From contig NC_066585.1 of the NCBI RefSeq assembly GCF_024323335.1, positions 346,200,846-346,264,845 on the forward strand: DNA of 64,000 nt. The letters run 5' to 3'. This document shows positions 1 to 64,000 of the stretch, piece by piece. Under the pieces are notes generated by a model. That model worked only from the letters and a program-made list of their open reading frames with translations, ran no database searches and was not told where the DNA came from. Each line of letters starts with the position of its first letter. Position 1 is the first letter of the stretch. The position numbers and the translations under genes were made by a program. Origin of the DNA: Lathyrus oleraceus (taxonomy: Eukaryota; Streptophyta; Magnoliopsida; Fabales; Fabaceae).

Positions 1-268
1 TGTGTTTCTTGTATTGCAGATCTTATTGATCTCATTCACTATGATAATGGGTTAATCTTGCAAGTTCATAAACTAGATCTCACTAGCGATCCATGTATAT
101 ATTTTTTGACACTTCAATTTATTTCGAAAGAATATCGAAAGTTGAAATTGGATGAGGTGTATATTACCAACATAGAAAAGAGTTTTGTATACCCTAATAA
201 AGTATCATGCTTAGGTAATGATTGACGCATACAATAGGGAGATAGATCTTAAGTTAATATCTGATTAG
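1..268. other. Unassigned DNA at left edge
   Basis: AT-rich stretch without a convincing reading frame. It ends where copia-LTR-like sequence begins near 269, so it is probably the flank of that repeat. Nothing else is visible. Confidence 0.3.
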
Positions 269-1343
269 CTTGGAGTAAGCCTTAATAGTTGATCAGTATT
301 GATTGTATATGTTTTTGTATCATGACCTTGATATATATTGTTTGTTAATATATATTTATCAGGCATTATATTTATTGTGTTACTTGTACATGACATAATA
401 GAGTCCTTAAAATAATTAGTCTGTTTAATAATACATTAAGTGTTACTTAATCGTGAGACTTCATTAAACATAAGGATGTTATTCTTAAAGTATCCATAGT
501 CAAACTTTATTGTCAAATAGGACAACAGTAATGCATAGAGACTATTATGTGAGTATATTGATGAATGTATCTCACAAGTCATGGATCTGAGATATCAAAT
601 CTTCACGTAGGTATAAATATTAGGAGTAATATTTATACTGGATTGACTCACCAGGAGAATACTACATAGTTTTGCTAGATACCGCTCACTATTTATAATA
701 TTAAATAAGTGATTTAATATTATTGATAATGTTACGATAACATATAGGGTCACACGCATAGAATATTGATAGTGGAATTGACGATTAAATTAAATAAAAT
801 TTAATTTAATTATGTTTTAATAATATTTAAATCATTTAATACATTAGCATATATAATTTATTTGATTAAATTTGATTTAATTAAAAAATGAGAATTTACA
901 GTTGATTAAATTAAATATGATTTAATTTAATTAATATTTTATTTTATTTTATTAAAAAAAGTTTAATTAAATATAGATAATATCTATTTAATTAAAATAG
1001 TTTTAATTAAATAAGATTGGACTTATTTTGAAAAAACCCAAAATAAGAGCACTTGGATTTTAGTAGCTCTATAAATAGTGGAGTTATTTCCCCTGTCAAT
1101 CATAATTATCAATTTTCTCAGAACAAGAGACGCTAGCACCGCATTCCACTTTATACTCGCGCGGATTTCATATAGAAGATGGTATTTTTCACGTTCGTGA
1201 TCAAAGCTAAAACATGCTTCAAAAGCCCATTCAAAATCCTTATGTTGTATTTCATTTATGATTAATGTTTAATTAAGATCCGTTCATCGGGATTGTTCCA
1301 CTAAGAGGTTAAATTTTAAAAAGAACTGTCATAAATCCCAACA
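269..1343 (+). repeat. Diverged copia LTR (relative of the 21395/27315 LTR family)
   Basis: Long stretches align by eye with the copia LTRs at 21395-22774 and 27315-28706. Shared blocks include the start (TTGGAGTAAGCC versus TTGGTGTAAGCC), the segment around 460-500 (ATTAAACATAAGGATGTTAT), the segment around 620-650 (TATTTATACTGGATTGAC) and TAGATACCGCTCACTATTTA near 679. A TATA box (CTATAAATAG) lies at about 1069. The AT-rich middle differs from the other family. Both ends are approximate and no clear target duplication was found. It may be a solo LTR, or the LTR of the element whose RNase H remnant follows. Confidence 0.6.
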
Positions 1344-1429
1344 GATGCATCTTTATGTTCGGTACAACACTAATCTCATGGTGTTCGAAGAAGAAATTGA
1401 TAGTTGCATTTTCATCTTGAGGTTGGGTA

Positions 1430-1765
1430 ATTACCACTTTGTCATGTGTGTGTCAAACCATATGGCATATGAATCTATTTGAGGAGCTGGACAGCACTGA
1501 GGGTGAGGTTGTCACACTCTTAGTTGACAACGTTTCCGCGATTAATCTTGCTAAGAACCCAATTGTACATGGGAGAAACAAACACAAAGATGAGGTTTCA
1601 CTATTTAAGTGAACTTGTTAGTGAAAGAATGTTACAATTGGGATATTGCAAAAATGAGGACCAAGTTGTTAATTTGTTGACTAAGGGAGTCACAAAATGA
1701 TGTGTTCAAGAGGTTAAAGATGAGCATGGACACAATATATTTGTAGCACTTGAATTAAGGTGGTG
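1430..1765 (+). pseudogene. Ty1/copia RNase H remnant
   Basis: Translated in shifting frames, this stretch gives a copia RNase H C-terminus: a VTLLVDN segment followed by SAINLAKNP, then a His-Gly-Arg-x-Lys-His segment, and further on a degenerate ladder ending in a DLLTKG-like motif. In copia elements this marks the end of pol, shortly before the 3' LTR. Several frameshifts and stops show it is dead. It is a remnant of a copia element different from the two larger ones further right. Confidence 0.65.
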
Positions 1766-2100
1766 TATTGAAATTTTTATAGTAATTCAAGTGTTGTAAC
1801 CGATTATCACGAATTGGTAACCGATTACAACAAAGTTGAAGCTGAATTAATTTCCAAATTAATTAGTATCAGGTGTAACCGATTATCCACTTTAGGTGAC
1901 CGATTATAAACCCGAGTTTTTGTATTTTCTGTTATTATACTTGACCAAATTGTATCTCAATTAATTTGTAACTCCTATATAAGTGTTTATGATGCACTTT
2001 CACCCTGATTAATGAAAATATAGCATCTCATCCTCAATACTCTCTCTCTCTTTCAATTATCCTCTTTCACTCACCACATTCAAAATTACTTCACCTTTGT
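1766..2100 (+). repeat. Probable short copia 3' LTR remnant with ACCGATTA repeats
   Basis: It directly follows the RNase H remnant, after a purine-rich AATTAAGGTGG stretch that could be the polypurine tract. The motif (T)AACCGATTA or ACCGATTAT recurs at about 1800, 1823, 1879 and 1900. A CT-rich stretch lies at 2040-2055. Short LTRs after RNase H are usual for several copia lineages. The ends are not defined. Confidence 0.4.
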
Positions 2101-3807
2101 TTCACCAATCTTGTGGTTGTTTGTTCCAACGCTACCCATCATTCTTTTTTTCACCTGATGTTTATGGAGTCCAAAATCTGAAAAATGTTTCCAGATTCTA
2201 AAATTCATACTATTTTTTAACTTGGATGAAAATGCATTTCTAAAGAAGAAATTTGTTGATTTGTTGTGTTGTGTGATGCATCCAGGTCTCAATCTCCGAA
2301 GGTGACAAATGACATTTTCGAATTTTCATTGCATTTGAAAGTACTTCATAGGATGTAGTGAACAATGCTTATTTTGGACAAGTTCCACTATTACATGATA
2401 TATATATATAGTAATCAACAACATGCAACTTATACAACAAATGCACATATATTTTGCTAGTGAATCCTGCAAGTTTGAACATCAATAGTTCAAACCAAAA
2501 TAGTGCACTCCCTAGTTTTTTTATTGGTATATACTAAAACTTAAAAGTTTTCAAAATTCTCACGAATAAGGTTTAAATCCAAATAAACCTCTAGTATTCT
2601 ATTTCTCTAAAACATCAAATTTTCGAACAAATGAAAGTAAATAATTTACAGTTGCACTAAACTTCAATTTTCACAGATTGTGTGGCTCCAACTATTTGTG
2701 TCGACTCTTATGTCTTGTGGACAGGCAGGAAGGACATAGAAAATTACCCAATATAGTGCGTAATGCAGTGATCCAAAGGCACAAGTTATGTTCCTACAAC
2801 CTCCAAACTCTGTTATATGAATAAATTGTTAAGAAATAATCAGAAAAATTATGATAACAAATCATGGTTTTATTTATTTGTAAGCATTGATACAAAGAAT
2901 GGATTTGGGGATACTGCAATGAATGTGCTCCCAAGTCTCAGCTCTTATAAGACATGAATCATAAACAGAAAATGCATAATATACAGAATGCATGCTAAAA
3001 ATTATATATAATATATGTACAAAAATGGAGAGGCCATGCAATCAAAGATATTTTCTTCAAAATAAGTTTGCCAAAACTTTACCTTTTTAAGAAATACTCA
3101 TCATGGAATCAATGGTAAAGTATAAACATGCATAATTTGAGTTAAATAAATACAGCAAATTTCAGTATTATATGTATATCAAATACTGTTTATAGTTCAT
3201 TTTGTCCTTGAAATATAAAGCTCCTTAGCACTAAACTTAATGTTTAGTGCATATGTCTGCAACTTAACAAACATAAATTCTTATCAAATAAAAATAATGG
3301 ATATTTGTAGTATCAATCATGATTAAAATAGAGAAAAAGTAGTAGATCAAATATATTGAAATGAAACGGTAAGTTGTCCTCAATTTGTTGCTTTTTTAGT
3401 AACCTGCGAAATGCCAATTGTCGATAAAAAAGATTGCAGTATCGCTACCTAGCGTAAAATAAAATAAACTATTTATTTTATACTTTCGGTAAAAAAATTA
3501 AATGCAAATGCAAAATCAGAATCTTAAATAATTTAATTATATCTTTCTTAAATTAAAAAAATTCAGGGTAAAGCAAAAAAACTCAAATGCAGAATAAGTT
3601 GATTGCACGCGATCGTTTCCTACATTTATTACGGCCTTTTCTTATTTTGTTCCTTTTGTATAAGGAAGCCTTTTTTTAAACCATGTTATATGTACAAAGT
3701 ATCCACCACAATTTAATAGTGATTAATCTTCGTCAAGGAACCGGTTGCGCACTCAAAGTGAATTCACCTTTTCCTATAAGGAAGGCTTGTAACCCCCCTC
3801 CCCCCTC
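2101..3807. other. Intergenic DNA upstream of the zinc-finger gene
   Basis: AT-rich sequence with a short (TA)n run near 2399-2410. No reading frame with recognisable protein similarity was seen. The last few hundred bases should hold the promoter-proximal elements of the zinc-finger gene, but no specific site can be named apart from the TATA box. Confidence 0.4.
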
Positions 3808-3814
3808 TATAAAA
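3808..3814 (+). promoter_or_regulatory. TATA box of the zinc-finger gene
   Basis: TATAAAA follows a C-rich tract (about 3795-3805) and lies 81 bases before the chosen ATG at 3889. This spacing is normal for a plant core promoter with a short leader, with transcription probably starting around 3838-3845. Confidence 0.6.
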
Positions 3815-3888
3815 TTCTGAATTCAACAAACACTTATCCACAACAAAGGGGTGAGGAAGTGTTTGGATTTTACTGTTTATTTGCAGCT

Positions 3889-4617
3889 ATGGAGAAGAAC
3901 AACGGCAAAGTCTGCGGGATTTGTGATAAGTGGTTCTCCAGTGGGAAAGCCTTTGGAGGCCACATGAGATCTCACTACGTCAAATTGCCGATTCCTCCAA
4001 AGCTTGAAACTAACAATCAAGTAGAAGATGATTCAGCCAATTCAACCCAGCATCCCATTCAATCTGCTTCCTCACTGAGTTTCAGATCTATGAAACGCAA
4101 CTTGTCTGCCATCTCTGCAAGCTCAAACAGAGAAAACAAATCTGAGTCCTACCCACAAAACCCAACCCACAAAAGATCTAAATGCCTCCGCAAACAAAAT
4201 GCAGCGGCCGATACAAAATCTCTGTCAGAACAAACAAGTCCAATAAGTGAAACTAAAATTCCTCAGGGTGCTTGGATAGTGTGGGATTTTTACAAACTCG
4301 CGCAGCAAGAGGAAGAGGCAAAGGCACAAAAAATAAACGAAATCAACGAAATAAAGGCAAAAGACAGTGGAAGCGGGAGAGGTGACTTGCTTGCTCAAGC
4401 TGACTCCCAAACCAGGTTCAAGTGTGAGAAGTGTGGAAAAGTGCTCAGATCTTTTCAAGCACTTGGTGGGCACAAAGCACACTGCAGAATTGACAAAGAT
4501 GGTGACTTTATTGATCAGAAACCTTTTCAATGCCCATACTGCAACAGAATGTTCAAGAATGCTCAAGCACTTGGTGGACACAGGAGGGTACACTTTTCCG
4601 TTGCTAATGAGTTTTGA
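3889..4617 (+). CDS. Three-finger Cys2His2 zinc-finger transcription factor, ZAT1/ZAT4/ZAT9-like
   Basis: Intronless frame of 242 codons from ATG 3889 to TGA 4617. It encodes three plant-type C2H2 fingers. Finger 1 is near the N-terminus (about residues 10-30) with the core KAFGGHMRSH. Fingers 2 and 3 lie near the C-terminus (about 180-202 and 215-237) with the plant signature QALGGH in FQALGGHKAHC and AQALGGHRRVH. The region between is rich in Ser, Lys and Glu and probably disordered. One N-terminal and two C-terminal fingers is the layout of the Arabidopsis ZAT1/4/9 group, nuclear DNA-binding regulators, often of stress or developmental genes. The frame can be extended upstream to 3859, but that codon is GTG, so ATG 3889 is preferred. 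Finger 1 has Phe in place of the usual Leu of the A-L-G-G-H core, and I see no clear C-terminal LxLxL repression motif. This is the only intact host gene recognised in the window. Confidence 0.85.
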   Translation: MEKNNGKVCGICDKWFSSGKAFGGHMRSHYVKLPIPPKLETNNQVEDDSANSTQHPIQSASSLSFRSMKRNLSAISASSNRENKSESYPQNPTHKRSKCLRKQNAAADTKSLSEQTSPISETKIPQGAWIVWDFYKLAQQEEEAKAQKINEINEIKAKDSGSGRGDLLAQADSQTRFKCEKCGKVLRSFQALGGHKAHCRIDKDGDFIDQKPFQCPYCNRMFKNAQALGGHRRVHFSVANEF

Positions 4618-4942
4618 CGCGTGTCAGTGGATCTCAATTTATCAGCTACAAGATGAAGAGGATAACCACACCTGTTCTGAATTTTCAAGTCCCGATGATA
4701 TTTTAAGTTTCACAAAGCAATTGCGGAGATCAGAACTTACAGGTTTAATTTGTGATTCTGTACACAATTTTAGCTGTATTTAGTTCTGAGTGTTAAGAAC
4801 AATATTTGCTTTCAATCATTTTAAGTTTGAATAATTTGGAATTGTGGGTTTACATTTATGTAAAAGAGGGATCTTTGCTTTTGATTACTGTTTAAGTGTT
4901 TTGGTTAGTAGTTTGTATCTTCTTTGTAGGTTAATTTGTGTT
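4618..4942 (+). other. 3' flank and likely 3' UTR of the zinc-finger gene
   Basis: Unique-looking AT-rich DNA after the stop codon. AATAAT near 4830 is a possible poly(A) signal. No other gene was seen. Confidence 0.4.
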
Positions 4943-5290
4943 CAGTGTTATCAACTGCAGATTGCAGAAAATAATGATTTGTTCAAAGTTCGTTACGCAA
5001 GAGTGTTACAGTACTGATATAATCACTATTTGATGACATTTTGTACTAAATAGCGATTTGTTCAAATTCTGCTGCGTTACAATGCAACTATAGCCACTAT
5101 TTAACATCAAATTCTGCTGCGTTACAACGCAACTATAGCCACTATTTAACATCAAATTCTGCTGCGTTACAAGGCAACTATAGCCACTATTTAACATCAA
5201 ATTCTGCTGCGTTACAACGCAACTATAGCCACTATTTAACATCAAATTCTGCTGCGTTACAACGCAACTATAGCCACTATTTAACATCGG
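4943..5290. mobile_element. MITE-like palindromic repeat with internal tandem expansion
   Basis: It begins with a GTGTTATCAACTGCAGATTGCAG-type end (written here only in outline) and closes with CTATTTAACATCG. Between them are five copies of a 45-base unit (starts 5064, 5109, 5154, 5199, 5244). Similar CAGTGTTRTCAA/GCGG-rich ends occur at 6268 and 9948, suggesting a family of small non-autonomous DNA transposons. Assignment to a superfamily is not possible. Confidence 0.4.
5064..5288. repeat. Five tandem copies of a 45-bp unit containing TGCGTTACAACGCA
   Basis: The units are almost identical. The only changes seen are in the base after CAA (CAATGCA, CAACGCA, CAAGGCA). Each holds the 14-base inverted repeat TGCGTT-AC-AACGCA. 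There is no spacer diversity, so this is a minisatellite and not a CRISPR array. Confidence 0.9.
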
Positions 5291-6267
5291 ACATTATAAA
5301 TCTCCATATCTCCATAAAGACCAAATTAATCATAATTTCTTTTGTTTGCACAAGTATGGTTTTAGATCAAACTTCATTGGCTCCTACTCTGTTTTTGAAT
5401 TTTGGTAAAAATGTATAAAGCCTAGGATGACTTGCTTCTCTAATGTGACATTAGACCTCTATTTTCACAAGGTTTGTACTTATGAACAGTGCTACAGAAG
5501 CCATGGCACCGCCATTGCGAATGGCATGGCAGAATTTTCTAACAACCGCCATACAGTTCGGTGATGAGCTTGGCTGCAATGGTGTGTTTATGTGGCAGAT
5601 TTTTGGCCTTCCGCCATCGAAAACACTGCATAGACTGATGAATAAAATTTTGTTGTTATTATATACTCGTAGAAGCTTCAACATAATTAGAAGTGTTGTC
5701 TGTGTTATCTAGGAAGAAAACTTTGTTTAAACTTTGGGTTGAACCACGTGTTCAGTACCAAGCTGCTATGCATGTGCTCTGGTATGGCTTTCTAGGGGAG
5801 AAATTAACCTTGATGAATTATCCCTTTTTCAAATTTTGAGAGTTTGTTTCAAGCCATTGCTGGCAAAAAGGCTAGATGTAAAAGAAATGCTTAAATATCA
5901 TGATCCGACAAAAGAGGTATCAGATCTATCGCGAAAAGTTAAGATATGCCGCTATGATTCCAAAAATGACAAAACAGGGGGTTTGGGATTGTGCAAAAGT
6001 GTGGCACCTCTAATGAGGCCCAGGTGACTGAAAAAAGCGAACAAAACTGCACAGACAGAAACTAGTTCAAATAATTAAACATGAAAAAAAAAGCAAAACT
6101 CAAGCAGTTGAGAAGGATGAATGAGGTCGCATAGAAACCATAAATATATATCCGTATGTGTGTGGGCATGTAATTGGATGAATATAGATACTGGAAGCAT
6201 ATGGCATGCAAATAGAACAGAATGGAACTGCATATTTTGCTCTCTTCTCTTTGGTTCCACCTTTTTT
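5291..6267. other. Intergenic DNA, no supported gene
   Basis: GC-rich inverted motifs around 5500-5610 (ATGGCACCGCCATTGCG, CCGCCATCG) resemble the MITE-like family at 6268 and 9948. A 63-codon frame at 5836-6027 has no recognisable similarity and no supporting signals, so it is not called as a gene. Confidence 0.35.
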
Positions 6268-6415
6268 CAGCGGTGTTGCCTATTGCGGATGGTGGTCCAT
6301 GGCGGAGAGCCAAAATCCCGCCATACCAGAGACTTTGCAGCGCTCTTATAGCGGAATATGGCAGAAAACCCACCCCGTATATCTGCCATAGCGCCGCAAT
6401 TGCGGATATTTGATA
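6268..6415. mobile_element. GC-rich MITE-like repeat, copy A
   Basis: About 148 bases with inverted ends: left end CAGCGGTGTTGCCTATTGCGG, right end reading on the other strand CAGAGTTATCAAATATCCGC. The interior carries ATGGCGG and CCGCCAT motifs. A second copy lies at 9948-10112. Target duplications were not resolved. Confidence 0.45.
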
Positions 6416-7162
6416 ACTCTGTTTTTCAGTGAAATCAAAATGCAGTACTTGTTTTACTTTTTTTTAATTGAGTCGGTTATGTCCCAAATTATTTAGCAAA
6501 TGCTACCTAAGGTACATTATCTACTTTTTTTTTTGAAAACCCGGTATTCGATCGATCTAACGACCGAGTAATTCCACCGTCCACTAGTGCCTAAGGATAA
6601 ATTATAGTTGCTCTAATTAGTAATTACTATAGGTTAAGTGATACTCTACCATGTATACTAATCCTTTTTACTACACTCCCTGCCCTTGTGTTGCTGGAAA
6701 ATATAAATATAACTATAAATAGAATACAAAAGGCCCTCTAGGACCAAGATGCGGGAATCCAATTGACGATGACAAAAATGAATTTTCGCCTCCATGATGT
6801 ATCATCTATCAATCTCAGCTCATGCCAAATTCAACTTTTAGTAGTTAGAGAGTATCATTCTATGATTGAAGAAGGAAATAAGATATCCAGCGGGAGTTTT
6901 GAGATTAAGTTAGAGTTTCATTTTTTAATAAAATGGGGAAGGAGAAATTATGAAATTTTTTGACTAAGATGGGGAAAACCTTGCCATATGCGAATCCCAA
7001 TTAACTCTTAAAGCCCCACATGTGCATCTCTGCTAACATTAACTCTCGAAGCTTTTAATTTTAAACCAAATTTACGGATGGAGTCATAATTTAGGGTGTT
7101 TTTACACTGTTCTTTCAAAAGAAAGTTAAAATATCAAATATATATTAAAATATTAGAATTAG
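6416..7162. other. Intergenic DNA, nothing recognised
   Basis: AT-rich. A poly-T stretch at about 6525 is followed by a small GC-richer block (6540-6590) that may be a repeat fragment. No gene was seen. Confidence 0.3.
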
Positions 7163-7417
7163 AGTTTGACCTAACTCATTCCTATAAAATTGACTTGTAA
7201 AGTGAGGGGTGTCACTCTATATAAACTCTTATTAGACTCTATCTTTAACCAATGTGAGACTTAAGTACTTGGCTTTTTTTCAATACACCCCTCACGTCCA
7301 ACACTATTGAGTTTGGTGCATAAACGGTGGGTGGTCTTAATTGTGGGATTTGATTTTTCCAATACGCCCCTTAATGCCCGGCACTATTCCTTATGCCCAG
7401 CACTATTGAGTTTGGCT

Positions 7418-7498
<81 letters not shown>

Positions 7499-7650
7499 TG
7501 GGTGACTAGAATCGATAGGCTCTTGATATCATGTAAGAATTAAAATTTGGCCTAAATCACCCTACAAAACAGGCTTGTAAGGTGAGGAATGTCACTTTAT
7601 ATAAATTTTTATTACGCTCTATATTTATCCAATGTGGGACTTGGATACTA
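7163..7650. repeat. Direct repeat pair flanking an (AT)n block
   Basis: About 108 bases at 7163-7275 recur in diverged form at 7535-7650. Shared landmarks are CTTGTAAxGTGAGG, GTCACTxTATATAAA, TTATTAxxCTCTAT and CCAATGTGxGACTT. Between them a short duplicated phrase (CAGCACTATTGAGTTTGG) appears twice and is followed by the AT microsatellite. This looks like a legume interspersed repeat. Its class is unknown. Confidence 0.5.
7421..7496. repeat. (AT)38 microsatellite
   Basis: An uninterrupted AT dinucleotide run of 76 bases. The open frame across it (7307-7543) is an artefact of the repeat. Confidence 0.98.
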
Positions 7651-9350
7651 GAGTTTTCCCTATATAAAATATAGACACTGCCTTCCTAAAACCTACCCTC
7701 CAAAATTTAACTCCCAAACATACATTTTGGTTTTATTTGGGAGTTGTGAGGAGAAGGGAGAGGAGAACTTTGAAAAAAAGAAGGATTGGATGAAAAGAAT
7801 GGAGAGATCTAAGTAGGAATGATTTTGGAGGATTTATTTTTATTCATAATATAAAATTATCCTAGTTTGGAATAACTAAAAAATTGTATTGGAAGAGAGG
7901 TATAAAGAGTTTGGGAGAGTTTAGATAAACTGTTGAACTTTAAGATATATTATAATATTCCAAAAATTAAAACTATGTTAATGATACACATTCTTTTATC
8001 ACTATTCAAAATCATTCTTTCAAAAAAAAAACACTGAAGATTTCTCTATATTTGACTAATCCCTCATCCATCAAGGACCAAAATGATTTTAATATCATAT
8101 TCTATAATGATGTCGCTTTTATCTACGTGGATACTATTAATGGATTATATTAGCCCAAACATGAAAAACTGGCAACAAAATGTTTCTTAACACTATATTT
8201 CCTTAGAAGTATAATTCTAGTCCATTGCATGTGTTAGAGGGAAGTGTTAAAAAACACCATGCGATCCTAATTCAATTACTTGTGAGAAAGATGGTTGATC
8301 TAAATATATAGCATTAAAAAGTAAGAATAACCGAGCCACTCACAAGTCACAACTTACAAGATGAAACTCTACACACTCGGAGTAGGGCACAAGATAGGGC
8401 ACAAGCAAGCATCTGATGATGTCACTTTGTGTTGAAACTACATGTTTACCTATCTTAGAAGTTTAAGACTAAACCAAATTCTCAGATGCAAGTACAAGGA
8501 AAAACCATAGAAGTGCGAACAATATAAAATTGGCAGTCTAAAAGAATTTAGTCACAATCACAGACACCCAATCCCTTTCCTCTAAAAAAGAGTTGGTGCA
8601 TGATGTCGTGTGCAGGACACCCCGAAATTCCATATACAAAAAACATAATTGACCAAATTCACCTTGGATACACAACATCACACCACATGGAATTGAAACA
8701 GTACTGTGACAGTGGAAAGCGGACGATGAAGATAGCACATAGGGTCAAACCCTCTTACATATTAAGTCTTTGTAATCATTGTTGATCATGGATTCTCCTA
8801 ATTTAAAATTTATTTAAGATAATAACTAAACTTGACTTTGGCAAGTGAGAAGATTGGTTTCCCTCTTCCAAAGTGAGCTCTCCTCACCTTCGAGAAGAAA
8901 ATATTGTGTCGAGTCAGCCAGAAAGTCAATTGTTTATATTAATCACATGTATAATAAGTTATGAATTTGCATGTATCTTTCTTAAAATTTGGATTGGACC
9001 TAACTCAACCTTACATAATCAGTTTATAAAGAAGGTTGTCAATAGCACCACTATAGCAGAAAAGTGTGAGTGGTAGGGCTCGGGTGCGATACCATCTCTC
9101 TGCGAGCCACCTTCAAAAGTCGCAGTTTTCGCAGCCACAAATTGTGACCGTCCTGCCATCCACAGGCTCACTACAGCTGTGCCTAATGGAGATAGGAATT
9201 GGAGGTGGAAGAACAAAAGTTTGAATAAGTGATGAAAATGACATATGATACTATCTATTTATGCTGCTTAAGTTTTTTCACCTGGCAATATTTCTTGACA
9301 TTTTCGGTTAGTTAACTGCTCAACATAAAAATGAGTTCAAAGAAAATGTA
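7651..9350. other. Intergenic DNA, no supported gene
   Basis: AT-rich. A few short frames exist near 8540-9216, but none has recognisable similarity, a start context or codon bias that would support a gene. Confidence 0.35.
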
Positions 9351-9503
9351 CTATCAATGTAAATTTGTTTTACACAAACATCCAATGAGAGTCCACTGTT
9401 TTGCCAAGTCATCCCACTCTTAGTTTATACTGAAATTGTTGATATGAAGTGGCAAAATGATGAGTTCCTATTTTGTCTGTAAAACAAATTTACACTATCT
9501 GTG
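9351..9503. mobile_element. Fold-back MITE-like element
   Basis: The left arm, around CAATGTAAATTTGTTTTACAC at 9355-9375, is matched by an inverted right arm, around GTAAAACAAATTTACACTATC at 9478-9498. Imperfect pairing continues inward: TTTTGCCAAGTCAT near 9400 against ATGAAGTGGCAAAA near 9445. The whole element could fold into one long hairpin, which is typical of non-autonomous DNA transposons. Confidence 0.55.
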
Positions 9504-9947
9504 CATGTCCCTTTAACTCATATAATTAAAAACATATATTTAATCATCAGGAATTCGATTACTGGTGAATAGTGAAGCCTGAACCATATCTTTGTTATTT
9601 TTCACTAATTCAATGACAAATCAAGTTTTAAAAACACTAGTTTCAATGTAGAAAAATAAAATCAATATTACACTTTTGCCTCTTCTAACTTGATTCTTTG
9701 ATATCTTTTTCTATTCAAATTTAGCCCGCACATACTATCAATGCTATAGTCAAATGTTTCTTTCAATTCCCTTCATCCAAAAATTCTCCATATTTTTGTT
9801 TTATGCAGATCTTGGACACAAGCTAACTAGACAAACTCGGTAAGCCATCATAAATTCATTTGCAACTCTTCTTCTCATAGCAAGATTTACCCTAATGTTG
9901 AAGGGATCGCGAGTTGGAGTGTAGGGAATCACACCATCTTGTGATTC

Positions 9948-10112
9948 AAGCAGTGTTTCCAATTGCGGATGGCGGTCCATGGTGGAAAGCCATAATCCCG
10001 CCATATTGAGTTCTTTGTGGCACCGTCGTAGTGGATTATAGCAGAAAAGCAGCAAAATTGGTTGACATTTAATATCAACCATCGCGCCGCCATGGTGGAT
10101 ACTCAATAATAT
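9948..10112. mobile_element. GC-rich MITE-like repeat, copy B
   Basis: Starts CAGTGTTTCCAATTGCGGATGG and contains GGCGGTCCATGGxGGAAAGCC, ATCCCGCCATA and TAGCAGAAAA in the same order as copy A at 6268. It ends near GCCGCCATGGTGGATACTCAATAA. It is better preserved than copy A. Confidence 0.5.
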
Positions 10113-11239
10113 GGACTCAATAATTACTTAGCACGTCGTAATATCTTTAGGATTGGACGTGATGGGATCACACAAAAACAGCACGGATTGTAGTGGTATT
10201 GCAAGTTGGTTGCACGTGATTTGTTTCTTAATCTGGGTCCATTTTCAGCCACATAAAAAACTAGTTTCTTAAAGTTGAAGCAGTTCGGGTCGGGTTTAAA
10301 GAGTAGGTTCCAAATTTAAAACAGAAATAAAAACGTCTTTCTTCTTCCTCACACAATGTCCGTTCAGACTAAAAGCCAAAACAAATCCTCTTCTGCTAGC
10401 GATAGCAAGTCACCTCTTAAACTCTCATCTGCCCTCTTCCCTTTGTGTCTCCATTACTTGTGTGTGTTATTTATTAACTTGTTGTCATGAATTTATCTTT
10501 ATGAACTTAGTTTAATGTTGTGATTTAGAGGTTATTTTATTCATCTATGATAAATTTTATGCATGTGCATATATAACTATATAACTATATATATTATACA
10601 CGTATATTATACACATATATTATACACGTAAGTGTACTTTTTCCCTTATGATTCGTGCTATAGTTCTCGAGTTACGATCTTTCAACCCCCTCCCGATCTT
10701 ATGTAGAATCTTAATTTTCAACACATTGATAAACCCTTTCATCCATTCATTTATGATGCTCGGAAACTTTAAACTTATTTCTAATTAGCATGCAAGTTAG
10801 CAACATGTCAATAACCAAGCAAGATGAAGTCCAGAAAAAATATATATAACAATCTCATCAGTCTTCTACCCTAGGGTTGAACACATAGCATACTATATAA
10901 AGCATAATTAGAAGGCATGACAGAAAATTGGTAAAAAAATCTAGTTAAATGGGGATTTTTCATATGTAGAAACATGATTGTAAAGCATATTCAGTATTAA
11001 AGAAATTTAAAAAACCAAACATGAAAGAATCTATCAAGATTGAATTGAATATCTACCTGGTCCAATTTTCAGTGATCCAAGAGAGAGAATGCTACGAGTG
11101 AATCAGGAACTCTTCAATTCCTATAAAATCTTTCAGTTCTCTACGAAAGAGAATAACAAAATGAGATTTGAATCGCGTATAGAAATAAATAGTAATAGCA
11201 AGTTTCTATAGCCGCAACTTTCAAGAAACTATCTCTAAC
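10113..11239. other. Intergenic DNA with a short start-like frame
   Basis: Mostly AT-rich. A 44-codon frame on the + strand from ATG at about 10356 starts MSVQTKSQNKSSSASDSK after a pyrimidine-rich leader. It could be a first exon, but no continuation or clear splice site was identified. Confidence 0.25.
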
Positions 11240-11395
11240 CTGTCAATCTGGGAATCACGGTGCACAGTTGATAACTGATCAGCTGAGACGCCTTTTGCAG
11301 AGGCGGCTATGGCGGCCGTAAATCGCGCCGAAATCGCATCATCGGGCGCGCCACAGAAGGAGAGAGGGAAAGACAGATCTCTTAAGGATACCCTA
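11240..11395 (-). pseudogene. Possible isolated exon or gene fragment
   Basis: On the minus strand an open frame without stops of about 48 codons includes RFTAAIAASAKGVSADQLST and ends at CAG followed by GTTAGAG, a good plant 5' splice-site consensus. Base composition is higher in GC than the surroundings. No ATG, partner exon or family could be identified. The GC-rich part (GCGGCTATGGCGGCCG) also resembles the local MITE family, so this may be chance. Confidence 0.25.
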
Positions 11396-12059
11396 CGCTT
11401 GGGGTTGTATATTATCTATCTACCTTTTTTTCCATGGAAAAAAAATCTAGTAGTAACTCTACTAATACTATAGTTTATTTTCTTCATTAATTTTTTAAAT
11501 TTTCATCGGCATTTTAAAAATCTGCTTTTTTTTTTTCTTTCATTTTAATCTTTTTGGAATTTTACTCTATTAAGCTAACTCAATGATACATTTATAGGAA
11601 TATTCTCTTGAAATACGTGCATTTTATTTTTTAAAATTTAAAATTTTGTTTTATTCCATATAAAATTTTTAATAATAGTAACTTTAACTTGTGCCCCAAA
11701 GACATAAGTTAGCAAGACCCTTTACTCCATCAATAAATCTTAGACCAATTTGTAATTTGTAATAACATGAATTTATGATGGGTCAATTTTGAAGTAGCAA
11801 TAATTAATTTTAGATTATTACTTATTACAACTAAAACTTACAATAATTGAATAAAACATAATTTGTAAAATAATTAAATCAAATTAAAATTAAATCCATA
11901 AAACATAACTGACTTAGACTCTCTTCGCTCAATATTGTGATTCCCAAGTTGGAAACCTAAATCCTAAAACATGTAGCAAAATTCGAAATCAAAATCGCCA
12001 AGTTCTCTGGTGTGTTCGTTCTACATCGTCTCCGTCTCTATCATTTTTACACATGCTCG
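11396..12059. other. AT-rich intergenic DNA
   Basis: Poly-T and AT-rich stretches with no recognisable gene or repeat boundary. It leads into the old Ogre gag fragment. Confidence 0.3.
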
Positions 12060-13241
12060 AAACTCATTTCTCTATCATTTTCATTCAGGGCCGACCCTAT
12101 GTTAGAGTAACAAGCTCTACCACACAAGGCTTTAAATTATTTATCATGTCAAACATAACTCTAATGCTTCATGTGCCTACCATGCTGGACATATTGGGCA
12201 CTTGACCGAAGATTATTGGCCTCTTAAAAACAAGGTACAAGAGCTTATAGATCAGAAGATCATATATTTTTCAAAAGAGAAACCTAATGTGAAGACGAAT
12301 CCTTTACCTAATCATAATGGGATGGCAGTCAGCGCAGTTATTAAATAAGAGGTTACAGAATCAGTAAGAGGGGTTGTTGATGTGAAGACTCCCATGACAG
12401 TGGTCGCAGAGAAGCTTCGTGAACATGGTTTTCTTGAGTGTATTCATGACGGTTGTGTTGTTTGTGATTTAGATCCTGATAGTTGTGTTATTTTGAAGGA
12501 ATGTGTCTAAAATTTGATGAATCAGGGAAGCCTGCAGTTTTCCAGATCATGGGTTACGGAAGAAGTCTTAGTTATTGAGCCAATAACTATTATCTACAGA
12601 AAGAAAAAGATTAAAGCTCCTCCAAAGAGAATCTAGCCTATCCATATATGTGTTCCTGGTCTGTTCCCATATCAAGACACCAAGGTATTGCCTTGGAGAT
12701 ATGATACAACAATGTACATAGGTGAAAAGGAAATTCAATTTTCTGATGCTTAGATTGTCAACGTAGCTGGAACCGGAGACATGACCCGTAGTGGTCGTGT
12801 ATTTGCTCCAAAATACACTCTCAGGGTGTCCCTATCACCATCAGGTATCCCTCATAAAGAGAAGGTTGTTCATGTTCCTCCTCTGCATGCAAGGGCATCT
12901 ATCTCCACTACTCCGGTCATGACAATTGTTCCAGCTATGACAAAAGTTACTCCTGATAAAGCTGCAGAATCTGAGACTTCTAAAGGTAAAGGGTTGATGA
13001 ATGAAGATGAACAAATTAAAGGTCACAAGAATAGTATCATTGTTGAGGAAGGTCAGGAATTCCTCAAATTGATAAAGAATAGTGACTTCAAGATTGTTGA
13101 CCAACTAGGTCAGACCCCTTCCAAGATTGCAATCGTGTCTTTGTTGTTGAGTTTTGAGGCTCATCGAAAAGCATTGTCGAAAGTCTTAAATATTGCCCAT
13201 GTGATGCATGATATCACAATTGATTAATTTGATGACGTGGT
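12060..13241 (+). pseudogene. Ogre/Tat-type gag-protease region, left half
   Basis: Translation gives the C-terminal part of an Ogre-type gag: a Cys-x-Tyr-His...Gly-His motif near 12170, the phrase LKNKVQELIDQ, then a linker and a TRSGRVFAP motif at 12784, which is characteristic of the gag-protease boundary in these Ty3 elements. The final open part is 12781-13227. Internal stops at about 12350, 12508, 12634 and 12752 show decay. The frame resumes at 34538 after the SIRE insertion, continuing in phase across the target duplication. This is the oldest layer of the nest. Confidence 0.75.
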
Positions 13242-14631
13242 TGTTAGAACAAGATTTGGTTATGCATTTATACCTCGAGTTTTGATGATAAAAATGTTGT
13301 ATTTGTGTGAGAACAATTTTGGTACTCTAATGGTTTATTATTGTGTAGCTTTAACAACCAGTTATGATTCTGAGTATATGACGTGCAATGTCATCAGTTT
13401 CTGAACAATGAGTTCTAATTTCGCTTTTGCGCCTATCATAAGAAGTTATGAAAGATGTTCAAAGTTGTTGTTGCAATGATCTTTTTATTTTTGTGTTGAT
13501 TCACTCCTGAGAAGCTTCTGAGAAGACCTTATGTTGTTGCTGCAACATTCTCTCAGTTTGTGCTTCTGGACGTGACTCTGATCATTAAGCTTCTGAATAA
13601 TGGCAAGCTTCTGAAGTTGTGTTACTTGGCTGAAAATTCTGAAGATCTCAAGCCAGACGCTGAGGTTATCAAGGTTCTAACTGAAGAGTCTGAAGATTCT
13701 TAAGATTCTGAAGATACTAAAGATCTCAAGTCAGACTACTGACACTGTCAAGGTTCTGACTGAGGATTCTGAAGTTTCTGAATCTAGTTGTATGTTTCTT
13801 CATTTCATGTTTCAGCAACTTTTATCAGAAGCCAATGAACTTGAAGGTAAGACCAAATGAGTATGTGATCAAATAGTACATAGTACAAATCAAATATTCT
13901 TTCCACTACTTGATTTCATGGGCAAGGATATTACTATACATCACACATGTCATTGAATTTATGGGCGAAGGACAATACGCAATATCACTCCTTTTACCAT
14001 CCAACACTGAACAACCGCTATATTTGGCTTCCCCATTTTTCCCTCCAACGGTATTCTCCTTATGCTATATAAGTGGGACTTTGAGACTTGAAGAAAAACA
14101 AGAATGTTGAAGCGCTGCAATATTTGACAAGGCCTGAATTTTTTGTGAAAAACTATCTTTTTTATACACAGTTTTTGTTTAAGTATTTGTTTATCATTTG
14201 TGTAAAATCTCCTTGTATAGAAGCAACTTGTAATACATAAAATATTATTCAAACTGTTTGTTTGATTCCTTAAGGACACTAAAGTATAGTTAGATTCTTA
14301 AGAAGGCAAAGAAATGTGTTCTTTGTAGGTTCTTAAGGAGACTAGGATATAGTCTGATCCTTGAGAAGACAAAGAAGTTTATTCTTTGCGATTATTGTAA
14401 TCAGTTAACTATAGTGGATTAAGTCTTTGTGTATAAGACAAAATCACTTTGGTGGATGGACCTTGGTGGATGGACTGGAGTATCTTTGAGTTTCAAGCGA
14501 ACCAGGATAAAATACTTGTGTTTTTTATCACTTTGTTATTAATATTTAAGTGGTGTTCTTGAGTTGGTAAAAATCTTTTGTTTTTGAAACTCGATTCAAA
14601 CCCCATATTTCTTGTGTTTTTCACACCTTTA
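13242..14631 (+). repeat. 5' LTR of the SIRE element
   Basis: 1390 bases, matching the interrupted LTR at 31824-34532. The TATA box (CTATATAAG) is at about 14065. Repeated CTGAAG/GAAGATCT-type motifs occur at 13600-13780. It starts TG and ends TA, where the 3' copy has CA, so the terminal C has mutated here. Confidence 0.9.
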
Positions 14632-14633
14632 AT

Positions 14634-14645
14634 TGGTATCAGAAC
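14634..14645 (+). other. Primer-binding site, initiator tRNA-Met type
   Basis: TGGTATCAGAAC two bases after the LTR. It matches the TGGTATCAGAGC consensus complementary to the 3' end of initiator tRNA-Met, with one change near its end. Confidence 0.85.
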
Positions 14646-14720
14646 TTCGGTTTTGATTGTGATAAAAGAGTTATCAACATTTCACCGTGTTCAGTATTGA
14701 TCCAGTTTGTGTGAGAAACA

Positions 14721-17076
14721 ATGGTCGATGCTAACATTGTTAACAACAATGAGAGAGATTACTACAGTTCTAAACCACCAATATTTGATGGTGAGAAATA
14801 GGGGTGTGCAAAAAAACCGGTTATCCATAACCAAATTGTTCTACTTTTAAAAAACCAAACCAAATGCTAAAATAAAAATTTGGGTATCCATTTTGTTATC
14901 CAAATATAAACTGTTACCCATTATAAAAATTTAGTTTTGTTATTGGGTATCCAAATTTTAATATACGTTAAATTTTTATATTTGTCTGTTTTCATGTTTT
15001 ATCACATTATAAATCAATTTTGTATTTTATATTTTTTTAAATTTTATAAAAAAATTATTTTAAAAATAAAATTCAGTATTTTTTTTCTTTTCACGAAAAA
15101 TATTATATTTGGATTTTTTTTTCAAAAAAATTATATTTGATATTTTTTTCAAATAAAATTATTATTTTCGTCTAAATAAAAAAGATATTTTTTATCAAAA
15201 ATATTTTGTATTTTTTCAGTAAAAAAATGTTTTGAAATAAATTATTATTTTATATTCAAAAAAAAATTATTTTCGATTTCCATTTTTCTAAAATAAATTT
15301 TTTTCAGTTATTTTTATTTTTTGGAATAATTTTTTTAAAGATTTTTTTTTTCAGAATATAATTTTATTATTTTCAATTTTTTTTTCTTTTTTCTGAATAT
15401 TTGTTATTTTTTTCTAAAAAAGATTGTTTTTTTATGTTTATTAAATTTAAAAATATATATATTTTAAAACCTCATAAAATTTGTTTATAAACAATTATGA
15501 GAGATTTTAGAAGTTTGAACAATTTTTTTGATGAATTATTTATTTTATGAATAATTATGATTTATAGATATATGATTCATAATTATTTTATTTTATTACC
15601 GTTTTTATGCAACACATCATACTTTGGGATTGTTTTTAATCGAGATATTATTTGTGGTGATTATAAAAGTCAAATTTAAAGTAATTTTTTAAAATAAATA
15701 TTTTTTTATATAAAATAGTTTTATAACTAGTGAAAATAAAAAAGTTAGTTAAAAGAAAATAAAATTATTTTTGATATAAAATTGCTTTTTTAAAAATATA
15801 GTTTTGAAAACTGTTTTTTTTATAAAATTGGTTTTGAAATTGATTTTTTTAAGAAAATAAAAAATTGGTTTTAAAGAAATTGATTTAAAATTATTTTTTT
15901 AAACTATTTTTTTTGTTAAAAACCGGTTTAAAACCGAACCGATCCACTTATAAACCGGTTTTGAGAAAATAAATTGGTTTTATGAAAATGGTTTTAAGAT
16001 CCAAACCGAACCATATATATGGTTCAATTTGGTTTGGTTTATGATCCATGCACACCCCTAGTGAGAAATTTGATTATTGGAAAGATAGACTTGGAAGCTT
16101 CTTTCTTTGATACGATGTTGATCGATGGGATCTTCTAGTCGATGACTATGTTCACCCACTTAATGTTGAAGGAAATAATATAGCAATAAATGATATGACA
16201 AATCAACAAAAGAAAGATTTCAAAAATCATCATAAGGCCAAAACTATATTGCTAAATGATATCTCTTATACTGAGTATGAGAAGATAACAAACAGAGAGT
16301 TTGCCAAATCCATATTTGACTCTCTGAGGATGACTCATGAGGGGAATGCTCAAGTAAAGGAGACAAAGGTCTTGGCCTTAATGCATAAGTATGAAGCATT
16401 AAGAATGAAAGATGATGAAATTGTTAAGACTATGTTCTCAAGATTTCAGATGCTTATTGCATGAGTGAAAGTTCTAGACAAAGGATACTCTATAGTTGAT
16501 CATGCCAAAAAGATAATCAGAAGTCTACCTAAAAAATGGAGACCTATGGTAACCGCCTTGAAGATGGAAAAGGATCTTAATAGTATTAGTCTTAAAGAAC
16601 TTGTTAGTTCTTTGAGAAGCCACGAGATTAAACTCGAGGAAGATGAACCTTAAAAGAGAGGTAAATATGTTGTGTTAAAGTCCAAGCCTGAGAAGACAAT
16701 AACATATCAAGCCGAGGAAGAATCTGAAGTTTCTGATGAAGACTCAAAAGATGATGATGAGTTGTCTTTGATTTCTAAGAGGGTCAACAGACTTTAGAAA
16801 CACGAGCAGAATAGGCAAGGGAAGTTCAGAGGAGCTAGAAGAATTGTTGGTCGTTCTAATTCTTCGTCTGGACAGAAGAAGCAAGGTTTTGGAAAAGAAG
16901 TTATCCGCTTTGAGTGCAAGGAGTCATGCCACTACAAAAATGAACGTCCTAAGTTGAAAAAGGACAGAATGCCTAAGAAGACTTTTTCTAAAGGCAAGAA
17001 GGGGTTAACCTCTACATGGGATGACTCACAATCCAAGAAGAAGATTCTGACGAAGAATAAGCCAATGTTGCGTTGA
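14721..17076 (+). pseudogene. SIRE gag remnant
   Basis: Starts at ATG 14721 and is interrupted after about 25 codons by the hAT insertion (14799-16060), then resumes. The portion 16195-16653 encodes helical gag sequence with one in-frame TGA at 16462. A zinc knuckle near 16913-16960 has lost two of its metal ligands: the pattern FECKESCHYKNERP has Phe and Arg where cysteines are expected. An acidic stretch (EEESEVSDEDSKDDD) lies before it. Gag would form the particle coat and bind RNA; this copy cannot be translated as a whole. Confidence 0.75.
14799..16060. mobile_element. Non-autonomous hAT-type DNA transposon
   Basis: 1262 bases, very AT-rich, no coding capacity. The terminal inverted repeat TAGGGGTGTGCA is perfect at both ends (14799-14810 and 16049-16060). 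It is flanked by the 8-base duplication GTGAGAAA (14791-14798, 16061-16068), the length made by hAT transposases. Subterminal AACCGGTT/ACCGAACC motifs cluster near the ends (14814, 15920-16010), as expected for transposase binding. It lies inside the gag frame, so it arrived after the SIRE element. Confidence 0.9.
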
Positions 17077-17789
17077 TGGCAACTATAACTGATCTAGAAG
17101 GTTATCAGACTTCGATTCTGAAGAGGTATTTTTTGAACTATATCATTCTGACTTAGAATTATGTCTATCTGAAAAACTGGAAAAGTACCGGAGTCTTTAG
17201 AGTAAGTACAAGGACCTTAAACAAGTCCAAGTAATTACTTCTGAAACTCGTAGTGAGATTGAGAAAGATATTTCCTCTCTAAATGAAAATTTATTTTCTT
17301 TAGAAAGTAACAACTCTGCTTTGAAAAAAAAAATTCAAAACTAGAGGAGGAAATAGCCTTAGAAGCTTCTGGTACTGATTGTGTCATTATATATGATAGA
17401 GTATTCTGGTACTTTATGGCTAAAAGAATATATAAAATCAAAATGGCCTCTTTGATCTATGGAGTTAGCAGAAATGGCAAGAAAGGTTTAGGTTGTACAT
17501 AAATTATAAAACCTGACGAAAGTAAGAAGGTAAAGCCAAAACCTCTCTATGAGAATTTTGTGCATGTTGGCACTGAGCTTGATGCTTCTGCACAGGCACA
17601 AAAGCATGCAAAGGGTAAGAACTCAATTCTGAAATCTACGTATCATGCTCAAATCCCTTGTGATTATCCTTCTGCTCAAAGACCCAAAGTTGTAAGAAAC
17701 TCTGAGAAAACTAACAAAAGAGGGCCCAGAAAGTGGGTACCTAAGTATATAATAATTTATGTTGCATATATCCTTAGCAGCTCAGCTAA

Positions 17790-17960
17790 AACACCAGTCA
17801 TGGTACCTGGATAGTGGATGCTCACGACATATGACGTGCAGAAGGTCTATGTTCCAAGATTCGGAACTTAAGCATGGGGGCTTCGTTGGTTTCGGAGGAA
17901 ACTAGAAAGGAAAGATCATTGACTCTGGAACTATTGGTAACGGTAAACTTCCTTCTATTA
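17790..17960 (+). pseudogene. SIRE protease remnant
   Basis: The catalytic signature of copia proteases is present as WYLDSGCSRHMT around 17800-17840 (Asp-Ser-Gly core). A stop and frame change follow within 30 codons. Confidence 0.7.
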
Positions 17961-17970
17961 CTAATGTTCT

Positions 17971-19200
17971 TTGGTTGATGGTCTGATGCATAACCTATTT
18001 TCTATTAGTCAACTTAGTGACAATGGTTATGATATCATTTTTAATCAAAAGTTTTATAAGGTTGTTAGTCAGAAAGATGGTACAATACTTTTTAACGGGA
18101 AGAGAAAGAACAATACTTATAACATCATACTTTCTGATCTTGAGGATCAAAATGTAAAATGTTTAATGTTTGTTAATGAGGAGCAATGGGTATGACACAG
18201 ACGTTTGGTCCATGTTAGCATGAGAAAGATTTCTCAGCTAAATAAGCTTGGATTAGTCAGAGGCTTACCCAACCTAAAGTTTGCTTCAGGTGCTCTTTGT
18301 GAAGCATGTCAGAAAGTCAAGTTTTATAAAACATCTTTCAAGTGAAAGTTGTTGCTTCTACCTCTAGACCGTTAGAACTTCTGCACGTTGATTTGTTTGG
18401 ACCAGTGAAAACTGCCTCTATCAATGGAAATAAGTATGGATTGGTCATCATTGATGACTATAGTCGATGGACATGGGTAAAGTTCTTGAAACACGAGGAT
18501 GAGTCACATTCTGTATTCTTTACCTTCTGCTCACTAAAATGAATTGCAAAATAGTCAAAGTCAAAGTGATCATGGTGACGAATTTGAAAATAAACATTTT
18601 AAAAATATTTTTGATTCAAATGGTATTTCCCATGATTTCTCTTATCCTAGAACTCCACAATAAAATGGAGTTATAGAAAGTAAGAATATGAATTTGTAAG
18701 AAATGGCTCGCACCATGATCCAAGAAACTAATATGGCGAAGCATTTCGGGGCATAAGTAGTTAACACAATGTGTTATATTCAGAACAAAAATTCTATTAG
18801 ACCTATTCTGGATAAGACTCCCTGTGAATTATGGAAGAACAGAAAGCCCAACATTTCTTAGTTTTATCCTTTTGGTTGTGAGTGTTTTAAGTTGAACACT
18901 AAAGAGAATCTTGGCAAGTTTGACTCTAAGTCACATAAGTGCTTATTGTTAGGATTTTTTGAACGCTCTAAAGGCTACAAAGTTTTTAATACTGAAACTC
19001 AAATTGTCGAAGAATCAATTCATGTTAGATTCAATGATAAGCTTGACCCTGAAAAGTCAAAGCTAGTTGAGAAATTTGCATATTTAAAGATCAATCTTTC
19101 AGAATCCAAGGATAATGATTCTGGAGAAAAAGACTCAGAAAGAAAAGCTAAAGAATCTGGAGTAAAAGACCCATAAGTGACTCAACCAGAAGCTATTGTT
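17971..19200 (+). pseudogene. SIRE integrase remnant
   Basis: Fragments in several frames: LMHNLFSISQLSDNGYD (17983), a pre-integrase His/Cys region near 18220-18330, the core segment LLHVDLFGPVKTASINGNK at about 18375 with the first catalytic Asp, then YGLVIIDDYSRWTWVKFL. The third catalytic region is frameshifted (18590-18690). The C-terminal part reads LGKFDSKSHKCLLLGF at 18912. Numerous stops rule out function. Confidence 0.75.
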
Positions 19201-19379
19201 GGTCCAACTCATCAGAAAAAGAGTAGACTAAGAACTTCACATTCTCAAGAATTGATCCTGGGAGGTAAAGACGCACCAGTTAGAACTAGATCTTCATTCA
19301 AACCTTCTGAAGAAACTATTCTGGGTTTGGTATCTCTGGTATAACCCATATCTATTGATGAAGCTCTTTTGTAAAATGA

Positions 19380-20106
19380 ATTTATTTTGGCTATGCAAGA
19401 AGAACTAAATCAATTCACCATGAATGACTTCGGGGATCTTGTCTAAAAACCAAAGGGTTTCCATGTTATTAGAACCAGATGGGTTTTCAGAAACAAGCTC
19501 AATGAGAAGGGCGAAGTTGTCAGAAACAAGGCTTGACTGGTAGCACTAGGTTATAGTCAGCAAGAAGGTATAGACTATACATAAACCTTTTCTCCAGTTT
19601 CTAGGTTAGAGTTTATTTGTCTTTTAATCTCGTTTGTAGTCAATCATAACATCATCCTTTATCAGATGGATGTTAAGAGTGCATTCTTAAATGAATACAT
19701 TTCTGAAGAGGTATATGTGCACCAACCTTCTAGCTTTGAAAGCTCTCAAAATCTTGAATTTGTTTTTAAACTGAAAAATTCATTATATGGTCTGAAACAA
19801 ACTCCCAGAACTTGTTATGCTAGACTAAGTAACTTCCTTTTAGAAAATGATTTCACCAAAGGGAAAGTGGACATAACTCTCTTTTGCAAAACCTGTAAGA
19901 ATGATATTCTGGTTGTGCAAATTTATGTTGATGATATTATTTTTGGTTTTGCTAATGCTTCGTTGTGCAAGGATTTTGCTAAGCAAATGAAGGCAGAGTT
20001 TGAAATGAGTCTGATGGGAGAACTCAAGTTCTTTCTGGGAGTCCAGATTGATCAACGTTCAGAAGGAACGTACATTCATCTGAGCAAATATACAAGGAAC
20101 TTTTGA
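19380..20106 (+). pseudogene. SIRE reverse transcriptase remnant
   Basis: The best open part is 19666-20106. MDVKSAFLNEYISEEVYVHQP is the copia RT A block (quoted here only in outline), followed by LYGLKQTPRTCYARL and the catalytic YVDDIIFG at about 19927. Upstream (19380-19660) the RT start is readable, with stops at 19444, 19533 and 19581. The Tyr-Val-Asp-Asp active site is intact although the frame is not. Confidence 0.85.
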
Positions 20107-20147
20107 AGAAGTTTAACTTGTAAGAATGCAAACAAGTAAAGACTCTA

Positions 20148-20783
20148 ATGCATCCTACATGCATTCTGGAGAGAGAAGAGGTAAGCAGTAAGGTAAATCA
20201 GAAGTTATTCAGAGGTATGATGGGTTCTCTCCTTTATCTAACCGCTTCTAGACCTGATACTTTATTTAGTGTATGCTTATGTTCTCGCTTCCAATCATAT
20301 CCTATGGAGACTCACTTAACTGCTATTAAGAGAATTTTTTGGTATCTGAAAGGTACTACTAACCTTGGTTTGTTTTATAGAAAATCAAGTGAATATAAAT
20401 TAGCAGGCTATTGTGATGTTGACTATGCTCAAGACAAAATAGAAAGGAAAAGTACTTCTGGAAGTTGTCAATTTCCGGGAGACAATCTAATATCATGGTC
20501 CAGCAAGAGACAGTCAACAATTGCGCTTTTAACAGCCGAAGCTGAGTATATCGCAACTTCTAGATGCAACACTCAGATACTCTGGATGAAGAGTCAGCTG
20601 GAAGATTATCATATATTTGAGAGTAACATTCATATTCTCTGTGATAATACTTATTCTATTTGTTTGTCTAAGAATCCTATCTTGCATTATAGGACTAAGC
20701 ATATTGAAATTAAACATCATTTTTTACGTGACTATGTTCTGAAGGGTATTTTTCACCTAAAGTTTGTTGATACAATGGGCTGA
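20148..20783 (+). pseudogene. SIRE RNase H remnant
   Basis: 211-codon open stretch with the copia end-of-RT and RNase H motifs: GMMGSLLYLTASRPD, the Asp in GYCDVDYAQD, KSTSGSCQF, LISWSSKRQSTIALLTAEAEY and LWMKSQLEDY. It is separated from RT by a stop at 20104. It removes the RNA strand of the RNA-DNA hybrid in a working element. Confidence 0.85.
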
Positions 20784-21217
20784 TATCTTTACAAAACCCC
20801 TTATTGAAGATATATTCATCTTTATTCTGAAAAACTTATTTATGGATTTATGTCCAGAATCAAAAGATGAATTTTAGAATGTTTAAGTCTTCGGAACTCT
20901 AGATTAGATTCTGAGAATTTTTTGTTGATTCTGAGACATGAGCTTTTTGAAGTGAGAAAGTTTCATGAATAAAAAAGGTTCTGATTAGAAGAAATATTAT
21001 CAATTTTTCTTCCTGATTCTGAATAGTTATTGCATTAAATGTTTATCTTGTTATTTGATATCATATGGTTCTAAGTGGTGACATTTGTCCCACTTTATGA
21101 GCATGCATGATGATAACGTGACATATTGGGTTTTGTATTTCTCAGAACTAGGTTAAAATCTCTTGTGCTTCCCCCCATGATTGCGTATTTTTAACTTGTC
21201 ATCATTGCAAAAAAAAA

Positions 21218-21345
21218 TCTATATAAACCCACTTCACTCACATTTTCACACTATACGCACTATACTCCCACACTTTCGTCTTTCAAACTTTTAAACACCC
21301 TTTTTCTGCAATTATTCATCCTCTCCTTCATACTTCAACAATGAA
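21218..21345 (+). promoter_or_regulatory. Possible internal promoter before the third SIRE frame
   Basis: CTATATAAACCC at 21219-21230 is a strong plant TATA box. It is followed by a C/T-rich leader (CACTATACTCCCACACTTTC, TTCATCCTCTCCTTCA) and by the ATG of the env-like frame at 21341, about 120 bases downstream. Placement between pol and the third frame suggests a separate transcript for that frame. This is inference from sequence only. Confidence 0.4.
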
Positions 21346-22263
21346 TGCTCCTCAACAACAGATTCAACAATAACAATAATGTCCAAGTCGCTCTTGTTGG
21401 TGTAAGCCCTAGAGGCCAATACTTTTGGTACTTGTATCGAATTATTTATTAATAATAAAAGGTTTTTTCTTTATTAAGTTTGTTTAATAAAGTCCCTAGA
21501 ATAGCTAGTCCGTTTAATGTATCAAGTGTGATTTGATCATGAGATCACATTAAACATAAGGACATTATTCTTAAAGTATCTGTAGTCGAGCTTTATTATG
21601 AAGTGTGATAACATTAAAGCATTAAGACTATTATGTATATAGACTGATGATCACATCTCATGGATCATGGATAAGGAGTTATCAAGTCTTAAACATAGGT
21701 ATGAATATTAAGAGTAATATTTATACTGGATTGACCCGCTATGAGAATACTATATAGAAAGTTATGCAAAGTGTCATAAGTTATTCTCATGGTGATAATG
21801 GTGTATACCACCCTTCAACCTGAAACCACTATGGACCCTAGATGTAGAGTTGAGTGCTTTATTGCTGATCAAACGTTGTTTGTAACTGGATAACCATAAA
21901 GACAGTTGATGGGTACTCCACGAAGCATGCTGAGGGACATGAGTGACCTAGATGGAATTTGCCCATCCTGCGTAACAGGATAAATGTCTATGGGCCCAAT
22001 ATTGAATTGGACAAGGATGACACGGTCTATACCTTGTGTTCAATATAGACATAAGGGCAAAATGGTAATTATGCACATAAGTATTATCACAGAAGGATTT
22101 GTCAGATCACATGACATTTTCGTGTCTTGGGTAGTAGTGATGTGTTGCTAGATACCGCTCACTGTTTATTATGTTAAATATGTGATTTAATATAATTGCC
22201 AATGTCGCGAAAACCTACAGGGTCACACACAAAGGACGGATTGATTAGAGATAGAGTAACTAA

Positions 22264-22410
22264 GGAACATCGTAAGGTACGGTGCACTTAAGTGAATTGT
22301 AGAACATCGTAAGGTACGGTGTACTTAAGTAGAATACGAAATATGGTAAGGTACCACACGCTTAAGTGAATTTGGCATATTATAAGATATGGGCCAAATA
22401 CACTTAAGTG
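22264..22410 (+). repeat. CTTAAG subrepeats upstream of the LTR TATA box
   Basis: Four units spaced 37, 37 and 42 bases. The first two share AACATCGTAAGGTACGGTG followed by CTTAAGT; the others are diverged. CACTTAAGTG is itself palindromic. Position immediately 5' of the core promoter suggests regulator binding. The same array is present in the LTRs at 28184-28330 and about 33520-33670. Confidence 0.7.
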
Positions 22411-22431
22411 GGCTTTTTAGCTTGAAGCCCA

Positions 22432-22462
22432 CACAAGTGGTTCTATAAATAGAACCCTTGTG
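22432..22462. promoter_or_regulatory. TATA box centred in a 31-bp palindrome
   Basis: Left arm CACAAGTGGTTCTAT and right arm ATAGAACCCTTGTG are inverted copies with one extra or changed base, separated by AA. The centre reads TATAAATA, so a TATA-like sequence faces both ways. The same palindrome occurs at 28352-28382 and 33690-33720. Confidence 0.85.
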
Positions 22463-22775
22463 CAGAAGCATTCATTGCGGTTGCATTTTCGTTTTCTCTC
22501 TCTCTCTCTCTCTCTCTCACTCTCACTCTCTCTCTCTCTCTCACTTAAAGCCTTCATTCGTAGCAGCTAACACTGAGATTGAAGGAATCCGTTCGTGTAG
22601 ACTGAGTAGAGGCGTTGTCGTCGTTCAACGTTCGTGATCGCTCCGTAGATCTGCATCAATGGTTTCAATCGTCACAAGAGGTAACTATTCTATCATTGAT
22701 CATGCCCATTCGTAAGGATCACTAAAGGAGAAAATTTTAATTTCTGCTGCGTTTTGGATCGCCAATCTCCTTCAG

Positions 22776-22788
22776 TGGTATCAGAGCC
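22776..22788 (+). other. Primer-binding site, initiator tRNA-Met type
   Basis: TGGTATCAGAGCC one base after the LTR end, the exact consensus for initiator tRNA-Met priming. Confidence 0.92.
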
Positions 22789-24733
22789 ATTTACGAAACC
22801 ATGCATCGGATAGTTGTTTATTTTCTGTATTAATATGATTAAAAGACAGAATGAATCAAAGAATAAACGAGTAATTAAATTTGGCATCATGTGTGTATGA
22901 TTTGGATGATTGATGTTGACTACGCTTCGGAACCGACAGTAGTATGGTGAAGCAGCGATACATCGATCGTCCATAGGTTATGCAATTGAGACCGATCAAC
23001 TTATATATGATATAAGTAATACTAATGAAAAGTACGGTATATATGATATATTGTTTCTGTTTCGTTCATTTAAACACTAAATGGTTGTTTTCCTTTGAGC
23101 GATCAATGCTCATTTGCTTCGGAATCCGACATTAGTATGGTGAAGCAATGACCTGTTGATCAATCATACTGAATCAACAATCGAGGTGTGTTTGACGGTC
23201 TGAAATTGGTGCATTAGGGTTAGTGACGGTGCAAGGGTTATGTTGTCAAAGAGATATGCATTGAGGGCTTGTTGGAACACGTCTGTTGACTGTTTCAAAG
23301 CGCTATTTTTTTGGCCGCGTGACGATCGTCATGGACCTGTGACGATCGTAACAAGCTGGACGTGACGGTCGTCACATGCTTTGTGACGGTCGTCACATTC
23401 ACAAATCCAGAATTTTAGGCGTTTTTGTTACTTTGGCCGCGTGACGTTCGTCATGGGCCTGTGACAGTCGTAACAAGATGGACGTGACGGTCGTAACATG
23501 CTTGTGACGGTCGTCACATTCACAGAGTCAGAATTCTCGGGGTTTCCGTTTTGTGACTGCGCAAGAATTGTGTTGATGCAAAACGAAGTCGATTTCAAAT
23601 GAATTGTTCGTCCGTTGACCGGGCAGCGGAACCCCCGGCTAACTCTGCGTAGTGTGATCGGTCGCCGAAATTTAATTTGGTTTTAAGTAATTAAAGAAAT
23701 TAAAATTAATAATAATAATAATGTGTTTATTATTATTGCCTTGTGGTGATCAGTTATGGCCTTAGTTTTCCTTTATTTTGTTTTGGGTTTTTAAAATACG
23801 ACATGCATGTCGTGCCTCTCCTTTTAATCTCTTAATGTAACTTCTTTTCTCATCTCACTCCCTCGTATGTAAAACGAGTTTTTCTTTTATGTAATGCAAT
23901 ATTATGAAGAAAGAGAAGAATTCAATATCAAAGGAGGACAATGTTATGAAGAAAGAGAAGAATTCAAGGAAAGAGAAGAATTCAATATCAAATGAGGACA
24001 ACCTTGAAGATCTTGCTTGGAGAAGCTTAGATCGTTATTAGGTTAGCTTAGGTTCTCTCATTGGCTTGGGAGAACAATTGTGCTAGGGGCCATAATTGTT
24101 TCATTATGTATGTTGATGCGTGTGAATGTATGTTGATGCATGTGAATATATGTTGTTGCATGTGAGAGACAATTTATATGATAAATAAGCCGGTGAGATC
24201 AGAATAATTGCAATTCCCTCAAAAATTAAATATTAAGTTTATGCTTTTCAAGTTTTAGCACTCATCAAGACTAGTATCGAATAATGTAGGTTTCGCCTAC
24301 GCGAGGTGCATGTTCTATATTAGTAAGGTGCGATGGGATAATTGTAATATCCAATTGCTAAAACAATGGGTCAAACTTGACTAAACAAATTATAATAACA
24401 TTATATATGTTTAGAAGCAAGAGTTGGAAATGATCCATATGATGGATTGGAATAAGGAGTTATTCACCCAACTGAAATTTTCGAGAGTTGTATGAGATAC
24501 AATTGGAAGGAGTTCCTACCTAAATAACCTAGTTTTGTGTAATCCGCCTATGTGGACTTAGAACAAAGTGAAATATGGATCTCGACCCACTAGAAAATCT
24601 TCCAAAGGGATTTTCCGAATCAAATGATGAGGGTCATTTGTTTTGAGTAAAATAGTGGGAGCATATTTAATTAAAGGCCTAATTAAATATGTTATTGATA
24701 CTTATATTTTCATTAATTCTCATGTAGATTACC
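22789..24733 (+). other. Long leader of the second copia element
   Basis: About 1.9 kb between primer site and gag ATG (24734). It holds a 122-base tandem duplication rich in palindromes at 23312-23525, a purine-rich repeat (GAAGAAAGAGAAGAATTCAA, twice between 23904 and 23990) and a (AAT)n run near 23706. No coding frame was seen. Confidence 0.6.
23312..23525. repeat. Two 122-bp tandem units with eight GTGACGGTCGTCAC-type palindromes
   Basis: Units start at about 23313 and 23435 with GGCCGCGTGACG. Each contains four TGACGnnCGT(C/A)A palindromes with small variations, several perfect (for example two in 23361-23396). TGACG is also the core recognised by plant TGA-type bZIP factors. Location in the leader after the primer site is also where retroviral RNAs carry packaging and dimerisation hairpins. 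Confidence 0.8.
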
Positions 24734-25379
24734 ATGACAACAAACACCTCTAACAACATCTTGCGATCAATTCTTGACAAGGAAAAATTGTCTGGGACAG
24801 ATTTTCTGGATTGACACCGAAACCTAAGGATTGTCCTCAAACATGACAGAAAGTTGTATGTCTTGGAGAAACCTGTTCCTGAAGAGGAACCTCCTAGTTC
24901 TGCACCTAAGGCAGAAAGAGATCCTTATAAGAAGCATGTCGATGATGCCAATGAAACTGCTTGTCTCATGCTAGCTACCATGAACTCAGAATTGCAAAAG
25001 CAACATGAGAACATGACAGTGTTCGATATGATCGAACACCTGAAGATGCTCTATCAAGAGCAAGCAAGGCATGAAAGGTTTGAAGTTTCAAAAACCCTTT
25101 TTCAATGTAAGTTAGCTGAGGGAGCCCCTGTAAGTCCCCATGTGCTCAAGATGATTGGGTACGTGGAAAACCTTGAAAGGTTGGGTTTTCCCCTCGGAAA
25201 GGAACTTGCGACTGATGTGAACTTGCGGCTGATTTGTCCATATCATTCATAAAGGGAAAGGCAAGGAAGTTGCCAAACCCAGACCCACTGTTGCTACTTT
25301 GAAGCCTAGTGGAGGCATAGCAAAGGCAGGCACCTGCTTCCGTTGCGGTAAGACCGGACACTGGAAGAGAAACTGCCCA
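24734..25379 (+). pseudogene. Copia gag remnant with zinc knuckle
   Basis: ATG 24734 opens a gag whose codon for Trp in the FLDW motif is TGA (about 24812), followed by the open stretch 24854-25252. It contains KLYVLEKPVPEE, then ETACLMLATM, FDMIEHLKMLYQEQAR and LAEGAPVSPHVLKMIGYVEN, the standard copia gag ladder. A deletion near 25230 removes the end of the domain. The zinc knuckle CFRCGKTGHWKRNC at 25335-25376 is intact in the next frame. Confidence 0.8.
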
Positions 25380-25439
25380 AAGTACCTGGAAGATACGAAG
25401 AATGGAGTAGAGACTTCAACTTCAGGTATTTTTGTTATT

Positions 25440-25877
25440 AAAATAAATTTATTTACTTCTGCATCATGGGTATTAGATACTGGATGCGGTTCTCACATTT
25501 GTACAAATGTGCAGGGGCTGAAAAGGATTATAGATGTGGCAAAAGGTGAAGTTGACCTACGAGTTGGCAATGGAGCAAAGGTTGCTGCTTTAGCCGTAGG
25601 AACTTATGTATTGACTTTACCTAGTGGTTTAATAATTCAGTTAGAGAACTGTTGTTATGTACCTGCAATTAGCAGGAATATTATTTCCATTTCTTGTTTG
25701 GACAAGTTTGGTTTTTCATTTATAATAAAGAACAATTGTTGCTCAATTTATTTGAATGATATATTCTATGCTGCTGCACAAATGAGCAATAGACTATATG
25801 TCCTTGATCTCGAAATGCTTATTTATAACATTAATACTAAAAGGGTGAAACCTAACGAGTTAAAACCAACTAGGTAA
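25440..25877 (+). pseudogene. Copia protease and start of integrase
   Basis: SWVLDTGCGSHICTN at about 25465-25510 carries the aspartic protease Asp-Thr-Gly core. LENCCYVPAISRNIISISCLDK follows, in the usual place (quoted in outline). The integrase zinc-binding region and most of its catalytic core are missing: the sequence jumps at about 25877 to the third catalytic region. Confidence 0.75.
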
Positions 25878-26345
25878 GAATATTAAAACTCTTCGATCAA
25901 ATCGAGGTGGTGAGTATTTAAGCCTAGAGTTTGATGACCATCTGAAAGAGTGTGGGATCTTATCCCAACTTACTCCTCCTGGAACACCCCAATGGAATGG
26001 TGTATCTGAGAGAAGAAATCGAACCATGTTAGACATGGTCCGATCCATGATGAGTCACGCCGATCTTCCAAACTCCTTTTGGGGACATGCACTATTGACA
26101 GCAGCTTACACACTTAACCGTGTTCCATCCAAAAAAGTTGAGAAGACACCACATGAGATATGGAGTGGTAAGAAACCACATATGTCTTACATGAAGATTT
26201 GGGGTTGCGAAGTTTATGTGAAACGACAAGTTTCAACTAAGCTTGAGCCCAAATCTGACAAATGCTTATTTGTGGGGTATCCTAAAGAAACAAGAGGGTA
26301 TTATTTCTATAATCCTTCTGAGGGCAAAGTGTTTGTCGCTTGAAC
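25878..26345 (+). pseudogene. Copia integrase C-terminal part
   Basis: Readable as GGEYLSLEFDDHLKECGI, then WNGVSERRNRTMLDMVRSMM with the third catalytic Glu, FWGHALLTAAYTLNRVPSK and MKIWGCEVYVKRQ. The first two catalytic Asp residues lie in the deleted part. Confidence 0.75.
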
Positions 26346-26559
26346 TGAAGTTTTCCTAGAAAAGGATTTTATTTCCAAAGGAACCAGTGGGAGGAAAGTA
26401 GAGCTTGAAGAAATTCAAGAATCACAAAGCATCGATACACCTATGGAGGAATTAGAGCAGGAAACACAAGTTGTTGTGGAAGAGCAACCTGCTCAAGTAG
26501 AACAAGACCAACGTAGGTCAGGCAGGATATGTTACCTACCTGAGAGATATGGATATCTC

Positions 26560-27240
26560 ATAACTGATCAAGGTAATGTATTACTCATGGATCAAGAACG
26601 AATATGAGCCTTGTGTCTACAAGAAGGTTAGTGGGAGCATGATCGTTTTCCTGGTATTATATGTAAATGACATATTACTCATTGGAAACGATGTCCCTAC
26701 CCTGCAACAAGTAAAGTCTTGGTTGGGGAAATCCTTTTCTATGAAGGACCTAGGTGAAGCAGCCTATATATTAGGAATCAGAATCTATAGAGATAGATCA
26801 CAAAACTGCTTGGCCTAAGTCAGAGTACATACATAGACAAAGTGTTGAGACGCTTTAATATGCATGATTCTAATGGTTATGTGTTTTGCTTAAACGGTGG
26901 CGTTGTGAGCTGGAAAAGTTCAAAGCAAGATACAGTTGCTGATTCTACAACCGAGGCCGAGTATATTGCTGCCTCAACTGCAGCAAAGGAAGCTGTTTGG
27001 ATCAAAAAGTTCATTAGTGAACTTGGCATAGTTCCTAGCATTATGGATCCCATTGGTCTCTATTGTGATAACAATGGTGCTATCGCACAAGCTAAGGAGC
27101 CTAGATCTCACCAACGATCCAAACACATACTTAGGCGTTATCACCTCATTCGAGAGATAATAGATAGAGGAGATGTGAAAATATGCAGAGTACCTACACT
27201 TGACAATATTGCAGACCCACTGACAAACCCTCTTGCGTAA
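26560..27240 (+). pseudogene. Copia RT (truncated) and RNase H
   Basis: The N-terminal half of RT is deleted. The rest includes YEPCVYKKVSGS and the active-site segment YVNDILLIGND (about 26660), where the first catalytic Asp of YVDD is Asn. After a stop at 26816, RNase H resumes out of frame: VVSWKSSKQDTVADSTTEAEY and KEAVWIKKFI (26902-27015), ending ADPLTNPLA. The substitution and deletion make it catalytically dead. Confidence 0.8.
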
Positions 27241-27314
27241 CAGAAGCATGATGGCCATACTAGATCTATGGGCATTAGGGGTATGCCTGATTGGCTCTAG
27301 TGCTAGTGGGAGAT

Positions 27315-28411
27315 TGTTGGTGTAAGCCCTAAAGGCCAATACTTTTGGTACTTGTATCGAATTATTTATTAATAATAAAAGGCTTTTTCTTTATTACGTT
27401 TGTTTAATAAAGTCCCTAGAATAGCTAGTTCGTTTAATGTATCAAGTGTGACTTAATCATGAGATCATATTAAACATAAGGATATTATTCTTAAAGTATC
27501 CGTAGTCGAGCTTTATTGTGAAGTGGGATAACATTAAAGCATTAATACTATTATGTATATGGACTGATGATCACATCTCATGGTTCATGGATAAGGAGTT
27601 ATCAAGTCTTAAACATAGGTATGAATATTAAGAGTAATATTTATACTGGATTGACCCGCTATGAGAATACTATATAGAAAGTTATGCAAAGTGTAATAAG
27701 TTACTCTAATGGTGATAATGGTGTATACCACCCTTCGACCTGAAACCACTATGGACCCTAGATGTAGAGTCGAGTGCTTTATTGTTGATCAAACATTGTC
27801 CGTAACTGGATAACCATAAAGACAGTTGATGGGTACTCCATGAAGCATGATGAGGGACATGAGTGACCTAGATGGAATTTTCCCATCCTGCATAGCAGGA
27901 TAGATGTCTATGGGCCCAATATTGAACTGGACAAGGATGACACGGTCTATACCTTGTGTTCAATATATACATAAGGGCAAAAGGGTAATTATGCACATAA
28001 GTATTATCACAGATGGATTTGTCATATCACATGACATTTTCGTGTCTTGGGTAGTAGTGATGTGTTGCTAGATACCACTCACTATTTATTATGTTAAATA
28101 TGTGATTTAATATAATTGCCAATGCCACGAAAACCTACAGGGTCACACACAAAGGACGGATTGATGAGAGATAGAGTAACTAAAGAACACCGTAAGGTAC
28201 GGTGCACTTAAGTGAATTGTAGAACATCGTAAGGTACGGTGTACTTAAGTAGAATACGAAATATGGTAAGGTACCACACGCTTAAGTGAATTTGGCATAT
28301 TATAAGATATGGGCCAAATACACTTAAGTGGGTTTTTTAGCTCGAAGCCCACACAAGTGGTTCTATAAATAGAACCCTTGTGCAGAAGCATTCATTGCGG
28401 TTTCATTTTTG

Positions 28412-28481
<70 letters not shown>

Positions 28482-28706
28482 GCCTTCATTCTTAGTAGCT
28501 AGCACTGAGATTGAAGGAATCCGTTCGTATGGACTGAGTAGAGGTGTTGTCGTCATTCAACGTTCGTGATCGCTCCGTAGATCTGCATCAAAGGTTTCAA
28601 TCGTCATAAGAGGTAACTATTTTATCACTGATCATGCCCATTTGTAAGGATCACTAAAGGAGAAAATTTTAATTTCCGCTGCGTTTTGGATCGCCAATCT
28701 CCTTCA
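27315..28706 (+). repeat. 3' LTR of the second copia element
   Basis: 1392 bases, preceded by the polypurine tract TAGTGGGAGAT (27304-27314). The (CT)n tract at about 28416-28478 is longer than in the 5' LTR. Scattered substitutions relative to the 5' LTR suggest moderate age. Confidence 0.92.
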
Positions 28707-30906
28707 GCTCCACGGCTGATGAAAATCATCCTGTTATGGAATGGATCCCTGAACTTACTCTCAACATCCCTATTAATGAACTTATGGTTCTTTGTGATAC
28801 CACCATGGATTTCAAAAAATTGAAGGACAATGGCTTCGATTTCTATGAGACCTTGGAATTCCAAGGATGGAAAAGATTTTTTTAAAGATTAATTCGTCAT
28901 GTTTATCCAGTGCTTGTGAAGCAGTTCTAGATACGCGTTGTTGTTACCAAAAATACAATCTCTTTCTTCGTTATGAACAGGAAGATTGTTGTCACTGAGA
29001 AATCAATTGCTAACCTAATTTCTCACAATGGCTGTGGAAAAGGGTTTACAACATAAAAACTGATGCAAGAAGAGAATCAATGGTAGCCTCTATTATTTTC
29101 AAGGAAGGAACAAAGTTGGATGAAGGCAAAAATCCAACTGCTAAAGACCTATCTGATAAGTTAAGGGTGTGGTTTAAGATAATTATGGGATGTATTCATT
29201 ATCGACCCTGTACAAACTCCTCAGACTATATCAACACTATCCAGAAGTATATGTTGTTCTTCTTGGAAAAAAGGTACAAAATGGATCTTCCAGCAATATT
29301 GTTCAAGTTTCTTAGGGATTCTATTAGAGAAACTAGAACTGGAAACACATCCAAGAAGGGAAGGTACATTCCAAATGGAAGGTTAATTTCTAACATTCTG
29401 GTTGAAAATGGTCTTGTCGATGACCTTCTAATCAACAGTTTAACTAAGGAGCTGGTGAAAGATGCTGGAAAGATCTTTTGGGGGAAGAATCTCAAGAGCA
29501 TGAGTCTCATATCCAAGGTAATAAAGCCAAATATCATTCCTTCAAAGGATAATATTTGTGGAATGAGGATTTCGGTGGACAACTTCCCAATCTTCACCAA
29601 GATTGATCCTCCAGAAATTATGATGTCTTACCTTGAGAGTTATCTCAAGGATGGTATTGACCCAATGGTTGACCTCGTGAAGTTCTCGTGAAGTCCGATC
29701 TTCAAGACCTCGTAAGAAGAAGAAGAAGAAGAAGGCTGCCACCTTTTTGGATGAAGATGAGGTTCGTCTCATTGAGTGCCAGAAAGAAATACTTCTGCAG
29801 GACACATATAGTGTTATGCATAAATCTTCTAGAGATTCTGACACTTCTACTACTGGTAAGCTTCCTAAGGCCAAAATCTTTTTGTTTCTGATTCTGTTAA
29901 TTCTAAAAGGATCTTACCAATTCAACCACCTCACATTTCACAACCAAATTCATCTCCTTCTCAAACCATTCCCATTTCACAACCACTTCCTATAGAAACG
30001 CTTGTGTTAGAACCTGTTTCAGAACCTGTTACAGAAACTCCCACAGTTTCTGAAACTCAGTTACAACAACAACAACAAATACCACTAACACCACCTCCTT
30101 CACAGTTACCTTCATCACCTATTCCATCTCCATCTCAGACTGTTTCTGCTCCCTACATTGAAAATACAAATATAACAACATCCATAAGACATCCTTCAAG
30201 ATATTTCAGTAACCTAGTGTTTGAAGGTACTCCCGAAGGCTTGTTCAATTTTGAACCTGAACTAGAAGTATCTAATTCAGAAACACCCAAGGTCATTCCC
30301 CTTTCTCTTCCAACTATTTATGGTTCGGATCCTCATCCAACCATCACATATCTTTATGTCAGAATCCTTAAACCACCTAAACCAAACCCTAATATTGGTA
30401 AGATTCTAAATAATTTTGAGTTAGACTCAAGAAGTCGCCTTCATGCAGCTATGACGACTACTCATTCATCAGCTAATTCTGCTGAAAGTGACTCAGCTTG
30501 GGAAGACTAGAAAAGTTGGATAAACTCCAAAATCTCAAAGCTAAAGAACTTTGGGTACAAAGTATTTGAAAGAAACTTTCCTTCTAGATTTGTACCCCTA
30601 ATGGAAATCTAGAAGTTATGAAATACTCCATTGTGTCTTCCTACTCCAGAGATTAAGGAAGTTATTCCAGAAGCTGAGTTAGATTCTGGGCATCCAGAAT
30701 GCATCATGGAAAAAGTTATTGCTCAACCGATTGCTTCTGAAGAAGCTGTTACTCAACCGGTTGCTTCTGAAAACCATCATATTGAGGTTTCTCATAATCA
30801 ACAGCCTGCTAGAACCTCTTATGGGGATATTCCTGGTGTGCTTCGAAAGACCATCGGGGAATTGAAAGTTGAGAATGCCCTGGTCAAAGAATGTCTGGAT
30901 ATATAG

Positions 30907-31823
30907 GAAATGATGTTTCAGTTGATACTATCCAGACTTCCGCCTCCTCCTCCTCCTCGAAATCGTTCATATTTATAAAAAAATATTTTTTTGCACTTTG
31001 TGTCTTTTCATTTTGCTTACAACTTGTTTGTACTCATTTTCTTCCTTTTGGAACAACTTAATGAAAATCATGTTTGTTTCTTTCCATCACTTTTATTTTA
31101 TTTGTCTATATCTTTTTGATTTATGACAAAGGAGGAGAAACATAATAAAAGGGGATAATCGTAATTGATTTTGATATACCTATATTCATAAATTAAAACC
31201 CAAACATTGTTTAATGTTTTTTCTAACAACTACTTCAAAGAATAGTTTGTTAAGTGTTTTATAGAGATAAGTTCAAACATCAGAAGCTTTACCGATGTTT
31301 GAGAAGAATATCAACAAGGAATCAGATCCAAGGATTGAGTCTTCAAGGAATTAAGAACTAGGCTCTGAACTTAGAATTTGGAAATCAAACTTTTAAGAAG
31401 AAAACCCTTAACCAGATTCTAAAAGGTCTTTTCAAAGAAATTTTTATTCAAAGGTGACAAAGCTCTGAAAGAGAATTTCAAAGAGAGCTCGAATTCAAGC
31501 TTCTGAAGATAACCAGGATCTAAAGCTTCTTTAAAAGAATTCAAGCAAGCTTCTGAAGTGAAGCTCATCAGAATGTTGATGTTAATAAACCATGCTTTGG
31601 ACAAAATCAAGCAATTTTTGAAGACAAACCAGATTCTGATGGAAGATCATTTTAGTACTTCAAAAAGGTTAATTAGGAATGTTCTCTTTCATTCTGATTT
31701 TATCTTTTTAGCATTATACATCAGGGGAAGTTTTGTGCTTCTGTAAGATGTATCCATCTATGATTACCCTATATAAAATTGTTCATCAAATACATGTTTT
31801 TGTCATCATAAAAAGGGGGATAT
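30907..31823 (+). other. SIRE 3' non-coding region with polypurine tracts
   Basis: A-rich and Gln/Glu-codon-like repetitive DNA. Purine runs occur at 31129-31158 (AAAGGAGGAGAAA, AAAAGGGGA) and directly before the 3' LTR at 31810-31820 (AAAAAGGGGGA). The latter is the functional polypurine tract by position. Confidence 0.65.
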
Positions 31824-34532
31824 TGTTAGAACAAGATTTGGTTCTGCATCTATACCTTAAGTTTTGATGATAACAATGTTGTATTTGTGTGAGAACAATT
31901 CTGGTACCCTAATGGTTTTTTATTGTGTAGCTTTAATAGCTAGTTCTGATTCTGAGTATATGACGTACAAAGTCATCACTTTCTGGACAATGAGTTCCAA
32001 TTCTGCTTCTCCTCCTATCCTAAGAAGTTCTGAAAGATGTTCAAAGTTGTTGTTGCAATGATCTTTCTGCTTCTGTGTTGATTAACTCCTGAGAAACTTC
32101 TGAAGAGACGTTATGTTGCTGATGCTACATTCTCCTAATTTGTGCTTCTGGACGTGACTATAATCATTAAGCTTCTAAAGAATGGCAAGCTTCTGAAGTT
32201 GTGTTACTTAGTTAAAGATTTTGAAGATCTCAAGCCAGACGTTGAGGTTATCAAGGTTCCGACTAAAGAGTCTGAAGATTTTGAAGATACTAAAGATCTC
32301 CAGCAAGACTGCTGACACTGTCAAGGTTCTGACTGAGGATTCCAAAGTTTTTGAATCCAACTGTATGTTTCTTCATTTCATGTTTCACCAACTTTCAACA
32401 TAAGCCAATGAACTTGAAGATAAGACCAAATAGGTACGTGATCAAATAGTACATAGTACAAATCAAATATTCTTTCCACCACCTGATTTCATGGGCAAAA
32501 AAAACAGTACTATACATCACACTTGTCACTGAATTTGTGGGCGAAGGACAATATACAATATCACTCCTTTCACCATCCAATAGTGAACAACCGCTCTATT
32601 TGGTTTCCCCATTTTGCCCTCTAACAATCTTCTCCTTATGCTATATAAGTGGTATTGGTGTAAGCCCTAGAGGCCAATACTTTTGGTACTTGTATCGAAT
32701 TATTTATTAATAATAAAAGGCTTTTTCTTTATTATGTTTATTTAATAAAGCCCCTATAATAGCTAGTCTGTTTAATGTATCAAGTGTGACTTAATCATGA
32801 GATGCCATTAAAATAAGGACATTATTCTTAAAGTATCCGTAGTCGAGATTTATTGTAAAGTGGGATAACATTAAAGCATTAAGACTATTATGTATATAGA
32901 GTGATGATCACATCTCATGGGTCATGGATAAGGAGTTATCAAGTCTTAAACATAGGTATGAATATTAAGAGTACTATTTATACTGGATTGACCCGCTATG
33001 AGAATACTATATAGAATGTTATGCAAAGTGTCATAAGTTATTCTCATTGTGATAGTGGTGTATACCACCCTTCGACCTGAAATCACTATGGACCATAGAT
33101 GTAGAGTCGAGTGTCTTATTGCTGATCAAACGTTGTCCATAATTGGATGACCATAAAGACAGTTGATGAGTACTCCACGAAGCATGCTGAGGGACATGAG
33201 TGACCTAGATGGAATTTGCCCATCCTGCGTAACAGGATAAATGTCTAAGGGCTCAATATTGAACTGGACAAGGATGACACGGCCTATGCCTTGTGTTTAA
33301 TATAGACATAAGGGCAAAAGTGTAATTGTACACATAAGTACTATCACAAAAGGATTTGTCATATCACATGACATTTTTGTGTCTTGGGTAGCAGTGATGT
33401 GTTGCTAGATACCGCTCACTGTTTATTATGTTAAATATGTGATTTAATATAATTGCTAATGTCGCGAAAACCTACAGGGTCACACACAAAAGGACAGATT
33501 GATGAGAGATGGAGTACATAAGGAACACCGTAAGGTACGGTCCACTTAAGTGAATTGTAGAACATCGTAAGGTACGGTGTATTTAAGTAGAATACGAAAT
33601 ATGGTAAGGTACCATGCGCCTAAGTGATTTTGGCATATCATAAGATATGGGTCACATACACTTAAATGGACTTTTTAGCTTGCAGCCCACACAAGTGGTT
33701 CTATAAATAGAACCCTTGTGCAGAAGCATTGATGCAGTTGAAATTTCATTTTATGTCTCTCTCTCTCTCTCTCACTCAAAGCCTTCATTCGTAGCAGCTA
33801 GCATTGAGATTGAAGGAATCCGTTCGTTTGGATTGAGTAGAGGCGTTGTCACCATTCAACGTTCGTGATCACTCCTTAGATTTGCATCAAAGGTTTCAGT
33901 CTCCACAAGAGGTAACTATTCTATCACTGATCATGCCCATCCGTAAGGATCACTAAAGGAGAAAAAAATTGCGTTTTGGATCGCTATTCTCCTTCAAGTG
34001 GGACTTGGAGCCTTGAAGAAAAAAAGAATGTTGAAGCGCTGCAATATTTGGAAAAGCCTAAATTCTTTGTGAAAATTTATCTTTTTATACACAGTTTTTC
34101 TTTAAGTATTTGTTTATCATTTGCGTAAAATTTGCTTGTGCAGATGTAACTTGTAACACACAAAATATTATTCAAACTGTTTGTGTAATTCCTTAAGGAG
34201 ACTAGGGTATAGTTAGATTCTTAAGAAGAGAAAGAAAGGTGTTCTTTGTGAGTTCTTAAGGAGACTAAGGTATAGTAGAATCCTTGAGAAGACAAAGAAG
34301 GTTATTCTTTGTGATTATTGTAATCAATTGATTATAGTAGATTAAGTCCTTGTGTATAAGGCAAAATCACCTTGGTGGGTGGACTAGAGTAGCTTTGAGT
34401 TTCAAGTGAACCATGATAAACTAATAGTGTTTTTTATCTCTTTGTTATTAACATGGTGTTCTTGAGTTGGTAAAATGCTTTTGTTTTTAATATCCAATTC
34501 CACCCCCCCTTCTTGTGTTTTTCACATCTTCA
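31824..34532 (+). repeat. 3' LTR of the SIRE element, interrupted by a solo LTR
   Basis: LTR sequence runs 31824-32652 and 33997-34532, with the foreign solo LTR between. It differs from the 5' copy at many positions, so the insertion is not recent. It ends CTTCA, keeping the canonical CA. Confidence 0.9.
32653..33996 (+). mobile_element. Solo LTR of the second copia family
   Basis: 1344 bases homologous over their full length to the LTR at 21395, with the first dinucleotide mutated (TATTGGTGTAAG). It is flanked by the perfect duplication AGTGG (32648-32652, 33997-34001). No internal sequence, so it arose by recombination between the two LTRs of a full copy. The SIRE LTR TATA box (CTATATAAG) ends right at the insertion point. 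Confidence 0.92.
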
Positions 34533-34537
34533 GTGGT

Positions 34538-35435
34538 TGCCAATATCACTGCCAATAGATATTTGGGATTTAATAAAGCTGAGTTAGCTCTAGAGGGGAA
34601 TGGCCACAATAAAGAATTGCGTATATCGATCACATGTATGGACACCTTGCTCTCTCGGGTATTAGTTGATACATGCTCCTCACTTAATGTAATGCCAAAA
34701 GCTACATTAAGTCAGCTGCAAGTTGAAGGACTCGAGATGAGGGCCAGTGCATTGATTGTTAGGACCTTTGATGGCTCTAGAAGACAAGTCATTGGCGAGG
34801 TTGATTTACCCATTTATGTGAGCCACATCAATTCACCATCATTTTCCAAGTTATGGATATTAATCCAGCCTATAGTTGATTGTTGGGTAGGCCATAGATT
34901 CATGCCACTGGGGCAATGACTTATACGCTGCATCAAAAGCTAAAAGTTATATTTGAAGATAAGTTGGTTATTGTTTGTGGTGAATAAGATTTGTTGGTTA
35001 ACGAGTTATCATCGTTCACATATGTTGAGACAGAAGAGGGGATAGTTGAGATCTCGCTTCACTGTTTAGAGTCTGAAGATGTTAGTTCTGCTACACCAAA
35101 TCAAGACCAGTCATCTACAATGATTTTATCTTCAGTCAGAAGCGCCAAGAAAACCCTTGAGAATGGTCCTTTATCTGATTGGGGTCAGGTTTTGAACGTG
35201 GGTGAAAAGCATGACCGATTTGGTATTGGTTATCATCCTACAACACGTTGGTCAAGTTCGAGGAAGTAGAAAAAGTTCAATCCTATTAGGTTTAACAGTG
35301 ACGACTTCCAGAATGATCATACCGTGACAGTCGTTGGTGATGCTAGTTGCAGCAAGAAGGAAGCTCCTAGCTTTGTACACAAATGTCCTCCTGGATTCAA
35401 GCTCGGCAATTGGATGACGTTCGTGGTTCCTATAA
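34538..35435 (+). pseudogene. Ogre/Tat-type protease region, right half
   Basis: Continues the frame broken at 13241. VANITANRYLGFNKAEL is followed by GNGHNKELRISI and the aspartic protease segment SRVLVDTCSSLNVMP (about 34645-34690), in which the Gly of DTGSS is Cys. IGEVDLPI and, after a stop at 34918, LVNELSSFTYVETEEGIVE and CPPGFKLGNW follow, matching the protease-to-RT linker of Ogre elements. Sequence then changes abruptly at 35436. RT and the rest are absent. Confidence 0.75.
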
Positions 35436-36267
35436 TGTAGCGGTAAATTTTTTGAGATTAAGCTATCGATTAGCTTAACTCGCAAAGCAAGAGTCGCCGC
35501 CATGATTTTATTGTTTCCAAAGGAAAAAGGGAAAAAGTACGAGCAAAACCCGAAGAAGTTTTAAAACAAAACTAATAAAAAGAGAACAAGGGTTTGAGGG
35601 TTAGTTATGCAAATGGAAGGTATTAGCACCCTAAACATCCATGGTACTCCATGGGAATCTCTTTGAAAATATGTACATTTTGGTTTGAAAAGGGTGTTGT
35701 TTGTAAAATATTGGAAAAATGGGAAAAGAAGTATTATTTTCTTATTTTTATGTTTGCCAAGACTTTTGAAGTCTCATGCCTACGTACCAACAAAGTGCAA
35801 TGGAGGATCAAAACCTTGTAGTTCGTGGTAAAAATAACAAAGGGAGTTTGTTTTAATTCATTTTATGGAAAATACATTTTGTCGTTTTAAGGAGAATACT
35901 CAACTAGTAACCCACAAGTATGAGAACTTCGCATCATCATGAGAATGGCTCCAACTTGGATAAGGATCAACAAGTATTCCACTAGCTCCCTCAGATGGAA
36001 AAGAATCATCATCAATACTATGGAGATAGGAGAATTATATCTCAACTATGGAAATGACTCATGTCTAATACCTTGAGAAAAGTTTTAAAAGGGAAAATGC
36101 ACAAGGGCATAAAAATGGTTTAAATGAGTTATGTATTTTTTAGTCTTTTGAAATTGGTCTGAGTATGCTTAAGATAGATTAGCATTTATTAAGAAAAAGA
36201 TTTGGAAAATCACGTAACAAAAGTCAAGATTTATTGAGAAAGTGGTTCAAGTTTGGAATAAGAAGGT
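35436..36267 (-). repeat. Fragment of a Tat/Ogre-like LTR
   Basis: Starts TGTAGCGGTAAA and aligns loosely with the beginning of the neighbouring 5345-bp LTR as read on the + strand: AGAGTCGCC near 35490, GGAAAAAGGGAAAAAGTA, AAACCCGAAG, GGAAGGTATTAGCACCC near 35617 and GTACTCCATGGGAA. It is a different, more diverged family in the same (minus) orientation. It is cut at 36267 by the next element. Confidence 0.6.
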
Positions 36268-37009
36268 TGTCGCACCTCGAAAAAATGGGGATACGACTTC
36301 AAAGCGAAGCGCGATCGCACGCTCGCAATGATGGACTGAATAGAGTCGCCACCGAACTTTATTTATTCCTAAAAAGGAAAGGGGAAATATCGATAAAACC
36401 CAAGACAAATGAAAGGATAAGATATGGTCATCGCAACCAATATCAGGGTTCGGGAGTCGATTACGCAAGGGGAAGGTATTAGCACCCCTCACGTCCGTTG
36501 TACTCAACGGGAACCATTAGGTCAGTTGTGTGCGTTAATGTTAGTTTGAAATGTTAGGCTTTTCAAGTTATTAGGTGGGAAAGGAAGAATAGAAGAGAGA
36601 AGAAATGTTTTTGGATTTTTGACGAAGGACTAAACCTAAGTTTTTTATTAGTGGGCCTGACAAGATTTACAAATCCTGCTCCTACGTATCTCAAAAGAGA
36701 AATCAAGGCTTACGTAGTTCTGGGTAGAAAATGTTTGTTTGTTGGTCGATTTTTGCGAAAGTCATACTGTATTAATCGACGAAAACATTATTTTACCCAA
36801 AACAGATGAGGAGTGAACGCATACTACACATCGAACGGATTTATAAATCTACATTCGGAAAAGCGTCATTTATCTCTACTCAACAATCGTGGCCGAAACA
36901 TTGTTTTGTGTCTCTTAAGATAATATATCTTTCATTTATGAAAAAGGTTTTTGATTAACCGCACGGCGGCGAGAAAAGAATTTGATTGGTTGGATGCATT
37001 TTGAGTGAT

Positions 37010-37480
37010 GGCGAGAACTTGGATGAGCGAGATATACATCTCGAATCCTAGCCTCAGGAGTGCATGGTATACACCATGTTCCATTTCCATCTTTATTGAA
37101 AAAAGTTAAGATAGGAATTAAGTATTTTTGGAATTTGACTGGGAAAGGGTTTGAAGAAACCGCATTGACAGTTTTAGACGATGGCGAGAGTTAAGATTGG
37201 CGAGGCATACGTCTCGAATCTTAACTTCAGGAATGCATGGTATACACCATGTTCCATTTCCACCTTTATTGAGAAAGTGTTAAATAAGAATTAGGTATTT
37301 TGAGTTTTGTTGTGAAAATGACTCGACCTAGATCAAGTATTGATGGACGTTTAAGAGAAATTTGAATGAGTGTTTGAGAGAACAAAATGGATAAACTTGG
37401 ATGATGGCGAGAGCTAGGATTGGCGAGATATACATCTCGAATCCTAGTCTCAGGAGTGCCTGGTATACACCACGTTCCAT
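37010..37480 (-). repeat. Three hairpin-bearing subrepeats in the LTR
   Basis: Each copy (from about 37010, 37180 and 37400) has GATGGCGAGA, a first inverted repeat around CGAGAT-ATAC-ATCTCG (37028-37043, 37200-37215, 37424-37439), CTCAGGAGTGC or its variant, a second inverted repeat CATGGT-ATAC-ACCATG (37073-37088, 37236-37251, 37459-37474) and TTCCATTTCCA. Arms vary between copies but largely keep pairing. The right LTR has the same at about 57200-57670. Confidence 0.85.
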
Positions 37481-38111
37481 TTCCATCTTTATTGAAAAGG
37501 TCTTGAATATGAATTAATATTTTTTGAGTTTTTGATTATGAAAAATGGCTTGACGTTGGATCAAGCATTTGGTGAAAGTTTGAAAGACATGGAATAGAAT
37601 GGAGAGAGAAATGAATTGATTTGTTTGTTGAGAAAATACTCGACGTTGGATCGAGTCATATTTTTTGATATTTTGAAATTGTTGATTTTATTCTTGTGTT
37701 AGTAGCTAACTACACAGTCAAGCAATAAAGAAATAAAATAGTACAAGATTATTACACATCGGGGGAGTGGGGTACATTTTGTCAAATGGGGATTAAAAAA
37801 ATCATTAAATCGATCCCAAACAACAAATAATGCATGAGTGTAAGTGCAAGAGAACCGGCTCATTGTAAGAAAGCCCAAGAGTAAGCTATGTGAGGTTGAT
37901 GGCGATGCTTAAAAAGCAATCGACTTACGAGGGTGTGAAAAAAGGGGTTGATATTAAATCGAGAAAAGTATGATTTTTATAGTTTTCAAATGGTTTCGAA
38001 CACATGATGCAATTAAAAGAAAAACAAATCTATATTATTAAACAATAATAAAAAAAACTATGAGTAATAAAGCATAAATATAAAAGAAAAAAACAAAAAA
38101 AAACTACACAT

Positions 38112-38180
38112 AGGGGAATCGAACCCACTTCACTAAAGAACTAGACACCACTCCCCTCCACCAGACCACTTACCAACTAA
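38112..38180 (-). other. tRNA-like Pol III box pair in the LTR
   Basis: On the minus strand TTAGTTGGTAAGTGG (A-box-like, 38166-38180) is followed about 40 bases later by GGTTCGATTCC (38115-38125), a perfect B box. The segment between is longer than in a normal tRNA arm layout, so it is a tRNA-derived (SINE-like) fragment and not a tRNA gene. The second copy is at 58302-58370. Confidence 0.5.
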
Positions 38181-39203
38181 TTGTTATTTTAATATTAATT
38201 TAAATATATAAATCAAAATAAATAAATAAAAAAAAGAATTAAAATGAAAAAAACTAATAAATAGAAAACTGTTGGTCTACCCTAATTATACCTAATTAAG
38301 CTAATCAAAATTAAAAAAAAACTAATTAATCAGATTAAATCCTAATTATGATCCTAAAAAATCTAATATTCTAAACTAATATTATTCTACTCTAAACCTA
38401 AAAATGCTTATGCAAATAAGCTACGAAAATAACTAAGGTGAGAAGCGCTTATGCAAATAAGCTATTGGAAACAAATCGTGGGTTTACGTTCACAATAACA
38501 AACATCACATTCATATCAGAGCATCACGCTCATCACTGGCTCAGTATCGCTCTCAGCCTTCACTCTCTCACTCACCTCCGCTCTCTCTCATTCACTCTAA
38601 CTCACCTCTCTCACTCACTGCCGCTCTCCACTTCTCTCACCCTATAACGCAAAGGTCCAAGGTTTAAAGAGAAACAAGAAGAAAAAAGGCCCACCTTTTG
38701 AGAAAACTACGGAGACGATGAAGATTCAAACCTCCCCCCTTTCGCCTCTTCAAAAGGTTTATTCTTGATTGATTTTTTTTGATTTAGGGTTTTCTGTTTG
38801 GCCGCCTCCCTCTCTCAATTTTTCGTTTTTTCCTTCCTCCTCCCTTTGATTTCGTCTTCCCCTTTTATCCTCACAGGCTAGGGTTTCGAATTTGGTCTCT
38901 AGAGATCAAAAGAGGTTTCTGCCAAAACACTTTTTTTGTGTTCAGTATTGGATTGGTCCTGTTTGATGCTGCAATTTGAAAAGGTATTCTGAACTTAGCT
39001 TTTTCTAATCGCTTTTGTCTTAATCCCAAATTGGGAAATTTCTGGATTTTTGCATCTTTTACTAATTAATTTGTTCTTTTTTACCGTAGTGAAAAAATGC
39101 ACATCGATTTCGGTTTCTCACAGCCTTGTTGGTGTACTCGGTTTTGGGTGGCCCGTAAGAGGATTCGTTGCTGCAGGATAATGAGTTTCCAGTTCAAGTC
39201 CCT
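38181..39203. other. LTR non-coding portion, AT-rich then CT-rich
   Basis: A/T-rich to 38400, two copies of the inverted motif GCTTATGCAAATAAGC (38406 and 38448), (CT)n-like DNA at 38560-38640, then pyrimidine-rich DNA to about 39000. No gene was recognised. The same holds for 58371-59392. Confidence 0.4.
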
Positions 39204-39568
39204 CCTTGATGTAGTTTTTCTGTGTTAAAAGTTGGTCAACATAAACAACCACCGTTTCCTCTAGGTAAGTTTCAACAAACCTCCTAAAAGACCTTTTGTT
39301 TGATGCGCAGCTTCCTTAACAACCTCGAGAAACCCCTTACAAGTATCTTCAAAATTAACCTGCTCTGCATAGTTTTGTGGAAGGACTTCTATGGTGCTAT
39401 TACTGAGCTCCATTGCAAGATCATAGCAGCGTAAGTTATTGTTTATCCTGAATGGTTGCCAAGGAAATTCGGTATAGCATAACATCAGTGCTATTGTCTC
39501 GGACGATTTGAACTTGCTCTCCAAATATCCTGCATAGATCAACAGCATCTGGGGTGTATAGCTTCTCA
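39204..39568 (-). pseudogene. SEC6: Captured fragment of exocyst subunit SEC6
   Basis: Three pieces in sense order on the minus strand. First [10 protein letters not shown] and [18 protein letters not shown] (about 39568-39470). Next [20 protein letters not shown] through NFEDTCKGFLEVVKEA (39460-39315). Last SFRRFVETYLEETVVVYVDQ and LLTQKNYIKE (39290-39204). These match the C-terminal half of plant SEC6 as I remember it, a subunit of the exocyst complex that tethers secretory vesicles at the plasma membrane. Segments expected between the pieces are missing, no intron is present, and the frame changes at both joins, so no SEC6 protein could be made. The second copy is at about 59393-59757. Confidence 0.75.
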
Positions 39569-39599
39569 TTTTTAGAATCATTCAATCTTTGATTTGCTT

Positions 39600-39737
39600 T
39601 TGTAAAAACCTTTCATTCCATTATTTAATATTCCTTCAAACTGAATATTCAATACACCCAATCCAATAGGTATTTCTTCGGAAAACTCCAATACCAGAAT
39701 TTCATCATCTTCAAATAATTCAATTTTTGTAGGTTAG
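39600..39737 (-). pseudogene. APM1: Captured fragment of aminopeptidase M1
   Basis: On the minus strand an open stretch reads KIELFEDDEILVLEFSEEIP, then [20 protein letters not shown] and FYKS. This matches the N-terminal beta-rich domain of plant M1 zinc aminopeptidases (puromycin-sensitive aminopeptidase family), upstream of the GxMEN and HExxH catalytic motifs, which are absent here. About 46 codons, no intron, ending abruptly at both sides. It is followed at once by the SEC6 piece. The second copy is at about 59789-59926. Confidence 0.75.
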
Positions 39738-39815
39738 AAAACTTGTTTGTAATGACTAAGCTTGGTTGTGCTAATGACAGGTACTAATGGATGCAGGACT
39801 AATCCATGGCCGTTT

Positions 39816-40030
39816 CCTTAAAGTGAGGCTTGTAATACAATTGTGCATCCCCTGAACACCGGAAATGCAGAAAAGTATGATGAGCACCCACATAAACCAT
39901 GTTGTCATGAAGAAGAACAGCAGAACAAGAAAGGTAGATGCTGCTATGACAAATACGACAGCGGCCTTTGAATTAATCTTAAGAACTTGCTTATCACCAC
40001 CATCCCTTGTTGTGAAACTGGTATTTGGTT
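39816..40030 (-). pseudogene. Captured fragment of a signal-peptide-peptidase-like protease
   Basis: About 70 codons on the minus strand: GDKQVLKINSKAAVVFVIAA, STFLVLLFFFMTTWFMWVLI and ILFCISGVQGMHNCITSLTL. This covers two predicted membrane segments and the GMHNC region of plant SPPL-type intramembrane aspartyl proteases, lying before the catalytic YD and GLGD motifs. Those catalytic motifs are not included. The frame is open into neighbouring DNA on both sides (39771-40088), but the joined sequence is chimeric. The second copy is at about 60005-60219. Confidence 0.75.
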
Positions 40031-40041
40031 TTTTTTTTATT

Positions 40042-40165
40042 GCAGGGCTATGATTGTTTTTACAATTGCGGGATTCGCAACTTCCCAACTTTGCCCATTT
40101 TGAAAGGCATGTGCAAGCATTGGAAGAATGAGCATTTGTATTACAATCACCGATTGGTTATGCCC
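40042..40165 (-). pseudogene. Captured fragment of TRRAP/Tra1
   Basis: On the minus strand: VIVIQMLILPMLAHAFQNGQ, then SWEVANPAIVKTI. This closely resembles a conserved helical-repeat segment of TRRAP/Tra1, the large scaffold subunit of histone acetyltransferase complexes. About 40 codons. It ends at an A10 run (plus-strand T run 40029-40038) that separates it from the SPPL fragment. The second copy is at about 60231-60354. Confidence 0.7.
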
Positions 40166-41149
40166 AAGTTGCTTTGATTGGAAAAGGTTGCAGCTTGTTT
40201 CGTTTTGTAGTGATAATGGTGTCTAGCTGGCTTGGTATGTTTGCTGCTGTAAGTCTTTGTCTCTTGAATTCCTCACCAAACAGCATTTTCTCAAACTTGA
40301 CTAACTTCCTTCTCTTTTGCCTTGGGATCATTATTGTAAGCAAGCATCTTACAACTATCTTGCGACCCCCGACTCAAATCTGTACGCCGGTCATGCCTGC
40401 ATCAAGATATTCTATTTGAACTATATAAGAAAGTACTTTGTGCTGGTAGGCTCTCATCCTCAGTATCTTCAAATATCAACCTGATTAATTTAATTCAATT
40501 TTGTACATATTGATGTTTGTAGGAATGAGGGGTGAGGCTTCTCGATCAGGATTTGGTGTCTTGCAGTCCTAGGAGATGCTACTGTTAACATAATAACCGA
40601 TCCTCCTTTCTGAACTGAGCATTAAAGTCAGCTCAAGTGATTACATATGGCTGCACGCGGCCAATCAGCAGAGCAAAAACAGTTATGACTATTGTATATA
40701 GTTCCATAATTCTTAAAATTGGAATTCTGTCAAAGAAACTGCAGAGAAATTGTTCCGTCATTGGTCCGAAACATAAAAATGTTTTGTTGCTTGTATGAAT
40801 CAAATTCGCAATATTATTTTCCAAAGTTGTTATCTTTAGTAGTTCCTAGTTTTGGCATTAAAAGAAAAGGTAGCTTTGTATCAATATTGTGTATGAGGAT
40901 CATCTCCTGCAGCCGTCATGAGAAATTGCATGAAATCAAGCCCTTAAATATAAAATCTGCAACTCAATAAATTGAATGACCGGATATTCAACTTCACTCC
41001 TTGTATGATATAGGTACACGGCCTATGCTATAAATGAAATACATATCATTCAAGTTGGTTAACACAAAGGAGATAGCTTTGAGGATTTTAGCAGGCTAGC
41101 ACCATAACGTAATGAATTATAAGCACTTTTCCATTTCCAAACTTTTCAT
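40166..41149 (-). other. Probable further captured DNA, source not recognised
   Basis: The minus strand contains short open stretches such as KRRKLVKFEKMLFGEEFKRQ (about 40300-40240) and EYLDAGMTGVQI (about 40410-40370) that look protein-coding but were not identified. Higher GC patches alternate with intron-like AT-rich DNA. The second copy is at about 60355-61339. Confidence 0.35.
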
Positions 41150-41273
41150 TAGCTGCTCTCGTCATGCTCTTTCAAAAACTCATAAAAACTTGGATCCTTT
41201 TGCTGAAGACCTTCAAGTTTAGGGACATTCTCTTCGAGATTCAATAATTGGAAGGCGGATAGAACAAGTTCAC
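41150..41273 (-). pseudogene. Possible captured fragment of a Noc2-like protein
   Basis: The minus strand reads ELVLSAFQLLNLEENVPKLE and then GLQQKDPSFYEFLKEHDESS before a stop. The KDPxFYxFLKEHD phrase resembles the Noc2 family of ribosome-biogenesis factors. Identification rests on this one motif. The second copy is at about 61340-61463. Confidence 0.35.
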
Positions 41274-41923
41274 AAAAAAAAATCTAGGATCTCTCTTTGT
41301 ATCTTAGAAACTCCATGTACTCATGCGATGATGTTTTAAGGTTATGCATGTAAATGAATGAATGACGTAATTGAAATATGAATGATTATGAAGAATTCCT
41401 TCAATATTAATGGATTTCCTTTTTTTTAATGTGAATGAAGCAAATATGAATGTAAATTTGGAACGTGAAAAATGTAAATAAATATGATAAATAAAAATAA
41501 ATATGAAATAATAAATATGATCATGAATGAAGGATATGAAGGTGAGTGAAGAAAGAATGCAAACGAGTGATTGGTGGGAAGAAAATTTCAGGGCCAAAAT
41601 CTGGGTATGACAGTTGCCCCTATTTAAGCGTCTTCAACTAGAGAATATGAAGCAGGACACTCTTCATATGATCATAGTGGGAGATGGTTAAATACTAAGA
41701 AGACCCGGATTTTGATCCTGAATCCCTACGACATGATGTGATATGATATGATATGCATGACATGATATGCGAGGATGCATGATTCTTTTTTTTAATTTTC
41801 TTTTGCTAGGGATATGATGGACCCTTGACAGGAGATGCTACTAGACAGACTAACCTGTGGGGAATGCTGATGGTCCACAGGGAGACAGACAAATGGTAAA
41901 AAAACAAATTTGCTGGGGAAGAC
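41274..41923. other. LTR end, then 3' edge of Ogre-derived interior
   Basis: 41274-41612 is the AT-rich start of the LTR (element sense), reading TGTCATACCC on the minus strand. 41613-41918 is the interior: minus-strand polypurine tract (AAATAGGGGCAAC) at the border, GATATGA repeats near 41720-41770. 41919-41923 (AAGAC) is the target duplication of the Tekay element. Confidence 0.6.
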
Positions 41924-44046
41924 TGTAACACCCTTCTAAATACCCCAAATTATTATAATTAAAATAACAATATATTCATCAGAGTAATTATGCCCCGAAG
42001 GGTGTCACACAATCATTTCACAAAATTATCAAAATGTCCTGTCATGCTCATTTATTTAATCAAAATAAGGTTCTTTTGCATAATTCGCAGCGGAATAAAA
42101 TCCAACATCAATGTAAAACATGTAACACAATACATGTAAATCATTCAACCACCAATATCAAATTAATTAAAACATTCCCTCCCGATGTTACATCTATCAG
42201 AGCATGACCCATAAGAACTACTCTAGACTCCAAGCAATAGCTTCTATTCAACTCATTTCTCGTTACCTGAAAAATAGGTGTAAGGGTGAGTTCCTCAATC
42301 AATATAACAAGCATTATAGAACAACATGTAATGCTAAGTAATTAACACATTAATTCACCCTAACCAAACTACACACTCAGCAATGGCAGTATCCGTTCAA
42401 ACATCATATTCAACAATAACATATAGCATATATATAATCTCAACCATACTCAACATCAACCACACAACACACAACACACATATAATACTGGAATACATCC
42501 ATTCATATTATATGCCATACATTTATTATGCAATGAGACTCTATGCATGCGGTACCGACTATTTGTGAACATATAGTTCAACCTCACCGTCCAAATCCAG
42601 GCACGGCTACCAAGCTCACTAGTCCCACTCATTTGAGACATAGTGACTCACTCACTAATTCCTCACCATGGGAATTAGCTACCACCCCAAATGGGCCATG
42701 AAATGCACGCTACTCACCTAGCATGCAAACAATCAACAACAGTCCAATAATTACTAAACTCACTAATTCCTCACCATGGGAATTAGCTACCACCCCAAAT
42801 GGGCCACAATGTGCAAGCTAATCACCTAGCAATTGCAACATCACAACGAATTCAGAATAGACACATGCTCACACTCTAGCCACAAAACAGTCTATTCACA
42901 ATGCATACACAACTGATACAATCACAGCATCATGCATACCAACACACATCATTAACACGTTTTATCACAAAAGCATATCATATCATGCCACATAATCAAA
43001 CACAGTATTAGCTCACTCTACTAATACCTATACTACTCAAAACAACGGGAAATGATCCCTATCACATCATGCCTCAGCTAAGTCGCATCACTCAGCCTAA
43101 ACAACCAAAAGCTGCACAACAGTAGTACAGAAAAATCACAATTCTGCCCATACGCGTATTACCTCTGCCATACGCGTATTGCCCAAACCTGGCCAAACCC
43201 ATACGCGTAATGCCCACTCTCATACGCGTATTGCGCAATTCCTCGCCCAACTCATACGCGTATCACCTATCCCATACGCGTATGCTACGCGTAATAATCT
43301 CCCCTTACGCGTACCAACAGAGACCAATTTACGTTCAAAATATCATCTTTTTCTCCCATACGCGTAAGACTTCCTCCATACGCGTACCAGCCAGCCCATA
43401 CGCGTATTGCCTAGTGCCATACGCGTATGACCAGAAACCAGAACTCTCAGATCTGCTATGGCTTTCTCTGTTACGAAACCTATCCGATCCAACCTTCCAC
43501 AGTCCAAATTACACAAAATAATCGTCCATATCATCTACACGAATCATATCCTATTCATCTTCACCAATCCTAACATTATCTCTTCTAATTCCTACGAATT
43601 CTTTTCAATTATCATCCAATTTCATTCGTCCAATATTTCACAAATTCATCACGCATCAATCAAATCAGAGATACAACCAATGGTTATCACTACCCAGTAC
43701 ATATTATCATATAATACCCTTTAACCGATGATAAACCCCCCTTACCTGAGTAAATCCGGCAGTCTCTGAGCTCCAAGCTTTCCCTTCTTTCAACCTTCGT
43801 TCTTTTGCTTTTTTTGCCCTTTCTGCCTCTTTTCCCTTTTCACGTGAAATTAACCTTTTTACCAAAAAATGGGATTTTTCTAAATTCCAACTTATATATT
43901 ATTCCAATAAATAATTATCCCAATAATTATTATTCCAAAATAATAATAAAATAATAATAATCCAAACTTCCAATTATTTAATTAAATTAATAAATAAAAT
44001 ATTAATTTAAATTAAATAATTAGCTTAGTTTAATTGGGGTGTTACA
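41924..44046 (-). repeat. 3' LTR of the Tekay element (left copy)
   Basis: 2123 bases. On the + strand it starts TGTAACACCC and ends GGGTGTTACA, giving inverted TGTAACACCC ends. A repeated block CTCACTAATTCCTCACCATGG occurs twice (about 42650, 42758). Twelve TACGCGTA palindromes lie at 43151-43427. Confidence 0.95.
43151..43427. promoter_or_regulatory. Cluster of twelve TACGCGTA palindromes in the Tekay LTR
   Basis: Starts at about 43151, 43169, 43202, 43222, 43254, 43274, 43285, 43305, 43358, 43378, 43398 and 43420. Most are extended to CATACGCGTA. Spacers differ in sequence, so this is motif clustering rather than simple tandem duplication. ACGCGT contains the CGCG core bound by plant CAMTA factors. 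The matching cluster is at 49813-50089, with one member mutated. Confidence 0.85.
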
Positions 44047-44060
44047 ACTCTCCCCCACTA
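44047..44060 (-). other. Polypurine tract of the Tekay element
   Basis: On the minus strand TAGTGGGGGAGAGT directly abuts the 3' LTR. It is the primer for plus-strand DNA synthesis. Confidence 0.85.
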
Positions 44061-44088
44061 AAAGAGTTTTCGTCCTCGAAAACATACC

Positions 44089-47000
44089 TCAAGCGAACAG
44101 CTCCGGATAAGACTCCTTCATCTGACTCTCAAGTTCCCAAGTCACATTGCCACCTGCTGGTCCTCCCCAAGCTACCTTCACCAAGGCGATCTCTTTACCC
44201 CGCAATTGCTTCAATTCTCGATCCTCGATCCTCATAGGTGACGTTTCAACAGTCAGGTTATCTCTCACCTGTACATCATCTACTTGGACTACATGCGACG
44301 GATCATGAATGTACCTCCTCAACTGAGACACATGAAAAACATCATGCAAATTCGCCAGCGGCGGCGGTAAAGCGATACGATAGGCTACCTCTCCTATCCT
44401 CTCCAAAATCTGATAAGGACCAATAAATCGAGGTGTCAACTTCTTCGACTTCAAAGCCCGACCAACACCAGTTATCGGAGTAACACGAAGAAACACGTGA
44501 TCTCCCTCTCGGAACTCAAGTGACTTCCTCCTCTTATCATGATAACTCTTCTGACGACTCTGAGCAATTCTCATCTTCTCCTGAATCATCTTAATCTTTT
44601 CCGTAGTTTGTTGAACAATCTCCGGTCCAACTACAGCACTCTCACCGGACTCATACCAACATAACGGTGTCCGACATCTCCTACCATACAAAGCTTCAAA
44701 CGGTGTCATACCAATGCTCGAATGAAAACTATTGTTGTAGGTAAACTCAATCAAAGGCAAATAACCGTCCCAAGCACCTCCCTTCTCCAAAACACAAGCT
44801 CTCAAAAGATCCTCTAACGACTGAATCGTCCTCTCAGTCTGACCATTAGTCTGCGGATGATATGCAGAACTCAATCTCAGCTTAGTTCCCAAAGCTCTCT
44901 GCAAACCTTCCCAAAACTTCGATGTGAATCTAGGATCTCTGTCCGAAACAATACTAGACGGAATACCATGCAAACTTACAATCTTCTCAATATACAACTC
45001 AGCTAGTCTCTCTAACGGATAATCCATTCTGATCGGAATGAAATGAGCCGACTTCGTCAATCTATCCACAATCACCCAAATAGCCTCAAAATTCTTACTT
45101 GTCCTCGGCAAACCAGAAACAAAATCCATACTGATACTATCCCACTTCCACTCTGGAATAGCCAACGGTTGCATTAGCCCAGACGGCTTCTGATGCTCAA
45201 TCTTTGACTTCTGACAAGTCAAACAGGAATAAACAAAACTCGCAATTTCTCTCTTCATTCCTGGCCACCAAAATAACTTTTTCAAATCATGGTACATCTT
45301 TGTAGCTCCAGGATGAATACTCAAGCCACTACGATGTCCCTCTTCAAGAATACTCTTCTTAAGCTCAGTAACATCCGGAATACACACCCGACTACCAAAT
45401 TTCAAAACACCATTCTCATCAACTCTGAATTCACCACCTTGACCTTGATTTACTAAAGTCAACTTATCAACCAAAAGCATATCGGATTTCTGACCCTCTC
45501 TGATCTCATCCAGAATATTACTCGTCAACTTCAACATCCCCAATTTAACACTATTGTGAGTACTCTCACACACCAAACTCAAATCTCTAAACTGCTCAAT
45601 TAAATCCAACTCTTTAACCATTAACATAGACATGTGTAAGGATTTCCGACTCAATGCATCAGCCACTACATTTGCCTTATGCGGATGGTAATTCAAACCA
45701 AAATCATAGTCCTTCAGAAATTCTAACCATCTCCTCTGTCTCATATTCAGCTCTTTCTGATCGAACAAATACTTTAAACTCTTATGGTCACTGAAAACTT
45801 CAAATCTTGATCCATACAAATAATGCCTCCACAACTTCAGAACAAATACCACGGCTGCCAACTCTAAATCGTGCGTCGGATAGTTCTTCTCATGAACTCT
45901 CAGTTGTCTCGAAGCATAAGCTATAACCTGCTTATTCTGCATCAACACACCACCCAAACCCAACAATGAAGCATCACAATAAACCTCAAACGGTTCCGAC
46001 GAACTCGGTAATATCAGAATAGGAGCAGTAGTCAACCTTCTCTTTAACTCTTGGAAACCTTCTTCACACTTTGAGTCCCAAACAAATGCTTGCCCCTTTC
46101 TAGTCAACATTGTCAACGGTAACGCCAACTTGGAAAATCCCTCAATAAACTTCCTATAATAACCTGCAAGTCCAAGAAAACTCCTTATCTCAGAAACTGA
46201 CTTCGGAGCTTCCCACTTAGACACCGCTTCTATCTTAGAAGGATCAACGGCAACACCACCTCTTGAAATCACATGCCCAAGAAAACTAACTTCTTCTAAC
46301 CAAAATTCACACTTAGACAGTTTAGCAAATAACTTCTTTTCTCGGAGGACTTCTAAAACCACTCTCAAATGCTCAACATGCTTTTCTTCAGATTTCGAGT
46401 ACACCAAAATGTCATCAATAAACACTACTACAAACTTGTCCAGGTACGGATGGAAAATCCTATTCATATACTCCATAAATACTCCAGGCGCATTAGTCAC
46501 ACCAAAAGGCATTACAGAATACTCATAATGTCCATACCTTGTTCTAAAAGCAGTCTTCTGAATATCCTCAGTTTTCACACGTATCTGATGATACCCAGAT
46601 CTCAAGTCTATCTTGCTGAACACACTTGCACCAACCAACTGATCCATCAAATCATCAATCCTCGGTAAAGGATACCGATTCTTGGTCGTCACTTTATTCA
46701 GTTGCCTGTAGTCCACACACAACCTCATAGTACCTTCTTTCTTCTTAACCAACAACACTGGTGCACCCCACGGTGACACACTCGGACGAATGAATTTCTT
46801 ATCCAACAGATCTTCCAATTGACTCTTCAATTCAGCTAGCTCAACAGCAGACATACGATAAGGAGCCATCGATATCGGTCTAGTACCAGGTACCAAATCA
46901 ATTGAGAACTCAACTTCACGCTCTGGCGGCAATTCATTCACTTCTTCCGGAAACACATCAGGAAAATCACACACCACAGCGAGATCGCCAATCACCAGTT

Positions 47001-48459
47001 TATCTTTAGCTTCCAAAGTCGCTAACAGCATAAACAACTCCGCTCCATCTGCTACTTCCTCATTCACCTGCCTGGCTGATAGAAACAAACTCTTTCCTTC
47101 TTCAATCTCAGGAAATATCACTGTCTTATCAAAACAGTTGATAGAAACTCGGTTAAACACCAACCAGTTCATGCCCAGAATAACATCAATCTGCACTAGT
47201 GGAAGACACACCAGGTCTATCCCAAAGTCTCTACCAAAAATACTCAAGGGACAACTTAGACAAACTGAAGTAGTAGTTACTGAACCCTTCGCAGGAGTAT
47301 CAATCACCATACTTCCAAGCATCTTAGATATCTCTAACTTAAGTTTCACAGCACAATCCAAAGATATAAAAGAATGAGTAGCACCGGTGTCAATAATAGC
47401 TACAAGAGGAAAGCCATTAATATAACACGTACCTCGGATCAAACGATCATCTGCAGAAGTCTCAGAACCTGATAGAGCAAAAACCTTGCCTCCTGACTGA
47501 TTCTCTTTCTTCGGCTTAGGACACTGTGGACTGATATGACCCAACTCTCCACAGTTGAAACAAGTCACAGTCTTCAACCGGCAATCTGCAGCTAAATGAC
47601 CACCTTTTCCACACTTGAAACACTTCTTCTCATTACTGGTACACTCATGGATACGATGTCCAGCCTGACCACATCTGTAACACTTAACAGGAGCACTAGA
47701 ATCTCCTCCACTAGGCCTCTTCATCCCACTCTGCCTCTGGAAACCTTTGCCAGCTGCATACGGTTTTTTACGATCAATCTGATTCTTGCCTTTCCTATCA
47801 ACCCTTTGCTGATAGCTCTCTGCTCTAGCCTTGGAATCCTGTTCGAAAATCCTGCAACAGTCAACCAAATCAGAAAACACTCTAATCCTTTGATACCCAA
47901 TCGCCTGCTTGATCTCGGGACGCAACCCGTTCTCAAACTTCACACATTTGGAAAATTCCCCAGCAGCCTCAGCATAGGGAGTATAATACTTCGACAGCTC
48001 TGTGAACTTAGCAGCATACTCCGTAACGGACCTGTTACCCTGCTTCAATTCCAAGAACTCTATCTCCTTCTTTCCTCTGACATCCTCGGGAAAATACTTC
48101 CTCAGAAATCTCTCTCTGAACACAGCCCAAGAAATCTCAGCATCTCCAGCAGTTTCCAACTCAGTGCGGGTAGCAACCCACCAATCATCAGCTTCCTCTG
48201 ACAGCATATGTGTACCGAACCTGACCTTCTGGTTATCAGCACACTCAGTTACTCTGAAGATCCTCTCTATCTCCTTCAACCACTTCTGAGCACCATCTGG
48301 ATCGTATGCTCCTTTGAACATTGGAGGATTGTTCTTCTGGAACTCACTCAGTTGACGAGCAGCTCCCATTCCCACAACATTCGGATTTCCTCCAAGTACT
48401 CCAGCTAGCATACCCAGAGCCTCAGCAATCGCAGCATCATCTCTACCTCTTCCAGCCAT
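44089..48459 (-). CDS. Gag-pol polyprotein of a Tekay-type chromovirus
   Basis: Single open frame of 1456 codons, no stop or shift. Retrotransposon gag domain at about residues 40-210 ([23 protein letters not shown]). Three CCHC zinc knuckles at about 260-314 ([42 protein letters not shown]), more than the usual one. Protease at about 340-440 with [12 protein letters not shown] at about 560-740 with active site FIDDILVYS near 680. RNase H at about 820-940 ([24 protein letters not shown]). Integrase zinc region at about 1044-1083 and catalytic core with Asp1112, Asp1173 and Glu1209. A C-terminal tail at 1405-1455 containing KVAWGGP and VTWELE resembles a chromodomain, which would steer integration to marked chromatin. 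One protein is made and cleaved by its own protease. All catalytic residues I can check are present. The start ATG at 48459 lies about 110 bases after the primer site. Confidence 0.95.
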
Positions 48460-48569
48460 CTCTATTCTGAAAACCCAAACAAGCTAAACAAATAAGTACT
48501 GATAGGGTTACACAACACCTATCCCGTACAGGGGAAACAGAATAACTACGACTCGACACGACCGACTAT

Positions 48570-48581
48570 GCTCTGATACCA
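48570..48581 (-). other. Primer-binding site of the Tekay element
   Basis: On the minus strand TGGTATCAGAGC, four bases after the 5' LTR. It is the initiator tRNA-Met type. Confidence 0.92.
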
Positions 48582-48585
48582 CTAA

Positions 48586-50707
48586 TGTAACACCCTTCTA
48601 AATACCCCAAATTATTATAATTAAAATAACAATATATTCATCAGAGTAATTATGCCCCGAAGGGTGTCACACAATCATTTCACAAAATTATCAAAATGTC
48701 CTGTCATGCTCATTTATTTAATCAAAATAAGGTTCTTTTGCATAATTCGCAGCGGAATAAAATCCAACATCAATGTAAAACATGTAACACAATACATGTA
48801 AATCATTCAACCACCAATATCAAATTAATTAAAACATTCCCTCCCGATGTTACATCTATCAGAGCATGACCCATAAGAACTACTCTAGACTCCAAGCAAT
48901 AGCTTCTATTCAACTCATTTCTCGTTACCTGAAAAATAGGTGTAAGGGTGAGTTCCTCAATCAATATAACAAGCATTATAGAACAACATGTAATGCTAAG
49001 TAATTAACACATTAATTCACCCTAACCATACTACACACTCAGCAATGGCAGTATCCGTTCAAACATCATATTCAACAATAACATATAGCATATATATAAT
49101 CTCAACCATACTCAACATCAACCACACAACACACAACACACATATAATACTGGAATACATCCATTCATATTATATGCCATACATTTATTATGCAATGAGA
49201 CTCTATGCATGCGGTACCGACTATTTGTGAACATATAGTTCAACCTCACCGTCCAAATCCAGGCACGGCTACCAAGCTCACTAGTCCCACTCATTTGAGA
49301 CATAGTGACTCACTCACTAATTCCTCACCATGGGAATTAGCTACCACCCCAAATGGGCCATGAAATGCACGCTACTCACCTAGCATGCAAACAATCAACA
49401 ACAGTCCAATAATTACTAAACTCACTAATTCCTCACCATGGGAATTAGCTACCACCCCAAATGGGCCACAATGTGCAAGCTAATCACCTAGCAATTGCAA
49501 CATCACAACGAATTCAGAATAGACACATGCTCACACTCTAGCCACAAAACAGTCTATTCACAATGCATACACAACTGATACAATCACAGCATCATGCATA
49601 CCAACACACATCATTAACACGTTTTATCACAAAAGCATATCATATCATGCCACATAATCAAACACAGTATTAGCTCACTCTACTAATACCTATACTACTC
49701 AAAACAACGGGAAATGATCCCTATCACATCATGCCTCAGCTAAGTCGCATCACTCAGCCTAAACAACCAAAAGCTGCACAACAGTAGTACAGAAAAATCA
49801 CAATTCTGCCCATACGTGTATTACCTCTGCCATACGCGTATTGCCCAAACCTGGCCAAACCCATACGCGTAATGCCCACTCTCATACGCGTATTGCGCAA
49901 TTCCTCGCCCAACTCATACGCGTATCACCTATCCCATACGCGTATGCTACGCGTAATAATCTCCCCTTACGCGTACCAACAGAGACCAATTTACGTTCAA
50001 AATATCATCTTTTTCTCCCATACGCGTAAGGCTTCCTCCATACGCGTACCAGCCAGCCCATACGCGTATTGCCTAGTGCCATACGCGTATGACCAGAAAC
50101 CAGAACTCTCAGATCTGCTATGGCTTTCTCTGTTACGAAACCTATCCGATCCAACCTTCCACAGTCCAAATTACACAAAATAATCGTCCATATCATCTAC
50201 ACGAATCATATCCTATTCATCTTCACCAATCCTAACATTATCTCTTCTAATTCCTACGAATTCTTTTCAATTATCATCCAATTTCATTCATCCAATATTT
50301 CACAAATTCATCACGCATCAATCAAATCAGAGATACAACCAATGGTTATCACTACCCAGTACATATTATCATATAATACCCTTTAACCGATGATAAACCC
50401 CCCTTACCTGAGTAAATCCGGCAGTCTCTGAGCTCCAAGCTTTCCCTTCTTTCAACCTTCGTTCTTTTGCTTTTTTGCCCTTTCTGCCTCTTTTCCCTTT
50501 TCACGTGAAATTAACCTTTTTACCAAAAAATGGGATTTTTCTAAATTCCAACTTATATATTATTCCAATAAATAATTATCCCAATAATTATTATTCCAAA
50601 ATAATAAAAAAATAATAATAATCCAAACTTCCAATTATTTAATTAAATTAATAAATAAAATATTAATTTAAATTAAATAATTAGCTTAGTTTAATTGGGG
50701 TGTTACA
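48586..50707 (-). repeat. 5' LTR of the Tekay element (right copy)
   Basis: 2122 bases. Differences from the left copy include CATACGTGTA for CATACGCGTA near 49812, AAGGCTT for AAGACTT, TTCATCC for TTCGTCC and one T deleted in a T run. It drives transcription leftwards. Confidence 0.95.
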
Positions 50708-50835
50708 AAGACAAATCTTGTTGGAGAGTCAAACACACTCTAGGGAGTAATCTGAGTGGAGTTTGATAAGCAGTACTTAGAGTACAAGAGAGTAAGTTCA
50801 CAATTTGACTTACTAAGCCCGAATACGAGAATTTC

Positions 50836-52200
50836 CACAACAGGTTCATGTACGACCTGACAATGCTGGGGAATAATCATGGAGAAAAACTCTTCAGAAC
50901 AGGTTCATGTATGACCTGACACCGGAATAAAGGCTCAACAACAGGTTCATACATGACCTGAATAGTATTGAACAAAAATTGGAAAAACTCTTCAGAGCAG
51001 GTTCATGTATGACCTGACCCCGGAATAAAAGCTCAACAACAGGTTCATACATGACCTGAATAGTATTGAACAAAAATTGGAAAAACTCTTCAGAGCAGGT
51101 TCATGTATGACCTGACCCCGGAATAAAAGTTCAACAACAAGTTCATACATGACCCGAATAGTATTGAACAAAAACTGGAAAAACTCTTCAGAGCAGGTTC
51201 AAGTATGACCTGACCTCGGAATAAAAGCTCAACAACAGGTTCATACATGACCCGAATAGTATTGAACAAAAACTGGAAAAACTCTTCAGAGCAGGTTCAA
51301 GTATGACCTGACCCCGGAATAAAAGCTCAACAACAGGTTCATACATGACCCGAATAGTATTGAACAAAAACTGGAAAAACTCTTCAGAGCAGGTTCAAGT
51401 ATGACCTGACCCCGGAATAAAAGCTCAACAACAGGTTCATACATGACCTGAATAGTATTGAACAAAACTTGGAAAAAACTCTTCAGAGCAGGTTCAAGTA
51501 TGACCTGACCCCAGAATAAAGCTCAATAACAGGTTCATACATGACCTGAATAGGATTGAACAAAAATTGGAAAAACTCTTCAGAGCAAGTTCAAGTATGA
51601 CCTGACCCCGGAATAAAAGCTCAACAACAGGTTCATACATGACCTGAATAGTATTGAACAAAAATTGGAAAAACTCTTCAGAGCAAGTTCAAGTATGACC
51701 TAACCCCGGAATAAAAGCTCAACAACAGGTTCATACATGACCTGAATAGTATTGAACAAAAATTGGAAAAACTCTTCAGAGCAAATTCAAGTATGACCTG
51801 ACACCGGAATAAAGGCTCAACAACAGGTTCATACATGACCTGAATGGTATTGAACAAAAATTGGAAAAAACTCTTCAGAGCAGGTTCAAGTATGACCTGA
51901 CCCCGGAATAAAGCTCAATAACAGGTTCATACATGACCTGAATAGGATTGAACAAAAATTGGAAAAACTCTTCAGAGCAGGTTCAAGTATGACCTGGCCC
52001 CGGAATAAAGCTCAATAACAGGTTCATACATGACCTGAATAGGATTGAACAAAAATTAGAAAAACTCTTCAGAGCAGGTTCAAGTATGACCTGACCCCGG
52101 AATAAAGCTCAACAACAGGTTCATACATGACCTGAATGGTATTGAACAAACAGGGAAAAAATCTTCAGAACAGGTTCATGTATGACCTGATACTGGAATA
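50836..52200. repeat. About 14 tandem copies of a 97-98 bp unit with paired palindromes
   Basis: The phrase CAGGTTCATACATGACC recurs at 50942, 51040, 51138, 51236, 51334, 51432, 51530, 51628, 51726, 51824, 51922, 52019 and 52116, always 97 or 98 bases apart. Each unit holds two imperfect palindromes, CAGGTTCATACATGACCTG and CAGGTTCAAGTATGACCTG, separated by GAACAAAAATTGGAAAAAC and GGAATAAAAGCTCAA. Copies differ by a few bases. It lies on the 3' side of the interior (element sense), where Tat-lineage elements commonly carry variable tandem repeats. Confidence 0.95.
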
Positions 52201-54559
52201 ACAACAATTGGACTCTGACCGTAAGCAATGGACTACAACCACCCTTTAACGGATTTTACCAACAACAATTGGACTTGAAAATGATCGGGAAAACCGGATG
52301 TTGGTTTAGGGATACCAAAGACAAGCTGGAATTAGAGGTCAAAGGATCTGGGATCGACAACAAGACCTGGGTCAATGCAAAATGAGCACGAAGTACATTT
52401 CGGCTATGCATGATTTGAATTTCCTCTTATGCATGATATATGAATAATCATGATTATGAGAATGCTGACGCTTGGCAGACTGGGAGTTTGTAAAGGCTTT
52501 TTATGGAAGCTCATGATTCCTTAACACCGAGAACTCAACCAAATATTTTACGATAGATGTTGTCAAGGGAGGATTCTATCCAGTTTGATGGCCACAGCTT
52601 AGCCAATGGATCCTTTTGGAGGATTAACGGATCGTGCTAGCATAATTTTCGGGCACTCGTCTTAAACTCAATAGTTGTTGACGTATGGCAGAATTTGTTT
52701 GAGCAGATTGAAAGCACGAAGAAAGAGGTCTTGCCCCTCTGTGGCTCATCTTGCCCCAGTTTGTTGGGTCTTTGGAAATGTTCACCTTGAAAGTGGATTT
52801 GGAAACGACTTTCCATGAGACTACCTCGAGATGGCTTGCCCCAAGTGCTTGAAACTTGCAATGGTCCAAACTTGACTAACCAAATGCTGGAATGGTAGAC
52901 TCTTGATTGATTGTCCTCTAGATAGTTGGACTCATTGAGCTCTGAGGTGGCTTGCCCCCAGTCTAAGTCTTGAAGCAAACTACTCTTAGTTAACTTAACC
53001 TTGGAGTGATTGGACTTACTGAGCTCTGAGGTGGCTTGCCCCGGTCTGATTCTTGAAGCAGATTACTCTTGGCTAGCTGACCCTTAGGCTGATTAGCTCG
53101 AATTAACTGATGCTTAAAGTGAGTTGCCCCTGAATAGACTTCTTTCACTCCATCAAGTTCCTCAACTGTGTATTGTTGGAATTTCTTTGATGCTAAGTGT
53201 TGACTCTCAAATAAGATTGTTCATTCAAAAATGGTAATTTTAATGCAGTGTTTATGCAAAAATTTGAAATCAAAATTTATTGATATGAACGGGTGAAATA
53301 CAAAGAACGAGTCGTTGATCAAGTCATTCACAGTATGCAAGTTGGTGCCATCAAATGATTTACAAAAATCGTTTGGAGTCAAGTTAACACAACCTTGTTA
53401 TAGTATGCTTTCAAAATAAACCCTGCCTCAATTAGGTCTTTTAAGGGTTGTAACGTGGTCTGGTTCACGGTTTTTTTTTGAAACAAAAGGATATAAGGCT
53501 CAAAATTTATTTTTACCCACCCCTTCTTCTTGATGATCTCCAGTTCCTACGTTCAGTTAATTCGATACACGCATTCGACTTCCAAGATGGTTCGAAGGTG
53601 TGATGAGGGTTCAAGACGAATTTTCTTGAAATGGCAGTCACCATATTTTGTTTTTGTCGAGGATTTAATGACCTCTTTTAACTGATTTTCTTTATCCCTA
53701 ATTTTGCCTGGACCGCTTCTTTGAAGCTTTTGGTCCATCGGGATGCCCTAACTTTTGCCTAAGTCATCTTGTGGTATTTGACCTAGTGGGCTTTTTCTAT
53801 TTTTTTTAAAGGTATTGACTGCCACATTATTGGTGGATGAGGATTAACCAACACTAATTTTAGCTTTTCTTAACTTCTTCGACACTTCAACATGTGCGCG
53901 AAGGATAACATGTGGTTGAACCTAATTGGAGGGTGTACATATGGACGATTTTTTTTTTGAAAGATCGAATTCACGATCAAACTATCTGAACATAACTACC
54001 CTGCCCCAGGTTAAGATTAAGGGTTTTAGATCCAAAATAAACACCAACTTCTAGGCTCAAAGTGGTTGTCTAGGGATTAACTCCTTATCACTCCATTATT
54101 TGGGGATTTGAAACAATGCCTTACATCATCGACAAGGTTTTTACTCAAAAGCATACCACAACAATTTCAGGTGTTTCATTTTCATCATCCTCCCTCCAAT
54201 CTTTGTTAACACAACGGTTTGATAAACAAAAATGAATGAGAGGAGTATTTTTGTTTTTGTTTTTTAACATAAATGAAAAACGAGTGAATACGAATGGATT
54301 AATTCAAAAGATGCATAAACATTTCATTAATCTTACCAATTCAAATAAAACAACAATGTTTAAAAGCAAATAACAACCAACATGCAAAGAAACTACAAAG
54401 AAATGCTGAGACAGCCGAATGATTGCCAGCTTTAGGGAATTTACTTCTTCAAACTTGAAGGTTGGGATCAACAAGCTTTTTGACATTGGCATGATGATCT
54501 TCAAATTCTTTTCCTTCATTCTCATTGTTGAACGCAACCCTCTTGGATCCACTACTCAC
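52201..54559 (-). other. Non-coding interior of the Ogre-derived element
   Basis: No protease, RT, RNase H or integrase motif could be found in any frame. Repeated phrases such as GAGGTGGCTTGCCCC (52950, 53030) and TTGAAGCAxACTACTCTT show local duplication. Short frames at 52624-52978 and 54304-54552 have no recognisable similarity. Confidence 0.5.
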
Positions 54560-55456
54560 TTATCCTTTTCTTTCATTGGTATAGGTCGTGACATTGGAAA
54601 TCCAAGGCGGTATCTCAATGCTCTTACCAGGAAACAATGATAGCTCACTAGCCACATCCCTGACATCTTCCTTGTGGTACAAAACCTTGAGGGGTCTCAA
54701 GGGTCCTTTCCCTTTCTCATTATCTGGCCCAGAAATCGAGGTATATGTACCTGAGCCTTCCTCCTTGAGTGTTAGTGACCTTATGTCAATTAATCCTTGC
54801 AGCTTGAGCTTAAAACTCATGCATTCCTCGATGGAGTGCCCCATTGTTCCAGTATGGTATTCGCACTTGATCTTCGGGTGATCTTCTTCAAAAACTAAGC
54901 TCTTTTTGTTAATCAGTCCTCGTACCAAGGCTTTTAGCGCGAAGCAAGAATCTAGGTCATGTCCCAATGCCCCTTTATGGAATTCACATGTTGCATTTGG
55001 ATTGTACCATGGCAGGTATGGTGACACAGGCGTGAGAGCTCGAGGTGTTACCAAAGCATTTTGGATCAGTTGCGGGTAGAGCTTGCTATATGGTACCGGA
55101 ATCAAGTCATTGTGATCCTTGTTCCTCTTGTTCTGATTCTGATTTTTGCTTTGAACCTGGCTTTGGTGACTTTGAGGAGGAATAGCCAGAGGATGTTGCT
55201 GATGACGTCTTGAGGGAGGTCCATATACTGGTAAATGAGGAGTTGCCACATAGAATTTCCCTTGACTTGGGGTGACACCAGATGGATGCGGGGTAGTAGC
55301 TCTCTTTGTTGCAGCAGTGTATATTGGGTGACCCTCTTTTCTCAACAAGACTTGCAGGGTTTCCAAGACCCATCTCATTTGGCTCTTCAAAAGATTAAGT
55401 TCCTCCTTCAGCGCTTCTTGGCTTTTCCTTAGCTCGTCCATCATCCCCTGAGACAT
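54560..55456 (-). CDS. Truncated Ogre-type gag lacking the capsid core
   Basis: 298-codon open frame on the minus strand. Residues 1-45 are a predicted coiled coil (MDELRKSQEALKEELNLLKS). Residues 55-125 are rich in Pro, Gln and Ser. Residues 125-220 carry the Ogre gag C-terminal pattern: PYSKLYPQLIQNALVTPR, then CEFHKGALGHDLDSC and CEYHTGTMGHSIEEC, two Cys-x2-His-x5-His-x4-Cys motifs. In full Ogre gags the retrotransposon-gag (capsid) domain lies between the coiled coil and the Pro/Gln region; it is missing here. The frame ends by a normal stop before the non-coding interior. It could still be translated and might bind RNA or autonomous Ogre particles. Confidence 0.75.
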   Translation of the reverse strand: MSQGMMDELRKSQEALKEELNLLKSQMRWVLETLQVLLRKEGHPIYTAATKRATTPHPSGVTPSQGKFYVATPHLPVYGPPSRRHQQHPLAIPPQSHQSQVQSKNQNQNKRNKDHNDLIPVPYSKLYPQLIQNALVTPRALTPVSPYLPWYNPNATCEFHKGALGHDLDSCFALKALVRGLINKKSLVFEEDHPKIKCEYHTGTMGHSIEECMSFKLKLQGLIDIRSLTLKEEGSGTYTSISGPDNEKGKGPLRPLKVLYHKEDVRDVASELSLFPGKSIEIPPWISNVTTYTNERKG

Positions 55457-56438
55457 GGTTCTTTGCTCTTCGCGTGTTGAGAATCACTTTGCTTCACGGA
55501 CAAAAGATGGATGAGTTTTTTTGGTATTTTGTCTGGAGAATGACATGCATTATGATGCGATGCAAATGCAATGGAATGCGAATGAATGCAATGCAAGCCA
55601 TGCACATTTGTTTTTTCATACACGGGTTCAAAAGTATGAGGTACTGATGAATCTGATTGTTTTCCAAGAATAGGTTCTCACCGGGTAAGATCTAAGGTTT
55701 TGTTACAAAGGATTCCCAGAGTCATTGATTCACAAGAATGTTTGACGCTTACGGGAAATACTTTCCGGTCGTCAACTCCATCAAGGGAATCTATTCTGGG
55801 TGAGGTTCTCGTACCGACCCTTACGAAGTATTCACCTCGGGAGTCCGTACTACGCAACCATCGACTGGGTGCTAGACAGGATACTCAGAGTCATGGATTC
55901 AAAAGACTGTTTGACGCTTACGGAAAATACTTTCCGGTCATCAACTCCATCTGGAGAATCTATTCTGAGTGAGGTTCTCGTATCGATCCTTACAAAGTAT
56001 CCACTTCGGGAATCCATACTACGCAACCATCATTTCTAGTTGGTCAAAGTTCAATGTTCTAAAAGGTTCTTAGAGTCATGGACCCCTTTGAAACATCGAA
56101 GCTTACGAGGTATACACCTCGGGCGACAATATTTGCAAAAGAATCTACTCTAAGTGAGGTTCTCGTACCGACTCTTACGAAGTATTCACCTCGGGAGTCC
56201 GTACTACTCAACCATCGTCCTATCTTATGTTTTTTCACTCTAGACTCGGGTGTAGAGTCTTTCCCACATGGTTTGCAATCAAATATCCAAGTACCAATAA
56301 TCACAATAGAACCAATATTCAACAGATATATCAATATAATAATAAAGATAATAAAAAACAATAAAGAAAAAGCCACACAATTAAACAAACAAAGGCACAC
56401 AAACGTCCTGACTAGGCTTGACTCGCTTAGGGACTGAT
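55457..56438 (-). other. Leader of the Ogre-derived element
   Basis: Between primer site and gag. It contains the three-unit leader repeat (55690-56220) and ATGCRATGCAAATGCAATGG-like simple DNA near 55550-55600. No coding frame is supported. Confidence 0.6.
55690..56220. repeat. Three tandem units of about 170-185 bp in the leader
   Basis: GAGGTTCTCGTAxCGA recurs at 55802, 55971 and 56156. Shared phrases are AGAGTCATGGA, GACGCTTACGG, TTACGAAGTATTCACCTCGGGA and TACTACGCAACCATC. The first two units are more alike than the third. Confidence 0.85.
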
Positions 56439-56456
56439 TCCCCAGCAGAGTCGCCA
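56439..56456 (-). other. Primer-binding site, Ogre tRNA-Arg type
   Basis: On the minus strand TGGCGACTCTGCTGGGGA, two bases from the right LTR. It is the primer site I know from Ogre elements, with one change (T for C at position 10). Confidence 0.85.
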
Positions 56457-56458
56457 TC

Positions 56459-59400
56459 TGTCGCACCTCGAAAAAATGGGGATACGACTTCAAAGCGAAG
56501 CGCGATCGCACGCTCGCAATGATGGACTGAATAGAGTCGCCACCGAAATTTATTTATTCCTAAAAAGGAAAGGGGAAATATCGATAAAACCCAAGACAAA
56601 TGAAAGGATAAGATATGGTCATCGCAACCAATATCAGGGTTCGGGAGTCGATTACGCAAGGGGAAGGTATTAGCACCCCTCACGTCCGTTGTACTCAACG
56701 GGAACCATTAGGTCAGTTGTGTGCGTTAATGTTAGTTTGAAATGTTAGGCTTTTCAAGTTATTAGGTGGGAAAGGAAGAATAGAAGAGAGAAGAAATGTT
56801 TTTGGATTTTTGACGAAGGACTAAACCTAAGTTTTTTTTAGTGGGCCTGACAAGATTTACAAATCCTGCTGATACGTATCTCAAAAGAGAAATCAAGGCT
56901 TACGTAGTTCTGGGTAGAAAATGTTTGTTTGTTGGTCGATTTTAGCGAAAGTCATACTGTATTAATCGACGAAAACATTATTTTACCCAAAACAGATGAG
57001 GAGTGAACGCATACTACACATCGAACGGATTTATAAATCTACATTCGGAAAAGCGTCATTTATCTCTACTCAACAATCGTGGCCGAAATATTGTTTTGTG
57101 TCTCTTAAGACAATATATCTTTCATTTATGAAAAAGGTTTTTGATTAACCGCACGGCGGCGAGAAAAGAATTTGATTGGTTGGATGCATTTTGAGTGATG
57201 GCGAGAACTTGGATGAGCGAGATATACATCTCGAATCCTAGCCTCAGGAGTGCATGGTATACACCATGTTCCATTTCCATCTTTATTGAAAAAAGTTAAG
57301 ATAGGAATTAAGTATTTTTGGAATTTGACTGGGAAAAGGTTTGAAGAAACCGCATTGACAGTTTTAGACGATGGCGAGAGTTAAGATTGGCGAGGCATAC
57401 GTCTCGAATCTTAACTTCAGGAATGCATGGTATACACCATGTTCCATTTCCACCTTTATTGAGAAAGTGTTAAATAAGAATTAGGTATTTTGAGTTTTGT
57501 TGTGAAAATGACTCGACCTAGATCAAGTATTGATGGACGTTTAAGAGAAATTTGAATGAGTGTTTGAGAGAGCAAAGTGGATAAACTTGGATGATGGCGA
57601 GAGCTAGGATTGGCGAGATATACATCTCGAATCCTAGTCTCAGGAGTGCGTGGTATACACCACGTTCTATTTCCATCTTTATTGAAAAGGTCTTGAATAT
57701 GAATTAATATTTTTTGAGTTTTTGATTATGAAAAATGGCTTGACGTTGGATCAAGCATTTGGTGAAAGTTTGAAAGACATGGAATAGAATGGAGAGAGAA
57801 ATGAATTGATTGTTTGTTGAGAAAATACTCGACGTTGGATCGAGTAATATTTTTTGATATTTTGAAATTGTTGATTTTATTCTTGTGTTAGTAGCTAACT
57901 ACACAGTCAAGCAATAAAGAAATAAAATAGTACACGATTATTACACATCGGGGGAGTGGGGTACATTTTGTCAAATGGGGATTAAAAAAATCATTAAATC
58001 GATCCCAAACAACAAATAATGCATGAGTGTAAGTGCAAGAGAACCGGCTCATTGTAAGAAAGCCCAAGAGTAAGCTATGTGAGGTTGATGGCGATGCTTA
58101 AAAAGCAATCGACTTACGAGGGTGTGAAAAAAGGGGTCGATATTAAATCGAGAAAAGTATGATTTTTATAGTTTTCAAATGGTTTCGAACACATGATGCA
58201 ATTAAAAGAAAAACAAATCTATATTATTAAACAATAATAAAAAAAAACTATGAGTAATAAAGCATAAATATAAAAGAAAAAAACAAAAAAAAACTACACA
58301 TAGGGGAATCGAACCCACTTCACTAAAGAACTAGACACCACTCCCCTCCACCAGACCACTTACCAACTAATTGTTATTTTAATATTAATTTAAATATATA
58401 AATCAAAATAAATAAATAAAAAAAAGAATTAAAATGAAAAAAACTAATAAATAGAAAACTGTTGGTCTACCCTAATTATACCTAATTAAGCTAATCAAAA
58501 TTAAAAAAAACTAATTAATCAGATTAACTCCTAATTATGATCCTAAAAAATCTAATATTCTAAACTAATATTATTCTACTCTAAACCTAAAAATGCTTAT
58601 GCAAATAAGCTACGAAAATAACTAAGGTGAGAAGCGCTTATGCAAATAAGCTATTGAAAACAAATCGTGGGTTTACGTTCACAATAACAAACATCACATT
58701 CATATCAGAGCATCACGCTCATCACTGGCTCAGTATCGCTCTCAGCCTTCACTCTCTCACTCACCGCCGCTCTCTCTCATTCACTCTAACTCACCTCTCT
58801 CACTCACTGCCGCTCTCCACTTCTCTCACCCTATAACGCAAAGGTCCAAGGTTTAAAGAGAAACAAGAAGAAAAAAGGCTCACCTTTTGAGAAAACTACG
58901 GAGACGATGAAGATTCAAACCTCCCCCCTTTCGCCTCTTCAAAAGGTTTGTTCTTGATTGATTTTTTTTGATTTAGGGTTTTCTGTTTGGCCGCCTCCCT
59001 CTCTCAATTTTTCGATTTTTCCTTCCTCCTCCCTTTGATTTCGTCTTCCCCTTTTATCCTCACAGGCTAGGGTTTCGAATTTGGTCTCTAGAGATCAAAA
59101 GAGGTTTCTGCCAAAACACTTTTTTTGTGTTCAGTATTGGATTGGTCCTGTTTGATGCTGCAATTTGAAAAGGTATTCTGAACTTAGCTTTTTCTAATCG
59201 CTTTTGTCTTAATCCCAAATTGGGAAATTTCTGGATTTTTGCATCTTTTACTAATTAATTTGTTCTTTTTTACTGCAGTGAAAAAATGCACATCGGTTTC
59301 GGTTTCTCACAGCCTTGTTGGTGTACTCGGTTTTGGGTGGCCCGTAAGAGGATTCGTTGCTGCAGGATAATGAGTTTCCAGTTCAAGTCCCTCCTTGATG

Positions 59401-61803
59401 TAGTTTTTCTGTGTTAAAAGTTGGTCAACATAAACAACCACCGTTTCCTCTAGGTAAGTTTCAACAAACCTCCTAAAAGACCTTTTGTTTGATGCACAGC
59501 TTCCTTAACAACCTCGAGAAACCCCTTACAAGTATCTTCAAAATTAACCTGCTCTGCATAGTTTTGTGGAAGGACTTCTATGGTGCTATTACTGAGCTCC
59601 ATTGCAAGATCATAGCAGCGTAAGTTATTGTTTATCCTGAATGGTTGCCAAGGAAATTCGGTATAGCATAACATCAGTGCTATTGTCTCGGACGATTTGA
59701 ACTTGCTCTCCAAATATCCTGCATAGATCAACAACATCTGGGGTGTATAGCTTCTCATTTTTAGAATCATTCAATCTTTGATTTGCTTCTGTAAAAACCT
59801 TTCATTCCATCATTTAATATTCCTTCAAACTGAATATTCAATACACCCAATCCAATAGGTATTTCTTCGGAAAACTCCAATACCAGAATTTCATCATCTT
59901 CAAATAATTCAATTTTTGTAGGTTAGAAAACTTGTTTGTAATGACTAAGCTTGGTTGTGCTAATGACAGGTACTAATGGATGCAGGACTAATCCATGGCC
60001 GTTTCCTTAAAGTGAGGCTTGTAATACAATTGTGCATCCCCTGAACACCGGAAATGCAGAAAAGTATGATGAGCACCCACATAAACCATGCTGTCATGAA
60101 GAAGAACAGCAGAACAAGAAAGGTAGATGCTGCTATGACAAATACGACATCGGCCTTTGAATTAATCTTAAGAACTTGCTTATCACCACCATCTCTTGTT
60201 GTGAAACTGGTATTTGGTTTTTTTTTTATTGCAGGGCTATGATTGTTTTTACAATTGCGGGATTCGCAACTTCCCAACTTTGCCCATTTTGAAAGGCATG
60301 TGCAAGCATTGGAAGAATGAGCATTTGTATTACAATCACCGATTGGTTATGCCCAAGTTGCTTTGATTGGAAAAGGTTGCAGCTTGTTTCGTTTTGTAGT
60401 GATAATGGTGTCTAGCTGGCTTGGTATGTTTGCTGCTGTAAGTGTTTGTCTCTTGAATTCCTCACCAAACAGCATTTTCTCAAACTTGACTAACTTCCTT
60501 CTCTTTTGCCTTGGGATCATTATTGTAAGCAAGCATCTTACAACTATCTTGCGACCCCCGACTCAAATCTGTACGCCGGTCATGCCTGCATCAAGATATT
60601 CTATTTGAACTATGGAAGAAAGTACTTTGTGCTGGTAGGCTCTCATCCTCAGTATCTCCAAATATCAACCTGATTAATTTAATTCAATTTTGTACATATT
60701 GATGTTTGTAGGAATGAGGGGTGAGGCTTCTCGATCAGGATTTGGTGTCTTGCAGTCCTAGGAGATGCTACTGTTAACATAATAACCGATCCTCCTTTCT
60801 GAACTGAGCATTAAAGTCAGCTCAAGTGATTACATATGGCTGCACGCGGCCAATCAGCAGAGCAAAAACAGTTATGACTATTGTATATAGTTCCATCATT
60901 CTTAAAATTGGAATTCTGTCAAAGAAACTGCAGAGAAATTGTTCCGTCATTGGTCCGAAACATAAAAATGTTTTGTTGCTTGTATGAATCAAATTCGCAA
61001 TATTATTTTCCAAAGTTGTTATCTTTAGTAGTTCCTAGTTTTGGCATTAAAAGAAAAGGTAGCTTTGTATCAATATTGTGTATGAGGATCATCTCCTGCA
61101 GCCGTCATGAGAAATTGCATGAAATCAAGCCCTTAAATATAAAATCTGCAACTCAATAAATTGAATGACCAGATATTCAACTTCACTCCTTGTATGATAT
61201 AGGTACACGACCTATGCTATAAATGAAATACATATCATTCAAGTTGGTTAACACAAAGGAGATAGCTTTGAGGATTTTAGCAGGCTAGCACCATAACGTA
61301 ATGAATTATAAGCACTTTTCCATTTCCAAACTTTTCATTAGCTGCTCTCGTCATGCTCTTTCAAAAACTCATAAAAGCTTGGATCCTTTTGCTGAAGACC
61401 TTCAAGTTTAGGGACATTCTCTTCGAGATTCAATAATTGGAAGGCGGATAGAACAAGTTCACACAAAAAAATCTAGGATCTCTCTTTGTATCTTAGAAAC
61501 TCCATGTACTCATGCGGTGATGTTTTAAGGTTATGCATGTAAATGAATGAATGACGTAATTGAAATATGAATGATTATGAAGAATTCCTTCAATATTAAT
61601 GGATTTCCTTTTTTTTTTAATGTGAATGAAGCAAATATGAATGTAAATTTGGAACGTGAAAAATGTAAATAAATATGATAAATAAAAATAAATATGAAAT
61701 AATAAATATGATCATGAATGAAGGATATGAAGGTGAGTGAAGAAAGAATGCAAACGAGTGATTGGTGGGAAGAAAATTTCAGGGCCAAAATCGGGGTATG
61801 ACA
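56459..61803 (-). repeat. Right (5') LTR of the Ogre-derived element
   Basis: Same length and order of parts as the left LTR, offset by about 20190 bases. Small differences include GACCCGG versus GTCCGG-type single changes and 1-base indels in A or T runs. Gene-like fragments are at about 59393-61463. Confidence 0.92.
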
Positions 61804-62200
61804 ATATTAAAGTATCATTCAATTAAAAAAAAGTATTAATTTGGTTTTTAGGTGTAAAAATAAAAGTAAAGGTAAAGAAGGATGAAAATAAGGGTTTATA
61901 GAGAAAAAGGAACAATGTCAGGGAAGGTGTATGATTTATCCCTGTAACAACTCTGAGTCACTATTGCATCAACAAATATCAATTACTACCAGTTCAATTA
62001 AAGTATCAATATTAAAGTATCATTCAATTAAAAAAAAGTATTAATTTGGTTTTTAGGTGTAAAAATAAAAGTAAAGGTAAAGAAGGATGAAAATAAGGGT
62101 TTATAGAGAAAAAGGAACAATGTCAGGGAAGGTGTATGATTTATCCCTGTAACAACTCTGAGTCACTATTGCATCAACAAATATCAATTACTACCAGTTC
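61804..62200. repeat. 205-bp tandem duplication including a TATA box
   Basis: The sequence from ATATTAAAGTATCATTCAAT at 61804 repeats from 62009 with period 205 and essentially no differences through CTACCAGTTC. Minus-strand CTCTATAAACCC is in each unit (about 61895 and 62100). Near-identity means the duplication is recent. Confidence 0.92.
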
Positions 62201-62849
62201 TTAAGGGTATTTTCTCCCAAGTCCTTGGTGAGAAAACCTTTAATCAATCTACCCTAATTTCCATGTCCATAGCCAATTAGGGTGAAGTTAAGCTGTATGA
62301 TATCAAGAATACTCTGGTTCATACAGGGTATCCCTAGTCCTAGGTGATATCTACTATAGAGTAACCTTATGAAAACCTTATCAATGGCGGTCCAGCCTAA
62401 TTGATAACCACAAATCAATCTCGATTGGTCCGAAAGAGAAAGCAATAAACACATCAAAAGGTTACCGTAAAAACAATATTATAAATGCAAATGTAAACTC
62501 AAATTCGTTACAATTCTAAATCAGGGACACCCCCTAGCATTGGGGGGTTTAGCTAATCATATTGTTTAAAACAAATTCAAGATAAAAATTACACATTACA
62601 AGTAATTGAATGACTTTGATCTTTAATCACTCTCGCTCATGAAAACCTTCAGCTCTCCTAATGCCTTGATCTCTGTAATACTTGATTGCTTCACAATACT
62701 GTGTTTTTCCGTATTCCAAGATGATTTTTCCTTTGGCAGGAGACCCTCTTTTATAGTGAAAATTCCCAGCAAAAGTTGGACAGGTCCAAAAATATCTCTA
62801 AAAAGCCCGACGAACAAAAGCCTGAGAAAAATTGAATTTTTGGGCTTGG

Positions 62850-63050
62850 GATGACACAGGTGGCCGTGTCCGCCTACTGTCCCAGCTGACACGCCCCTGG
62901 CATTGTTGACACAGTTGGGGATGATGCCTGACATGGCCCGTGTCAGCTGACACGGGTGGCCGTGTCAGGCCACTGTCTTCTACACCACATTCTCATTTGC
63001 CTGACACGGCCCGTGTCAGGTGACACGGGTGACCGTGTCAGGCCTCCTGT
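62850..63050. repeat. Cluster of GACACGG palindromes
   Basis: CTGACACGGCCCGTGTCAG-type palindromes with variants: GCCTGACATGGCCCGTGTCAG, CTGACACGGGTGGCCGTGTCAGG and a second similar pair near 63000-63040. At least six GACACGG or CCGTGTC sites occur in 200 bases. The block sits inside the presumed LTR. Confidence 0.8.
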
Positions 63051-63333
63051 ACCAGGGTTTTCTGCTCCTTTGCTTGCCGGAATCCTGTAATGTTTCGTTC
63101 TGAGTTCTCTGGTTCTTCTACCTGGACCTATCGGACAAAAACACAACTATCCCACGCATAAAATCACGAAATAAAAAGTAAAACATAACAATGATTAAAA
63201 TTGCTTAAATAAAATGACGGAAGTAAAACTAACTCGAAACGTATCATAAATGCTTGCACAGTGTGTCAAAGGTCTCTGTTTCGTGTCGGATCAGTAACGA
63301 AAACTCAATGCAAATGGTGACTGATCACAACCC

Positions 63334-64000
63334 CAAACTTAGCTCATTTCTTGTCCTAAGTAATGTTTCAGACACATTGTCATTCCCCAGAATTCTTTAT
63401 ATTTTCCACCACTGTTGAGATCATTCGCTAACGTCTTTCCTTTTCCTTCCACAAGTCCTGATTTTCTTTTTAAGTCTTTCTTCACACTTCCACTTCAAAG
63501 CACCGTTTCCCCTGTCATCTTATATCACATTCTCACCAATTCTCTCGGGTTAAACTATTTTCACTCATAATTCAGAGTATGCAATATCACTCACAAGTTT
63601 GAATAGTCTCTCTTTTCCTATCACCTACACATAACACAAACACTTTTGAGGTCTTTCGGGTTGTAACTTGGCTTGGGTTAGGGTATGGATTATTAAAAAA
63701 ACGGAAAACAAGTGGTTTTTGATTCAGAGTCGATGTTACATACTGTGTTCGTTTCTTTTTATTTGCTTAGTTTTATTATTTTTTTCTTCACCGAATGCCC
63801 TTTTCCGTGCTTCTTTTTGAATATTCGAGTTATAATTTTTCTCTTTTTATTTTTTTTCTTTCTTTCGATTCATCATTTTTTTATTTTTTTTTGTCTCGCA
63901 CTTTCTTGGGCTTTGGGAGCTTTTGGGGTTTTTACCCCAAACTTAGCTTTTCAACACATTTTGAATGTATTATCATGACTCTGAACAGGGTAAGGAAGTG
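63334..64000 (-). other. Start of the interior of the right-edge retroelement
   Basis: Pyrimidine-rich on the + strand, with TACCCCAAACTTAGCTTTT near 63934 repeating the ACCCCAAACTTAGCTC of 63335. On the minus strand these read as two copies of a polypurine-tract-like GCTAAGTTTGGGGT about 600 bases apart. No coding domain is visible before the window ends. Confidence 0.4.

Follow-up and report, generated by a model that had tools for sequence, protein, structure and literature searches.

The LTRs of an Ogre-like retrotransposon in pea carry a string of pieces from six host genes, and for two of these, SEC6 and the signal peptide peptidase-like gene (SPPL), the material came from spliced RNA. 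Related LTRs elsewhere in the genome hold differing, partly overlapping sets of host genes. Our main reading is an LTR lineage in which the 5' tip and the 3' half are fixed and enclose a variable cargo zone built at least partly from host cDNA, which was captured in sense by template switching and reshuffled afterwards; we assign it a probability of roughly 0.6.

An LTR contains the signals for promoter activity and polyadenylation, and each transposition duplicates it. Here, it also bears a changing string of spliced host pieces, which suggests that the element repeatedly collects and reshuffles host messages. The captured copies look like exons, so that gene annotation is affected as well.

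Structure of the element

The window, i.e., the whole stretch of 64,000 nt that was analysed, corresponds to C7:346200846-346264845 (C7 comprises 549,106,000 bases). It contains an element on the minus strand with its 3' LTR at 36268-41612 (5345 bp, TG...CA ends) and its 5' LTR at 56459-61803. Self-BLAST of the window gives an identity of 99.1% over 5348 columns for the LTR pair, with 41 substitutions and 6 gap columns (K2P 0.0077), i.e., an age of about 0.3 My at an assumed substitution rate of 1.3e-8. The 3' LTR holds the host-gene chain and the 5' LTR its second copy, with the cargo at about +20189; the SEC6 junctions discussed below are repeated there, too (LTR positions 2162, 2310, and 2387). 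That is, the block 39204-41273, which a sequence-only reading of this DNA had placed inside the LTR in two copies, does lie within both LTRs.

Beside the near-identical LTRs with TG...CA ends, the element shows the primer binding site after the 5' LTR and the purine tract before the 3' LTR that characterize LTR retrotransposons. The primer binding site region GATGGCGACTCTGCTGGGGA (56439-56458, minus strand) adjoins the 5' LTR and presumably matches tRNA-Arg; an identical or near-identical motif is found beside several sibling LTRs. No target site duplication, which recombination can remove, was found at the window element, the outer flanks of which read AATAT vs. ACCTT. GTTTT is present on both outer sides of the sibling LTRs L021/L028, which are separated by about 50 kb that include another copy.

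Within the element, a gag-like ORF of 307 aa (54560-55483, minus strand) matches the gag ORF of a sibling at 39%, and the 3' non-coding region holds a 98-bp tandem repeat array (50884-52201). No pol was found in 52202-56458. The sibling stretch L029 shows a 671-aa ORF (DUF7745) followed by a 655-aa gag ORF, i.e., an extra ORF upstream of gag that is not seen in the window element, and the far end of the 10-kb sibling stretch gives a distant match to pol, which may belong to a nested element. Judged from the LTR size, the 3' tandem repeats, and the ORF1-gag layout of the sibling, the element appears to be Ogre-like (Tat clade). A separate nested Ty3 element occupies 41924-50708.

One simple pattern identifies three TATA-like sites at LTR positions 3403, 3632, and 4768. 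Since the cargo is located upstream of all three, it is probably part of U3. The LTR module downstream of the cargo (38633-39103) resembles an antisense 5'UTR with a putative intron and may have been captured as such. Parts of it are common to several siblings at 74-98%, so that it may instead be old LTR sequence.

Host-gene pieces of the window LTR

We compared the translated block with Pfam, the PDB, and a set of 5.8 billion proteins. Read 5' to 3' on the minus strand, i.e., in sense, the LTR holds pieces of Noc2, the 3' end of ribosome recycling factor (RRF), Tra1, SPPL, M1 aminopeptidase, and SEC6, all six in sense orientation. The earlier claim of four unrelated host genes in sense is thereby supported and extended, namely to six genes in the window LTR and at least 12 in the family. 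Its placement of SEC6 at the front has to be reversed, i.e., SEC6 is last in the sense direction.

The SPPL fragment (39812-40012, minus strand) is recognized by Pfam with E 3.9e-12 and by the PDB search as SPPL2A with E 2.8e-7; it matches Lathyrus sativus at 92% vs. chickpea at 74%. For the M1 aminopeptidase fragment (39592-39736, minus strand), the Pfam match (E 8e-4) stays below the cutoff, and puromycin-sensitive aminopeptidase is found in the PDB with E 5.6e-5; a longer M1 copy in sibling L017 is matched by Pfam with E 4.7e-25. The SEC6 fragment (39202-39576, minus strand) consists of three stretches (39576-39448, 39446-39297, and 39294-39202) that are all placed by tblastn, the middle one with E 1e-22 and 94% to legume SEC6.

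Tra1 and Noc2 are the weakest identifications among the window pieces. The Tra1/TRRAP fragment of 46 aa (40049-40186, minus strand) is matched by Pfam Tra1_ring with scores that do not reach the curated cutoff (E 0.011 for the ORF, 0.036 after trimming) and has no PDB match; we take it to resemble plant TRRAP. The Noc2-like fragment of 27 aa (41158-41238, minus strand) shows no Pfam match, and all matches of the PDB search with E<=10 (4/4) are Noc2, the best one with E 0.006. This agrees with the Noc2-like piece that had been noticed upstream.

Further coding-looking DNA had been reported from the same region, which we can explain in part. Positions 40324-40258 (minus strand) represent the 3' end of RRF, i.e., its C-terminus, the stop, and the start of the 3'UTR. 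This piece was recognized through the sibling L020, which holds the whole RRF domain and to which it is 94% identical over 67 nt. The stretch between Noc2 and RRF (41150-40330, ~0.8 kb) yielded zero protein relatives at E<=1 among 2215 candidates in a search that covered only proteins of roughly 250-810 aa. Additional gene pieces in the middle stretch were considered and dismissed: with the exception of the RRF 3' end, there is no Pfam/NCBIfam match, and the PDB matches are weak and unrelated (best E 0.03).

Comparison with the parent genes

Of the six window genes, SEC6 and SPPL were aligned to their parent genes to map exon junctions. The SEC6 parent is located on C7 at 521.41-521.44 Mb, where its exons span about 20 kb; for SPPL, the parent (L049) was found at 509.43 Mb of C3. 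In the window LTR, five parental introns are cleanly missing. For SEC6, three introns are precisely gone at GAGCAG|GTTAAT, GCTAAG|GAAGC, and ACACAG|AAAAAC, with exon sequence on both sides. For SPPL, one intron is gone inside the piece (GTTCAG|GGGATG) and another where the piece ends on the right (TTTAAG|GAAATGG); in this second case, the following exon is represented by about 8 nt. The siblings extend this list, i.e., two further SEC6 introns are missing in L014 and L016 (ATTCAG|GTGA and GCTATG(GCTAGG)|ATAAAC) and one additional SPPL intron in L020 and L043.

SEC6 also shows a cryptic junction near 39297 (CAAACA|GTAAGT...TTGAAG|AAAGG), which is of GT-AG type, leads from inside one exon into another, and is free of microhomology. 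Nucleotide comparison finds it in the window, L014, and L016, and the SEC6 protein alignments of L009, L010, L013, and L015 break at residues 574/618, as at the cryptic junction. Because the parental introns are cleanly absent and SEC6 carries this cryptic GT-AG junction, we conclude that the SEC6 and SPPL material came from spliced RNA. The pieces had been called intronless from the window sequence, which for these two genes is confirmed by the parents, the introns of which are not retained.

Three gene ends were compared with the parents as well. The left and right ends of SEC6 both lie inside parent exons, i.e., the parent flanks continue as SEC6 protein, and the right end of SPPL is located about 8 nt into an exon. 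None of these three ends is a splice join.

Related LTRs and their cargo

A search of the 3.795-Gb genome with the block gave at least 54 matches (40 of 214 candidates scored). We fetched 20 sibling regions, which were found via the block such that the sample is biased towards cargo-sharing LTRs. The conserved 5' tip of the window LTR, TGTCATACCC.GATTTTGG (41588-41612, minus strand), recurs with an exact TGTCATACC start in 18/20 regions (missing in L012 and L026 only), and the LTR 3' half (36268-38292, minus strand) is matched by 20/20 (by L023 solely from LTR position 4082). The sequence between the fixed tip and the 3' half varies among the copies, i.e., U3 is a mosaic across the siblings.

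To characterize the variable part, we scanned sense frames that cover all or part of U3 with Pfam for eight siblings (L018, L020, L021, L014, L017, L016, L024, and L011). Ten host families exceed the Pfam cutoffs: RRF (3.2e-48; in L020, the frame stays open across the entire domain), kinesin motor, SPPL, DUF842, UTP20_N, ARM repeats of At3g06530/UTP10 type, SEC6, M1_N (in L017, as given above), aldehyde dehydrogenase (ALDH), and the SBP domain. When adding Noc2 and Tra1, the lineage holds at least 12 host genes. L011 shows a weak match only, the ARM match is repeated in L019 below the cutoff, and L023 gave no match in the sense-frame scan.

No host family was found in the three antisense frames of the window block or in the nine antisense frames of L020, L021, and L018, for which a single HCV_NS2 match (E 0.12) was obtained; that is, the four LTRs scanned hold no antisense host piece. 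With 15 module probes, we obtained 88 matches over 18/19 LTRs, all in sense, where homologous modules and self-hits are counted and the matches are not independent. L023 is matched by none of the 15 probes.

Gene sets and orders differ between the LTRs. The window order Noc2-RRF-Tra1-SPPL-M1-SEC6 is shared by L009 and L010. UTP10-RRF-Tra1 is observed in L018 and L019, kinesin-SPPL-RRF in L020, UTP20-DUF842-Tra1-SPPL-M1 in L021, L022, and L028, and SPPL-M1-ALDH in L017; L024/L025 carry an SBP piece. Since these sets and orders differ and overlap in part, capture looks serial, with modules reshuffled between copies. A search of the genome for other copies of the LTR had been proposed to see when the block arose; the copies found via the block do not fit a single event. 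SEC6 exon identities to the parent (stretches >=50 nt) differ, i.e., 93-100% for L016 and 92-98% for the window, and therefore at least some copies differ in age.

Losses within the cargo

One SEC6 exon is present in L014, L015, and L016 and missing in the window, L010, and L013. The loss in the window, located near 39447, amounts to 85 bp relative to L014/L015 and to 84 bp relative to L016, and the parent exon measures 84 nt. The lost 84-85 bp run from GT to AG, where the AG was created by a change relative to the parent (GCTATG -> GCTAGG), and are flanked by the 3-bp repeat AGG. Secondary splicing and slippage fit this loss equally. Native skipping of the exon, which was suggested by the gene models (exactly one exon), was dropped, given that the parent comparison shows an extra G remaining.

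Compared with the window, L009/L010 are short of 141 bp, L013 of 76 bp, and L021/L028 of 33 bp. The deletion joins in L009, L013, and L021 show overlaps of 4-7 bp, the 7-bp one being imperfect. Such overlaps are the expected trace of strand transfer during reverse transcription; DNA repair can yield them, too.

How the cargo may have been acquired

For the preferred reading, co-packaging, the template switch, and the order of events are inferred. Reverse transcriptase, while it copies the U3 of the genomic RNA at its 3' end, would change its template for a spliced host mRNA packaged in the same particle and then return to the element RNA, which would place a sense cDNA piece in U3; normal LTR duplication would then bring this piece to both ends of the element. 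Over many generations of uptake, pieces of different genes would be stacked, exchange between co-packaged element RNAs would shuffle them, and small deletions would trim them. In favour of this reading, part of the Ogre RNA is known to be spliced, and the tandem repeats of Ogre have been proposed to stem from abnormal strand transfer between its co-packaged RNAs (PMC6317226 and PMC7004042, both in part). Against it, the copies compared include no intermediate with just one cDNA insertion, and no source was found for about 0.8 kb of the block (41150-40330). Evenly balanced in our judgement is the broader notion of the LTR as an acquisition zone, i.e., that U3 between the fixed tip and the promoter half keeps gaining spliced host sequences that are swapped between copies and thus form a running record of co-packaged host mRNAs.

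The sequence-only reading had offered two mechanisms, i.e., template switching on mRNAs and a capture element that inserted into the LTR. Template switching is the better fit, given the precise absence of introns in SEC6 and SPPL, the location of the three checked ends inside exons, the lack of antisense host families in the four LTRs scanned, and the lack of transposon ends around the block in simple scans. For the other mechanism, one has to assume that a gene-packing DNA transposon (Helitron, Pack-CACTA, or Pack-MULE) inserted in U3 in sense, that its transcript was spliced, and that reverse transcription fixed the intronless form in both LTRs. Packing elements capture both strands, while neither the block nor the three siblings hold antisense host pieces. 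Simple scans revealed no inverted repeats around the block and no convincing Helitron end, and the window has about as many CACTA motifs as chance predicts (10 matches against an expectation of 8.2; two exact matches are in the cargo, one per LTR). SEC6 and SPPL are free of intron remnants. Furthermore, because the three checked gene ends lie inside exons, we favour template switching over splicing of a captured DNA element. What speaks for such splicing is the soybean element Tgm-Express1, the five gene fragments of which have exons that are spliced into chimeric transcripts (PMC1947982, in part). The cryptic GT-AG junction of SEC6 and the possible second one, i.e., the 84-85-bp loss from GT to AG, would be compatible with the element having spliced its own transcript and are a counterpoint to template switching. 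Overall, we regard the insertion of a packing element as quite unlikely, with the cryptic junction as a reason to keep it in consideration.

The sense orientation, the U3 position, and the spliced exons could also be explained by chimeric read-through, if transcripts of host exons that end in the R region of an LTR (from genes near or around an Ogre LTR) served as acceptors of the first strand transfer and extended U3; by reasoning, perfect R homology would account for all three, and the common 3' half with variable upstream sequence fits as well. However, each such event would require switching back to the conserved 5' tip, and the right ends of SEC6 and SPPL fall within exons, where they adjoin other sequence and no splice site, which renders this route unlikely. 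Less probable still is a single assembly of the chain in the chromosome, e.g., as cDNA filler at break repair, after which the LTR family would merely have inherited and trimmed it. The identical order of Tra1-SPPL-M1 in several siblings does point to one ancestral block for that part, but unrelated genes at different places per sibling (UTP20-DUF842, UTP10-RRF, kinesin-SPPL-RRF, ALDH, SBP) require several events, such that we give a single assembly very little credence.

Relation to known elements

Host gene capture by LTR retrotransposons is already known; what appears to be new is a multi-gene cargo inside the LTR that is at least partly of spliced origin and probably accumulated serially. 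The nearest precedent is Bs1 of maize, the host-gene pieces of which sit in the element body. Three host genes have contributed pieces to this LTR retroelement (PMC13317346, in part), which thus likewise combines several unrelated host-gene pieces. In contrast to these three genes, the pea LTR holds six and its family at least 12, which are located inside the LTR and reshuffled between copies. In BARE-2 and Veju, new sequence was gained via abnormal template switching, in BARE-2 into the LTR (PMC13317346, in part), but the donor described there is another retrotransposon or unknown DNA and not, as proposed here, spliced host mRNAs of many genes.

Ogre elements of Fabeae (Tat clade, Ty3/gypsy), as described in the excerpts available, share large LTRs, 3' tandem repeats, an extra ORF upstream of gag (here found in a sibling), and pol-less derivatives with the pea lineage. 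They differ in the host cDNA cargo of the LTR, which is not mentioned in these excerpts. Tgm-Express1 and other Pack-CACTA, Pack-MULE, and Helitron captures are also mobile elements that each unite fragments of several unrelated genes (PMC1947982, in part). Tgm-Express1 is a DNA transposon with fragments that retain exons and introns, whereas the pea LTR showed no transposon ends in simple scans and lacks the SEC6 and SPPL introns.

Surveys of rice and sorghum list hundreds of LTR-captured genes, with no mention of pieces inside the LTR in the available part of the text (PMC3726574). For the plant cases compared, which are described in partial sources, capture by LTR elements concerns mostly single genes in the element body. 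Within the open-licence literature, with subscription papers mostly outside its scope, we found no report of LTRs that captured cDNA of multiple genes serially. If our reading is true, three questions can be put to the test: at which frequency co-packaged host mRNAs are copied by the reverse transcriptases of plants, whether uptake of this kind made the Ogre LTRs long, and whether small RNAs that touch the parents arise from the LTR pieces of SEC6, Tra1, UTP20, and RRF, all of them essential genes.

Further matches

Several weak matches in the siblings were not counted as genes, i.e., Rpb1 (L024, E 0.007), porphobilinogen deaminase (L011, E 0.02), RMI1, L19, BORCS6, and a few others. Two other captures were observed in the genome. 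At C5:220913929, SPPL is covered from 161 to 308. At C1:394721887, SEC6 283-450 is found in one stretch and in three copies, and the flanks match the 3' half of the window LTR.

Sibling elements outside the window

SEC6 was also captured separately, and over a greater length, on contig C1 of the same genome, where three copies (L030-L032, G000:C1:394702463-394722390) lie about 9.7 kb apart. Each holds SEC6 residues 283-450 in one stretch with 1-2 stops inside, and this stretch adjoins the same 3' half that the LTR in the window has.

The sibling element L029 (G000:C3:498021200-498031199) has a DUF7745 ORF of 671 aa and a gag ORF of 655 aa. Further ORFs follow the latter, which we take to resemble Athila gag and which probably belong to a nested element. 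In the region L016 (G000:C1:332771500-332779500), a purine tract precedes one LTR and a primer binding site follows the same LTR, an arrangement like that of a tandem element with a shared LTR.

The Ogre-like element and other repeats

Within the 3' LTR, a T-rich stretch of 106 nt on the + strand (38984-39089, AAAAG/GTATTC...TACTAAT...TTTTTTACCGTAG/TG) is preceded by CT-rich DNA with 'AGGGTTT'. Judged by sequence, both together read like a plant 5'UTR with an intron, antisense to the element; the T-rich stretch is partly common to sibling LTRs.

A perfect 205-bp tandem duplication (61802-62200, 1.9 copies, 100%) lies immediately next to the 5' LTR, on its outer side. Since no target site duplication was found for the Ogre-like element, this duplication may mark an insertion border that was rearranged, or it may stem from the assembly.

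The Ty3/gypsy element nested within the Ogre-like element (41924-50708) is a recent insertion: its 2.1-kb LTRs are 99.7% identical to each other, its gag-pol ORF (1464 aa) is uninterrupted and a 5-bp duplication (AAGAC) is present. Elsewhere in the window, a 1.4-kb repeat, probably another LTR family, occurs in three copies that are 90-95% identical (21394-22775, 27314-28707, 32655-34001); partial companions of it lie at 13241-14629.
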